Source: Coniferiporia sulphurascens
Lineage: Eukaryota; Basidiomycota; Agaricomycetes; Hymenochaetales; Hymenochaetaceae
Reading direction: 5' to 3'
DNA length: 64,000 nucleotides
Assembly: GCA_002794785.1 (NCBI GenBank)
Contig: NBBA01000023.1
Coordinates: 372,001 to 436,000, forward strand
Made by a program: the position numbers and the translations under genes. Under the pieces are notes generated by a model. The model had not been told where the DNA came from. It ran no database searches and saw only the letters and a program-made list of their open reading frames with translations. Below, piece by piece: positions 1-64,000 of the stretch; within the stretch, counting starts at the first letter, position 1, and every line of letters starts with the position of its first letter.

Positions 1-2
1 CA

Positions 3-3000
3 TCGACTGGGGCAAGTGCGGCCCAGGCTAAACATACCGCAGCAGCAGCAGCAACAAACGTCGCATCGAGCTCTCGAATCGAACTAAGCGCCGTAATCGG
101 CCAAGGCGAAATTGGCGCCTTTATAACCGAAGTCAATGATAACAACTTCGACATGGGAGAATTCCCAATATACTCATATAACGATTTTCTTGACAAAATA
201 GGAAACTACGATAGCGCCATGGAAGACGTGGACGATAACAACCTAGACGTAAGCATTAACGCTATAATAACAGAAAAATTTGCTAACAATATTTATTCCT
301 CAATGGATATAATCGATACTGGTGCAACGATACATCTAACACCATATCTAAATCGATTACAAAATACATACAAAACCAACACAATCACAATAACGGCTGC
401 AAACAAAACAACGTTTATGGCAAACATAGTAGGGGATCTTAAGCTTTACATCCCCAACGGACACTCGGTAAGTGTCATAAAATTATCAAACATATACTAC
501 AATCCTAAAATGAATATGACATTAGTCTCTCAAGGACTTCTATGTCAAGATGGCTACAAATTTATTTATAAAGAAAACGAATGTACAATAAAGTATCCTA
601 ATGGATCTTTATGCGGAAAAATCATAAATAAAAATGGATTGTATAGTATATTTAACAATGATGTACAAGCGGCTACAAAAAATGTAACATTATTTGAACT
701 TCACAAAAAACTCGGGCATATAAGTTATGCTTACATAAAACGATTACTAAAAGAAGATCAAATTACAAATAACAAAATATCAAATTACGACGAAACTCAA
801 TGCACAATTTGCCTTGAAGCAAATATAAAAAGAATGCAAATTCCAAAATTACATATTTCAAAGTTAGCCGAAAAATTTGGCAATCACATACATATGGACA
901 TATGGGGTCCAGCATCCACACATGCTATTGGAGGATATAAATATCTTCTAACACTTGTAGATGATGCTACAAGATGGATAAAAATGATTTTATTAAAAAC
1001 AAAAGATGAGGGCTTAAATGCTTATACGACTTGGGCTACTATGCTCAATACCCAATTTAACATAAAAATAAAAATATTACAAAGCGATAATGACACAGTG
1101 TTTTTAAGTAAACAATTCACTGAATATTTAGAAAAACATGGAACGATATGAAAGCTGACTGTTCACGATACACCACAACAAAATGGAGTAGCAGAATGAT
1201 CACATCAAACAATTTTAAATAATACATGAGTAAATCTGCTACAAGTGAAAGTACCTCCAAGCTTATGGGGAGAAGCTGTAAAATACAGTACTTATGTTTA
1301 CAATAGAATGCCAAAAAGTGCTATTGATTTTAAAACACCATATTTTAAACGATATAACGAAAATTATAACATCGATGATCTAAAAGAATTCGGCCAATAT
1401 TGCATTATACGACAAGAAGACGTTAATAAATTACAACCAAAAGGAAAATATGCACAATGGCTAGGATTTGACGAAGAAAGTAAAGGTCATAGAACCTATC
1501 ATAATAGAAAAATCTCAGTAGAACGAAATTTACAATTTTTAGATTCTCCACCATCTAAAATTGAAGGGGAGAATATAACAGAAAAACAAAATGAACAAAT
1601 AAAAGAATTAACAAATGAAAGACCAATACGAACAATTAAACCAACAAAACGATCACTAGGTCTAAACTTTGATGAACAAAACACAGTCGCCTATCTTACG
1701 GAATTTAACCAATTCAATACGGAATTAATAGGCGATCCAAATTCATATCAACAAGCAATCAATAGAATTGACGCAAATCAGTGGATCTCAGCAATGAAAG
1801 AAGAAATAAAAACATTAATCGAAAGATCTATGTGGAAAATCATTGATCCACCAAAAGAAGTAAACATAATTGGAACAAGATTTGTTTACAAAACAAAAAG
1901 ATTAGCAAATGGAGAAATCGAATGTTACAAAGCAAGATTAGTAGTTCAAGGATTTGCCCAGAAAGAAGGCATAGACTACTACTCAAATGACACATTCGCT
2001 CCAGTAGCATGATTAGCTACAGTAAGAACTATATTAAGTTGGAGCACAACAAACAATTATGAAATTCACCAAATCGATATAAAATCAGCTTACCTATATG
2101 GTGAATTAGAAAAAGACGAAAACATATACATAAAACCACCACCAGGAAATCTAATCAAAATAAAACCTGGACAAGTTTTAAAATTAAATAAAGCCTTATA
2201 TGGATTAAAACAAGCAGGCAGACGATGGTATAAAAAATTATCTGAAATATTAATTGGAATAGGACTAACAAGAGCAGTCCAAGACAATGCAGTATTCCTA
2301 AGAAAAGAAAAAGGAAAAACAATTCTAATACTTTTCATACATGTTGACGACATAACAATATGTGGCTTAAATCTATTAATAATAAAAGCCTTTAAAGATG
2401 AAATAAGAAAACATGTAAAATTTACTGATGGAAACGATATACATTGGTTACTCGGCATTGAAATCGAAAGAAACCGAGATGAAAGAATTATAAAATTAAG
2501 ACAAAAACATTATATTGATAATATAATAGAAAAATATAAATTAAAAGACACTGCAACGGTACGAACACCAATGACACCTGGTCAAGTGTTAAAATCACTC
2601 GAAAATCCAACTAATGAAGAATTAAACTTCATGAATCAAATACCATATATGAACATGGTTGGAGCATTATGATATGCAGCAGATTGTACGAGACCTGATA
2701 TATCATTCGCAACAGGTCAATTTGCTAGGCATTTGAATAAACCTAGTATTGAACATTACAATGCAGTAAAACATTGTTTCAAATATCTAAAAGGAACGAA
2801 CAATTATTGGTTAATACTCGGAGGAAAAGAACCAATTGAGTTAATAGGATACACTGACGCTGATGGAATGACACAAGAAGGCCATAAAGCAATATCAGGA
2901 TATATATTCCAAATAGGAAACGCAACGACATCATGGTCAAGTAAAAAACAAGAATTAGTGTCATTATCAGTATGCGAAGCGGAATTACAAGCTTTAACTC

Positions 3001-3311
3001 ATGGAGTAAAAGAAGCTATATGGCTACGAAGACTGGTTGAAGAGGTACTGCAGACCTTGGATACACCTACGAAAATATTATGTGATAATCAAGCAGCCAT
3101 AACTATAGTAAATTCAACAGAACAAAAATATACGCAAAGAACAAAACACATTGATATATGAAAAGATTTTTTACGAGATTATATTGAAAATGAAACCATA
3201 TCAGTTTCATATATTCCAACTGGACAGCAAAAGGCTGATATAATGATGAAAGCGCTAACAATCGAATTAATCAAATGTTTTACAAGTCTACTCCGCCTAG
3301 TAAAAGTTTGA
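3..3311 (+). pseudogene. Ty1/copia retrotransposon Gag-Pol, 5' end outside window, six in-frame TGA stops
   Basis: Polyprotein of a Ty1/copia LTR retrotransposon; the frame is already open at the window edge. Domains in order: aspartic protease (DTGATIHL near 310-340), GAG-pre-integrase zinc finger (LHKKLGH then CTIC, about 700-810), integrase core (MDIWG near 890, SDND near 1085 where SDNG is usual, then a QQNGVAE block near 1170), reverse transcriptase (KARLVVQGFAQKEG near 1930, HVDD near 2340) and RNase H (TDADG near 2850 to the HIDI motif near 3150). One reading frame runs from position 3 to the TGA at 3309-3311 with no frameshift. It is broken only by TGA codons at 1149, 1197, 1227, 2010, 2670 and 3159, several at sites where relatives have arginine. 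The coding strand is A-rich, unlike the CpG-rich genes to the right. Not translatable as it stands. Confidence 0.93.
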
Positions 3312-3318
3312 AGGGGAG

Positions 3319-3575
3319 TATTAAATAAATATAACAAACAATATAAAAATAGTATGTGGTCATATGAACAACCACCTTACTAAGTGAATGATAACGCAAC
3401 GATAACGCCATACGATATAGGAGCTAGACAGTTATAGTAGTACTAGCCCACGGAACATGTATATAAGGGGAGCTGGTCTCGCCCTAGAAATACATCGGTT
3501 TACGCTGATAACCCACCTTGCCTGAACAACACCACTGCACCTCATCGTCTACCACAACGTGCGTAGATTTTAAGA
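3319..3575 (+). repeat. 3' LTR of the copia element
   Basis: Begins right after a polypurine tract (GAAGGGGAG, 3310-3318) that follows the end of the polyprotein. About 257 bp, starting TATTAAAT and ending TTTTAAGA, with a TATA box (TGTATATAAGG, near 3457) and a downstream R/U5 part. The boundaries are set by alignment with the second copy at 8988-9237, which has its own target duplication. The 5' LTR lies outside the window, so this element's target duplication cannot be seen. Confidence 0.85.
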
Positions 3576-3589
3576 ACGTGAAATAGAGA

Positions 3590-5450
3590 ATACAACAGGA
3601 ACAGCTTGGAAACACACAGAATCCAAGAAAAGAAGTAAAGTGTGCAGAGTATGAAGAATAAAGTCGTTGGAAGGGAAATGAATAATATTAAACCATAAGT
3701 CGGATTTGTGCAAAATGGGCATTCACCGTGGGCGCGATGTAGTGGGACACGTGTCCATGCGAGCTCCATAAGCTAGCGTCCGTTTCATGCGGAAGCTTCG
3801 TCATGGACTGCTTCGCCCATTGAGAAATAAGTTCGGGCTTGGTCTTTCATGAGGAGAGATGCTGGGAGGGATCAGCAACGACATCGGCGCAGATCGGCGG
3901 TCGCCAATGCGACTGATGAGAAGTTTTTCTTTGCAGTAGAATCAGCACCAGATTCTCTCATTGTACATGAGAATGTGGGCGAGAAGACCAATGCCGATCA
4001 CAACTTCACCGAGAATGTAAGCGAAACAGATTAGGCTTCCCTCTCTAAGACTACACAGTGTCCGCCCTGAGCCCACATGCCGCCTGAGCTGCACAGTGCT
4101 CACCACGCCCTCTCCACTCTGAGCTTTCCTACATCTGGTTCCGCACCACCGGAATGAAAGGAGCTGGGAGTGCAAGCACTTGTCCTTTGAACATGTTCCT
4201 GTTCGCGCCTCACTGGTACATGCAAGCGGCGGGTTAACCAACGTGCTTGCGGTTTGACGATCAGGTGAGTGGGGGACACTTTGCACGGATCGACCCAGTC
4301 CCGCATCTGCAGGAATGCGGCCTCTTCGTCGTTCATATATCAAGTACCACACGCAGTGGAAAGAAAAATGAAAACTTGGATTTGCGGCATTACCGGACGC
4401 GAACAAGACCCATCAGCATCAATACATGTAGTATGGGCAAGGCACCACACCGCAGCACGAGGCATAATGGTTTGGTTTTCACGAGAGATTCCAGCTCAAT
4501 CTGTGAAGAGAACAAAAGGGGTCAACCAATGAAATTGATGACATGTACGTGATAGCCAAAAGTGAACGCACAAACTGTTCTCTGATTCTTCTTTGGCCTG
4601 TAAGCGCCTACTCGAGGCAGCCTTTCATGCCTTGTCATTGTACATTAAACCGAGATTCCAGAGCACGATTGATCTCTGCAGTAGGCTTCCTTGTTATCAG
4701 TTTTTCCACATTCCAAACATTGTTTGCCCCTTTTTCCTGGGTTTTGGTATGAGAAGTAACAGCAATGTCGAAGGCAGCAGCAGGATGCAGGTGGAAGCTG
4801 TTTGGTAGCCGAAGCGAGCTAAACCGCTTGGGGTCGAAGCTGAAGACGAGATTGGACACACGGGGTGCCCCATGAAGTTTTGCAATCAGTCGCTGCATCT
4901 TCTTCATAGCTGTCCTCGGCTCTTTGCAACCCCCATTAAGAAACCCGCTGGAACTTATGAAGCCAAATGGAGACGAGGGTTGCAAGGTCAAGGCAAGGGA
5001 GGCGTAGAGCTAATCATAGACGAAGGTTCATCGGTGAACCGACTTTATTCGTCGACTCCAGACTATTCCGTGATCATAATACTGTCAATCATCATCATTA
5101 CCATGCTCAGGCCTACCAAGTGGTAATTCCTCTGCGGTCAGTGGTGCTGTTGTCTTACTTCACGTATCGACCTGCATAGTACACGATTATTTGCGATCAA
5201 ATTGGGACCGGGTCAGCCTAGAATTGTACGCAGAAGACAAGGGAGTGTGTTACCCTTCTTCCAATGCTCTCTCATCAAGGTCGGAATCGAAGTTCCTTGA
5301 ATGAGGAGTAGCGGTAGGCGACTGGCAGTCCCTGGCTGTTGGAAGACGATGCTCTTCAAGTTGCCCTTGCTCCTCGCTTTCGCAATGCTCTTCAAGGTCG
5401 ACATTCTTTTTCTTGACTGATCCATTAGATGATGTTGTCAACGTCACATG
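3590..5450 (-). pseudogene. Decayed paralogue of the gene at 31168-33565
   Basis: This stretch aligns colinearly with about 30,770-32,880. Shared landmarks are the flank near 3600-3780 (30,780-30,960), the 3' exons near 3860-4340 (31,080-31,660), the middle exon near 4630-5000 (32,000-32,370) and an acidic block near 5250-5300 (32,800-32,850) that reads NFDSDLDERALEEG against SFDSDLDEGALEEG. The intact copy's frame is lost through stops and indels. Many CpGs of the right-hand copy appear here as TpG or CpA; for example TGGCGATCGGGCG at 31,613 corresponds to TGACGATCAGGTG near 4256. It lies directly against the copia LTR, so the element may have inserted at or beside the duplicate. Confidence 0.8.
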
Positions 5451-6160
5451 GCTTGAGGCCTACTATCTTACTGGTTACATGACCTGCACCTCCATCATCG
5501 TGTCGCATGGCTCTAGATTCTCCAACAATGCTGTTGCCGACGTCCTCCACCTCCACTGCTTCCCTTTCTCTGATTGCTACTCTTCATCTTTCCTTGTACT
5601 GGGATTCACCGGAAAGTTCATTACATACTATTTTCATACACACTGCCAGCACGTCTTGCTCTCCTTCGGTATCGTTGGCCGCTTGAAGACACTCATGGTG
5701 ACGAGGCTTACGATGCCATGTGCGATTCTAAGGTCATCATCGGCATTCTTGGCTCATATTATCACTGGGGCATGTCCATTGTGTGGTGCATATTACACTT
5801 TCATCTGTCTCCCCATTAATGATCACAGTGCAAGATCAGAGTGTGCACCCGAGTTGGCACGCATTATGTGGACATCTCCGGAGAGACTCTCTTGTATATG
5901 GGTTCATATCGCAATTCGATTTTGTTACGCCATCATAATGCCACCTTGTATATTCGACTCGACCCTCTTCCGTGCTTGTATTCCTAGTTTTTGTTCTCTA
6001 TGTAGCGCAGGTATTGCACAATCATAGACAAGGTTCACTATGGGTGGTGGCATGTCCGGCGATACGATTTCCACTGCACTCTCACTGTTCAACACTATCT
6101 CTCGTTCCTTGTGGTGGGTGCTACTGAATCCAATCGTGCTCATCCCCGTCAAAAATCCTG
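5440..6160 (+). repeat. Repeat family X, copy 1 (coding-like, decayed)
   Basis: First of three related segments; the others are 8640-9425 (reverse orientation) and 18340-18890. It shares with the third copy a block reading FTGKFITYYFH (FTGKLITYHLPKH in copy 3) and with the second copy the 5750-6150 part. A 204-codon frame happens to be open here (5413-6027), but downstream it does not match the frame that looks coding in copy 3, so it is not offered as a gene. No known domain was recognised. Confidence 0.6.
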
Positions 6161-8639
6161 CGTGATGCGATTGCTACGGGCATCATGGACATAGACGAGG
6201 AAGAGTACCAAGCTCCCCAATATCCTGGCACGTATAAGACAATATACAGTGGTTTTTTTTTCGCAGTAGGCTTCGGCATTTCTCTCTACTCAATGACTGA
6301 AGGAAACGCGGTCGGTGAGCGATCATGCCAGTGAACTCTTTTGTGAAGGCGTGGGGACTATGTGGAGGAGTCGATATCTGATTGACTCCTTTCGAATTTT
6401 GCGTTAAATTTGTCAATCAGCAAGGGTACCTGCACAATTGCCATCACTCAAAATTGGAATTCTAGAAAACAAAATTCTGGTTTGCGACGGCCAAGACACA
6501 TGTCATTTCGACTTGGTCGCAGTATAATAACAAACAAATGTTACTATCGATTATCCTGCAGAAACACGTGTTTATGTAATGATTTTATGTTTCTCGAAGG
6601 TTCTTAGGGACGACGTACCGGAATCACATATTGATTGAATCTGATTTGGCTTATTTATGTTCAGTCCCGATTTGTGTCTTTGCTTCCACTTCCGGGCTAG
6701 TTCAACTTTAACCACCTTTTTCGTCTTGTACATGTATATTTCGTACCAGTTTGACGCACCAAAACTCTTTTCCTTTCCATATATCAACAGTGAATCTGCT
6801 ATGCGTGAGAGACAAAATGGCAAACTCTTGAAATTGTCTTTAAATATGTGGACAAACCAAAAATATATAGACGGCTAGTCCCAATGGACTGCGCCGCACA
6901 GCACCTATGGCGCCTCTTATATTGGTGTTCCTTATTCAATATCAAAGTTCCATTTATCACTGCCCCGAAGCCGGCTTGCCGCCCGGCGAACCTGAACACA
7001 TTCCAATTCCGGACTCATTCATGGTGGGGTAGAGTACTTTTGGCAGTGATCTTATAAAGGGGTCGTCCAATGCCACCTTCTCAGAGAGCAGCCGAGGCCC
7101 GTCGATTGTCAGCGCCAATTATTGATGATGACATGAACTTACACATGATAAGGTGAAGCTGAATGCTCACTCTTCTTACTATGCCTGCGGAGAGGGGGCT
7201 GGGGACAAGAGTTATTACATTTGTGGTGTGGTCTCAACCATAATCTCGGCGACAAGGGCGTCATGTTTGGTGATAAGTGTGGTGCTGATCGCGTTGGCGT
7301 TGGAACGCCCACAGCGCCCGCACGTCTTGAATGGTGGCACCCGCTCGCCGTGCCGCGTTGTAAGGTACCAAACATAAGATTCATGGCAGCGGTGTGAACA
7401 GTATGGATGGAACACATATTCCACATCGGAGGAGCTTGCATATGGCCAAATTGTACATGTCAAGCTCTAGAGCAGGCATGGGGTTGTATGGCGAGGCCCA
7501 TCGGGAGAGGATAGTGTTGAGCATGTACTATGCACCTCCATTCCATAAAAAATCAATCTAAAGAATGTACACAGTGGGGAAAATAGGACATCGCATGAGC
7601 TTCCACTGAAGACGGGATCAAATCAGGCATAGTAGGCATATATCATCATCGGCACAGAAGCGGCAATAGCCTTAAGGAGTCCATCTTCTGAGTTGCCATA
7701 GGTATTCTATATCAGCTTTATTTCCTGGTCTGGAAATCCACACACCTGACAGATAACAAAAAGCATCAGAAGAAAATATGACCTCGTGCTTGCAGGCGAA
7801 TCAGTGCCGACTGCCGCCTCACCGGAAATGAAAACAAAACAGATTTGGCTCCCTTTTAAGGACTTGAGGTCCGCCAGGCCTACACGCCATTTGATTTCTG
7901 CAAATGGTCATCTTCCTAGCTTTGTAGCTAAGAGGTGTGCACTGATATGCTCATCTGTCCCATTCCAACATAAAGTCCTTTGCCTGGGTGACGCAGGGAA
8001 AAATCTGTGTTCCATCACTTTATTTCCAAACAGACTCATGAGGGTCTGTGCTGTCATAGGATGCATACATAATCTGTGCACCGTAGTGCTATGCGTGTGC
8101 GCAACAATCCGATTCGCTAAGATCCATAGCCCCGAAGTCTGCAGATAAAGCGAGTAGCCACGAAAAATAAAAGGAAGCGAGTGATAACTACAAGTGAGTG
8201 AATGGTCTGCTTGCTAGCTCTTCATCCGGACCTCGCAAAGATTCTCAAGGCATGGTTTGTCTTGCTAATTTTTCTTATTGTACAATAAGCCGAGTTATCA
8301 GTGTACTATCGCATTCTACAAGCAGGTAAACCAGCACATCCTCAGTTCCCTGATGCTATGAGTCCCCTTTTATTTGTCTTCTTCATAATTATTTCTGCCT
8401 GAGTGTGTACTGTATATTAATAAAAAGGACATACCAAAGTGCAGTTGTAAAATCACGTTGTCACCTTATCTTAATTGGATGTACTACGCTTATCATTCTC
8501 GCTTGAAGATGTGGGTGGTATGTTAGAGAACAATGTTTGGTCACTGCTATTTCTTGATCCAGAGCTGATTAAATATGCAACAAGCAGAGCACACATCTTT
8601 GTAGATTCACTGCGGTAGAACATGCCCAAACTCACCATG
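6161..8639. other. No gene supported; contains a fragment resembling the SAP30BP-like gene
   Basis: No coding region with family support was found. The only recognisable segment is about 7185-7240, which matches 41,550-41,610, the intron 2/exon 2 border of the SAP30-binding-protein-like gene. About 45 of 50 positions agree, including GGAGAGGGGGCTGG and TTACATTTG. Around 6870-7000 there is an ordinary unidentified stretch. The rest looks like old, mutated repeat DNA. Confidence 0.5.
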
Positions 8640-9425
8640 TAATACTAGCTCTTCAGCAAGGTCCCTCGTGCATGAGCCCGTGCAAGCTACAGTTGCCCCA
8701 CACAGGACATTCGGTGGAGCCGAGCACAAATGGGTCCAGTAGCACCCACCACGAGGAATGCGGGACACTGCCGAGAAGTGATAATGCAGTGGAAATCATG
8801 CCATCGGATATGCCACCATCCTAGCGAACATTGTGTGACTGTGCAATATCTGCACGTAGTGCGCATGCACTAAGGAATGCAAGCACATCTGAGGGGATCA
8901 GGTTGAAGCCACAGGACGGCACTACAATGGCGTGAGCCTTCAAGTTTATCACAATGAGAATATGGCACCCATGTACAAGGGAATCCTTATTAAATATATA
9001 AACGAAAGTATAAATATATATCACATGGTCATAAGACAACCATCTTACTAAGTAAACGATAACGCAACGATAACACCATACGATATAGGAGCTAGTTAGT
9101 TATAGTAGTACTAGCCACGGAACATGTATATAAGGGAGCTGTCTCGCCTAGAATACATCGTTTACGCTGATAACCCACCTTGCCTGACTACCACCACTGC
9201 ACCTCATCGTCTACCACAATGTGCGTAGATTTTAAGAATCCTGAATCTCTCCAGTGATATCCATGCAATGCATGCCAAGCCGGGTGGACACTTTGATCAA
9301 GTACCATGGTTATTTGCAAGGAGACGGACGACTTGAACTTGAAAGGGGCATACATGGCACCACACAATGGACACCCCCAGCAGCCTTCGTTGTCTGCATC
9401 ATGTGACCTCAAATAGGCATAATCC
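8640..9425 (-). repeat. Repeat family X, copy 2, split by a solo LTR
   Basis: Reverse complement of about 5750-6150. The blocks 9242-9425 and 8640-8987 match consecutive parts of copy 1 and are separated only by the 250-bp copia LTR. For example CACCCACCACGAGGAATG near 8743 is the complement of the CCTTGTGGTGGGTG block near 6110. It confirms that family X was present before the copia LTR arrived. Confidence 0.65.
8988..9237 (+). repeat. Solo copia LTR with 5-bp target duplication ATCCT
   Basis: About 250 bp, closely matching the 3' LTR at 3319-3575 over its whole length, including the TATA box (TGTATATAAGG) and the block ACCCACCTTGCCTGA. It is flanked by ATCCT at 8983-8987 and 9238-9242 (the match extends to GAATCCT if two ambiguous bases are counted). 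No internal region is present, so it is a solo LTR left by LTR-LTR recombination. Confidence 0.85.
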
Positions 9426-9480
9426 TATACTATTGTATGACCACTGTTACAAAGTCACCCCTTGTTACAAAATCTTGATT
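9426..9480. repeat. Possible terminal repeat of the pogo-like element
   Basis: The segment ACTATTGTATGACCACTG followed by TTACAAAG recurs at about 22,620-22,648 and, more diverged, at about 18,107-18,135. Here it precedes several GTCACC/GGTGAC motifs (9450, 9780, 9870) upstream of the transposase gene, as expected for a terminal and subterminal transposase-binding region. No matching inverted copy was found beyond the transposase, so the right end is unknown. Confidence 0.35.
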
Positions 9481-9969
9481 CCAAGCTTCCACACATCGAA
9501 ATAATCATTGCAAAAGTGTATATAGATAGGAAAATAGTTGATTAAAATGACTGCAGCATTTTTTTCACAAAAAAATGTGCCACCATGAAGCCACCATTAA
9601 AATACTTGGTTTGCGACTGTGTAGAGCATCTTGGGAGTTACCGGCTTGTGTGGAAAGTGCCCCTGTCAGTCTACTTTTCACAGAATAATGTTAGCTACAT
9701 ACCAAGGGGTATATCTTTGGTATTCCAAGAAAAATAAATAATAATTTTTCGTGGAGCAAGAGCAAAACACCCAAAGGGTGACAAAAGGTGACAGAATGCA
9801 CTTGGCATGCAGGTTTCAATTCAAGCTCCGATAAAATTATTGGGCGTTTACTTTTTGGGAAACACAATTGTGTCACCCCAATTGCGCTTCACTCAGCATC
9901 CAAACTAGGCCTCAGCTTGCATCTCTTTGGTTTCACGGCTCTCTGTTTCTTGATTTTCTCTCTTTTGGA

Positions 9970-12445
9970 ATGCCATGCCAATATAATCTATCTATTTGTC
10001 AAGCTGATGCGGAGCATGAGGCTAGACTAGCCACTGCCTTAGAAGCTCTTAATGCTGGCCATTGCAAAAGTATTAAGCAGGCTTCCTGTGAATTTAATGT
10101 TAAATATGATCCTCTCTATAATCAGTACAAAGGGATTCATAATAATAAATATGCTGCTAGGGAGGGACAACAACTCCTAAGCAATGCACGGGAGAAAGTT
10201 CTTGTTGACTGGTTAGTTTTCCTAGGATATTCGGGACATGCAGTCAGCCAAAAGACCATTTATCCCATGGTTAAGGACTTATGTGGCAGAAAGCCATCGA
10301 GGAAATGGCTCCGTGCATTTAGGGACCGGCATCCTGAACTCAAGCTTGCACAGTCGACAGGTCTTGACCCAAAGCGAGCCCAAGCTTTTAATCAGACAAC
10401 TGTAATGAACTACCTTGATATTCTTGAAAAGACTCTTTCAGACTACAATATACCCTGGGAGAACGTCTATAATATGGATGAGAAGGGCATTCAAATGGGT
10501 GGAGGTCGAAAAGGATGGCGGCAGAAGTTCTTTTTTAGCAAAAACCAGAGGGTACAAACCAAAATGCAGTCAGCAGACCTTCAGTTGGCAACTGTCATAG
10601 AATGTGTCTGCACAGACGGCACCACAGTCGATCCAGGATTCGTACTTGAAAGCCAAGCTGGCTATTGTCCAGAATGGTTTGAGGGTCTGGATGAATACAA
10701 TTATCTGTCAGTATGTTTCACCAAGATTGTTATATGGCTGGTAACCTAACTTTCATCTGCATAGTGTCTCCATCACGGAAAATGGCTGGACCAACAATTT
10801 TGTCTGCACAGAATGGTTCGAAAAAATATTCATACCATTCATCAGGGCCAATCATAATGTGCCCAGTAAGCCTAGTCTTCTGCTTCTGGACGGGCATGGT
10901 TCGCACTTGACAGACCGAATGTGCAAGCTTGCAATATCCAATGAAGTTCATTTAGTTTGCTTACCACTGCATACTACACACCGACTCCAACCTCTTGATG
11001 TCGGTGTTTTCACACATGTACAGTGGGGCTGGGAGGACCAAAGTGATGACATTGTAGACAAGACCAGACAGAGCATCCAGCCAAAAGAAGTGATTTGAGA
11101 ATACTTCAAGCTTCGCAATGGAGCTATTACTCCCAGCAGAGTTGTCTCCGCTTGGAAAAGGGCAGGACTCAACCCTATCAACAGGACTGTCTTCACCGAT
11201 GGAGATTTCTCCCCAAGCCAGGATACATCTACACTTGGCCACATACCAGATTCATTTCCAGTCAGGCTTTTCCCAGATGGAACTAGGAACCCCACAGAAT
11301 CCATGGATGCCACGGAATTGACACAGGATGCACCAGTATCTGAGTCCAAGTCTGACAAGCTCAAGTCCAAGTCTGAGCCCGAGCCTGAGTCCGAGTCTGA
11401 GTCCGAGTCCGAGTCCGAGTCAGAGGAAAGCGGCAACAGTGAGCTTGACAATGGTGACGGGCAAGCAAGCATGGAGTCTATTGATTTGGGGTCCAACTCC
11501 AAATTTGGCACAGTTGACATTCCCAAACCTGGCCCAGGGATGTCTGAGTCCATCACACAGTGCAGCATGGCCTCTCTCCCTCCCCCAATAGCTCTTTGCA
11601 CCACCACAGAAAATTCAGATTCTGGCTTTGCTCAACCTCCCTCTCAGGCGACAATTCTTTCATCTGGTGGCGCCACAGTGATGGCTTCACAAAAGCGAAA
11701 GTTCAGCTCAATGACTGACGCTGAAGATGAAATTCAACGGCTAGCCACTGCACTAAGACAAGAACAAGTTCGGGCAGATCGTGCCGAAGCACACTGCATC
11801 CTGGCTTTGTGTGAGACTGAGAAGCTCAAGTACAGACTCAACGCAAAGACCAACAAGTGTGAGCGAAGGTTTCATTCCACTGCAGTATGTCTAACTTCAA
11901 AAGAAGGACTACAGGAATGGACAGAGGAAAAGTGGAGAAGAATAGAGAAGGAGGAAAAGGAAAAGGCTGCAAAAGAAAAGCATGAAGCAGCAGCTAAGGA
12001 ACATGAAGGAGCTTGTATCGCTGCTGCACATTCTGGTGTGTTCTCGGGATCACTGTGCTCGAAAAACAAGGCTGAGTTGGAGAATATTGCGGCCGCATTC
12101 TCACTTCCAATGAAGGGCACAAAGGCAGAACTAACTAGCAAGCTTACAGCCCACATGGATGGCCATCCAGAACTGGCGAATAATCCCTGTTTCATGGGTC
12201 TTTTCAGTTCATGCAAACGAGTGGTCCCAGCAAGTCCATACTACATGGCAGCTAGTTCTGGCCCCACATCCGTTCATACCATGCAGAATGTGGTTGTGTT
12301 CCCGCACGTTCCACAACAGTTTCAATTTCAAGTTGGATTGCAAGCACCTGGGCCTGGTTTTTTGTCGGCACAACAGGGTGTTTTCTGGCCCTATTACCCT
12401 TCTCCACCCACTAGTCAAGGGTCTACCCACATGGCCTCCCAATAA
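9970..12445 (+). pseudogene. Pogo-like (Tc1/mariner superfamily) DDE transposase with SAP-like C-terminus, inactivated
   Basis: The ATG at 9970 gives a helix-turn-helix N-terminus (ALEALNAGHCKSIKQAS, then a Tc5/CENP-B type block ending FRDRHPELKL). The DDE_1 catalytic region follows: NMDEKG near 10,475, LLLDGHGSHL near 10,880 and HRLQPLDVGVF near 10,985 carry the acidic residues. Near 10,707-10,764 the frame changes; a 58-nt GTCAGT...ATAG intron would join the exons in frame, or this is a frameshift. A TGA at 11,096-11,098 interrupts EYFKLRNG in an otherwise open frame, and the usual codon there is arginine. The long C-terminus has an acidic SESE repeat (near 11,390), a coiled coil (near 11,900-11,990) and a SAP-like segment (KAELENIAAAFSLPMKGTKA near 12,090). 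The length fits fungal pogo-like transposases with extended tails. Confidence 0.85.
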
Positions 12446-12679
12446 ATGGTGTAGGATAACACAGACAGACGTCGCACTGTTGTGTTTTGTCAATTAACTT
12501 GAAGGTTTTGTATATTGTCCAGCCCTGCTGTGGTGCTAGACTCGTCTACTTGGTATGCATTTTCAGTTCTCATTTTGATTGCAGCATTCAACCACTGACA
12601 TTCACTGTTGTCAGTGAACATATCTACACTCTACAGGACCCCACTGAAGCATACTTAGTATATACAGCATTCATCAGAC

Positions 12680-13720
12680 ATGGATGTGGACGTTGATGTT
12701 GTGGGGACTCGGAGACAGCACAAGGCCCATTCACATCTCCTTCCTCCAACTCTTGTGTTCAAATTTCTCCTTCCTCATTTTCGGCCTTGTCTTCATTGGT
12801 GAGTGCAGCAGCTGTCCGTTCCCAGGTCCAGACTGTCAGGCGAGAGGCTGGAGGTACACATCGTCAAACGTACGGAACATACAGTGGCCAAGATCATCAT
12901 GCCCCGTGCTAACAGGCAAGGTGCTGGCCCAAATCATACAGGTTCCGGCTCGCAGAAGGGAGAAGCTAATGCAGCCTGAGAGGCAGAAATCACCATGCTA
13001 TCCCGAGTGAGCACTGCACCTGGCACGCTTTCTAGTGCGGGCAGCATTCTACCTCTGGTCCCACCTCTTCCCTCTTTCACAAACCGTTACTCACGCTCAT
13101 CCACTGGCGTCGCAGACCTTGCTGCTGTTACTGGTGCACAATTCAGAAAGTGTAAGTCCTTCGCTGTGCCGCTGCCAATGATGTGCCCTCCTTCCGTGTC
13201 TTTTGGCTTGAACACAGGGGCTACAAGGTGCACGTCGCAGCGCCCTGGGACAGGTGGAACTGTCGGCACTGTAGGATCTAACTCAGATGGGTCTACACAC
13301 CCCTTTCCACCGGGTTCTGCACATTGCCCAAACGCAGTGCCAGCGACTATGTGAATGTACGTCCCTTCACCTAATAGTGGTACCCCACACAACTTGAATT
13401 CAGTATCCCCAGCATCGTCTTGTTCGACATGCGCATCCAGTCCTCGTCCTTGTCATCTGATGCAAATGGCAATGGCTCTCCATATGCACCCTTTCTGCCA
13501 CACAATCCTGCATTCCAGTTCCCTTACGTTTTTTGCCCTAGGATCCATATGCTCAATGCTCGTAAATATTGACCCAGGAGGACAAAATATCCTTGCATTA
13601 TTATTTTATATTTTAATCATCCCACACTTCAAGCACATCTTGACCGGGCTTGGATGGTACACTATCAAGCTGGGGTATATTTCACCATCAAACGATATAC
13701 TCTCTTAATATTCTTAACAA
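12680..13720 (+). pseudogene. Coding-like, degenerate ORF next to the transposase
   Basis: From an ATG at 12,680 the frame reads a basic/hydrophobic segment to about 12,798. A second frame from about 12,826 continues with HIVKRTEHTVAKIIMPRAN. A TGA near 12,977 (Arg codon CGA by C-to-T?) is followed in the same frame by TMLSRVSTAPGTLSSAG to about 13,150, where a good GTAAGT donor occurs. The only intron that would join the first two blocks is 27 nt, too short, so a frameshift is more likely. The family was not recognised. Whether it belongs to the pogo-like element or to the invaded locus is unknown. Confidence 0.35.
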
Positions 13721-13729
13721 AGTGATATG

Positions 13730-15206
13730 TGTTAGGAATTGATGAATAAGCTTGCTTACAAGCTTAGACAATGACACCAGCAACTACCAATACAGGAAGG
13801 GACTCCCACAGAGACTATCCAGTGATCATTCAACATGGGGATGGAACTAACTAGAAAACCAGGACTTCTTGGGAACATCAGGCCAATCACGATGCTCAAG
13901 CGACCGCTAAAGACTCTTGACTTGTCAAGACTCTGCCACCAATGCCAGACCGCATACAATCAATCATGGGAAGCATTTAACACGGTAATAACCAAATGCT
14001 TTTACATGGCAGGGTACACGAACTGCCAGGTAACTACAGATCACGCTGTAGACCCTATAGGCGACGGCACGGAGGTCAGGGTAATGCACACGATACAAAT
14101 GTACATCTTCGATGTACAGGAGTTTTTGCACAACGTCCATGTCCAGACGATAGTGAACCCACACATACATGACAAGGAATGTGACCTATGAGTGGTCTCG
14201 GGATCCTTCTCGTACAGGACATTGCAGGATAACACATTCCTAGCTAACGCTCACCAATTACGTGCAAAGGTAATCACCCTCTTTGAGAATCTATCAGCAA
14301 AGGGATTGATGACTGCCGATCAGCAGATCGGCAATGTTAATCTTTACGTGATAACACTATGGTTATCAAATGGATCACCCCTGGCGCCACCTCCAGGATA
14401 CACATGACATATCACTAGGATAAACCACATTAATGAACTGCCAGACAACGTGATCGACGACAGGACACCAACTGAAAGGTACCCACCTATGGACCTTTAG
14501 CCAATATTGCATTACGTGATTAAGCCACACTCGGCAGGAATCGAAGCACTTACCGAAGCCAGCCACAAACCTTAAATGGACAATTGTCCAAGTCGACAGG
14601 ATAACATGAAGGAACCAGTACAGGAGGCCAACAAGACAAGTTAACGACTTACCAATCATCAAGCTGTTAGGCAGCATCTTAACAAGAAGCCACTGGCACA
14701 TAAGACTACAGGGTAGTGTGCAGAACAGTGGGGCAACGCACACAGCCTAAGCGTCATGGTGAAGTCATTATGATACCATATGACATCCCTATGAGCTCAG
14801 TGGAGCCTAGTGGAGCATAGTGGAGCACATGATGCACAGTGGAGCTCAGTGGAGCACCAATGGCCAATCGTAGATAGTTATTTCTCATATGATCACCTTA
14901 TGGTGTCATTTGCACTGGTATGCAGCTCCAAGTCAGTGGAGCTTATGATGGCACTGTGAGACATCATAGCTCCAACTGCAGAGCCTTGTGGAGCATCCGC
15001 TTTCAAGCGGAGCTTCTTCTTCCATGTATATAAGGAGGGCCTAGACCAGCCTAGACCCCAGTTTAATTCACCTTCTCAATTCTCTCAGACTTCTCCTGAG
15101 CGAAAGTACCAACATCTACCGACTTATTCTTGACTCAATCACATGCCTCAACTCTATCTTGACTACTTGTTCCATCGGCTAACCATGGTTACCCTTGGTC
15201 CTAACA
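13730..15206 (+). repeat. 1.48-kb LTR, copy 1 (forward)
   Basis: Starts TGTTAGGAATT and ends GGTCCTAACA, i.e. TG...CA with short terminal inverted repeats. A TATA box (TGTATATAAGG, near 15,027) lies about 180 bp before the 3' end, as in the U3-R-U5 layout of an LTR. It is nearly identical to the reverse-oriented copy at 23,004-24,477. Its flanks differ: ATATG (13,725-13,729) on the left and CACAT (15,207-15,211) on the right, so it lacks its own target duplication. The exchanged flanks are found around copy 2. No protein-coding internal region adjoins it. Confidence 0.85.
13835..14573 (+). pseudogene. ORF carried inside the 1.48-kb LTR, with C-to-T type stops
   Basis: One frame from an ATG at 13,835 to a TAA near 14,573 (about 245 codons) is interrupted only by TGA at 14,189 and 14,405 and TAG near 14,498. 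Between the stops the sequence looks like protein (SRLCHQCQTAYNQSWEAF, ENLSAKGLMTADQQIGNV). The same stops occur in copy 2, so they predate the divergence of the two copies. No known family was recognised. An ORF in the U3 of an LTR is unusual; it may be chance, a captured fragment or a real element gene. Confidence 0.4.
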
Positions 15207-16153
15207 CACATTGTCCAAGGTCCATTGTCCAACACCCACCCCGCATGATGCGGTGGCGGTCAGTACACTTGGTGTGAGGATTTGATCCACTCACATGCTG
15301 AGCACCCCTCCCTTCTCAGGGGGGCTGCACCATGGGTGGCAAGGGGGAAAAGCCCCCTCACCATGACACCCCACAGCAGGTGTTAACGTCATAGCCTCCC
15401 AGGGGAACCCCAGGTATGGTCGGGGTAGTGCCTGCAAACCACTCAGGCCCCCTCCCTTAGATGGATACCCCCCTCACAACACCAAAACCCAAAGGGAGAT
15501 GGTGGTGGTAAGAGATCAAGAAGGGATGCTTCTAACCATGACTCTCGAGTCGTGGTTGGGGATGGCAGGAATTTTTGCTCAAAAAGGAAACCACCAAGCT
15601 GCTGGTTCCGATCTCCTTTCCCAATATCAACCCAAACTACTGGTAAGAATGTCTGCCGTACTTTCCATCACTCCTCGCCATGTAATTGAGATGGGCTGCT
15701 GGTTGGCAAGACAAAAAAAGAAATATCTTGGGGCCTGATGACATGACAGCACCCATCAACACGTAAATAACATTACAAGACAGAAAGCGAAAGGAGGAAA
15801 AACGTAGAAGCCGTGGCTCAGCAGTACATAGAAAGAAATACCACGGGCCCCGAAAATCAGGGCGAAATCTTGAATTATTGACCCACCTAACCCTCTACCT
15901 AAAGGTATCGGGAATAGAACCCTTGGTATCAAGATTTTTGAACCTTAAACTTATGATGGATGGGAGGAGGTCAATTAGACCCTGAGACCTGTGTGTGCAG
16001 GAATATTAATCTTAATTTCAATGATTCTTCAATTAGACCCTGAGACCCTGTGGGGTGGTATCTGTGTGCAGGAATGATTCTTCCAGGTACGGTGACAGGT
16101 ATAAAGAGTAGGGCCAGTAGGCTGTTCAAGGAGAGAGTAGTACTTACCACAAC
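15207..16153. other. No gene supported; C-rich unidentified stretch
   Basis: Holds the CACAT flank of LTR copy 1, a run of short inverted pieces (CCCCGCATGATGCGG near 15,238) and C-rich DNA to about 15,480. A 79-codon frame (15,499-15,738) has no recognisable feature. A partial direct repeat around CAATTAGACCCTGAGACC occurs at 15,973 and 16,030, just upstream of the next gene. Confidence 0.5.
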
Positions 16154-16835
16154 ATGTCCTCTCATCTGCTTTCTCTCTCTGGGCTGGACAACATAACGGC
16201 CAACAAGATCATCCAGATTATTCAGGCAGCACATGCTGTAACAAGCGACATTAATCTGCACAAGACTTTGTACGACGTTGCCTTCGGAAGGCAAGGCCCT
16301 TGCAACATCCAGCACGAAAACCCTTTAGCTTTCCTCGAACGTATTGTCTCTTCACTCGTAAATGTCGCAGCAATGGGCGCGAACCCCCAGGCATCGCAGC
16401 CTACCAGACCGGACCCCAAGAAGATAAACCGAAACCCTTGTCTTCGCTGCTCGGAGAAACGTCAAGGCGTAAGTACTACTAATTAATGATTGAATTATGC
16501 TGTTTACAATGCTTCTTCGCAGTGTGTCATTGTCTCTGGAGAAAACGAGCCATGCTTGTGCGGACAATGCAGGAAACTTGGTCTGTTGGAATGTATTATG
16601 AAGGTGAGCGACAATCTCTAAATGCGGCGTGACGCATGGGGTTTCGGAGGTTTAAATTAGTAAGCAGCCAATCGCAGTTCATCCACCAGGACCGGACGTC
16701 CACCATCACGTTCCCCAGACTGCAGTCAACATAAACCAACATACCCAGCAGCCTCACGGTCAACCCTCCACTCCTGCTTACCTATACCAAATGCAGGATC
16801 AATATCAGATACATCCCAACTTCGATCAACACTAA
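16154..16835 (+). CDS. Small Zn2Cys6 zinc-cluster protein (187 aa, three exons)
   Basis: Exons 16154-16468, 16523-16603 and 16668-16835, with GTAAGT/CAG and GTGAGC/CAG introns; all joins keep frame. The N-terminal ~70 residues are helical with no known domain. The centre has CLRC, then six residues and a third Cys, then 11 residues, GQC with Cys at both ends and a last Cys in LLEC. This spacing (C-x2-C-x6-C-x11-C-x2-C-x7-C) is that of a fungal binuclear zinc cluster. The tail is rich in Gln, His and Pro (QHTQQPHGQPST). The first intron falls exactly before the third Cys, as in the paralogue at 21547-22244. The protein is too short to carry the usual fungal transcription-factor middle domain. 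Probably nuclear and DNA-binding by family; target unknown. It lies inside the segment between the two inverted LTRs. Confidence 0.7.
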
Positions 16836-17459
16836 GGGCAAGCCTCTCGTGGATACTATGCCAACCGTGCTGGCCCGAGCTTTACTTTGTGCATAAGCTT
16901 TTACTTGTCGACAAGATTCTATCATGCCTAATACATATATCCAAACAGGGAGCACGTACTTGCCGAAAATCATGCTAATAACTTCTTCGCTGGCGGTTTC
17001 TACCCCGGCGGCGACACGCAGTTTTAGTCGACTAGATCATGACGTCTGCTAGGGCTTCAAGCCCATCTCGTACTAGGCGCACCACCGAGACAACTCTATC
17101 TTCATCGCTCGAGTAGATCTTTATGTATTTAATGACTGCTTCCTTTCATTTTCTTAACTATTTATCTCAAGCTGTCATAATGGATCAGTTGAAATCAAAA
17201 TTATTTATGCACACATTTGTCAAGGAAAGGGGAGGGCCGCTCGATAAATTGGACAAGCGCGAAGATTTCTTTAGAGTTTGATAGTATTCATATGAATGGA
17301 GGAATGATTTCGAGACACAAACTAGGATCGAGGGAGTGAGCGAGAACCGGGATTTTAACCCTGGGAAGTCATTTCCTGGTTTGTAGGGATAAATCGTAAC
17401 AGCTGGCATAAGTTATTCAGATGGATTTCTGTTATCATGTGTCGTGGATAGCACCCAAA
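16836..17459. other. No gene supported
   Basis: AT-rich spacer downstream of the Zn2Cys6 gene. Nothing recognisable in either strand. Confidence 0.4.
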
Positions 17460-17921
17460 CTCCACGAGAACAGCCACTTACCACCTTCTTTAAAATACAT
17501 TGCAAACCACTCTTCTGGCGTAGTTGGCATAGATGACGTTCGCCTTCTCCGGAGCCTTTGGTGATGCACTACAGTAAAGGAGAATAAGTAATATGAAGCC
17601 AGCTTCGAAGGTAGTACTCACCCCCTTGTGTTTTTTGGAGCATTGAAAGCAGGGGTCCGGATTTGGACCCCGCTGCGGGAATGACTCAGCTGCTTGCAGT
17701 GGCTGATGTTAAGCCATCGACATATCTGGCAAGGAAAGCCAGGGGAGTTCCGCCTTCAAGCTGAATGCTGCGAAGACCCTGGTTTCCCGAGGACACATTT
17801 AGCAAGGTATTGTATAAAGAATCATTACTCAATATGGCTTGCGATAAGCGTGTAAGCTAGACAATGCCAGAGCGAGTCTGCCAGTGGCATCTAACTCAGG
17901 AGACAATGGGTGAGACGACAT
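17460..17921 (-). pseudogene. Zn2Cys6 small-protein pseudogene
   Basis: Very similar to the gene at 21547-22244, upstream sequence included (ATG at 17,921). Relative to that copy it has an indel soon after MSSHPLSPELDA that shifts frame, a TGA in place of a CGA codon near 17,685 and a deletion of about 27 nt just before the zinc-cluster cysteines that shifts frame again. The splice donor after the CAAGGGG block is GTGAGT. A recent duplicate of the neighbour, on the same strand about 4.3 kb away. Confidence 0.75.
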
Positions 17922-18339
17922 GAAACTGGGGTGCCGCAGACTATTCTGCACCCTCTTATATTCCATAATATATCTGCGTCATGAAAGGATGCACAGGCAC
18001 ATAACATGTGGGATGCCCTGCCCAGAGAAAGTCTAAGCCATTGTGCAGAAAGAAGTTCGAGGTGTTGACCGTGAGAAGCCCGGTCCCCACACTGGTAGTA
18101 CTGTGCTGTGAATAATACTGTCGTGTGATCCCTGTTACAAACTATCTGTCTTTTGCTTACACATATATACTAGACGTAGATTAAAATCAACTATTAAATT
18201 CCTGGTACCGTTTTCATTTGTGCAAATGGCGGGGGCCGGGGGCGGAGGTGCCCTCTGTTGCAAAGTTTGCAATGGGGGTCACGTGACAGTAGTCTTTCCG
18301 CTAGATTAAAACAGAGCTCCTGCCCTTCAAGGTCGTCTT

Positions 18340-18890
18340 TATCTTGCTCAACGAACTGACTAATCATGGCTCGGGAACTGCCAGCAACATGCACAGTACC
18401 TCTATCATCGTGTCGCATGACTCTAGCTTCCCCAGCAACGCTAACGTCCTCCACCCCAACTGCTATAGGGTACCCTTGAGTCGTTCATCAGGTCGTTATC
18501 GGGGCCAAGTCATAATACATGCTCGAGGCAGCAGAGAACTTCAAGTCCAAGTTTCCAGACCATCCGACCATTTCTCTGACTGCTCCTCCTCATCTTTCGG
18601 CATACTAGAATTCACCGGAAAGCTCATTACGTACCATTTGCCTAAACACCGCCAGTGCGACTCATTCTCCTCTGGCGTCGTTGGCTGGTAGAAGGAACAG
18701 CTCGCCAAACTCATAAAGGGACTTGGGCTTGGTGCAGTCGTGCCCGTCTTTGAAGTCGACATGATGCGTGACGACGAAGTGTACGACCCCATGCGCCATT
18801 TTAAGATTGTCGTTGTCCAGTTTCAGCAGGTGCATAGACCGGCGACAGTGGGAGAAGGGCACATTACAGCCAGTATTGTGTTTTTGTAAG
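18340..18890 (+). pseudogene. Repeat family X, copy 3 (best-preserved coding frame)
   Basis: One frame from 18,344 reads FGILEFTGKLITYHLPKH, then a TAG at 18,689 (CAG by C-to-T?), and continues in the same frame KEQLAKLIKGLGLGAVVPVF, EVDMMRDDEVYDPMRHFKI to a TAA near 18,890. Composition and continuity on both sides of the stop suggest a decayed gene. The family was not recognised. The first half aligns with 5440-5830. Confidence 0.5.
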
Positions 18891-19765
18891 GTATTATGTT
18901 TTCGTAGGTCTTTTTACAAAGATGGTCCATTTCTGTGCACTTGTCATTAAACAGTATGAATTCCTCCACCACCACGAGTGTTAGGTTAAGTCCAATGATC
19001 CTCAAGACTAGGGGACCCGTGGTGATAGTCCCGAGTGTTGTCAGGCTTCGCGATGTGGACGAAACGGAACTGGATAGATATTACTATTGCTTAGGCCCAC
19101 GACTAAGCCAGAAGACATGCTTCCGCATGGCTGTGGAGAATACGGCAGAGATTGCAGCACTCCACTGCCTATGGTTAGAGCACCAGGATATCATAGAGTT
19201 GATTTAGTTGTGTGTGAGTGTAGCACCAGGGGTCTAGGAAGCTAACTTGACATAGCACATGCACCCCAGAATGAATGCCAAGGACCAAAGGGCTTGAAGC
19301 TGTGCAGTGACATGGTCAAACATGCATATACCGTGCACCGTGATAGCGGAACAAGAGCAGGATAATACTGGCTAGAAACAGTAGATCCAGAGGGAGACAA
19401 GAAAGAGAAGGGTAAAACCAGATTCGAAGATAAAAACACCTGCAACGTACATGTACACGAGTATGGCGAGTCTGAATCAGAGCCTGAGTCCGAGCCTGCC
19501 ACACAGACCATCCGCTGTGTGATCAGATTTATGCCGAGTGTGGTAGGATGAGATGCAGTTCCTGATCCCCTAGATCAGTATCAAAGAACTGAAATGGGAT
19601 GTTGTTATGCTTCATGAACAAGAAAACGCATCGGCGTGAGCAGGTAGTATGGGCCCAACCTAAGGCGAAGGTGATATCCCAGAGGTTAGTCTAGATAAGA
19701 ACAAAACAGACAGAGAGTTCATACAGTTGCTAACAGACCAATCACCCATTAAACCCTTCCACGTC
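18891..19765. other. Unidentified; short acidic fragment resembling the transposase tail
   Basis: At 19,459-19,500 a block reading ESESEPESEPATQT resembles the SESE repeat of the pogo-like transposase (near 11,390) and may be a fragment of a second copy. Otherwise nothing supported. A plausible branch site and acceptor (CTAACAG) sits at 19,731-19,737 before the exon-like frame described next. Confidence 0.35.
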
Positions 19766-20296
19766 CTTCTTGTTAGATGTGGTCGATCTTCTTTCCTTTT
19801 TCATCTACCTCCGATCCTTTTTCCTTTTCTGTTCCTTCCTTTCACATTTCCCCTTTCGGCATGATCACCTGCTCCCTGATCCCCTTTAGTCAAATGACTC
19901 ATTATGACTCGTGATCATCCCCTTATGGTAATACTTTCCCGATGACCCCCTGAGCTTAAATAGTCGAGCCGAACATTATTGTTTCCTGTTCTTCTCTTCT
20001 ACTTACCGTCGTGTTGTCTAAGGTATTACCTGTATATCCCTGTCATTTTGAAGCAATCTACTTACCATTGTGTCATCTAAGCGTTATGCGTGATCTGAAC
20101 ATAGTCCCTCTGAGTCCCCCCCTCAGATTACTAGGTGTTCCCTTTGTGCTAGTCAGTGTTTTGTTGATCTCTTCAGGGGCCCTGTCGGGTTATTCCTGGC
20201 CGCTGCCTAACACTTCTTTCGATCTTCTGTCAATATTGTTGGGGCTGCTGTGGCAACTGAAGCAGAAGTGGACAAGCGTAAAAAGCGTCACTGATC
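19738..20296 (+). pseudogene. Exon-like frame split by a solo LTR
   Basis: Reading 19,738-19,770 and, across the LTR, 20,218-20,296 as one sequence (one copy of the duplicated CTTCT kept) gives a continuous open frame ending VATEAEVDKRKKRH and a TGA. A CTAACAG acceptor precedes it. It is short, so it is only a suggestion that the LTR landed in the last exon of a gene; the upstream exons were not identified. Confidence 0.3.
19771..20212 (+). repeat. Solo LTR (442 bp) with target duplication CTTCT
   Basis: Starts TGTTAGATGTGG and ends GCTGCCTAACA. It is flanked by identical CTTCT at 19,766-19,770 and 20,213-20,217. A TATA-like CTTAAATAG lies near 19,954. It is a different family from the 1.48-kb LTR, the 558-bp LTR and the copia LTR. 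No internal sequence adjoins it. Confidence 0.8.
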
Positions 20297-20989
20297 CTTG
20301 TTTCCCTTATGGAACTTCAACTTTGAACTAAGGGATGTTGCGCAAGATCTTAAGTCGACATAAGACGCAGGTGAGAGCAGGCTGGTACACGTATGTGGAG
20401 GTTATTGTAATACCATATAGAGACCATACATGGTGTGCCTGAACTATCCTAGACCAAGTGCGAAGCGGTCATCGACCAGAGTCCGGAGTCTCAACCTATT
20501 GTGCATCGGGTAATTGCACTGAGCCCATATCGAAGAAAGGTCTGGCCACTGGTATTGGTGAAAGCACAAGGTCGTGACAAATCCATCAAGCTGGCCCGGG
20601 TACTTAGCTAAGCATTGATGACATAGCATCATATTTTAACAGATTACCTTTAGGTAGAAATGTCTAATGGATCAGAAATTTATCTCTTTTTCTTGTGTTG
20701 AGAGTACACTTGGTTTATAACAGCAGAATGGCAAAACCCAAACATGTAGTCAGAAGTAGTACAGGCAACTTGAAACCAATTTAACACAAAAGTAAATGAG
20801 GGTCAGATTTCTCGACCAAACTACATGCCATTGTTGACGAAGTTTTCGCCAGGCATATATCCCCTGTATACACGGAAAATAGTAAGCATAAGGATTCTCA
20901 ACATCGGAGATCACATCTTGGACTTGGAGTAAAAGACTTGGAGCCGCTTACATATTAAAGCTTGGACCTGGAATCACGGTGTGATTAAG
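20297..20989. other. No gene supported
   Basis: Spacer between two solo LTRs. The last ~60 bases before 20,990, read on the minus strand, are probably the original 3' end of the Zn2Cys6 gene at 21547-22244, separated from it by the 558-bp LTR. Confidence 0.4.
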
Positions 20990-20994
20990 TCGTC

Positions 20995-21552
20995 TGTTAC
21001 AATTTTCCTTTACTCTCCTTTACTGCACTGACTCATTTCCTCTTCATCATCATCAGTCAGCACAACTCCCCCATTTCCCTTCCTTACTCATCCTTATTTG
21101 TCTTACACCATAAGATGCCATGACGTCGCCATATCGCACCATCATGGCGTGCTTTGCTTACTGATCACCATACTTGTATTACCAAGGCGTTCCTTGAGTT
21201 TCCATGACCATCCATAGTCTGGTAAACACACCTAACCAAGTCGCTACAGTAGCAAACACATAGAGTAGCATATAAGCATGTAACTTCAGTAGCACAAGTC
21301 CTAAGCTTGTGCTCTTTGTTCATACAAGCCCATTATCTGCTACCACCAGTTTACTGTGCACCAGTGTGCCACTAGTCGCTTCGTCATAACCCGACTCGCT
21401 ACAGAAGCCTACCACATCCACATCACCAATCAGGAAGCCCCATCGCCGATCATCTTCAACTTACGACATCTAGGAAGCCCCATTGCCATACCATCAGTAT
21501 CTTTGATCAGGAAGCCCCGACGTTGATCACTGCATAACCATTGAGCTTAACA
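20995..21552 (+). repeat. Solo LTR (558 bp) with target duplication TCGTC
   Basis: Starts TGTTACAATTTTCC and ends GAGCTTAACA. It is flanked by identical TCGTC at 20,990-20,994 and 21,553-21,557. A TATA-like CATATAAGCATG lies near 21,269. The downstream part has three copies of AGGAAGCCCC (21,432; 21,471; 21,509) about 39 bp apart. It is inserted in the last exon of the Zn2Cys6 gene on the opposite strand. Confidence 0.85.
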
Positions 21553-22244
21553 TCGTCCATCATGAACTGCATCATGAACTGGGAATTGATCATGGCCTGG
21601 GTGCACTGGATATTGCCAGTGGTTCTGGTAAGTGTGCACTTGATGGTGGTCAATGGATGTGGTTTGTTGATTATGATACAATGCAGGCTGTTGGAGAACT
21701 GGTAGCAGGGGCTGTGTGACCTTGTAATCACGGTGTCACGTGAGCATACACCCAAACGAGAAAACAGCAGCAAAACAGGTACTTACTGCCTTCTTTGAAA
21801 TACATTGCAAACCACTTTTCTGACATAGTTGGCATAGATGACGTTCACCTTCTCTGGAGATAATGACGCACTACAGTAAAGGAGCATAAGTAACACGAAG
21901 CCAGCTTCGAGGGTAGTACTTACCCCCTTGTGATTTTTGGAGCAATGAAAGCAGGGGTCCGGATTTGTTTTCTTCGAACCTTGTCTAACAGACCCCGCTG
22001 CAGGAGCGACTCGGCTGCTTGCAGTGGCTGAGGTTAAGGCATCGACACATCCGGCAAGGAAAGCCAGAGGAGTTCCGCCTTCAAGGTGAATACTGTGAAG
22101 ACCCTGGTTTCCCAAGGACACATTTAGCAAGGTGTTGTATAAAGGAGTGTTGCTCGATACGACTTGTGACAAGCGTATAAGCTGGACAATGCCAGAGGCG
22201 AGTCTGGCATCTAACTCAGGAGGGGACGATGGGCAAGACGACAT
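21547..22244 (-). CDS. Small Zn2Cys6 zinc-cluster protein, C-terminus cut by a solo LTR
   Basis: Exons 22244-21924, 21870-21787 and about 21720-21547 (or from 21711 if a CAG acceptor is used), about 190 residues. The cluster reads CFHC, six residues, Cys, 11 residues, CQLC, six residues, Cys: a canonical binuclear zinc cluster. The first intron lies just before the third Cys, as in the gene at 16154. The tail is rich in Gln and His. The stop codon TAA (21549-21547) is inside the solo LTR: the reading frame runs through the TCGTC target duplication and ends on the LTR's own terminus. Beyond the LTR the same frame would continue for about a dozen codons (LNHTVIPGPSFNM) to a TAA near 20,937. The truncation is short and outside the zinc cluster, so the protein could still work. 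Confidence 0.7.
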
Positions 22245-22617
22245 GAAACTGGGGAGCCACTAACTATTCTGCCATGACCCTTTTATATTCTATATCTGCA
22301 GCCTGAAAGGCTGTAACTTGCAGGATTCTTTGAATTCCATCTATGAAGCATGTGGACATTTCGACTATAGCAAGAACACCAGAATTAAACCTCATGTGAA
22401 AAAGTGGGTAGGGACTTTCTTCCTTTGGAGCTGACAAACAGCTTGCCAAGCTCTTGGTTCAATATTAACAAGCTCTCAATATCCCTCACTTCGCCAGGGA
22501 TATTTTCCAGGGGTTGACCGGTCCCCGGATAAGCGGAGTGACATGTCATGCTAGAACCAGAACATGCTTAGTAAAATTATTAGTAACATTCTTATGGAAG
22601 CAGGTAGTGGGCATTTT

Positions 22618-22835
22618 TATTATACTATTGTATGACCACTGTTACAAAGAAATTGTATTTTACTTCTGCAGCACCCACAACTCAAAATATTTTTACCGGC
22701 TTTGCTGTACTGAATACTCTTGTACTTCACTATCTACCATCATTTTCCAGTTATGTTTTGATAAGCTAGAAATCTCAGAATAAATGTCCCCCCTTCTACA
22801 ATGGTTTTGTCACAGTCTGTCACGGAGATTTTTTA
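22618..22835. mobile_element. Possible short non-autonomous element (MITE-like)
   Basis: The left end (ACTATTGTATGACCACTG plus TTACAAAG) is shared with the region before the pogo-like transposase (9426). The right end, read in reverse, gives GACAGACTGTGACAAAAC, a fair inverted match to GACCACTGTTACAAAG. The intervening ~190 bp is AT-rich without coding frame. Size and sharing suggest a deletion derivative of the pogo-like family; the ends are only approximate. Confidence 0.35.
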
Positions 22836-23003
22836 TGCTCCAATTGAAGAGCACCCGGCACAGTATTCGGCAAAACAGCACACACCGGCACATGCATTTC
22901 GTAATAAGCTGCAAAAAACACTGAGATGGTGCTGGCTCTTACTAGGCATGTATTAGATATAAATCCATAAGAATTAAAGACTGCTATTAATGGAGGCACA
23001 TAT

Positions 23004-24477
23004 TGTTAGGACCAAGGGTAACCATGGTTAGCCGATGGAACAAGTAGTCAAGATAGAGTTGAGGCGTGTGATTGAGTCAAGAATAAGTCGGTAGATGTTG
23101 GTACTTCGCTCAGGAGAAGTCTGAGAGAATTGAGAAGGTGAATTAAACTGGGGTCTAGGCTGGTCTAGGCCCTCCTTATATACATGGAGAAGAAGCTCCG
23201 CTTGAAAGCGGATGCTCCACAAGGCTCTGCAGTTGGAGCTATGATGTCTCACAGTGCCATCATAAGCTCCACTGACTTGGAGCTGCATACCAGTGCAAAT
23301 GACACCATAAGGTGATCATATGAGAAATAACTATCTACGATTGGCCATTGGTGCTCCACTGAGCTCCACTGTGCATCATGTGCTCCACTATGCTCCACTA
23401 GGCTCCACTGAGCTCATAGGGATGTCATATGGTATCATAATGACTTCACCATGACGCTTAGGCTGTGTGCGTTGCCCCACTGTTCTGCACACTACCCTGT
23501 AGTCTTATGTGCCAGTGGCTTCTTGTTAAGATGCTGCCTAACAGCTTGATGATTGGTAAGTCGTTAACTTGTCTTGTTGGCCTCCTGTACTGGTTCCTTC
23601 ATGTTATCCTGTCGACTTGGACAATTGTCCATTTAAGGTTTGTGGCTGGCTTCGGTAAGCGCTTCGATTCCTGCCGAGTGTGGCTTAATCACGTAATGCA
23701 ATATTAGCTAAAGGTCCATAGGTGGGTACCTTTCAGTTGGTGTCCTGTCGTCGATCACGTTGTCTGGTGGTTCATTAATGTGGTTTATCCTAGTGATACG
23801 TCATGTGTATCCTGGAGGTGGCGCCAGGGGTGATCCATTTGATAACCATAGTGTTATCACGTAAAGATTAACATTGCCGATCTGCTGATCGGCAGTCATC
23901 AATCCCTTTGCTGATAGATTCTCAAAGAGGGTGATTACCTTTGCACGTAATTGGTGAGCGTTAGCTAGGAATGTGTTATCCTGCAATGTCCTGTACGAGA
24001 AGGATCCCGAGACCACTCATAGGTCACATTCCTTGTCATGTATGTGTGGGTTCACTATCGTCTGGACATGGACGTTGTGCAAAAACTCCTGTACATCGAA
24101 GATGTACATTTGTATCGTGTGCATTACCCTGACCTCCGTGCCGTCGCCTATAGGGTCTACAGCGTGATCTGTAGTTACCTGGCAGTTCGTGTACCCTGCC
24201 ATGTAAAAGCATTTGGTTATTACCGTGTTAAATGCTTCCCATGATTGATTGTATGCGGTCTGGCATTGGTGGCAGAGTCTTGACAAGTCAAGAGTCTTTA
24301 GCGGTCGCTTGAGCATCGTGATTGGCCTGATGTTCCCAAGAAGTCCTGGTTTTCTAGTTAGTTCCATCCCCATGTTGAATGATCACTGGATAGTCTCCAT
24401 GGGAGTCCCTTCCTGTATTGGTAGTGCTGGTGTCATTGTCTAAGCTTGTAAGCAAGCTTATTCATCAATTCCTAACA
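23004..24477 (-). repeat. 1.48-kb LTR, copy 2 (reverse)
   Basis: Reverse complement of the element at 13730-15206, nearly identical throughout (ends TGTTAGGAATT and CCTAACA on the minus strand). Flanks: CATAT at 22,999-23,003 and ATGTG at 24,478-24,482. Read in the LTR's own direction these are CACAT before it and ATATG after it, exactly the two flanks missing their partners at copy 1. It carries the same internal frame with the same stops (minus strand, about 24,373-23,635). Confidence 0.85.
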
Positions 24478-24482
24478 ATGTG

Positions 24483-25684
24483 CGACAAAGTTCACCAACT
24501 TACGGATGCCTGGCCTCCATAGCTCAGCATTGCTTTCTCCCTGCTGGACCAGCGACAATTAACTGGCTGTGGCATTTCCGCTGCCCTCTGCCCTGCCCCT
24601 GACAAACCTGCCCACCACAATGATGCTTCGCGACATCCAGTTCCCCCAGACTTCCCCAATTGGGTGCCTCGGCACCCACACTCAACCCGGCCCCTCACGA
24701 GGCCCCCACCCACACTGCCCTCCAATTGTAATAGTGCAGACTGGCATTAGCACGAAACGCAACCCTGGCCTGGACAATTGTAGTTGTAGGATGAGCTTTC
24801 GAATGCCCCCTTCCCTCCCCACCATGAACATTCCTTTCCCAAACCAACACCAATGACCATCCTCCAATGTGAGGCTCTGAAAAGTCTAGTAGCTAGTAGT
24901 GCGGGTTATAGGGTCTTAGTAGTAGTTGGACCTGCCTTCCTCCCCTAATCCAAAGAATGAACAACCAACCTCTCCAGGGCTCTGACAGTCTAGTAGCTAG
25001 TAGGTGATGGGCTAGTAGGGTAGTATAGGGATTTGGGCACGGCCTACAGCCGCACACTTTTCTTTTCAGAATGATGCGTGTAATAAAAATCCAATTCTCT
25101 CTCTCTCTCTGAGTCATGGTTAGATGGTGGAAAGTGTCGGAGTTTCAATATTACAGCTTAGTTTGTACATAAATCAAATACACCATGTGCATAGCCCCTG
25201 TCAATCTTTAATTTCTTTTTTGGATGATTACTTGTGCATTGCATGTAGTCCACATTATGTAGCTTTCTTAGTCTAAAAAACATGCATTAGCATAGAAATC
25301 TCATACAGTGATGTCTAGCTCATTTTATCTGATTTTTATGGTATTTTTTGGTCTGTTGTAGGCAGAATTCCTTATTATAGAGTTGATTACATAACACATA
25401 AAATTTTACATTGGCCATCTCCATGGAGGGGCTACTTTTGAGCCTGTAAACACTGTCTCAATTATAAGTGGAATGGCAAGGCCGAATAGTCCTTAATAAG
25501 GAAGGACCCTATGATTACATACAATGCCGAAAAAATCCTGCCATTGTGCGCTGCCATGTAATTGAGTAGGACTAGCGGCTTTTACGGCTTCCCTTTTTGG
25601 CATTCTATTTTTGCTTTCTCTCTTGTAATACCATTTACGTGTCATGCTCTAGGGCAGAAATCTGCAATCTCATTAGGGTCTAGT
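24483..25684. other. No gene supported; local direct repeat and CT-run
   Basis: A direct repeat with core AGTCTAGTAGCTAGTAG occurs at 24,880-24,910 and 24,988-25,010. A (CT)n run lies at 25,094-25,112. The remainder is AT-rich and unidentified. Confidence 0.5.
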
Positions 25685-25687
25685 TCA

Positions 25688-27990
25688 TTGCCTGATTTCT
25701 CGGTCCTCCAATTTCGGACACTTCATCATTTTACAGAGGCTCTTCCAAATGTTGGGCTTCAAGTATGGCGACTCAAGGGTGAGGCTGTGCAGGTTATGCA
25801 GCTTTGCGTATGGGACATCATAATGGCTGCTTGAATCCGCGAATTCCTTTGGGGTGCACGTTTTAAAGCTGAAGACCTTGACATTTTTATACTGCTCGTA
25901 GGAAGGAAGGATGCAGCCAAGCCAGACATCTCCCCCCACGTCAATTATTTCATTGACTGTGAAGACTCGTACATGCAGATTCTTGAAGCTCGGAAGGCGA
26001 AGTGCCTTCATAGAAGGCAGGAGGCTCTGCGCGGTCAAGGATTTAGCCGTAAACTTGAAAGTCTGAAGGTTTGAAAGAACTGTTTCTGGAAGTGCATAGT
26101 TATTATCCCTTATAGATGGTATAAAGGATCTAAAACGTAAGCGGAAAATCTCAAGAAGAGGGCTCGATCGCAGAAGCTCCAGCAGTAGGTTCATATCATA
26201 TACCCTCTCAAACTCGTTATCGACATCGTATCCTCCAGTATCCAGGATCAGCGTCGCCAGCGATGGAGCGGGACGTAAGAAAGGAAGAGGGAACTGTGAG
26301 GTCGGTCAAGTTCGGCATGTACAGGGTCATTATCTCCTTGCGGCATTCGCGTTTTTCTCGTTCATCTACTCCCCGTGTCATTCTCCGCTTGAGAAAGCAG
26401 ACGTGCTGCAAACGTCGGTTCTGTGCTCGGTGGTTATGGGGCCAACGTCACGAGCTGGAACATTGCTTCACAGTCCGCAATTGCGTTCGGCTGGCAGGGC
26501 GTCTTTTTTTTTTTTTTTTTTTTTAAATTCTGCATTTGTATACCACTACATTACATAGTAAAAGACGCGGATATGAGACCATATGAAGTGTAGTGTCAGA
26601 GGAGATTAACAAGGTATAAAGTTTCTGGCTTAAGGCGATGGATGGGTAGGAAGTTTTGTGGTCGGAAGTAACTAAATGATTTTGTCAGGTGGGATATGAA
26701 TTGGAAGAACAAATTGTGTAGGAGGGGGTGGCGGTTTTATGGATTCTATGATGGCTAATGCTGAATGTGTAAGGTGGGAGAAACTACTCGATTTTTTGTG
26801 ATGTGTGGGTGGGTGTGGTTTGAATTGTTTAATGTCCGAGATTTGTGACTCTGAGAGGGGTGACGTGACAGCGCTTGGAGCGGCATGTGTGCATGAGGCT
26901 AGGGGCAGGTTGCCATGAGGTGTGAGGTTGACTGCGAATTGTAGGAGGACTGATGTTAAGTCCATGCATGGGCCATAAAGGTTGAGGTGTTCTCGGTAGA
27001 GAAAGATATGTCGTGAATTGTGTGGTTGGTCAATAATGCTGATAACCTGTAGTTTGTACTGGTGTATGGCCCATTCTAATATGTGCTGATTTTCGTTGAC
27101 GAGGTTGAAAGGTTCATATGTGGTATTGGTTTTGAAGTTTGGCACTGGGAGGTGAAGGAATGGAAGGGGGCATGGGGGATGGGGGGAAAGGGGAGTGGAA
27201 TGATGAACAAGGCTGAAAAAACAGCTCGACGGATGTCTACTGTGAGGGAGACTGGTGTGGGTGGTTAACCCAGGGAGTTTAGGGGTGGTGCGGGTGGATG
27301 TGCACTGGGTGAGATGATGGTGGTTAGAGGTCAAGGGGTGCTTGGCTGGCGGGGCGTCGTGCAAATACTTCAGATCGTCATCTCGTTCCTGCTTCTCGCT
27401 TCCGTCGTACTGCCATAACTTCCGCCCATCGCGCGCGGCCGCATTGCGCACATAGTATTGTCCAGTCTAAGGCCTATACTCAGCGTGCCGCTCTTCTCGC
27501 GCTCATGGACAGCCAGGTCGACGCATCCGCCCCATACATCCGAGCCAGAAGACAAGGGCGGATTCAATGAGAATGTGGATATGCTGACGTTTGCGGAATT
27601 GCTAAAGACGCTCAAACCGAGCCGCACGCTCCTGTCGGCCTTGGAGGCCCAGGTTTTGGGCAAAGCACTGGGTTTGCGTATGGGCATGCTTGACTTGATC
27701 ACGTCGTTAGCACATTGTGTGGGATCGCCTATAAAAAATTGCTCGAGGTGCGGACTCATCTTCATCGCTCTGGATTGCGAAGAGTAACTCTTTTTAGCCG
27801 CAGGAGGTTGAGACCAGTGCTGTACCAATCTATTCGAAAATAGACGTTCTCCCAACGAGATGCTTCCGGAACTGCTACGTCTAAGATTTGAATGCCATCC
27901 GGGAAAGCCCGGCACGGGTTTAAGAGTCGAGTTTCACATACAGCCCGACATTTTTACTACGCTTTAAGCGGACCTGAAGCAGTGCCCGAG
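25688..27990 (-). pseudogene. F-box/LRR-type gene remnant, split by a retroposed insert
   Basis: The 3' part (26,194-25,688) reads a typical leucine-rich F-box protein C-terminus: LLELLRSSPLLEIFRLRF, NLQTFKFTAKSLTAQ, KLHNLHSLTLESP. Just upstream (near 26,260) LPFLRPAPSLATLILDTGG fits only after a one-base frame change. The 5' part (27,990-27,775) reads PDGIQILDVAVPEASRWENV and LLRLKRVTLRNPER before a TGA. Between them an 840-bp insert with its own target duplication interrupts the locus at 26,504-27,343. Several stops and frame changes mean no product. The family assignment rests on the LRR-like pattern; the F-box itself was not seen. Confidence 0.6.
26504..27343 (-). mobile_element. Retroposed insert with oligo(A) tail and 15-bp target duplication
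   Basis: On the plus strand the insert begins with 21 T residues (26,504-26,524), i.e. a poly(A) tail on the minus strand. It is bounded by GGCTGGCAGGGCGTC (26,489-26,503) and GGCTGGCGGGGCGTC (27,344-27,358), a 15-bp duplication with one mismatch. This is the signature of target-primed reverse transcription (LINE, SINE or processed transcript). The body, about 820 bp, has a long open minus-strand frame rich in Pro, His and Ser, with a stretch reading NENQHILEWAIHQYKLQVIS, but no endonuclease or reverse transcriptase motif. It could be a truncated LINE, a non-autonomous element or a retrocopy. Confidence 0.75.
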
Positions 27991-28372
27991 GCTGTCGCTG
28001 GTAGGGTCAAATATTTTGTTCTGTAAGCGTGGATTACGCATTACAATATCATTGAACTGCTTGCCCAACCAAGAGAGGTTGAGCATCAGGAAAAACTCAA
28101 AAAGCTGAAAGACAATTAATGACATAATCCATAGTAAATAATAGTACTCCATAGTTTGTGTCATATTTGATAGTACTTCGTAGGCACGCATAGTTCAGTA
28201 TAGTGAATGTCATTTTTTGTAGGCACATATAGTGAGCCTTGGCAGGTGAGATATTTCATAGACCATAGTTACCGTATGTAGTTCTCATAACGGTATCTTC
28301 CTGTCAACTTTGTCTGTCATAACAAACCCCTCAAGCCATACTTTCCGGTAAATAAGGTGATTCTCTTCAACG
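27991..28372. other. Short AT-rich spacer, no gene supported
   Basis: Contains several copies of a TAGT-rich word (CATAGTTTGTG, CATAGTTCAGTATAGTG, CATATAGTGAG, CATAGTTACC) between 28,140 and 28,275, but no coding frame. Confidence 0.4.
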
Positions 28373-28980
28373 ATGTCTCTTATTCAGTCTTTTCGGGCGC
28401 TAACAACGTCCTCTCTTCACCGCGTCTCGCCAATGGAGGACGATCCTCATTCTCCAGGTCCGAGTGCAAACAAACTCTACTTCCCAGCAAGCGTATATTT
28501 TGGAAAAGTGCATGCACTACCCGGTACAGAGGGTGTTGAGTATCCAGATAGGGATTTGGCGGACAAATTGGTACGCTGACTTCAAACTCTATCATTCCTT
28601 TTCGCTTTTCTAATGCTTTAAAAGGTTAACGTATACTTCAAACGCTTGCATTTCCTGCTACCGGTCATAGACAAACCTTCATTCCTCGTTGCATACAGGA
28701 ATTTGATGGATAATAAGAACGATGTTCCTTATGTACGTTTGCGTACACCATTCATTGCACTGGTGTTCGCCGTGTTCGCCTGCGTCGCACGCATAGTCGA
28801 TGAAGACAGTGACGATGGGGGCCTTGGAATGGTCTATTATGAACGGTGAGTGAAAAAGGAGGTTCCCTTCACTCGCGTTGCTTATAACTGCATCCGAACT
28901 TCCTATTAACGCCTTGATTTTGCACTACATCAGTCGCGCCTCCATCTAAATTGCTCACGTGCAGTGTATCGTCCTTCTTT
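28373..28980 (+). pseudogene. Fungal-specific transcription factor domain gene, fragment
   Basis: An ATG at 28,373 opens a frame to about 28,569, where a GTACGC...AAAAG intron leads to an exon (about 28,624-28,845) reading VNVYFKRLHFLLPVIDKPSF and LRTPFIALVFAVFACVAR. This is the start of the Fungal_trans middle homology domain of Zn2Cys6 activators. The next exon (near 28,910) reads ALILHYISRASI, TAA, IAHVQC, where the stop replaces a glutamine codon (CAA to TAA), and the frame then ends with more stops. The DNA-binding cluster was not seen, and the rest of the ~300-residue domain is missing. Confidence 0.65.
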
Positions 28981-29179
28981 CAGCGAAAGACGGTTAGTAG
29001 GACTTTTTTCACGGCTTAGTCTGAATAAAATCATACGTACAGTGGTCTCATTCACGATGTCGTCTAGTAAGTTTGGGGATAGGTTAGACACGGTGACCAT
29101 GTGGAGTGCACCACTGTTTGCCATCAATACCCAATCTGTAGCGAGTAAAGACTTTCAACTTATCGTTGACCGGCAGTAG

Positions 29180-31167
29180 CATTGGCTTGTGCAGACTGAA
29201 TCAGAGATACGGAAGAACGTGTGGAGACATCCGTTGAGAAAGCCTCGATAGCAAGGAATTCGTCAATGATACCTTCAGGCTGGTCTGGCCCGTCATAAAA
29301 GATGCTTAAAGTCGCACCAGGCTAGTGGAGAGGTCATTGTGAGATAATGCTCCTGGAGAACAGAAGACAATATGTCACAAACCAGGCTGACCAGAGTGTT
29401 GAAGACCCAAAATCAAGGAGGTATCGGGCTTTGCCAGTGCAGCTGGCTCTGTCATTATTCCGAGTCCTGCGTATCTAGTGCCAAGAAAAGCCAGATTAGT
29501 CAGCGGTAGTTTGTGGCTGTGTGGCTCCCCTTGTGAGAACATCCTCCCATAGCCTTAAAAAAAGGCCCCCGCTCAATTATACCGAGTAAATATACGTGGC
29601 TTTTGTGGCGTAGCCTTGCGCCCTACCCCTCTATGTGGGATCACCACATACATTAACATAGTTTCTTCTTCGGACAGAATCGGCAGCTTTTTCAACTCGT
29701 GCGATTTACGATCAAAGGACTTCCGTCAAACCAAGCTTTTGCTACTTTTGATGTTAAATCTGCTTAAAGGATCTATCATACTCGCTATCAACGACATTCG
29801 CTTGCGGATCCATAGTCTCAAGGATCGCCGGACTTAACCCGACGCTTGTGGGAGCGAAAGAATTCACACTCTTTAAAGAAGAGTGCACGTTAGTACTAGA
29901 CCATTTTTATGGACTTACAGAAATGCAACACTGGCTGCATTGTTGGAATTCAGAAATTCGCGGCGCGAGCGAATGCACTCCGTATCCAAGTATATCATTT
30001 AACCAGTAGATAATCGCGCGAGGAAAACCGAGCGCGCATACAACAGGAAAATTACTATGACTCGTAAAAATAGCTCGAACTTCAACATGCATGTGCCTTT
30101 CTCTCACTGTAGTCATTTAAACTGGATAGCAAGCTCCTCCGCGACTCTGCACTTAGGAGAATCGCACGGTATGGCCCAATCTTCTAAATTTGAAGTCTGT
30201 CCCTGCCTTATTCCCTCGCAATTGTTGAATTTTTTGCACACCGTGACGCAGGTCATGATGGGAAGTAATCATATGAACAATGTGTATACGGTGTAAAAGA
30301 TCCCCTTAGCGAACTTGGCAGCCATTTAACAATAAACTTTGGCTGATGGCGGCAGTCAACTAAGGGGGGAATTCCCGACGTACGGAGGATTGGTCTCAAG
30401 TATGCTTGGGGAGCTTGCGAGCAACTTGAAGTGTACGAACCCACTGACACGCGCCTCGCCTTTATGTATTCGAAAAGTACGCCCGTATTTACTGTATAGT
30501 CCCATAATGGTCAGCTTCGTTCTGACCAGTTTTAAGTCTGGCGCGAAATCATAGATGACAGGATGGACATAATTCAGAGCTGTACGCGCACGGGCCCGCG
30601 TTTTAGTCAGAGAACACCGGGCTGAGATTTGTGTCTCAGAACAGCGTTCGTAGCAAGCATGATAATCATTAGCATTACACTACATGCCACATCGTCTACC
30701 GTACACCGTGTACATCCACTGGGACGTGGAAATGGAGAAAAAGCCAACGGAAACGGCTTTAAATAGAACATGAGACTGGACCAAGAAACACACGGGATCC
30801 AAGAAAAGAAGAAAAATGCGCAGAGTATGAAGAAAAAAGTCGTGTCGGAAAGGAAAGTAATAATGTTATAACACAAGTCGGGTTCGTGCCAAATGGGCAT
30901 TAAGCGGTTGTGTGGTGATAGGACATGCGCCCATGCGAGCTTCCAAAGCTGGCAGGACGGATCAAAATACTAGGTGTGCATCTGCCCAAGCGTGTTATAC
31001 CCTATAATGGGCAGCTCCGTCTGTCGAGAAATGCGTCCGGTCACCCCGTCTATCGTGCAGAGACGCTGAAAAGAAGGCGGTGACGCCGATATCGGCGCGG
31101 GTCGGCGGACGCAGATGCGGCTGATGAAAAAGTTTCTCTTCGCCGTAAAATTAGCATCAGCTTCTGC
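29180..31167. other. No gene supported; compartment border
   Basis: Unidentified DNA. From about 30,770 it aligns with the flank at 3590-3780 (AAACACAC and AATCCAAGAAAAGAAG versus GATCCAAGAAAAGAAG), i.e. the 3' flank of the duplicated gene. CpG becomes frequent from about 30,900 onward. Confidence 0.45.
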
Positions 31168-33565
31168 TCATGGTACGTGAGAATGGGTTTCGACGAATAC
31201 CGAAAGCGGACGAATGCCGAAAGCGGAGACAAACCATTTATGTATGCGTTTAGGCGAGCAAACGGCGCCGACTACAACACTACCGGGAATGAAAGCAAAA
31301 CTGATTAGGCCTCGTTCCCTAAGACCACGCAGTGTTCGCCGACTTGAGGTCCACCGAGCCTACACGTCGCTTGATCTACATACACGGTCACATTCCTTAG
31401 TCATTCGGCACCAAGGTGTGCCTGCGCATACTCACCTGCGCCCTCCCGATACCGAGCTCTCGTGCATCTGGTTCCGCACCACCGAAATGAAGAGAGCTAG
31501 AAGCACTAGCACTCTTCCTTCGAACGAGTCCGCGTTTGCGCCCCGTAGTAGCCACGGGCACAGGAAAGCGCGGATCATCCGGTACGCCTTCCACCAACAC
31601 GCTCGCGGTTTGGCGATCGGGCGTCGCAGGAGGAGTGGATAGGGGGCTTTGTACGGAACCCAACTCCGCAACCGCGGGGACTTGTCCCTCGCCGTCCATA
31701 TATTGAATACCATACGCGGCAGAAGGAAGAATGGAGACAGCGGTTTCCCCGCCATTATCGGACGCGAACGAGACCCGATCAACATCAATATCGGCGAGGC
31801 GCCGCACTGCGGCGCGAAGCGTAATGATCTGGTTTGTGAGAGATACAAGCTCGATCTTCATAAGAGAACGTAGCGATTCAGCCGGGGAAATTTAATAAAA
31901 CGTCGCGACGAGTAAGAGCGAACGCACAGACTGCTCCCCAATCCTTCGTTCGGCGCCTGCGAGCGCCTGCTCGAGCGAGCCTTTTCGCATTGGAGCTTTG
32001 TCACTGTACGCTAAACCGGGAAATCAGAGCACGATCGATTTCTGCGGGTAAACATCCTCACCATAAGTTCTTCCACACTATGAGCCTCATTTGTCCCTTC
32101 CTCTTGGATTTTGGCGTGGGGATGAGGCATCGGCGATGTCAAATGCAGTGGAGCACAAAATGCTGATGGAAGCTGTTCGATCGCCGAAGCGAGCGTAACC
32201 GCCCGGGGTCGAAGCTGAAGATGGTGTTGGACACGCGGGGTGGTCGGCGAAGTTTCATGGTCAGTCTCTTCGTCTTCATCATAACCGTCCTCGGCGTTTT
32301 CGTAATTCCCATTTAGAATACCACTGGAACCTACGAATCCGAATGGGGTCGAGGGCCTTGCAAGGTCAAGGCCAAGGAGACGTAGAGCTAATCATATTAC
32401 GAGAGTTCATTGGCAAACCGATTTAAGAGCATGGAAGGAGCGCACCGAATCCTGACTCTGAGACCTGGTCATTGTCGTTATCGTCGTCCTCGTCCTCGCT
32501 TGAAGATGCTGGTGGAGTCGGGCCCGGGTCGGCGGAGAAATACTCCTGGTCGTCCTCCGTCTCCCCAGGACACTCTCCTTGAGACACGAGGGATGCGATC
32601 TCATCGGCCCAGGTCTTTTCTACAGCAGCAGTACTACCCCGGACTTCAAGGTCGTCGTCACCATACTCAGGTCCACCAAGCAAAAAATCTTCCACGGTCA
32701 ATGGCGCCATCGCCTTACTCCGCATGCCGGATAATTCTTCCTGAACAAACTGGGACCGGGTCGGCAAAGAATAGGATGCGGTCGGACAAGGTGTGCGTAA
32801 TCCTTCCTCCAAAGCTCCTTCATCAAGGTCGGAATCGAAGGACGGATCCTGGCCCAGCTCGAAATCCAATTCCTCCACCTCTATGATTGGTGACAGCGGG
32901 ATACCGTCCGCATTTTTCGTTGGAGGCTATAGGGACATACTGCGTCAAAATAAGCCCAAATACCGCAGGGATAATTGCACTTACGAGTACTCGCGCCTCT
33001 TCGTCTGCGCGTTGTAATTCGGCAATAAGCCCACGAAGACCGTGAGCGAAGCTATTCAGGTGCGTGCGTTCTGCATCAGTCATTTCGTCGTCTTCATCAT
33101 CGCCATCGTCCTCGTCCTCGTGCACCGCTCCCTCCATTTCTGTCGTCATAGGTTCCGATTCATTCGTTCCAGGTTTCGAGATACTGGCGGGGACGAGACT
33201 GTGCATAGAGCGTGGTCGTACGTTATGCGATTTCTTTACGGTCTTGATCTCCTTGGCCACTGCTGAGGCGGCAACGCGGGAAATCAAGAAGGGCGTAGGG
33301 GTCGGTGGACGTGGGGGCGGAGCATCGTACGACTCTGAGCGAGCGCGTTTCTTGAACCATGAAAAGCTGAAGCGCGAACGAGAGACGCGGGTAGATGCTT
33401 GACGCTACACCGGAGGTCAGTCTAGACACAGGAAGAAAAGCAAACGAAGAAAATTACCAGACTGTTGATAGAAACATCGTCTTTCAGATCCACTGTATCC
33501 TTCCGCTGACCTTCCGTCGGCGTTGGACTGCGGCCAAGGCGGAGACGGGCAAGCGTGAATGGCAT
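31168..33565 (-). CDS. Acidic, coiled-coil protein of unknown function (multi-exon)
   Basis: Exons that join in frame: 33565-33458, 33404-32985, 32926-32446 and 32387-32062 (introns 53-58 nt), then, with one uncertain junction near 32,060-31,990, a coiled-coil exon (about 31,990-31,910), an exon about 31,855-31,436 and a last exon 31359-31168. The N-terminus is basic (SRSRFSFSWFKKRARSES). Then come an acidic run (HEDEDDGDDEDDEMTDAERT), a second acidic block (FDSDLDEGALEEG), long Ser/Glu/Asp-rich linkers (SSSEDEDDDNDNDQ) and a helical heptad segment (LVSLTNQIITLRAAVRRLAD). The C-terminus is Arg-rich, then hydrophobic. About 600 residues. No known domain was recognised; basic/acidic composition and coiled coil suggest a nuclear or scaffold protein. 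A decayed paralogue occupies 3590-5450. The uncertain junction could hide a real frame break. Confidence 0.6.
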
Positions 33566-34793
33566 CTCCAAGGCGCGGTTCTTTTACGAGTTGATGTCGC
33601 AACCTCGAAACCAAGTGAGTCACCCGGGATTTTATTCAACCTAGGATGCGTGCCGCTGTAGGTCGTCGTGTTCGGAGGTCGCCGTATGGAGCAAGACGCA
33701 AATTGGCGCTGGCAGGGCTAACCGAATACGAAGTGTTCACCGCCCGTTGTCAATCATTGAATAGTCAGCATACAGACAGGCAGATCAGCATACCGTAACT
33801 TAATACTCCCGGGGAGAAGAAGGTCGGTTAAGACTTTCCGAGCGTCGAACCACCAATCAGTGCTCGTGTGTCGGGAAGTCGTCAGCCGTCACCTAGAGAA
33901 AGAGAGACGGAACACCCGTGCGTTGAAATACAAAGTACACAGGCCGAGTTGCACGGAACAAAAAGAAAAGCAAGAGGAGAAAAGAGAAAAAAAGCAACAA
34001 GAAGTGAAGAAAGGGGATCAGGTAGCGAAACGAACAAAAGCTGATGAACAATGGCAAAAGATAGTCCTTGCATTCTTCCAAGTTGAACCTGTGCGTGGCT
34101 CAATTCAACACGGTCACGTGGTTTGGCAAAACGCGTGTCGCGATTCGAGTGATTTGTCACCGTCGCGTTCCTGCCAGTGCGAGTACTCATTAATTCTTGG
34201 TTCAAGTTCTTGTACCGTCTCGATGGACATTTCAGTAGGCTAAGCTGAGTCTATATGTGCTAAGCACAAAGTTTACCTGTATATGTATACGCCGTTTTTA
34301 TTGTTGAACAGATCTCGATCCACGATCTCGGGCGCTTCAAAAATAGCTTAGAGAGCCACCGAGCACATGCCTACTACCGAAAATGCAATCTCCAAAGGTA
34401 CGGACTGTTGGGCCTGCCTAACGCTGAGATCACTTGTATTGACACCGTTCCCCAGGCCAGTGACATATCCGGCCTTTCCTGTGGAACCAGGAAATCTCGA
34501 CATAAAAGAACATTCCCAAAATCTTTAATGTCCCTCGACAGAGCAGGAAAATACTTTTGCTCGGATCGTGTAACTGAATCGGGAAGACCCATCCGCTCAG
34601 CCGGTCGCGAATAAATCGTCAGGGGCTGTCATCAGCGCCGAAGATGACATAACCAGGACCCGCGTCCATACTGTCGTAAGTAGCGTTGCCTGTTCGCGAT
34701 GATTCCGAGACGTAGGCAATAATATATATATATAAGAAATCTAACAGGTCCATTAACGGCGTGATACCCCCACTCGGGAACTACAGCCTCGCC
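33566..34793. other. Intergenic; shared upstream/downstream region
   Basis: Between the start of the acidic-protein gene and the 3' end of GPI8. A 127-codon plus-strand frame (33,860-34,243) is Lys/Glu-rich, of low complexity and without family support. A (TA)n run lies near 34,722-34,733. Confidence 0.5.
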
Positions 34794-36522
34794 TCATCCG
34801 CTCCGAGCAACCCATCCTATCAGCCCGCCAACAAAAACCGTTGCCATCCAAACCCGTGAACTCCGCCACCTATAGTCTCCCCCTGGCTCTTCGATAATTC
34901 CGGCCAACGTCGCGCCTTCCCCTCCTTGAGGTGCCTTGTTCTTCGCAATCCTAGTATCACTGTACAGCTCCTCTTGATCTTCTAACGAGCTTTCACCGGA
35001 ACCAAATTCGAGTTCGTGAGGCGGTACGATGCCGACCTGTGCGACACCGCCGAGGAAATCTGTAACGAGTGTCTCGGTTAAGCTGCGCGGAAAGAGTTCT
35101 GAGTGGACGCCCGCGTGTGATTTGATTGTACGGTGATCGTATGTAGAAAACTAGTAGACTCGTCAATAAAAGAGCCGGACGGGGTGTGGAGATAACGTAT
35201 AGAGTTGGTAGACAATATCAAAGTAGAACGCACAAGATCCTGCATCGATGCATGGCTCGTCTTGTTGATTCCCTCCATAAACTGTAATACATGGTGTGTA
35301 AAACTATCAATTACTGCCACGCCGATATCGTTATCGTTTTCGTGCTGTAACCCACATTTACGTTGATTAGCACGATATATTGGCTCTGGATCAGGAAATT
35401 GGACTTACGGAATATGAGTTTTCTCCTAGCTCCGAAGAACCAGTGGCAAGGGTGTTGGGTGAGTAGATTTTCGAGTACATAGTATTCGCCTGGCAGGTGT
35501 CAACCATGAAGAGGAGCTCGTTGTACCTTTGGTGCAAGTTAATTAGAAAATAAACTTTTAGAAAGACGGGGAACATCTCGCACCTTTTCTTTTGCCACAT
35601 TTGCTCGAAGGCGTCGGCGACATCGAACGCACTAATCTCTTCGTTGTCTTGGAACTTGAGGAACTCATTCCCACCATGCCCCGTCATGTACACAAAAACG
35701 TTTGAGCGCGCATCGGTGAGAAGGCGTTTACTGCGCGGGACAGACGCATCCATGCGACCTACGTCGGTTAACCACAAAGTAATTAATGAGCAAAACTCAA
35801 CGCAAAACCTAGCCGAAACAGAGGTATCTGGACAGCGATACAATGCACGATAGCACAACGCGACAGAGGACTTCGGTGGTGGATGCGTAACAGAAATCGA
35901 TAATTGGTATCAATACGCACCGGTAAGCAGCCGAATGAAGTTCTCCACCGTCACCTCGTACCCTCTGTAATCAACTTCGATGTTTTCGCCATAAAGGTCG
36001 ATCTTCCGACCGGAATCGGCGTAAACGGCTCCAGGGAAGTGATTACGTGCATTACACGCCGTGTCATCGGCCAGCATCAGGATAATATTCGAGTCTGGGA
36101 TACCCAATCGCTTCACAGTACGGTACCTGAAACAGAAAAAGAAAGCATGAGGGCAAAGTAAGGCAACAGAGAGATGGTGTGCACGCTGCCCAGAAGCCAC
36201 TCACATTCCGAGTGCATTTGACATGTGCTGACCATACGAAGCAGGGAGGGTCAGACCCGTGTCTCCAATATAATCTCAAAACTCCAGGCGGACGACATAC
36301 TCTGTAATTGAACCAATATCGCGAAGCACTGACGAGAACAGCCCAGTTATTCGTGTGATTTGAAGTTGGCAACGCCGACGACCCCCGGCCACGTTCATCC
36401 CCAGCTGTTCCTTTGAAGAACGCCTCGGCGGCTCGCTCAGCTGGAGAGCCTGCGGCTTGAGCTACGGCCCATACCGACAGAAAATATAAAAGAAATAGCT
36501 GAGTGATAGGTGGTAGCAGCAT
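34794..36522 (-). CDS. GPI8: GPI-anchor transamidase catalytic subunit (403 aa, seven exons)
   Basis: Caspase-like cysteine protease (family C13) that cleaves the C-terminal signal of proproteins in the ER and attaches the GPI anchor; partners in yeast are Gaa1, Gpi16, Gpi17 and Gab1. Exons 36522-36301, 36227-36205, 36126-35921, 35758-35584, 35526-35409, 35344-35234 and 35150-34794 join in frame to 1,212 nt. Features: signal peptide ([20 protein letters not shown]), [37 protein letters not shown], catalytic His in [10 protein letters not shown], catalytic Cys in [33 protein letters not shown] and a C-terminal membrane helix ([19 protein letters not shown]). The length equals the family's usual ~400 residues. 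Exon 2 is only 23 nt. No defect seen. Confidence 0.95.
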
Positions 36523-37187
36523 GGGGTCTATTACTAACCTCCCGGACTTGGCACCGTTGAGGCTGTCCCCGTGATTTACACGTGATCTAGGCCGATATCC
36601 CCTCGTTCGAGGTTCAGCACACTTTTGCCCACATCCCGATTCCCGAATCACCGCCGACACAATTGACCGGCGAAAAAATCGGCGCACTAGTCGAAACAAG
36701 TACACGAATTCTGCACGGTATTATAACTGAGAAGAAGGTTTAACTCCTGATATTCGGGTCCGCACACTTACAGTACTGTATCAATGTTGTTTTCGTACAT
36801 GGCGTCTGCGCCTGTGCAACGCGCCGGTCGAGCCTCGCATCATCCCGTTGCGACGCTAGAATGGGTTTCATTTCAGTTTCACCGCGAGCATGCGGTCCAA
36901 CTGTCGCCAAATATCATCGAAATGCTTCTTGTTCGCTTTGATCGGCTTTGCTCGTCCGGAATTACGTCTGCTAAAATTACTCCTCGAGTCGCCGGGGTTT
37001 TGGTTGTACCGTCCAGAAATATGTCTTATGATTTTCCTCGTCAAGCATTGACCTGGTATAATTAAAGCACATAATGTATGTGACCAAAATAAACAAACAT
37101 ATCGTTAAACTCGGATTATTCCGAAGATAAAGTAATTAGAGGACCTCAGCCGTGTTTCCCCGAAGACCCAAATACAACATCAACGCC
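36523..37187. other. Intergenic between GPI8 start and the DM9-like gene end
   Basis: Should hold the GPI8 promoter (36,523 to about 36,780) and the 3' region of the next gene. A 93-codon plus-strand frame at 36,784-37,065 has no homologue that I recognise and was not annotated. Confidence 0.5.
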
Positions 37188-39584
37188 TCACCCCAGCTTG
37201 GAATTATAATCAAAGGCATCCCCAGTGCTCCAGTAAAAATCCGTATCTGTACTTTCACTATCGGTGGTATCCTCGTCATCGTCAATCCACACGCTGCGCC
37301 AGTACACCGGACCAGTCGCGTCAAAGCCTGGTGTGCACAACGGCGGCTCAGCAAAGCCGAATCCGAGTTCGTAGTCTGTATCTTTCACACGCCCAGACTC
37401 CGGCGTGTCAATGTCGTATCGCAGAACGAGGACGCGGAAGCAAGGCGTCTCCTCGATGCGTCCGCCGTACCCATCGTACTCAACCGCCCGCGCACCCTGC
37501 GTAACAGTGCAGACTGACGTGCGTGAAAATGCGGAAGAGAAATGGTACGGGTGTTTTATTCCAGCGCCCGCGATATACTCTGGCTTCCCCGAGTCGTTGA
37601 CTCCGGCCAGAATGGGATGATGCCCTCGCATATTAAAGTCCGAGTCCGAGTCTACGTACAACCACAAAAGCTGGTCGTCCTCTGCGACAAGCGCTTCGCA
37701 AGATGAGTCGGGGTCGTATAACCAGTCCTCCCATATCCCGAGTGTAACGCATGTTTCACATGGGTGTCTCCGAGAAAATGCGGGGCCCTAAGCAATTAGA
37801 AAGATAAGCCAATTGCCAGGTTCCGTTTATAAAAGCTAACGCACATGGCGAACGTGTATCCTCCCGCCGTCTTTTGAGCGGTGACGATATGCCCAAGTGC
37901 AGGAGATCGATCCCTCTCGTGACCCGAGCCTTCGATGATCCTCCGCTACTTTTGTAAGATGTTCTGTAATGTCCCTTAGATACGATTTATCCATTTTCTC
38001 GGACACAAGCGTAACAGATTCCGAGATTGCATCGAAGCAATAGCGATCAAGGCTTGACACAACTTTCGCATAGTCCATCGCACGCGAGCGTAGCTCATCG
38101 TCTTTACTACAAGCGCGGATGAGGTGCTATGTACAGTAGCTGTAAAGTGTTTGCGTACCTAAGTATGAACGAAACAAGGTGCCGGCTTTTCTGTTTTAGA
38201 CGTGTAGAATCCGCTACGGCGTCTATTTCTTGATGTCCATCCCCCTCCGCCGAAGACTCGCGTATTCTCAATATTGCGGATAGTAGCACGTTCGGCCCAA
38301 ATTCCAAGTTTCTTCTTAAGTCAACCAGCGCTGGGCTCTCAAACACAGCCGGAAGATTTCCAAGAGATTCACAGACGTCAAAGTCGCCAGAGTAACTTGC
38401 TCCTGCCGACCGAAGAACGAGAGTTGGAAAGACAGCCAGAGAGTGGAGATTTCCAGAATTTAAATTGTCGGCGACGTCTGTCCGTTTTACTAACTGCGCA
38501 ATTGTCTCAGGGAAGTGGTTTGCCAGTCTGCCGGTCGTAGCAATTTGTATTAAGCTATGAATCCACAAAGGAAGAGGAGCGAACGCGGCGTACCTCAATA
38601 CTCGTTCGATAACCTTCGACCATATCCAATCGATGAGTTCTGTCCGTGTTATTGATCCGAAGTACCAAAAGTCTTCTGCGAATACTCGAGCGATCAGCTC
38701 GTCGAGATTTTCCCACTCCCATTGCCCATCAAGACTTATAAGTGCTGCGTCGATATATTCGGCTAAACTGGCCGTGAATTTTGGCGAGTAGTACGTGTAA
38801 GCGAAGGTGTTTGCTTGTGATGAAGAGAGAGCGCGGTTGAGATATCGTAGCGCTACAAATGAGACCTCCGGATCCCTTTAGAGAGAATTAGACAAAACAG
38901 AGGGAGAGTCTGAGATCACGACCTACAATACGTAAGGAAGGATTTCATATACAGCCTCTTCATACTCGTTTTGCATCCTCCCCGGCCAAAGCAGACCTTG
39001 GGCTGCTGTGTGCACTTGCAGTTCGGCAGAAGAAATGAGGAAGTTTTTTGATAAATTCGGGAGTGGGCCATTCACACCCGCGCGGCATAAGAATGCCCAA
39101 GCTAATACTTTTTGAATGGTCCAGCGGTAGGCGAAATAATCATCGGTTTTACGGAAATTCGCAACGTCCCGGTTCGCCAAGGCCTCCGACCTTCGTATGC
39201 GTTTGCTCATGCGTACTCTAGTATTCAGCCTGTAGCAACTGAATATTTCTGTGTCAAAGATGTATATGGAGGATGTGATAAAACTAAAACGAACTCTTTG
39301 TTGAGAGTAGCCACTCTACCGGTTTTCAGTAAACTGATTTCGTATCTGGGTCCAACCCCATTTTCAGAATGTTCAGAATGTTTTCCTGCGTCGAGAATTA
39401 ATGAAGAACCGAATTCCATGTCCATGTAGCCGTGAATATCAGAGGGTGTCGCTAGTGTAACCAAAACGGCTTTTCGCAGCGGGAGTCGAATGTGGGCCCG
39501 TGCAGGAGTGAGGGCTAGACGGGCTAAAAAAGCGTCAAGATATAAGCGGTTAAGTATAGAGGGGAGAATTTGCGCATCATACAA
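37188..39584 (-). CDS. 721-aa protein: helical N-terminus plus DM9-like C-terminus
   Basis: Exons 39584-39320, 39248-38927, 38875-38159, 38106-37845 and 37787-37188 join in frame to 2,166 nt. The first ~520 residues are alpha-helical and unrecognised (AYTYYSPKFTASLAEYIDAA, GQWEWENLDELIARVFAED). The last exon reads HPILAGVNDSGKPEYIAGAG, then TVTQGARAVEYDGYGGRIEE and CFRVLVLRYD. This pattern (PI.AG.d..G..YI, y.GG.e, F.VLvLRYD) resembles DM9/DUF3421 repeat proteins, which are often carbohydrate-binding or surface-exposed. An acidic stretch (IDDDEDTTDSESTDTD) precedes the stop. The gene ends about 660 bp before GPI8 starts, on the same strand. The DM9 assignment is by pattern only. Confidence 0.7.
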
Positions 39585-40447
39585 TTACAACATCCCTCGC
39601 CTTAAGTAGGGGATTTGCAGAATTTGCGGTACGGAAAGAGAAGCCGATCTCGATTCACGCTCGCGCTCCGTGCGCTACAAGACTCTTAGGTTAGTCTGAA
39701 ACACGCATCTTCTTTCTACTGAAGAGGCCTGTGGTAAGCGGTGGCTATAGCCATTCAGAGCGCTTGTGCCGGTCTCCGGGTGGAACCATCGAGACCTTTT
39801 GTCCTGTACCGCGGAGAAGCTCTAGCGTCGGACCTAAGACCACCGGTGGGGACAACCAAAGGAGCACAGCATCGTTCGGGAGCCAGAACCTCAGAAGCCA
39901 ACAGCCAGCCAGGTTATGGAGAAACTTGCCAACGCGACCCCATCAAGCTGTACTAGAAGCTGATCAGGTGTGGGCTGTATTGTATATCGAGCTCAAGTCA
40001 CTATGGCACCTTGTTCGTTTGGCTCGAGAAGCCAGAAATTTGGGTAGAGGCCTCATGAGAAGCGCCCCATCTCAGGCAGGCAGTACTGGATTTGGCTTCT
40101 TTCGATGATCTGTTACCTAGGAAACGACACAGGAATAGTGGAGACGGACAATTAGATACATAGATGCGGCAAAGCGATGGGTCCGAAGAGGCCTAAAGGA
40201 TGCAAGTCGGTGCAGTGTGCATGCGGTATGCTCATAGGATCAAGGAAACCTGTTGTTCCCGAGCTAAGGCGATGCCTCGGTGTTCAGCAGATATTTCTAT
40301 ATTTAAACACGCGGGTCTTCCCGAAATTACGTTACGGCGGATCACAAACTCAAGTTTACAGATCTGAAAGAAAAAGAGGACAGAGAGCGTACTAAATTTT
40401 ATATATACCCCGCTCCGATATACGAAACAGGAGAAGCAGTACATACG
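39585..40447. other. No gene supported
   Basis: Promoter side of the DM9-like gene and 3' side of the SAP30BP-like gene. A plus-strand frame at 39,731-40,108 has no recognisable feature. Confidence 0.5.
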
Positions 40448-41742
40448 TCAGCCCCATCTTCCTCCCAGGTTCCCGCTCTTATTTCCTTGAGGTTTCAGTG
40501 TAGAGGAGTGCGATGTAAATCGACCTTTCCCGTTCCTACCTCCATCACCGCCGGAAGACAAGTATTTATCCGCCAGAAACCCACCCTTTGCATGAGCCGA
40601 AGACGATGACGAGGATGTGGAGGCAACGTTTTTCGTCACTGAAGACGTGAAATCGATACGCGCACGTTTGCCTGCAGATTGGCCTGACGCTTGCTTCTCC
40701 TCGCGTCTCTTCTGGTATTCGGCTGCAAAGTGTAAAGGAGCCCACAGGATGGGTACAAGGCACGAATGGGACACCAGCGGCAGTTCTCAGCACTGCCAGA
40801 ATGCATGAACGAGGCGACCCACCGATTTTCTCCGCGTACCAATCCCTCTCGACGTCGGTCGGATCCCATACATCTTTTGGAAAGTTCGTCGCGTTCTCGT
40901 CGACGTCGACAAATTCGACAAGCTTCGCATACAAATGCGGATTTCGGAACGCGCGGTTCGACATAAGCGAATCGTTAAAATGTCGTGGCGCCTCCGTATC
41001 ATGTTTGAGCACGTGGAATTGTGCAAGTTTCGCCTCGAGATCCGGATCGCAGGCCTCTTCCGGCTCAGGCGGAATGCCCCAATCTTGCGTTCCTGAAATC
41101 GGCGGTGGTCGCAACAGCGAGCGAATCCTTGCAAGTTCGTCGCCGCCATTGCCCACTTCGGGGCTGCGACTATCGAGTGAGGAGGTCCCGCGCGAGCTCT
41201 GCGTGGGTAGACGAGTACTGGCCGTGCTCGGACCGGGCGCATCAGACGTACCGCCTGTACCTGCAGCGTCGTGGCGGGCCATCTCTTCCATCACGCCAGC
41301 GGCCTCGGACAATGGGGAGCGCCGACGTAGATTCAGTTTGCGATGCGGAATTTTTCGAATAATGGTGGCTGTAGTCTGACCCTGTTGCGATCTATTTGTT
41401 CGGGATGAAGAAGTTGATTCCGGAGCTGAAAAGCGACTTCAGAGTCATAAACAGTATAACGAGGCTGGTGCGTACATTCCGTTGAGACACTGGTGGCCAA
41501 CTCAGACTTGCAGTCCTGGCGCAAACGGAAAGAAGAGCCGAGAAAGAGGGAAACAAGCGGAGAGGGGGCTGGCGACGAAAGTTCTTACATTTGCAGTGTG
41601 GTCTTTCAGTCGGTGTCTCGAAGATGAGGCGGCGTTTTTCTCATCAGACTCGCTCATGGAGTCATCGTCGTATGCAACTAAACCTTTATGAAATGAATGA
41701 ACAAGGGCGATAATCGTGGAAGATGAGGTACCTACCGTGCAT
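40448..41742 (-). CDS. SAP30-binding protein (HCNGP-like) homologue
   Basis: A first exon of 7 nt (41742-41736) splices to 41683-41589, giving [20 protein letters not shown], close to the usual start of SAP30BP proteins. A middle exon region follows (from about 41,520; boundaries near 41,400-41,460 uncertain), then a long exon to about 40,834 with the family core: [44 protein letters not shown]. The last exon (about 40,732-40,448) begins [14 protein letters not shown] and ends [11 protein letters not shown]30BP proteins are nuclear, bind the SAP30 subunit of histone deacetylase complexes and act in transcription and splicing. The Ser-rich, basic tail is usual. A short decayed piece of the exon 2 region occurs near 7185-7240. 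Confidence 0.8.
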
Positions 41743-42567
41743 GTATAATACTTTGCGAGGCTGATAAGTTGATGCTGGCCGTCGTCTCTTGCGCCGCGGT
41801 GTCGCCGCCCGGTGAGACTATGGATGGCCGCCGACGGCGACGTCACATCATTACAAATGTGTGACCCGTTATGTACAGTGCAATCTAATCTACACTTGTC
41901 AAGGCCTGGGCTTGTTTTACCAATATTGATGTGCACTGGCAGCGCCTGTGCGTGGCGCGCCGCCGCATCGCCCAGTATCGTCTTTTGCCGTGCCTCCCTT
42001 TCAGTTCGACCATTCTGGGCTGCACCATAGCCAGAGGCCGTGCAAACGTTCTGATGCGCGGGACCAGCGGGATTGGATGGAAATCCGTGTCTTCCCCGCA
42101 CGTTCATCCCTCATTGGCTGAGACGCCTATTTCATCAAGATAATCTTGACCAAGTGCTTTGATTTCCGCCTTCTTCTGGAGATGTCTGAACGACGAAAAA
42201 GGGGATGCTTTCTGACAAGAGGCAGCTGTCCGCCACAATAATCTCCTCATGCTTTCAGATATTCTACTTTGCTTTTATTGCATAGACTGCAGACTTACTA
42301 AGTATCCCCATCAAAAGCAGGGGCTGTTCTATTTGACGGGCTTCGAACGGAACCAGGGACATGATGTGGCGGTACCATCGTAGATCACCGCGCTGCCCGA
42401 CTTCTGCATTCTGAGCGAATGAAATTCGGACGTCTCGGTATACTAGGCGGGAACAATACCACCAGCGTGTGCTCAAATAGCGCTCACTGGAGGTCATTTT
42501 TCACCCATCTTTCTTCACCCTATCCCTTCAACATCCACGCTTTACACTCGGGCTGTTACCAGCGTAG
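41743..42567. other. Divergent intergenic region
   Basis: Lies between the start of the SAP30BP-like gene (minus) and the start of the cupredoxin gene (plus), so it should hold both promoters. Frames here are opposite-strand shadows or lack family support. Confidence 0.6.
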
Positions 42568-44166
42568 ATGTTCTCTCCACTCCTTTCTTTGGTGGCGCTC
42601 GCCCCGCTCGCTTTAGCAGCTATCCACGACATCTCTGTCGGTGGGCTAAACGCGGATGGCACACCCAATCTCTCGTTCTGGCCGAACAACATCGACGCTG
42701 ATATAGGCGATACATTGCGCTTCACATTGTACGTGCCGTTGTTTGTGAAAAGATAAATATTTACGGTAGATCCCCACAGCCACGTGAAGAATCACAGTGT
42801 TACCCAGTCGTCCTTCCAGGAACCCTGCTCGAAGCTTAGTAACTCGTACGGACAGTTCATAGGTTTTGACTCAGGCTTGTATGTCCTGCCTTCTATTTTT
42901 GTAAAGCTTTTGAGTGTGGTGGCTTATTATTGTGCACCAGTGTACCTCTTCCCTCTTTGGACACAAATTTCCCGACATTTGAGGTCGTTGTGAACAACAC
43001 CGAGCCGATCTGGGGTTATTGTCGCCAGATAAACCCGCCTAAGTCAACTCACTGCCAGTCTGGCATGGTCTTCGCAGTCAACGCTCCGACTCACGGGAAC
43101 ACGTTTCCCAACTTCCTTGCGATGGCTGAAGCGTCCACTTCGCAAAACAACGGCTCTGACTCTTACACAGCTTCGGCCGTAGGAGCGACGGAGACCGTAA
43201 CGGTTACGCAGACGGAGACAGTCACCGTTGATACAAGCACAAGCTCTGTATACTGGTCCGATGCACCTGCCTCGACGAGCGCGGCAAACCCGGCGACCCA
43301 CACCATCGTCGTCGGAGGTGACGCCACAACTGTCGGGTTCCGTTACACACCTTCAAATATCACTGCCAACGTTGGCGACAAGGTATGTTTATAAGATATC
43401 AGAGCAAGCCCGTGCACTTTGAGCTAAATCTGTTTTTGAACCTGCGCAGGTCTTCTTCCAATTCATGGTGAAGAACCATACCGTCACACAGTCCTCCTTT
43501 AGCGACCCGTGCCGCAAGCTCGCGGATACATCTTACCCATCGGTACAGGGTTTCGATTCTAGTTTCATGCCCGTCGCTGCGAACGCTACATACTTCCCGA
43601 ACTTCGCCATCACGGTCAATGACACGAACCCTATCTGGGGTTACTGTCGCCAGCAGGCTGCCAATTTCAGTCACTGCGGAGTGGGTATGGTCTTCTCCAT
43701 TAATGCAAACCCGTTCTCGGACAAGTCGTTTGCTGCATTCCAGCAGCTCGCCGTGAACAAGAACGGATCGGGCTTCGTCGACCCTTTCGGGAACCTTACC
43801 GCACCTCCGACATCAGGATACGGGTCGGGCTCAAGCTACGGAAGCGTCGGCAACGTCCAGAGTCTCGATGCTCTCGGTGCGGACGGCACAACCAACGCGT
43901 CCTCATCGGACCAGCTGAACAAGCTTTTGAACACCTACGCACCCGCCGCACTCGGACTTTTGGCTGGTGCTGTCATCCTCCTCATCGTGCTACTTGTCAT
44001 CACTATTGGTCTCCTTCGACGTTCGTCGAAAGACTCGGCGCCAATGCGCAGTCTGGCGCCAAGCTATCACCCCGTCCCACTTACTATGCCATCCTCGAAG
44101 ATGCAAGGGGACGGGACACATGATTATGAAGAGCCTCGTTACAGCGACCACGAGCACGGAATTTGA
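42568..44166 (+). CDS. Membrane-anchored extracellular double cupredoxin (472 aa)
   Basis: Exons 42568-42728, 42780-42878, 42941-43382 and 43450-44166 join in frame. The signal peptide is MFSPLLSLVALAPLALAA. Two cupredoxin (plastocyanin-fold) domains follow. Domain 1 runs from about residue 20 (SFWPNNIDADIGDTLRF, KNHSVTQSSFQEPC, PIWGYCRQ, THCQSGMVFAVN). Domain 2 runs from about residue 210 (GFRYTPSNITANVGDK, KNHTVTQSSFSDPC, PIWGYCRQ, SHCGVGMVFSIN). The His, Cys, His and Met of a type 1 copper site are visible in both. A Ser/Thr/Val linker (ETVTVTQTETVTVDTST) joins them. Near residue 400 a single membrane helix (ALGLLAGAVILLIVLLVITI) is followed by a basic cytoplasmic tail. Common among fungal surface proteins; natural substrate unknown. 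Confidence 0.92.
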
Positions 44167-44297
44167 TTGAGCGGTCATATTTCATTGTTTTTTTTTCTGT
44201 TTTCGAGGGGGATGGACCTGCAGACTTCTTACTACGTTCTTTCTGTCTTCTGTCTTATTAACTATCGGCCACACAGGGACCTTTATTTAACTACTTT

Positions 44298-44632
44298 CTA
44301 ACTGTTCAAATATAATACGTACAGAATTCGGTGACTGCAGAAAAATATAAAACAATTGCGCATACCTTGCACAGTTTCCATTGCGATCTCAAGCCCTCCG
44401 TGCACTGGTACTGACGTGTCGATAATCATTCTACCATACGACACGATACAAGACAGCGGGGGGAGGGGGATCTCGGCGCTGTGATCTCGAAATAGGTACG
44501 TCCATTCCGCAAGAAACCGAATAACAATGGCGTAATGCACCGTCTCTGGAGTCCACTTGTCACACTTGTCTCTCCATCAGCCACAACATTTTCAGTCTGG
44601 GACTTAGAAGTATCGCCGGTCTCTACCATCAT
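44298..44632 (-). CDS. Hypothetical protein, weakly supported
   Basis: Minus-strand frames overlapping in 44,632-44,298 read, after one possible frame change, DKWTPETVHYAIVIRFLAEW, FRDHSAEIPLPPLSCIVSYG and IDTSVPVHGGLEIAMETVQG. The composition looks coding, but no start, splice pattern or family could be fixed. It lies just downstream of the first ABM-fold gene and may be part of a decayed neighbour. Confidence 0.25.
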
Positions 44633-44752
44633 TATCCTTTATACAAAGTACATATTGTCATTGTTTTGAGCATCCTCGCTGCGTAAAGGACTCTTATCAG
44701 GTTGGTTGATATCTGCTTCAAGTTGTTCACTATATATACACTGGCATGTCAT

Positions 44753-45344
44753 TCAGAGTTTAGGCGCAGGAAGGGATTCTGCTGAATAAAATTTGACAAC
44801 AGGTGGCTTCTACGGGGCTAGAATGATCAACACGCTCAAAGACGAAGCACATGTTACTTACCGCCATCAAGTTTGAACTCTTCAACTCTTGGAAAAGAGG
44901 ATTATCCTCATGTCTGCAAGTGCGAGGATTAGTAACATAGCTACAGTCTTCACATCAAGTACGGGCGACGCTAAATTTCCCCTCACGTTCTAAACGCTTC
45001 GGCGTTCGCATATCTGCGAATTTAGGTGAGTCGAGGTCCGTTCATCGCTGGAACAATGTCCAAATGGTTAAACTTACATCTCCCAGATGGCGAATACATC
45101 CCCATGTCTGACAATATTGTAATGCAGTGTTCCAGGTTCCGCATCGGAGTTCGCGCTTGCTTTCAGGTTTGAAAGCTTCTGAGCAAGCTCGTCCGCTTTG
45201 CCAGGTATGGACTCGATCTTCAAAATGGGTAAACGTGTGTCAATTAGATCTTTCTTTTTAGGTCGAAGCTTGTATCAGAGAACTTACTGTGCCCGTTAAG
45301 ACAAACGCTCCATCAGAATTGATATCCTTGAACGACGCGGCCAT
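44753..45344 (-). CDS. ABM-fold (dimeric alpha/beta barrel) protein A
   Basis: Antibiotic-biosynthesis-monooxygenase (ABM) domain protein, about 115 residues in five small exons: ATG at 45,344; MAASFKDINSDGAFVLTGT; then KIESIPGKADELAQKLSNLK-like exon 2 (ESIPGKADELAQ, EPGTLHYNIVRHGDVFAIWE); exon 3 YANAEAF; exon 4 HEDNPLFQELKSSNLMA; exon 5 VKFYSAESLPAPKL. Splice joins follow the same phases as genes B, C and D. Family members are small dimeric barrels that act as cofactor-independent oxygenases or isomerases on quinol-like or aldehyde substrates. This is the most diverged copy of the cluster (ISMS-type strand replaced by VLTGT). No defect seen; substrate unknown. Confidence 0.75.
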
Positions 45345-45729
45345 TGCTCGGAACTTGGAAGTGCAATCAGTGTGGGTGGCTGGGACGCAGACGAGCCCAT
45401 CCCTCAGGCATTTTATATAGAGACACCGAGACAGCCCAGCAGGATGTATAAGCATATGGCGCCATGGACCGCCGGCGTGAGATCCAGGTGCATAAGCTTA
45501 AGACCCGAATTTGTCAACCTTAGCAATGCTGATGACGTAAGTGATCAGTTACGGCGACCGAAACACTTTATATTTAGCTCAACATACGAGCGAGGTTTAA
45601 GCTCTCTTTGTTCAAACGCCGCACAGCCATCTTATTACTCGGGACAATTTTATTTTGTGGACCGTAACTTTGGAGATAATTGACATCAGTTTTTTCATAA
45701 TATCATGATGTACATTCCTCAGTTCGTGT

Positions 45730-46130
45730 TCAACCATATCAGAGAGAGGATCAGGGCAGCCTTTGATAGGAAATCAGCGGAGTAATATTCATTACGGGAG
45801 GCTGTTTAACAGTGGTGAACCGATAAGCCTCTGAAATAAAAGGCAAGTGCTACTCATCGTCAGAGGTCAAACCAAGATTCCCAGATATCGCATCAGGATT
45901 ACCCGAAGTTCGCTAGTAGTCACGGTATACGCTATATTAGTTAACCCCGTCGTGCACTGTAGTTATTGACTCGCAACAATATGAAGCGATGTAGAGTTTC
46001 ACGTCGAGTCGACCCAACATCATCTTCATAATCCTCCTCAGTATCGGCACCGTGATATGTCCAAGCTATCTTACATTGGGTATATCATCCTAAGAACATT
46101 ATATTCCTACAGATTTCTCTAAAGAGGTCA
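45730..46130. repeat. Duplicated spacer segment, copy 1 (partner 51826-52250)
   Basis: Aligns with 51,826-52,250: the ATATCA-GAGAGGAT start, GAGTAATA-TACGGGAGGCTGTT, GATTCCCAGATATCGCATC versus CTCCCAGAGATCGCATTC, CTCGCAACAATATGA, and CAGTATCGGCACCGTG versus GGTATCAGCACCGTG. In the partner the minus strand has an exon-like frame CGVYRDYQGTSGYPNAISG before a GTGAGT donor; here that frame is broken. Probably the remains of a third gene in the duplicated module. Confidence 0.65.
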
Positions 46131-46167
46131 CACGACATCCAGAAACTGATGTACTCGTTCCATCAAA

Positions 46168-46760
46168 TCAGAATTTAAGAGTTGGTGCGGGAAGGGAATC
46201 AGCGGGGAAAAATGTAACTTGTGCACTCTATCGGATATTATTATAATCGTTAGTTGAACATAGTAAATAATGACGCTCCTGTTGGTACTCACCTCTGATA
46301 GGTCGAGGCTCATAAGCTCCTTGTAAAGGTCATTCGCTCCAGTATGACTATTCGTATTAAAAAGAGGAAAGCATCGGAAGTTTAACAAGGTCCATTTTAG
46401 TGACATGGGTCAATTGTTGAGCTTACTCTTTCAGAGCTTCGGCATTCGCGTATCTACAGACCCTCGTAAGTCGAGGTTCCGCAATATTTCTTGTAAAATC
46501 TTACTCCTCCCAGATAGCGAAGTCGTCCCCATATCTCACAATATCATAGCGCAAGGTGCCAGGTTCGACGTCGGAATCCGCGCGTGCTTTCAGATTTGCC
46601 AACCACTGAGCAAGTTCGTCGGCCTTGCCGGACTTCGCTTTGACCTTGGGATGGACAGTGTTTAGAATTTGAGCTTGTATATTTTATATAGTCTAACACT
46701 CACCGACATGGATATAACAAATGGCTTGAGAGGATTTATTTCTACGAGAGAAGTTGCCAT
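46168..46760 (-). CDS. ABM-fold protein B
   Basis: Five exons as in C and D. The ATG at 46,760 gives MATSLVEINPLKPFVISMS, then KAKSGKADELAQWLANLKAR, SDVEPGTLRYDIVRYGDDF, AIWEEY, a short exon 3 across the GCTTCGGCATTCGCGTATC block, exon 4 HTGANDLYKELMSLDLSE and exon 5 SAQVTFFPADSLPAPTLKF with TGA at 46,170-46,168. The conserved C-terminal TFFPA.S.PAP.LKF, shared with C and D, fixes the last splice site. About 118 residues. Lies 0.8 kb from gene A and 0.5 kb from gene C, all on the minus strand: a tandem array. Confidence 0.78.
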
Positions 46761-47266
46761 TGTTAATTATGAATCGAGGAAGATGAGACTCAGTGTTGGA
46801 GTTTAGCAATCATTGATTCAACCCGAGATAAAGAACTATATAGTTTAGTGGATCATTCTACGTAAAGCGGTAATTATTTTCATTCTCAGACGACCGCTTT
46901 CTTTTCGTTCTCAAGGCATATAACGATCTCACTTCCATACACGAACGCTGAGGTACTATGCGCGTCAGTTGTTCTTTATTTATATCTTGAACTTATTCTT
47001 GTACATAGCTTTTTACGTAACTACTATTTGGCGATAACGTCTGATACACGAACTATGAGCTTTTGTTTAGACTTCAATACTAAAATCGCGGTGTAGAGTT
47101 TCACGTCGTGACGATCCAACGTCATCATCGTAGTATTCCTCAGTATTAGCACCACTTTATTCCCAAGCTGCCTCACATTAAGTATACCATCCTGGGACAA
47201 TTTATATTCTGCAGAACTCTGAAGTCGACACAGATATCCACCAATTGACGTGCTCGTTTTACTAAA

Positions 47267-47856
47267 TCAGAATTTAAGGGCTGGTGCAGGAAGGGAATTG
47301 GCAGGGAAAAACGTAGCCACTGGAGCCTATCGGGTATTGTTATAATCATTAATGGGGCTTAGAAAATAACGATCTTGTTGGTGCTTACCTCTATCAAATC
47401 GAGGCTCATAACCTCCTTGTAAAGGTCATTCGCTTCACTATGTCTATTTGTATAAAGATAAAGATTGGCAGTTCAACAAATGGGACCATTTTAGTGACAT
47501 GGGATGATTATAATTGAGCTTACTCTTTCAGGGCTTCGGCATTCGTATATCTACAGACCCTTGTAAGTTGAGGCTCCGCAATACGTTTATAAAGTCTTAC
47601 TCCTCCCAGATGGCGAAGACGTCGCCATATCTCACAATATCATAGCGCAAAGTTCCGGGTTCGACGTCGGAGTTCGCGCGTGCTTTGAGATTTGCCATCC
47701 ACTGAACAAGCTCGTCGGCCTTTCCGGGCTTCGCTTTGACCTTGGAGCGGACGGAATTTAGCCTGTATGTTTACTGGATTGGAACGGTTTATCACTCACC
47801 GATACGAATATAACAAATGGCTCGAGAGGATTTAAAGCTTCGAGCGAAGTTGCCAT
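47267..47856 (-). CDS. ABM-fold protein C
   Basis: Exon 1 is 47856-47800 (MATSLEALNPLEPFVIFVS). Exon 2 reads KAKPGKADELVQWMANLKAR, SDVEPGTLRYDIVRYGDVF and AIWE. Exon 3 is YTNAEALK, exon 4 HSEANDLYKEVMSLDLIE and exon 5 APVATFFPANSLPAPALKF, TGA at 47,269-47,267. All splice phases match B and D. About 118 residues, the usual size for a single ABM domain. The region upstream (47,860-48,300) matches the region upstream of gene D (52,900-54,080). Confidence 0.8.
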
Positions 47857-48289
47857 GATTGTCGAGCGTGTGTATGAGGTACGGAAGAAGAGATTTGAAT
47901 CGCAAGTTGAGTTTAGTGACTATCCCGGTCCATGCATATTTATACGTTTGGAAGCTGATACTTTAGTCATGCGAGTTTTGAGTTTATAAGCGCCATTCAC
48001 GTCTGACGCAATTCTGTGTTACGAGTATGCACCGTCGGGCTTGTTTTCATTAGCTCTCGCCTACCAAACTGAAGCGAATGATGCAGTATGGTCTTCTAAG
48101 CCCACGTATGCCCGTAGTGAAAGTCGAATACACAATAGGAATTTTGCTTTTTTCTCACGTAGAGTCGAGTCATGCCCGTTCGAGATACGCCGTGTTCACG
48201 CCGTGGCACGGGAAAAGGAGAAAGGTGGACTTTGAGAACAAGTTGAGCGACGACAAATAAACAAGGGATACATGTAAGTCGGACCCCAT

Positions 48290-48860
48290 GGAGTCTGTCA
48301 AGATACATCCTAGAGATCTTGGCGACCGTGTTAGGCGATGTGTATGCTATATAGGTCCAAGGAAGGCCCACGGGGGGAGATCGATGTGTATTGGTAACGA
48401 ACGGCAATAGTGGGTTCCGTGAGTCGCACGAACTTAAGCACCTCTAATAATTGCTTGTGCAGAAATGTCGGGACCTAATAGAGAGATATGACTATGGTAA
48501 GTTACCGAGCGTAACCGATTATAAGGACGTACAGACTTTCCGGGATCGTATGCACGTAGTCGAGCGGAAATAACTTGAATGCGTTCGCTGCGTCCTCGGC
48601 CGATGTCTGCGTACTCACGCAGGAGAAGGTGGAAGTTATCGATGTAACTCAGATGATTTTCATGTGCGATCTGTGCGGCGTACGGCACGAAAACGGGCGA
48701 AGCAGTGATGTCGTGGGATTGTCCGAGTCTGGCCGCGTATGCGACGAAGTGACGATATTTGTGTGCTTCGCTTTGAGTGCCAATACTAGTGCACTGCAGT
48801 CACCGCCGCGTCCTGCCAGTGCATGTACGTTTAAAATCGACACCATCAGTGTTCCGGTCT
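48290..48860 (-). pseudogene. 3' half of a GDSL/rhamnogalacturonan acetylesterase-like gene, decayed
   Basis: Aligns with the 3' exons of the intact gene at 54092-55114: ALKAKHTNIVTSS, then after a frame change PYAAQIAHENHLSYIDNF, LLLREYADIG, and the last-exon block PDISAQAIIRGA. Near 48,800 a small insertion splits the conserved MQDAVTALKAK block. The catalytic 5' half (GDST motif) is absent; unrelated sequence begins near 48,860. It is the decayed member of the duplicated ABM-GDSL module. Confidence 0.75.
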
Positions 48861-48864
48861 CACT

Positions 48865-50020
48865 TTTTTTAGCACAATGTACCTTGCGTAAGTTCCCGAT
48901 ACCTTTATTAGGTAGAGGGTTCTAGCCCTTCCGGCCTTGCCGACCCTGGCATCCTTATTTTTTACCCTTTTTGTTCTTGTTCTTAAACGTAATCCCCTAA
49001 TCCTTTTTTGTCTACTTACCTCATCCCTTACATTCCGTTCTTTCCCTTTTACACTTTCCTTGTCATTTCTCTTACGTTCACTCCTTCTTTTTTACTCATG
49101 TCTTTTATGTTATGCTTACCTTTCCAGTCGTCTACGATCTGGTTCCTTCCCCACCTAATTGAGTCCTTCTTGGACTCTCACGACTTCTATCTCACCTCCG
49201 AGTACATTTTTTGGCAGGACATTTGTGGTTACTACGGCGGCGAGCTCTCTCCAGAACGTGTCAAGTTCGTCACGGCTCAATTCGTCGCGATCATCGAGCA
49301 TGCATTGGATGAGGCGGATGCGTGCGAACTGAAGTGGATGAGGGATTCGACGCTGCCGGGGTAGGCGTCCTTCATCCAACCCGTCGCGAAGCTCCTCCCC
49401 TGACGACCCGGACCCTAACGCAACAAAAACATCTAAGATTTCCGTGGTTTCCTTTAATAACATTTTCTAAGGAGTATAATGGACGACGAGGAAGTGGGAG
49501 CTCCGGTACCAACTTATAGGCCGATCCGCGGATCCGCTCATCATCGCGTCATAGCCTGCAACTAATGATCAGCACGAGTCCTTTTTCCTTTGGCCACCAC
49601 TACTGCCACCACTATTTGGACTGTCAATGAACAAAAAATCTCTGGTTTTAAACGCTGTGGCTCTGCGGTTGAGTGAGAAAGATGCGACCGCGCACAGAGT
49701 CGTTCCAGACCCATGTTTACTTCCGGAACCGCCACCAAAAAAATCAGTCTGAACTACGATAGCCGCCTTTTCCAGTCTTGTTATGATCTCATATGTCCTA
49801 TTCGCTTTTTCCAGGCGTGTTTCATTTATTTCCATTCCAGAACAGCCCACAACAGGCGCGAAAGGACTTAGATTCCTGTCCGGACCTCTCGAAGCTCCAG
49901 CAGCCTTTTGATTGCTACCCCCATCATCACGCCTTCGTGCAACCAGCATCTGTCCTCAGCTACGCCCACCTCTTCTCTCCTCCTCCCCCCCTCTCTCTTG
50001 CTCTCTCCTCGTCCAGGATC
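48865..50020. other. No gene supported
   Basis: Pyrimidine-rich DNA (TTCTT/CCTT runs 48,950-49,130). A 118-codon plus-strand frame (49,008-49,364) ends with a stretch of protein-like composition (YYGGELSPERVKFVTAQFVA) but has no recognised family. A 126-codon minus-strand frame (49,949-49,569, with EINETRLEKANRTYEIITRL) is likewise unassigned. Confidence 0.4.
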
Positions 50021-51360
50021 TCGCAAGACGCTACTTGGGCGTGCGACGGACGTCAGGCCTGGCGGGGGAGTACAGGGAAGGTGCCTCTTCTCTGCGCTTC
50101 CTCGTCTGCGTCGCGGCGTGGAGGATCTGGGCGGAGTTACGCAGACGAGTGCTTTCCCTTCATTCCATCTTTTGTGCATTTGCTTCTACTCCCACAGAAT
50201 CTAGTTCGCGAGACGCTGGGGCGTGCGACGGACGCGACGACGATGGCGAGGATTCTCAGGGAGGCTGGCCACCTCCTTGTGTCTCCGCAGCTTGAGTCTG
50301 AGCGTGAGGGAAGGGACTGAGACATTTTGGCGAGCCTCATACATTTCGTCGCGTTTACCCGCTCGCTTGATCCTCCCCCAGATCCTATTAGAACGACGTC
50401 GGAGTAAGATGTGGTTCCCGGGCGAGCGACATGTGCCGGTACTAGTGGGGGAGGCTGGGGAAGGTGCCTCTTCTCTGGTTTTCCCTATCGGTACCGTGTC
50501 ATGTCGCGTCGCGCCATGGAAGGGGCGAGGCGGGGAGATTCTGATCCAGACAAGTCCAAATATTCTCATATCCATTTTTTTCTCCGCTTCGCTCCTTTCT
50601 CACACGCTGCGTTTCGTCTCAGGCTGTTTGTCTTGCAGGACAGGTCAGACAGCCGCGAGACGCCAATGGGCGTGCGACGGACGCTACGGCAATGGCGACG
50701 AGACCCGGAGAGGCTGGCCACCTCTTCGAGTCCCTGAAACTTGAGTCTGAGCGTGAGGGATCGGGCTGAGACAGTCCTAGCGAGTCGTTTCTTTTCGTCA
50801 CACCAGCACGCTCACTTGGTCTTTTCTCGCTCAGCACTTGGGTAAGCAGAAATCATTGGATTAAAGATCACGGGACGTCTCCCAGGAGAGCGGCGAGCGT
50901 CCGAGTAAACGGGGGAGGACGGGAAGGTGCCTCTTCTCCTGACTTCCCCGTTTGCTCGCGACGTGTCGCGATGCTGGAGTTTGGCCCGTGTCTTGGACCC
51001 CAAAGCCCTTTTCATTTTTTCTTCTGTCCTGAAAATTTTAGTTCGGACTGATACTTCGCCAGTCAGGTTCTTTCTCGCGAGACGCTTTGGCGTGCGACGG
51101 ACGTGATGACGAGGGCAAGGGGAACGCAGGAGGCTGGCCACCTCCTGCGCTCCCTGCAGCCCTGAGTCAAAGCGTGATGGAATGGTGTTGCTTGTTACGA
51201 TGAGTTCTCTTTTTCGTTCACACCTATTCGCTCTCTTGCTTGTCCTCTTCATTTTCAGATTCCTTTTATGGCGGAATGGATCTACAGTCGGAGGACTCGT
51301 TGGACGGGAGGCAGGATACAAAGGCGATAGCACCGGGGGACCAAGGAGGCTGGCCACCTT
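50021..51360. repeat. Tandem array, period about 0.42-0.44 kb
   Basis: Block M1 (GCGTGCGACGGACG, preceded by GCGAGACGC) occurs at about 50,039, 50,219, 50,668 and 51,090. M3 (GAGGCTGGCCACCTC) occurs at 50,260, 50,712, 51,130 and 51,345. M4 (TTGAGTCTGAGCGTGAGGGA or similar) occurs at 50,293, 50,742 and 51,163. M2 (GGGAAGGTGCCTCTTCTC) occurs at 50,076, 50,458 and 50,922. The order M1-M3-M4-M2 repeats, giving units near 50,206-50,649, 50,650-51,071 and 51,072 to about 51,360, with a partial unit at the left. GC-rich; frames on both strands stay open for long stretches but no protein family was recognised. Confidence 0.75.
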
Positions 51361-51825
51361 CTCGGCTCTTCGGCGCTGGGCCCCGAGTGTGGAGAGGGCG
51401 AGCGCACCGGCGACGGCTGACGAGTTGTGGAGGCCGGCCACCACCACGACTTTGACGCTTGGCCTTCTGCGTCTCCAAGACCTTCTTCAGCAACATACGT
51501 GCATGTGTTCCCATCGGGACCATCGTAGTGAGGGGCGGGATGCGGGGAACGGGGAACGGGGCGGATGGGAAGCCGAGGGGGAGGGAAAACCCTCCCGTGA
51601 GTTCTTTATTATTCACCCACTGAGACAGGCGACTAACATTTTCCTTTTCCACTCTTCCTCTTTTCTATATCGTTGTGTCTTCGCTACTCGACATATTCCG
51701 ACGGCCGTACGCGGACCCCCCCCGGAGTCATGTGCGCGGTTCGGGCTTAACATAATCCTTTCCCATCCATGTACATCCTCCTTATCTTTACAACTTTCCT
51801 CTTGATATAGTCCTCACTTTATGAT
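51361..51825. other. No gene supported
   Basis: G-rich (GGGGAACGGGGAACGGGG near 51,541) then pyrimidine-rich DNA between the tandem array and the duplicated module. Confidence 0.45.
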
Positions 51826-52250
51826 AAATCATATCAAAGAGAGGATTGGGGCCAGGGAAGTCTTTGGAAGGAAGTCTGCAGAGTAATAATTACTACGGGA
51901 GGCTGTTCAACAGTGTCACGACGGCGTTTTAGCACTAGGGGAATTGATAGGTCAACAGAGTTAAGGACAGGTACTACTCACCTTCTTTAACTTGAAGCCA
52001 AACCTCCCAGAGATCGCATTCGGATAACCCGAAGTTCCCTGGTAGTCTCGGTAAACACCGCATTCTCAGTTGCCTTGTCCTGACCGTCTCAATGTGGTTA
52101 TTAGCTCGCAACAATATGAGCGACTCGGATGTATAGCTTCACGAGTCGGTCCGAAACATTCCTCATCTTCCCTCACTGGTATCAGCACCGTGTTATTTCT
52201 AAGCTGCCTTACAATAGACATATCATCCCGAGACACATTACATTATTCTG
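51826..52250. repeat. Duplicated spacer segment, copy 2 (partner 45730-46130)
   Basis: See the partner entry. On the minus strand about 52,060-51,985 it reads CGVYRDYQGTSGYPNAISG and FGFKLKK, then a GTGAGT donor. A second exon (about 51,905-51,840) would end WPQSSL and a stop. This may be the 3' end of a small gene whose 5' exons were not found. Confidence 0.5.
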
Positions 52251-52303
52251 CAGAACTCTGGTGATACGCAATATCCAGCAACTGACGTACTCGTTCCACC
52301 AAA

Positions 52304-52897
52304 TCAAAATTTAAGAGTCGGTGCGGGAACGGAATTGGCGGGGAAAAAGGTGAGTTGTATAGTCTATCGGATATTATTATAATCGTTAGTGGCACTTAGC
52401 AAATTACAGCGATCTCGTGGGTACTTACCTCCAACAGACCGAGGCCCATAACCTCCTTGTAAAGTTCATTCTTCTCGTTATGACTATTCGTATGAAGATA
52501 AGGTTCGTAGTTTTAACAAATAGGACCATCATGGGTTAATTGTTGAGCTCACTCTTTCAGGGCTTCGGCATTCGCGTATCTACAGATCCCTTGTAAGCTG
52601 AGGCTCCGCAATAAATTTATAGTAAAATCTTACTCCTCCCAGATAGCAAAATTGTCCCCATATCTCACAATGTCAAACTGCAAGGTCCCGGGTTCGATGT
52701 CGGAGTTCGCGCGAGCTTTGAGGTTTGCCATCCCCTGAGCAAGTTCGTCAGCCTTTCCGGGCTTCGCTTTGGCCTTGGGGCGGACAGAGATTAGAAATTG
52801 AGCTTGTATATTTATTGGAGTGAGATAGTTTAGCACTCACTGACACGACCATAACGAATGGCTTGAGAGGATTCAGATCTTCGAGCGAAGTTGCCAT
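52304..52897 (-). CDS. ABM-fold protein D
   Basis: Exon 1 is 52897-52841 (MATSLEDLNPLKPFVMVVS). Exon 2, from 52,773, reads AKAKPGKADELAQGMANLKA, SDIEPGTLQFDIVRYGDNF and AIWE. Exon 3 is EYANAEALK, exon 4 HNEKNELYKEVMGLGLLE and exon 5 TIQLTFFPANSVPAPTLKF with TGA at 52,306-52,304. The single ABM domain is complete. It is most similar to gene C, and its upstream region also matches that of C, so C and D are the paired copies of the larger duplication. Its promoter side is now separated from the GDSL gene by a foldback element. Confidence 0.82.
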
Positions 52898-53220
52898 GAT
52901 TGTCGACTTGGAGAGTGTAACTGTGAAGTACGGAGGGAAAGACTTGGATCGCAAGTTGAGTTTAGTGACTCTCGGTCCATGCATACTTATACGTTTGGAA
53001 ACTGGTACTTATGTCATGCAAGCTCTGAGTTTATAAGCGTTATCAACGTCTGACGCATCTCTGTGCTATACAGTGAGTATGCACCATCCTACTTTTAAGT
53101 TTCAATAGCTCTCGCCCACCAAGGTGATGTGAATAACTCGGATGCACGGATGGTCTTCCACCCCCGCGTATCCCCGTAGTGAACCGTATTATAAACTTCA
53201 TTATAGAGGAAGGACGTTGC

Positions 53221-53706
53221 TTTATTACAGATGTTTTCATTATTATGCCGAATCGTACGCGCGTTCGAGTCCGCGCCAAGCGCGAACTTTTCCGTGTGCC
53301 GCTATCGGCAACTCTCGGCACACCGGCTGATGGCAGTTCACCAATGATCACATTTTATTACATCGCTAAGAAGAGAGTGAGCTTTGTGTTAGGGACAATG
53401 ATCATGCCTTTGTACAAGTCCAAATGCTTGTAAAAATGGACTTTAAAGCCAGAAAAGTCCAGGCCTCCATCTTATACCATATTGTATCCATTATTCAAGA
53501 GATCTACCAAGCCATTGACGTACAAAAATTACTTCTTGTCTTTGACATAAGCAACCACTCTACTTATTTCACTTATGCATTGTAATCAGAGATCATATGT
53601 AGTCTGCCATCAGCCACAGTGCCGAGAGTGCTAGTTGCCGCCAACGACACTTGGCGCAAACTTGAACGCGTGTGCGATTCGGCATAATAATGAAAACAGC
53701 TGTAAA
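53221..53706. mobile_element. Foldback/MITE-like element with ~115-bp inverted repeats
   Basis: The left arm (about 53,221-53,340) and the reverse complement of the right arm (about 53,595-53,706) share TGTTTTCATTATTATGCCG, GCGTTC, GCGCCAAG, CTCTCGGCAC and GGCTGATGGCAG in order. The ~255-bp middle is AT-rich and non-coding. It sits between the upstream region of ABM gene D and the GDSL gene. The other copy of the module (near 48,130) lacks it, so it inserted after the duplication. Exact ends and target duplication could not be fixed. Confidence 0.7.
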
Positions 53707-54091
53707 CTTTCTAATGAACTTGTATAGTCTTGTAATCCTTCCGGCGTGACCTCGGTTACAACATGACACATCCCCGAGAGGATTGAATAATCTCACTAAG
53801 GGATCAGCACTGCATATCAGGAACGCTGATTAATACGGAATACCGGCAATTAATCAGAGTCCCGCCAGCGACGCTTTGACTTTTTATTTTCTAGCTAACT
53901 TCAAGCTCCCGCGCCGTTACTCTCAGTTAACTACTAGCCGTTACTAGCGGAATTATTTCATTGTGAGGAAGAAAGAAAAGTGAACTTTGGGAACAGACTG
54001 AGCGACGACAAACAAATAAGGGATACACGTATATTAGTACCTATGGAACCTGTCAAGATAAATCCTAGAGGCAAGCATCTTGGTGACCGTG

Positions 54092-55114
54092 TCAGGTGAT
54101 TTGTGTCGTATAAAGGTTCGGGGAAGGCTTACTGGGGGAGACCGACGTATTGGTAACGAACGGCAACAGTGGGTTCCGTGAGTCACACAAAACACCTCTT
54201 ATTATTGCTTGAGCAGCAATGTCGGCACCTAATAGAAATATAACACTGTAGTAAGTTACTGAGCGTAGCCGACAAGGGTATACAGACCTTCGGGGCTCGT
54301 ATGCACATAGTCGAGAGGAAATAATGCATTCGTCGCATTTTCGCCGATGTCTGCGTACTCACTCAGGAGGAGGTCGAAGTGGTCGATGTAACTCAGATGA
54401 TTTTCACGTGCGATCTGTGCGGCGTATGGCACGAAAATGGGAGACGTAGTGATGTTGTAGGGATTATCGGGTGTCTGCGACGAAATGACGACATTTGTGT
54501 GCTTTGCTTTGAGTGCGGTCACCGCGTCTTGCATGTACCTTAAAGATCAGTGATTAGTGATTCGACTCCTCCACTCTTTTTTGCTTAACTTACCTCGTGT
54601 AGGTGTATACTATCGTCCCGTTGCTGACAGGCTGGTGTGGGAAGCTTAAATCTTAAGAGTAAAGTTAAATGCATACACATTGCAAGTAGTCGTCAGTCCG
54701 GAGCCGGGACAATCGCCCGTAGTGAGATTGTCGGCGAGGGACCTATTATCATTATGCCCAAACTCTATAATGACAATATCGCGTGGCGTAACGGCATCAA
54801 TAATTTCCGCGACTGGAATAGACCGTTTTAGCACCATGCATCTTGAAATGGCGAGGCAAAGAAGACGTACAATACCCCTGCTCGGTGTACGTTCGCGTAG
54901 TTGCCCCGGCGACCGCATTGTTCACCACAGGAATGCTGAGGTACGCTCCGATTTTTTCTCCCCAGCCCAGCAGCAGAGGCGAGCCATCATCTGCTGCCGC
55001 AGTTGAGTCTCCCGCTATGTACAGCGTCGGTGGAGGATGCGAAGCCGTCACTAAGCCAGTCAATAGAGCCGCGAAGATACTCGCAAGAGTGATTGTAGTC
55101 TGAGCGTGTAGCAT
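54092..55114 (-). CDS. Secreted GDSL/SGNH hydrolase, rhamnogalacturonan acetylesterase-like
   Basis: The signal peptide is LASIFAALLTGLVTA. Block I is LYIAGDSTAA with the nucleophile Ser; block II is VNNAVAGATTRT; block III is VVIEFGHND-like (DIVIIEFGHNDNRSLADNL); then PVSNGTIVYTYTRYMQDAV, TNVVISSQTPDN and the catalytic Asp/His block LDYVHTSPEG. Exons: from 55,114 to about 55,065-54,890 (donor near the TTRTYT codons uncertain), about 54,840-54,680, 54,630-54,590, 54,540-54,290 and a last exon ending in TGA at 54,094-54,092. The family removes acetyl groups from rhamnogalacturonan I in plant cell walls, which fits a plant-associated fungus. The only doubtful junction is the first intron. Confidence 0.85.
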
Positions 55115-55904
55115 TCCGAGCTGTTAAAATCCCTTTTCCAGTTTGACCCGCGGTGTCCAGCATCTCTTTTGATTATATATATTACCCAGTTCCAAGTTAG
55201 CGTCCACATGGGGCGCGGCCCGGACCTGTCCTGGGTTCTGAGAGCTCGTGATGGAGAATTGACAGCAGAGAAATCAATTCAGTACTCGCAAGTTCATCGT
55301 GAGCATAGAAGACCAATTAATCAATCCGTTCAGAGTTATTCGATTGAGACCTTGTCAATAAAGAGGCCACTGTCCACCTATGACTTTTCTAGAGGATAGA
55401 ATAGGAATCGGTACGCGACCGCTGGCGATTTCGTCTCCGTAGGAGTAGTCGAAGAAACATACAAGACAAGAGGAGAGAACACCCGAAGCTAGAGATTCCT
55501 CCGGGCCAAAGTTCTTTCGAAGTCCGAGGGGTCTTGTGAGCTTCAACGCCAAGTCCTGCGGGCCGCAGCCTTAAAGGGCCTTAATAGAAGGAACTGTATA
55601 TAGCAATCACGTGTTTAAGAGTCTATCCGAGTGATCTAGATCAGGCGCAATGGTCGTAATGCTTGTGTCCTTACACGTCATGGGAGAACCCGGTCCCTAT
55701 CAGCATCACGAAAGGAGGTCTTTCACAAAGCACCATTCGAACATATTCGGTCATATGTACCACCGGGCATTTGGACTTCCGGAAGATCTTGTAAAATTTC
55801 GTGCCAGTGCCAAAGTTATCGAGAAACTCGATGTTCGCATCATTCACTCTGTATCTACTTCCCTCTTCCTTTATACAAGGTAGGAAGCGTACTCGGCCTT
55901 TGGT
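55115..55904. other. No gene supported
   Basis: Promoter side of the GDSL gene and 3' side of the hydrophobin. A 77-codon plus-strand frame (55,650-55,883) has no recognised feature. Confidence 0.45.
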
Positions 55905-56619
55905 TTATGATTTCAAAAGAGACCCCACTGGCTGACAGCCCACGCCAATGTTTTCGTTCTGTATATAAACCGGGAGGCGAGCGGCAATCAGTCGTCGGGT
56001 TCCCAGGGAGAACAAAGAAAGGCCGCTTACCGGGATGACGGAACTACAGCAGAGCACCGAGTTGGCGCATGCGAGCCCCAGAAGCTAGAGGGTTTTCGAG
56101 TACATTGGGAAGAAAAAGGGGTAGCGCGATAGTAGGGGATTTCAGTCGGTAATAAGCAGTATGAACGAAGAAGCAAAACAGTCTGCGTACGGTGGGTTGA
56201 CAGTCGAGCGCAATTATGGTGTCAAGCGGCGGAAGGGGAATGCCTAAGGCTTCGAAGATCGGTTCGAGCAAGTCAAAAACGACGACGAGCTTCAATATGT
56301 GCGGTAATTACGGAGTGTACAAGGAAAGCAAAAGGAGTTAATCGCGTTTGCGGGAAGACATCGGAGGAACGTTTCGTACCGGCTCTATTTCTTGGCAGCA
56401 TTGGACGGGCACTAAGGGGTTATCGAGGACGCATTGGACGGCCGGAATTCCCGTTTGGGGGCCCCGTGGGACGAGCTCAACATCAACCGTCGCGGAAGGA
56501 GAGATATCGGTATCAGGATCGCTATCTGAGACAAACGCCCCTAGTGTCAAGGTGGTGAGACCAAGGATGACCGACAGGATGTACAAGTTGAAGACTTTGC
56601 AGCTGAGGAAGGCGACCAT
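55905..56619 (-). CDS. Class I hydrophobin-like protein (148 aa, four exons)
   Basis: Exons 56619-56380, 56289-56191, 56084-56031 and 55958-55905 join in frame. Signal peptide (YILSVILGLTTLTLGA), then an acidic Asp/Ser-rich stretch, then the eight-cysteine pattern: AVQC, VQCCQ, LDCQP, LACANS, LCCSS, GVGCQPV. The order C...CC...C...C...CC...C and hydrophobic spacing (LLEPIFEALGIPLPPLDTII) are those of hydrophobins, secreted amphipathic proteins that coat hyphae and fruit bodies. The acidic pre-domain region is longer than usual, and the loop between Cys4 and Cys5 is short. No defect seen. Confidence 0.88.
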
Positions 56620-57862
56620 GGTCGTTCGACGAGGACGGCTGGATGACTAGCGCTGCTGCTTCACCGAGACAGTAGGCATTTTATACGACGCGGTCCAGCG
56701 TGCGAAGTGAATAGGCGTTCGAGAAGCAGCGGTGATGGTGTCGAGCTGGTCGACGATCCCCCACATCAGGCGCGGTACGGAGAAATTCATTGACAGATAC
56801 GGAGAGATCTAGCATTGTGTTCACGCTTGTGTGAGCCAAGAAGATTAAAGCACCAGTTCCGAAGCCTTTTCAAAGGCTAACTGAGTAGAGTCCGTAGTTC
56901 CCGGTTTCCGGTAAGCCTTACCGGTGCGTCTGAATCGACCCCTGTGCTCCGTAATCAACAGCACTGTCTCAGAGGAGCATAATCCAGGAGTAAAAGTGTC
57001 TAGAGACGACGAGCATCCCCCGGCCCAATGCACCCCTTGGCGACGCCACTCAGGCAGAAAAAGGAGCAGATTGTTCGTTTGACATTGACAAGCACGAGGG
57101 TTCGGGGATTGCATTCGCTCTTGATCATGGGACTGCCGACCATCGTATTCCAGCCCACTCAACGACACGGGCCAGGGGTATGACCAAACTGAGATCCGGT
57201 GTTTGAGAGGACGGCGTCGAGCTGAGTAGAGTCGATTATTTGTATCCATCCCGTTACATAACGAGAAAATGGCATAGGGTAAAACCGTGGGAAACCAGTA
57301 ACGGGATCCGGCATCCTTAAAGGGGGGTTAAGCGATGGAGTTAAGAAGGACTTGTCTTCATTTATGCGGGGTATACCGTAGCGCTATGCGCTGTTACTTA
57401 TTCATTTTGCATCAAGATCGGTGATTTGGGCTGTGTGGGGACAGTGGGGTGCGGAGATGGAAGGGTCAGACACAGACGGAACAAGGTGGACGTAACGCTT
57501 GGTCGTGGACGGAGGCCCGCATTTCAAAGTTTAAGATAAATTTGGAACGACCGCTTACCGAACGCACGCTTCAGCTGAACGATGAGTGCGATGAAAACGC
57601 AAATAAAATAGGAAAAAAAGGATGAAAATGAACGATAGAGTGTGGCGCAGCCGAGTCTCGCGGTAATTTACGGGATATGATTCGTTTGTTGGAGGACAGG
57701 CGGCGCGACAATAATCACGTGGGAATGGCCTAGCCCGGGGATGCCGACTGTCCCGTGATTCCCTCCCCGCCTTCCGGATCTGTCTTAAACGCCATCGTCT
57801 CCGCAACAAACATCCCGACACCTCTCTTGTCGTCCTACTCCCATCATCTTACTCTCATCCAA
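56620..57862. other. No gene supported; divergent promoter region
   Basis: Between the hydrophobin start (minus) and the fumarate reductase start (plus). A 134-codon minus-strand frame (57,249-56,845) has a mixed composition and no family support. Confidence 0.5.
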
Positions 57863-60201
57863 ATGGCTCAAGTTATCGTAGTCGGTGGTGGTCTCGCTGG
57901 CCTCTCTGCGGCTCACACTCTTCTCGAACGAGGCGCGAATGTCCTCCTCCTCGACAAGCAACCGTGAGTGTCGTCGTGTTTTATCTCTCTCATTCCATCT
58001 GGGTTGGGCCCTGTTGTCGTCGAGGTGTCTCATCCATGTCTCGGCTATCGTATTGTTCGATGGGCGGTGCCTGTGTGGGCCGGTGATTTCTGTTCGTACT
58101 TATCGGTTTTGATAGGATGCGTGGGGAATGGGAGCCGCATTCCACTTGGATTTCTTTGTTCAATTTGGTTTCTCGTCGGGTTTGACTTGCCGTGGCCGTG
58201 CTGAGCGCGTTCATTCATATTTCCTTATACTTCTTTTGGTTTCAATTTTGCTGACAAACTGCCTTTTCATTTGCCAGCTTTATGGGTGGCAATTCTACCA
58301 AGGCGACATCTGGTATTAACGGCGCCGGCACCGGTCCTCAGCAAGACGCTGGCATCCAAGACAGTGCTCGGCAATTCTTTGAAGACACTAAAAAGTCCGC
58401 AAAGGACCTCGCTCGTGATGACCTCATCCGCGTCCTCACCGGCCGTTCAGGCGACGCTGTCAACTGGCTCCAGGACAAATTCGCACTCGACCTCAGCAAG
58501 GTCGCCCGCTTGGGCGGTCACAGCCAGCCACGCACACACAGAGGTGGCGCGCAGTTCCCGGGCATGGTCATTACCTACGCGCAAATGGAGCGACTCGAGG
58601 ACCTTGCGCAGTCGATACCGGACCGCGTGCAGATCAAGAAGAAGGCACGTGTGACACGTTTGCTCAAGGAAGGCGAGCGCGTTGTTGGCGTCGAGTATGA
58701 GATCGACGGAAAGGCTGAGACCGCGTACGGCCCGGTCATCCTTGCGACAGGCGGTTATGCTGCCGACTTCACCAGCGATTCACTTTTGAAAAAGTACCGA
58801 CCGGAGCTGTGGGATTTGCCGACGACGAACGGCGAGCATTGCACTGGTGATGGCCAGAAACTCGCCATGGCCGTTGGCGCAAGCGGAATCGACCTCGAGA
58901 AGGTACAGGTGCACCCTACCGGTCTGGTCGACCCTAACGAGCCAGAGGCGAAAGTCAAGTTCCTCGCCGCTGAGGCGTTACGTGGTGTTGGTGGTCTTCT
59001 TATCGACAACGAGGGCAAGCGCTTCGTCGACGAACTTCAGACGAGAGATTTCGTAACAGGCAAGATGTGGGAGAACGGGAAGTTCCCAATCCGCCTCATC
59101 CTTAACGGCGAAGCTTCGAAGGAAATCGAATGGCACTGCAAGCACTACGTCGGACGCGGCTTGATGAAGAGGTACGAGTCCGGCGCGGATCTCGCGAAGG
59201 ACATGAAGCTCTCCCCGTCGGTGCTCGAGAAGTCGTTTGCGAACTACACGTCGGGCGCGAAGGCGGAGAAGGACGAGTTTGGAAAGCGCTTCTTCCAGAA
59301 CTCCAACTTCCACATGAACGACGTGTTCCACGTCGCGCTCATGACGCCCGTGCTGCACTACACGATGGGTGGCCTGGAGATCGACGCCGAGGGACGTGTG
59401 CTCTCGGGTGGTTCAAGCCCAGGTGCGCCTATTGGAGGCCTGTTTGCAGCGGGTGAAGTTGCGGGTGGTGTGCACGGAGCGAATCGTCTCGGTGGCTCAT
59501 CACTGTTGGGTTGCGTTGTGTTCGGACGTGTCGCTGCCGACAGCGCGGCAGCGTACTTGCTACAGAATGCTGGCAATGCGGCGGATAAGGCGAAGGATCG
59601 CCTCGGCGCGGTGGCTGGACACCTGGGTGCTCCGATATCTACTACGATCACGATCAATCCCGAGCAGAGCAAGGTGAACTTGTCGTTCTCGTGGGCAGGC
59701 GAGGGCCAGCCTGCAGCGTCATCATCGACCGTTGCTCCCTCACCGGCACAGTCTTCCTCTTCGGCCCCAGAGGCTCCGGCTCCACCCCCTAGTTCGAGTC
59801 CCGAAGCTACTCAGGAAAAGAAGACGGAGAAAGTTGAGGCAAAGGCGGCGAGCGGAGAGTTCACGGCAGAGGAGGTCGCGAAGCACAACAAAAAGGACGA
59901 CATCTGGGTGATTGTCAACGGCGAGGTGCTCGACGTCACAAATGTACGTATACTTGCCTTTACACTTAACGGATTTCTCACTGATCCGAATTTGATTTTA
60001 GTTCCTGCCTGACCACCCGGGAGGAGCTAAGGCGATCCTGCTGTACGCAGGTCGTGATGCGACAGAGGAGTTTAACATGCTCCACGACCCTAAGGTGCGC
60101 TTCGATGATTTCCCTTTCAGTCTTTAAACCGACTTACGGCCTCCTTGCAGGTGATTCCGCGATATGCACCAGATGCGGTCATCGGCAAGCTCAAGCAATG
60201 A
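57863..60201 (+). CDS. Soluble fumarate reductase (Osm1/Frd1 type) fused to a cytochrome b5 domain (636 aa)
   Basis: Reduces fumarate to succinate with FAD, reoxidising reduced cofactors and helping anaerobic or ER redox balance in yeast. Exons 57863-57963, 58278-59943, 60002-60094 and 60151-60201 join in frame. N-terminal FAD motif VIVVGGGLAGLSAAHTLLER and PFMGGNSTKATSGINGA; active-site blocks QVHPTGLVDP, AEALRGVGGLLIDNEGKRF, DELQTRD, HYTMGGLEIDAEGRVL, GLFAAGEVAGGVHGANRLGG, SSLLGC. A Pro/Ser/Ala-rich linker (residues ~475-520) leads to a cytochrome b5 domain (FTAEEVAKHNKKDDIWVIVN, FLPDHPGGAKAILLYAGRDA, FNMLHDPK), whose heme ligands would be the His of DHPGG and LHD. No signal peptide or mitochondrial leader is evident. 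Intron 1 is 314 nt, five times the local norm. Confidence 0.93.
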
Positions 60202-61540
60202 GCGCCTGTCCTCGCAGGGCTCGCAGTTGAACGTTATGACTTTAGTTCCGCCTCACTTTCGTCCACTCGCAATCATGGAAATAGACAGGACGAACTATCC
60301 TAACTCTTAACTCTCATAACGGGCTGATTTCTGTACTTTTAGCCTACCCTGCTTTGTCCCAATTTCTGTTGTTCTTTTTATATAACGGATTTTTCTTCCT
60401 TTGACGGTCTGTGTGAGATAAGGACTTGGGACCGAATCTAAAATTGTTAACGATCGAAACGCCATGCAATTAATGAACAGCATTGCGCCTGGATAATACA
60501 TGTATTGAGTTGATGCGGAATCGAAGCTGTTCATCACCACATGAATTTCGATGACACGACGCAGTGTTGATGCAGCGTGAGGTGTCAGTTGATAAGCTAG
60601 CGATGCTTATGGTTTCCTGTAGGTCGAATTCGGAGTTGCAGAGGCGCCGTTATTACGCTTTTCCCATCTTCCTCACCTAGACGACAAACGTCGAGCATAG
60701 CGTGAGGACTTGGTGCGGACGCCCTCACCACGGTTGTGGTTGGCTATCGTGTCACTGCGCATCTACCTTCAGGGGTTTTGTTCCAAGGTCCTAGCTCGGG
60801 AGCAACCGTTTTTGTGGCCAACGTAGCTCGCGCTTAACTAGTACTGGAAAGCTTTTTTACACGTTCAACATGTCTGTCATGCTTGAGAGTGCGATTACGA
60901 GCAGTATTTTCATCCTCTCCCAAATGCTCGCTAGCCGTTTCTCAGAGAGTCTTTTGGTGCCGCACAATGTATTTATCGTATTGGTGAGAGTCGCTGCTCA
61001 AGATGAGGTGCTAATTACAGTAAGCAGAGCTGACAGATAGCCCTACTTCCTTACCAGGAAGACCGCAGAACCAGTGCGTTCGGATACAGACGCGTCCGCG
61101 CCCTTCACGGCAAAACTTGACTGTCGAAATCAAGGTCCTCATCTGCAAGTACGTCTACCCTCATTTATATCGGAGTAACAACAAGTAGGAGAGAGCTTAT
61201 TCATACACATGATAAAGCGCAGGAGATTTGGAAATTTTCAAGTGTTTGGCGAACGGAATTCTTTTATTAGAAAAAACTCGGCATTGGATCTTGCTTGTTT
61301 CTGAAGAGTACGTTGTCGAAAGGCAAACCCAGTTTCTAACGAATGCTTGCTAGCTCTACGGGACTCGGAATGATTTCGCGACGATCAATCAATGCACTAG
61401 TGGAAGACCATCTCAAATTTATTATTTACGCATGGACTAAGTACCAATCTAAAAGCATATTGTGCAGTTGTGACCATGTACGTCGTACCATTCCAATCCT
61501 TCATTCAAACATCTTTGTCCAAACATGATTGCATAGTTTC
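60202..61540. other. No gene supported
   Basis: 3' regions of two convergent genes and spacer. Nothing recognisable in either strand. Confidence 0.5.
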
Positions 61541-62549
61541 TTAGGCAAACCCTCTTCCGCCATCAACTGCAATTGTTTGCCCGTAATGTAACTACACCTA
61601 CACAACAGGTATTGTTAGCCTTGAATTAAGCAGAAATTTTCTCAGCTTACTTCATCAAAAACAAATAGGCTTCCGCGATCTCGTCCGGATCAGCAACGTG
61701 TTGCACAGGCAGCGTACGCGCTGTATTCTCATACATCTTCTCTCTCGCCTCAGGCGCGAGGGAGCCCCAGAGCTATAATTTGATATATTGGATTATCGAA
61801 TGGTTTATGCGCGAAAGCTGAATGCACACCTCCGTCTTCACTACTCCCGGACAAACGAGGTTCACTCGAACGGGCGCAAGGTCTACCGTGAGTCCCCGGA
61901 CGAGCGCGTCGGTTGCACCGAGGACGCCTGCCATAAGAGACCATGACTTAGGCGGACTACTCTGGGCGGAGCCTGCGTACATCACAAGAACCATGATAAA
62001 TATAGGTTAGATTGAAGTCCGAGAGCTGCTGATATCGTACCAGTGGTGAGTGCAATTGATCCCCCAGGTTTGATTTGTAAATTCTGTGCCGCAATCGCCG
62101 GGCCCCAGAAGTTCACATCGAATGCACCTGCGAATGCGTTGTGGTAAGCCCCCTCAGTGAACAAGTTCGAGAGAAAAAATGGGCATCCGGCGCTTACCTC
62201 TATTTTGGTCGAGGTCGATGTTTGGGAACCCAACCAGGAGCGGGCTGCCGCTCGTCCACACGAAGTGGTCCACCGGTCCCACACGAGCGCAGAACGCCTT
62301 CACACTTTCCGTGTTACGCGCGTCGATAACATGGCCTGTGATTTTACCCTCTACCACTGTACTGCCAGAAGCGGCGAGAGAGCTCAGCTCAGCCTGAAGC
62401 CGCGCGACCGCCTCGTCGACTTTGGTCTGTGCGGACGAGCCTATAATAACATGCGCTGCCCGGGAAAGAAGCGCAGCCTTCGCGACACCATAACCGATGC
62501 CTGAGGAGCCACCGACGACGACGACGGTCTTGCCTGCGAGTGTAGCCAT
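61541..62549 (-). CDS. Short-chain dehydrogenase/reductase, C-terminal frame doubtful
   Basis: NAD(P)-binding Rossmann protein. Exons 62549-62198, 62127-62041, 61972-61830, 61772-61651 and a last exon from about 61,595. Motifs: VVVVGGSSGIGYGVAKAALL (cofactor loop), GAFDVNFWGPAIAAQNLQ, GGSIALTTG, VLGATDALVRGLTVDLAPVR, VNLVCPGVVKTE, HVADPDEIAEAYLFLMK. The usual YxxxK is replaced: the expected place reads PPKSWSLMAGVLGA, with no Tyr, as in a known atypical SDR subgroup. At the end SYITGK continues out of frame with the expected GQTIAVDGGRGFA (stop TAA at 61,543-61,541), so either a one-base deletion has occurred or the last splice site differs. In the unshifted frame the protein would run to a TGA near 61,503. 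Confidence 0.8.
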
Positions 62550-64000
62550 TGTTCGATAAGTTGCTTACTGAGTATGAGGGAGTGGGAAGGACAAGTTCTG
62601 TAGTGACCAGAGGCTACGAGCCTTCGTATTTATACGCATTCAGCTCAAAGGTGAGGTACCGGTTAAGCAGAGAAGATGACGGATGAGCTCTGTGCTGACA
62701 GACGGCCCTATTGCTCCCTTTTTTCAAGATACCGTAGTTGCGTGCATGGGTTTGGGTTTGTGCGAAAGAAACTCTGCAGGCAAGATGCATTCAGGTCAGT
62801 CCGCGTTTTCCGTGACGAAACATATGCGGTTGAGATCGACATTCCATTAGATAATGTAGCGCCCTCCTCTTCAATATGGAGCTTAGTAACAATAAGTAGA
62901 AGTGAGAGTATTGATATGGATGATAAAGCAATGGAGAAATTGGACTTTTCCGTTAATTCATCGTCGAAAGGAAAGCCCATGAGTAAGCTAGAGCTTATGT
63001 CCTCCACGATCCCCGGTTTTAAGCCGTTCCGTTGAAAACGGGAGCAAGAGAAGAAAATGAGGAAAGCGCACGAGAAGTAAGCAAAGCCCGTGTCAGTTGA
63101 GCAAGCTAGAGCCATCGGTGATGTCCTCCACAGTCCCCGAATTTAGGCCATGCCGATGAAAACGGAGACATAACAAATTAAGGAGTGAGGAGGCCGCACA
63201 GGAAAGGATATGTCGGATTCAGCGGCAGACTGTGTACAGTATCTATAAGAGCCCTAGATATGCTACTGTCCCCGCAAACCAAGTGAAGAGGTGCGAAAGC
63301 ATAGCCAAAAACAGTTGTAGTTCGTTGACTAGAGGTACAGGGCGGCCATGTAGCAGTCGAGAGTAAGGTATAACACTTCCTCTCGCACATTGCCTGTCAC
63401 TCGCGTAGTAGCGCTACCGCAAGTAGCGACACCCAGCTCTCAGCGATCTCGCGTTCGTGTGCGTATGCATGTAGGAGTCACAGAGTACCTAGTAGCCCGC
63501 AGCGCTCATTTAATGTCCACATGAAGAATCCCAGCATCGAGCTGAAGTTCGGAATCGCGATTTTGTAAGTAGGAATCCCTTCAAGCTTGTAATAGGGGCT
63601 CATACAATAGTAGACCCTTGACTGAGACTATGGATTACAGCATGTCAGCAGTTGGGATTTTGGTGCAGAGGGAGAAACACCTGCATACGACTTCAAAGTT
63701 GTCGGCCAACGAGAGCCAGCGTCGGGTCAATTTTGGAGATTTTCGTCGTCAGTTTGGTGCGGTCGACACGACTTCGGTTTTGCGCAGCGTGTTAGTATCT
63801 AATGCCAAGTTGTATCATTAGATGAGATGCTGCGCTGTGTCGCCAGTGAACAATATTAATGCCCCAGACCATCCCAAAAACAAAAATCTCCCAACATGGC
63901 GCCTCCGTATCCGCATGGGTAAAGCGCCTACAGTATACATTATGTAAGATAAGGGCACATGGTCTGCTATCTAATCGTTCCCGAGTCCCGACCACCAACG
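62550..64000. other. No gene supported; small direct repeat
   Basis: A partial direct repeat of about 70 bp (AAGCTAGAGC, GTCCTCCAC, CCGATTTTAG-like, GAAAACGG) occurs at 62,985-63,042 and 63,100-63,165. Long frames on both strands at 62,676-63,115 overlap each other and have no family support. The rest is unidentified. Confidence 0.45.

What the first reader, a model, noticed from the sequence alone, without database searches (positions are those of the whole stretch)
13725..24482. Inversion between two LTRs, recorded by exchanged target duplications
The 1.48-kb LTR at 13730-15206 is flanked by ATATG (left) and CACAT (right). Its inverted copy at 23004-24477, read in LTR direction, is flanked by CACAT before and ATATG after. 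Each 5-mer finds its exact partner at the other LTR, not at its own. That is the result expected if two oppositely oriented solo LTRs, each with its own target duplication, recombined and inverted the 7.8 kb between them (15207-23003). Two exact 5-mer matches by chance are very unlikely. The segment holds the Zn2Cys6 family and two solo LTRs.
Basis: partly seen in the sequence, partly recalled or inferred. Interest (0 to 1): 0.85.

Follow-up and report, generated by a model that had tools for sequence, protein, structure and literature searches.

The report
Inversion between two inverted solo LTRs
Two old retrotransposon scars lying in opposite directions recombined and flipped the 7.8 kb of fungal DNA between them, and the same genome shows the same event at other places, where such facing scars mostly stay nearly identical to each other.

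Summary
The inversion reading is supported inside the same genome (39.35 Mb, 31 contigs; it fits Coniferiporia sulphurascens FP133613). Unoccupied paralogous sites exist for both insertions: contig C1 joins the 13729 side to the reversed 22998 side at 96% over 700 bp, and three places join the 24482 side to the 15207 side. The 'own' (left LTR) and 'whole unit' joins are spanned nowhere.

It is not a single case. Of 68 LTR copies read (about 83 exist), 40 keep exact 5-bp duplications; four pairs, plus one segmental duplicate, have exchanged ones. Of 2278 copy pairs, seven exceed 99%, all inverted neighbours closer than 25 kb; the next is 96.5%. A duplicated locus shows homogenisation after duplication. 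Best reading: nearby inverted solo LTRs recombine repeatedly, by conversion and crossing-over, and crossovers invert the spacer. The kind is known (Galileo inversions, yeast flip/flop). Misassembly is the main remaining doubt.

The parts
13725..13729 (+). target 5-mer X (ATATG), outer left
   Evidence: partner at 22999-23003 (reverse complement)
13730..15206 (+). left LTR, 1477 bp, TGTTAGGA...TCCTAACA
   Evidence: one of about 83 copies in the genome
15207..15211 (+). target 5-mer Y as CACAT, inner left
   Evidence: partner at 24478-24482 (reverse complement)
15207..23003 (.). inverted spacer, 7.8 kb
   Evidence: unoccupied sites and restored collinearity
20995..21552 (-). 558-bp element of a second, very abundant LTR-like family inside the spacer
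   Evidence: 40 of 1005 candidates scored; most of the 69 rows are this element; TGTTA...TAACA ends, TCGTC on both sides
22623..22998 (-). spacer end that on contig C1 follows directly on the 13729 side
22999..23003 (+). target 5-mer X as CATAT, inner right
23004..24477 (-). right LTR, 1474 bp, inverted, 99.3-99.4% identical to the left one
24478..24482 (+). target 5-mer Y (ATGTG), outer right
24483..25110 (-). outer right flank, part of a dispersed repeat whose uninterrupted copies give the unoccupied Y site
12062..13729 (+). outer left flank with a 96% paralog on C1 that gives the unoccupied X site

Best explanation
Two members of an old LTR family inserted at X (ATATG) and Y (ATGTG), 7.8 kb apart and in opposite orientation (the two sites are shown; that the insertions were independent is inferred). 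A crossover between the two LTRs, by homologous recombination within the chromosome or between sister chromatids, inverted 15207-23003 and exchanged one target duplication of each (the ancestral adjacencies are shown; the crossover is inferred). Non-crossover events of the same kind copy one LTR onto the other, so that most nearby inverted LTRs stay over 99% identical while unrelated copies drift to about 94% (the pattern is shown; the mechanism is inferred). Because the homogenised pairs are all young on the CpG-decay clock, the process is probably recurrent, and the spacer may have flipped more than once (inferred).
For: Exchanged 5-mers, exact. Unoccupied X site, C1:1065990-1066690, 96% over 1-700 (1 of 4 matches, two others being the window's own halves). 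Unoccupied Y site at C14:387374 (89%), C1:4063611 (88%) and C6:347474 (79%) (3 of 52 matches span, 40 of 112 candidates scored; first seen in L061). Restored order gives one 2045-bp alignment, present order breaks. Composite and left-own joins spanned by 0 of 16 and 0 of 17 matches. Among fetched loci, 25 spanning rows, all for ancestral joins (one for this pair, 8 for C14, 16 for C7:750140), none for own or composite joins; the C7:1568590 and C1:1028748 pairs had no spanning row at all. Four independent exchanged pairs, all inverted neighbours. Seven of 2278 pairs over 99%, all inverted neighbours under 25 kb, and a further partly read one on C2 is 100% over 802 bp. In the C14/C26 segmental duplicates, LTRs differ at 57-61 columns between duplicates but at 3 and 5 within them. 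The C1:1028748/1040065 pair keeps both own duplications yet is 99.66% identical.
Against: No reads, second strain or second assembly was available, so an assembler flip is not excluded. Close inverted pairs are more numerous than random insertion gives (8 under 25 kb against a mean of 1.56; 0 of 5000 simulations reached 8; one of the 8 is a segmental duplicate), which independent insertion does not explain unless insertions cluster; 3 direct pairs against 1.53 is not unusual. Two close inverted pairs are not above 99%: L011/L019 at 22 kb (95.6%) and the C8 pair 175 bp apart (96.5% over 773 bp). Chimeric LTR halves, the classical proof of crossover, cannot be seen because the pair is so alike, and near-identity is what the hybrid-insertion model predicts.
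Confidence: 0.82

Rival explanations
1. Assembly artefact: the true order is ancestral and the assembler flipped the spacer between two nearly identical inverted LTRs.
For: A flipped assembly would give the same exchanged duplications and the same support from unoccupied sites. Four exchanged to one intact among independent homogenised pairs is also what random orientation would allow.
Against: Two other exchanged pairs have spacers of only 0.7 and 1.6 kb. The assembly runs through dozens of 1.5-kb copies with no N in 296,994 fetched letters and has an N50 of 1.94 Mb, as expected of long reads that span these repeats; the sequencing method itself was not verified. Homogenisation of inverted neighbours needs a biological cause anyway.
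Confidence: 0.1
2. One-step paired integration or hybrid-element insertion: ends of one element on sister chromatids, or of two cDNAs, join at X and Y at once, making the second copy and the inversion together.
For: It gives the same junctions. Passages of PMC2775673 say the outcome differs from ectopic recombination only in that the two copies are identical rather than chimeric, and here they are nearly identical. It would explain the excess of close inverted pairs.
Against: Hybrid-element insertion is described for DNA transposons such as P elements (references); TG...CA ends and 5-bp duplications point to an LTR. C14/C26 shows homogenisation long after duplication, so identity needs no common birth. 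C1:1028748/1040065 is equally identical with both own duplications intact.
Confidence: 0.07
3. One 10.7-kb composite transposon with LTRs as long terminal inverted repeats, inserted once at a site now reading ATATG/ATGTG.
For: The outer flanks agree at 4 of 5 bases.
Against: No place joins the two outer flanks (0 of 16 matches span). C1 joins 13729 to reversed 22998 instead. At the other exchanged pairs no composite join is spanned in the fetched loci.
Confidence: 0.01

Closest known systems
Galileo-generated inversion 2z3 of Drosophila buzzatii (PMC2775673, passages read)
   Same: Two copies in opposite orientation, exchanged target duplications, a single target copy at the sites of non-inverted chromosomes; the TIRs of the two breakpoint copies are over 99% identical between copies.
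   Different: Galileo is a P-superfamily DNA transposon with 7-bp duplications, and its breakpoint copies are shown to be chimeric. Here it is a solo LTR with 5-bp duplications in a fungus, unoccupied sites come from paralogs, and four independent small loci lie in one genome.
Saccharomyces chromosome XIV flip/flop region (PMC9731477, abstract and sections 10 and 15 read)
   Same: Inverted repeats flanking 24 kb are continually homogenised, and crossovers flip the spacer.
   Different: There the repeat is about 4 kb with two gene pairs at one locus, and both orientations are seen in many strains. Here the repeats are 1.48-kb LTRs at several loci, and only one genome was available.
Non-allelic gene conversion among human LTRs (PMC4921805, passages read)
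   Same: LTRs converting each other, more often when linked on one chromosome.
   Different: There tracts are short (minimum 3-86 bp; maximum tracts average 99 bp) with many donors. Here whole LTR pairs are homogenised, in inverted neighbours.

Membership tests
inversion by ectopic recombination between transposable elements | two homologous copies in opposite orientation at the two breakpoints | tested here: met
inversion by ectopic recombination between transposable elements | target duplications exchanged between the copies | tested here: met
inversion by ectopic recombination between transposable elements | unoccupied ancestral sites show the predicted adjacencies | tested here: met
   controls 67, 68; paralogous, not allelic sites
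inversion by ectopic recombination between transposable elements | copies at the breakpoints are chimeric | tested here: inconclusive
   the pair differs at 10 of 1476 aligned columns, too alike to show halves
recurrent flip/flop inversion with homogenised repeats | repeats of one locus more alike than to their counterparts in a sister locus | tested here: met
   C14/C26 duplicates; for the window pair only against other family members
recurrent flip/flop inversion with homogenised repeats | both orientations occur among strains | not testable with these tools
   the window's genome has no relatives in this collection
solo LTR of an LTR retrotransposon | TG...CA ends and a fixed short target duplication | tested here: met
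   40 of 68 exact 5-bp
solo LTR of an LTR retrotransposon | a full-length relative with reverse transcriptase between two such LTRs | tested here: inconclusive
   none among the 68 copies: the only direct pair under 15 kb is 89.7% alike, one member with an exact own duplication and the other with 3 of 5. Among the 15 unread copies, C14:500305 lies 6.6 kb from a copy in the same direction, which has its own exact duplication

The most novel reading that the evidence does not exclude
Close inverted pairs of these dead LTRs are standing flip-flop switches: conversion keeps the arms identical indefinitely, crossovers keep re-inverting the spacers, and orientation is near equilibrium and polymorphic among nuclei and isolates at several loci at once. 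A dead LTR family thus becomes a lasting source of reversible inversions.
Probability: 0.35. Interest if true: 0.72.

Novelty: new member of a known kind. Interest (0 to 1): 0.52.

Why it matters
One genome supplies the inverted loci, unoccupied ancestral sites, an uninverted comparison locus and a CpG-decay clock. How often inverted repeats of a dead element convert and flip, and over what distance, can therefore be approached without crosses. If orientation is polymorphic, such loci would suppress recombination locally and change gene order without any active transposon.

Tried and rejected
Composite 10.7-kb unit: rejected. Ordinary insertion at the left LTR with decayed own duplication: rejected (0 of 5 matches; left own join spanned nowhere; the right own join was tested only in fetched loci). 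Window contig as a haplotig of another contig: not supported; window 36000-44000 has no second copy (3 matches, the two others 191 and 48 bp). Zinc-cluster genes in the spacer: no Pfam support in six frames. Reading frame across the C7:1568590 pair as a test: 311 codons for one ancestral join and 152 for the other, against 84-254 for the own and composite joins; weak, not used. No unoccupied site was found for one join of that pair; its other join was not searched genome-wide. The C18 pair (100% identical) has outer flanks identical for at least 590 bp, so it is a larger inverted repeat; it counts among the seven pairs but not among the exchanged ones. The C2 head-to-head pair (100% over 802 bp) shows neither own nor exchanged duplications (read by eye). 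First shuffle control (right flanks of all 68 copies): observed 7, mean 1.47, max 6 of 2000. It is inflated because the 40 intact duplications stay in the pool and because C14/C26 cross-combinations are counted; one search repeats it on the 26 copies without exact duplication. Apparent exchange L014/L035 is a coincidence of two intact TCCAC duplications. Rfam: nothing.
Full report
OBSERVATION. The coordinates and 5-mers are right. The left LTR (13730-15206) reads ATATG[LTR]CACAT. The right LTR (23004-24477, minus strand) reads CACAT[LTR]ATATG in its own direction. Own flanks match at 0 of 5 positions, exchanged flanks at 5 of 5 twice. The LTRs begin TGTTAGGA and end TCCTAACA.

GENOME. The window is C23:372001-436000 of a genome of 39,347,566 bases in 31 contigs. 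An open frame of the window with fumarate-reductase domains is 97% identical to a Coniferiporia weirii protein. PMC10410303 (passages read) lists Coniferiporia sulphurascens FP133613 with 39.4 Mb, 31 scaffolds and an N50 printed as 19,39760; 1,939,760 is the length of contig C8 here. I take this to be the genome. Coniferiporia is a basidiomycete.

FAMILY. Patterns for the two ends, up to 3 mismatches, found 83 5' ends and 83 3' ends. Of 68, 40 have exact 5-bp duplications, 7 have 3-4 of 5, and 21 have 2 or fewer. Of the 21, ten are in five exchanged pairs, two are the C18 pair, four have interrupted or altered 3' ends (L008, L011, L039, L040), one has a 4-bp duplication (L031), and four are complete without duplication or exchanged partner among the 68 (L016, L021, L052, L061); these may be deletion scars between direct LTRs (inference).

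EXCHANGED PAIRS. C23 (window, 7.8 kb apart), C14:82708/108692 (24.5 kb), C7:750140/752330 (0.7 kb, 9 of 10), C7:1568590/1571625 (1.6 kb), and C26:109187/129152 (18.5 kb), a segmental duplicate of the C14 locus with the same flanks (on one inner side the C14 copy has a 558-bp insertion next to the LTR, beyond which the two agree at 91.7% over 96 bp). All are inverted neighbours. Leaving out C26, these are 4 pairs among 26 copies; 0 of 5000 shuffles reached 4.

ANCESTRAL ADJACENCY. If the spacer was inverted, sequence left of 13730 once continued into reversed 22998, and reversed 24482 once continued into 15207. The first join matches C1:1065990-1066690 at 96% over 1-700 without interruption. 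The second is spanned at C14:387374-387973 (89%), C1:4063611-4064160 (88%) and C6:347474-348088 (79%), 3 of 52 matches. On C6:2024820-2026042 both halves lie in order but about 560 bp apart. Controls: the two outer flanks joined, 0 of 16 matches span; outer left joined to inner left, 0 of 17 span. Matches end within a few bases of the joint or stay 12 and more bases away from it. With the spacer flipped back, window and C1 align in one 2045-bp block at 96.1%, followed by a further collinear block; in the present order the alignment breaks and changes strand. On C1 the outer right sequence (25465 on) follows directly on 22623, so this locus tests the left junction and the orientation of the spacer end, not the whole spacer. 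Within the fetched loci 25 rows span a joint: one for this pair, 8 for C14, 16 for C7:750140, all in the ancestral combination; many are short repeats, and two (L007, L022) lie in loci of pair members.

HOMOGENISATION. Median identity of 2278 copy pairs is 93.9% and the 99th percentile 96.0%. Exactly seven pairs lie at 99.3-100%, all inverted neighbours under 25 kb; the next pair is 96.5%. Inverted pairs under 25 kb: 7 of 8 homogenised. Inverted pairs at 30-46 kb: 0 of 4. Direct pairs under 25 kb: 0 of 3 (Fisher 0.024 against direct, 0.010 against far inverted; 0.048 for 5 of 6 against direct without C26 and C18). Two more close inverted pairs were outside the 68 because one member is interrupted: C2 (209 bp apart) is 100% over 802 bp; C8 (175 bp apart) is 96.5% over 773 bp, so not fully homogenised. 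The numbers are small, and direct pairs can also be lost by deletion. Most variation is CpG decay: unrelated copies differ at a mean of 67.3 CpG columns (minimum 40) and 27.3 other columns; the seven pairs differ at 0-9 CpG columns.

WHY CONVERSION, NOT COMMON BIRTH. C14 and C26 LTRs differ from each other at 55-58 CpG columns but only 1-2 other columns, so they share descent and have since decayed apart. Within each locus the two LTRs differ at only 3 and 5 positions. So homogenisation happened after the duplication. The intact-duplication pair on C1 (99.66%) shows the same without net inversion. That all seven pairs sit at the young end of the clock fits a recurrent process (inference).

MECHANISM. 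Two inverted LTRs pair. Repair without crossover copies one onto the other; repair with crossover flips the spacer (both inferred). Four exchanged to one intact among the independent pairs with readable duplications is compatible with repeated flipping, and also with single flips.

AGAINST. An assembly flip would leave the same junction signature, and I had no reads. The excess of close inverted pairs (8 against 1.56 expected) is unexplained by independent insertion and could favour a one-step origin of some pairs. L011/L019 (22 kb) and the C8 pair are below 99%.

KNOWN. Exchanged duplications with ectopic recombination are established for Galileo (PMC2775673, passages), and recurrent flipping with homogenised inverted repeats for yeast (PMC9731477, abstract and two sections). 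The listings showed, by title and start of abstract, no paper that plainly describes such a multi-locus solo-LTR case in a fungus. They are capped listings of an open-licence library, so this is weak evidence of absence. I file it as a new member of a known kind, with an unusually clean in-genome proof.

Noticed in passing
window 20995-21552; also nested in LTR copies at L008, L043, L047, L058, L059, L061: A second, very abundant 558-bp LTR-like family (TGTTAAGCTCAA... end, 5-bp duplication TCGTC here) that often sits inside copies of the 1.48-kb LTR.
   Followed up: partly
G000 C14:82708-110167 and C26:109187-130637: A segmental duplication carrying an inverted LTR pair with exchanged duplications in both copies; the C14 copy has an extra 558-bp insertion beside one LTR.
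   Followed up: partly
G000 C18:245572-254609: Inverted pair 100% identical whose identity runs at least 590 bp beyond the LTRs on the outer side and stops at the LTR 3' ends.
   Followed up: partly
L021, L016, L052, L061: Complete LTRs without target duplication and without exchanged partner: candidate scars of deletions between direct LTRs.
   Followed up: no
G000 C2:524996-530532 and C8:1864869-1868980: Two head-to-head LTR pairs only 209 and 175 bp apart, the second LTR interrupted at about position 802 in both; arms 100% and 96.5% identical; the short spacers are unrelated.
   Followed up: partly
window 1230-2012: Copia-type polymerase fragments (RVT_2, SH3) in a stretch of 31-36% GC.
   Followed up: no
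window 45716-48780 and 51811-54516: Diverged copies (74-79%) of a several-kilobase duplicated block.
   Followed up: no
window 17469-17991 and 21774-22313: Two copies (81%) of a short repeat inside the spacer; frames at 16121-16486 and 21783-22259 share a Cys-containing motif but have no Pfam match.
   Followed up: partly
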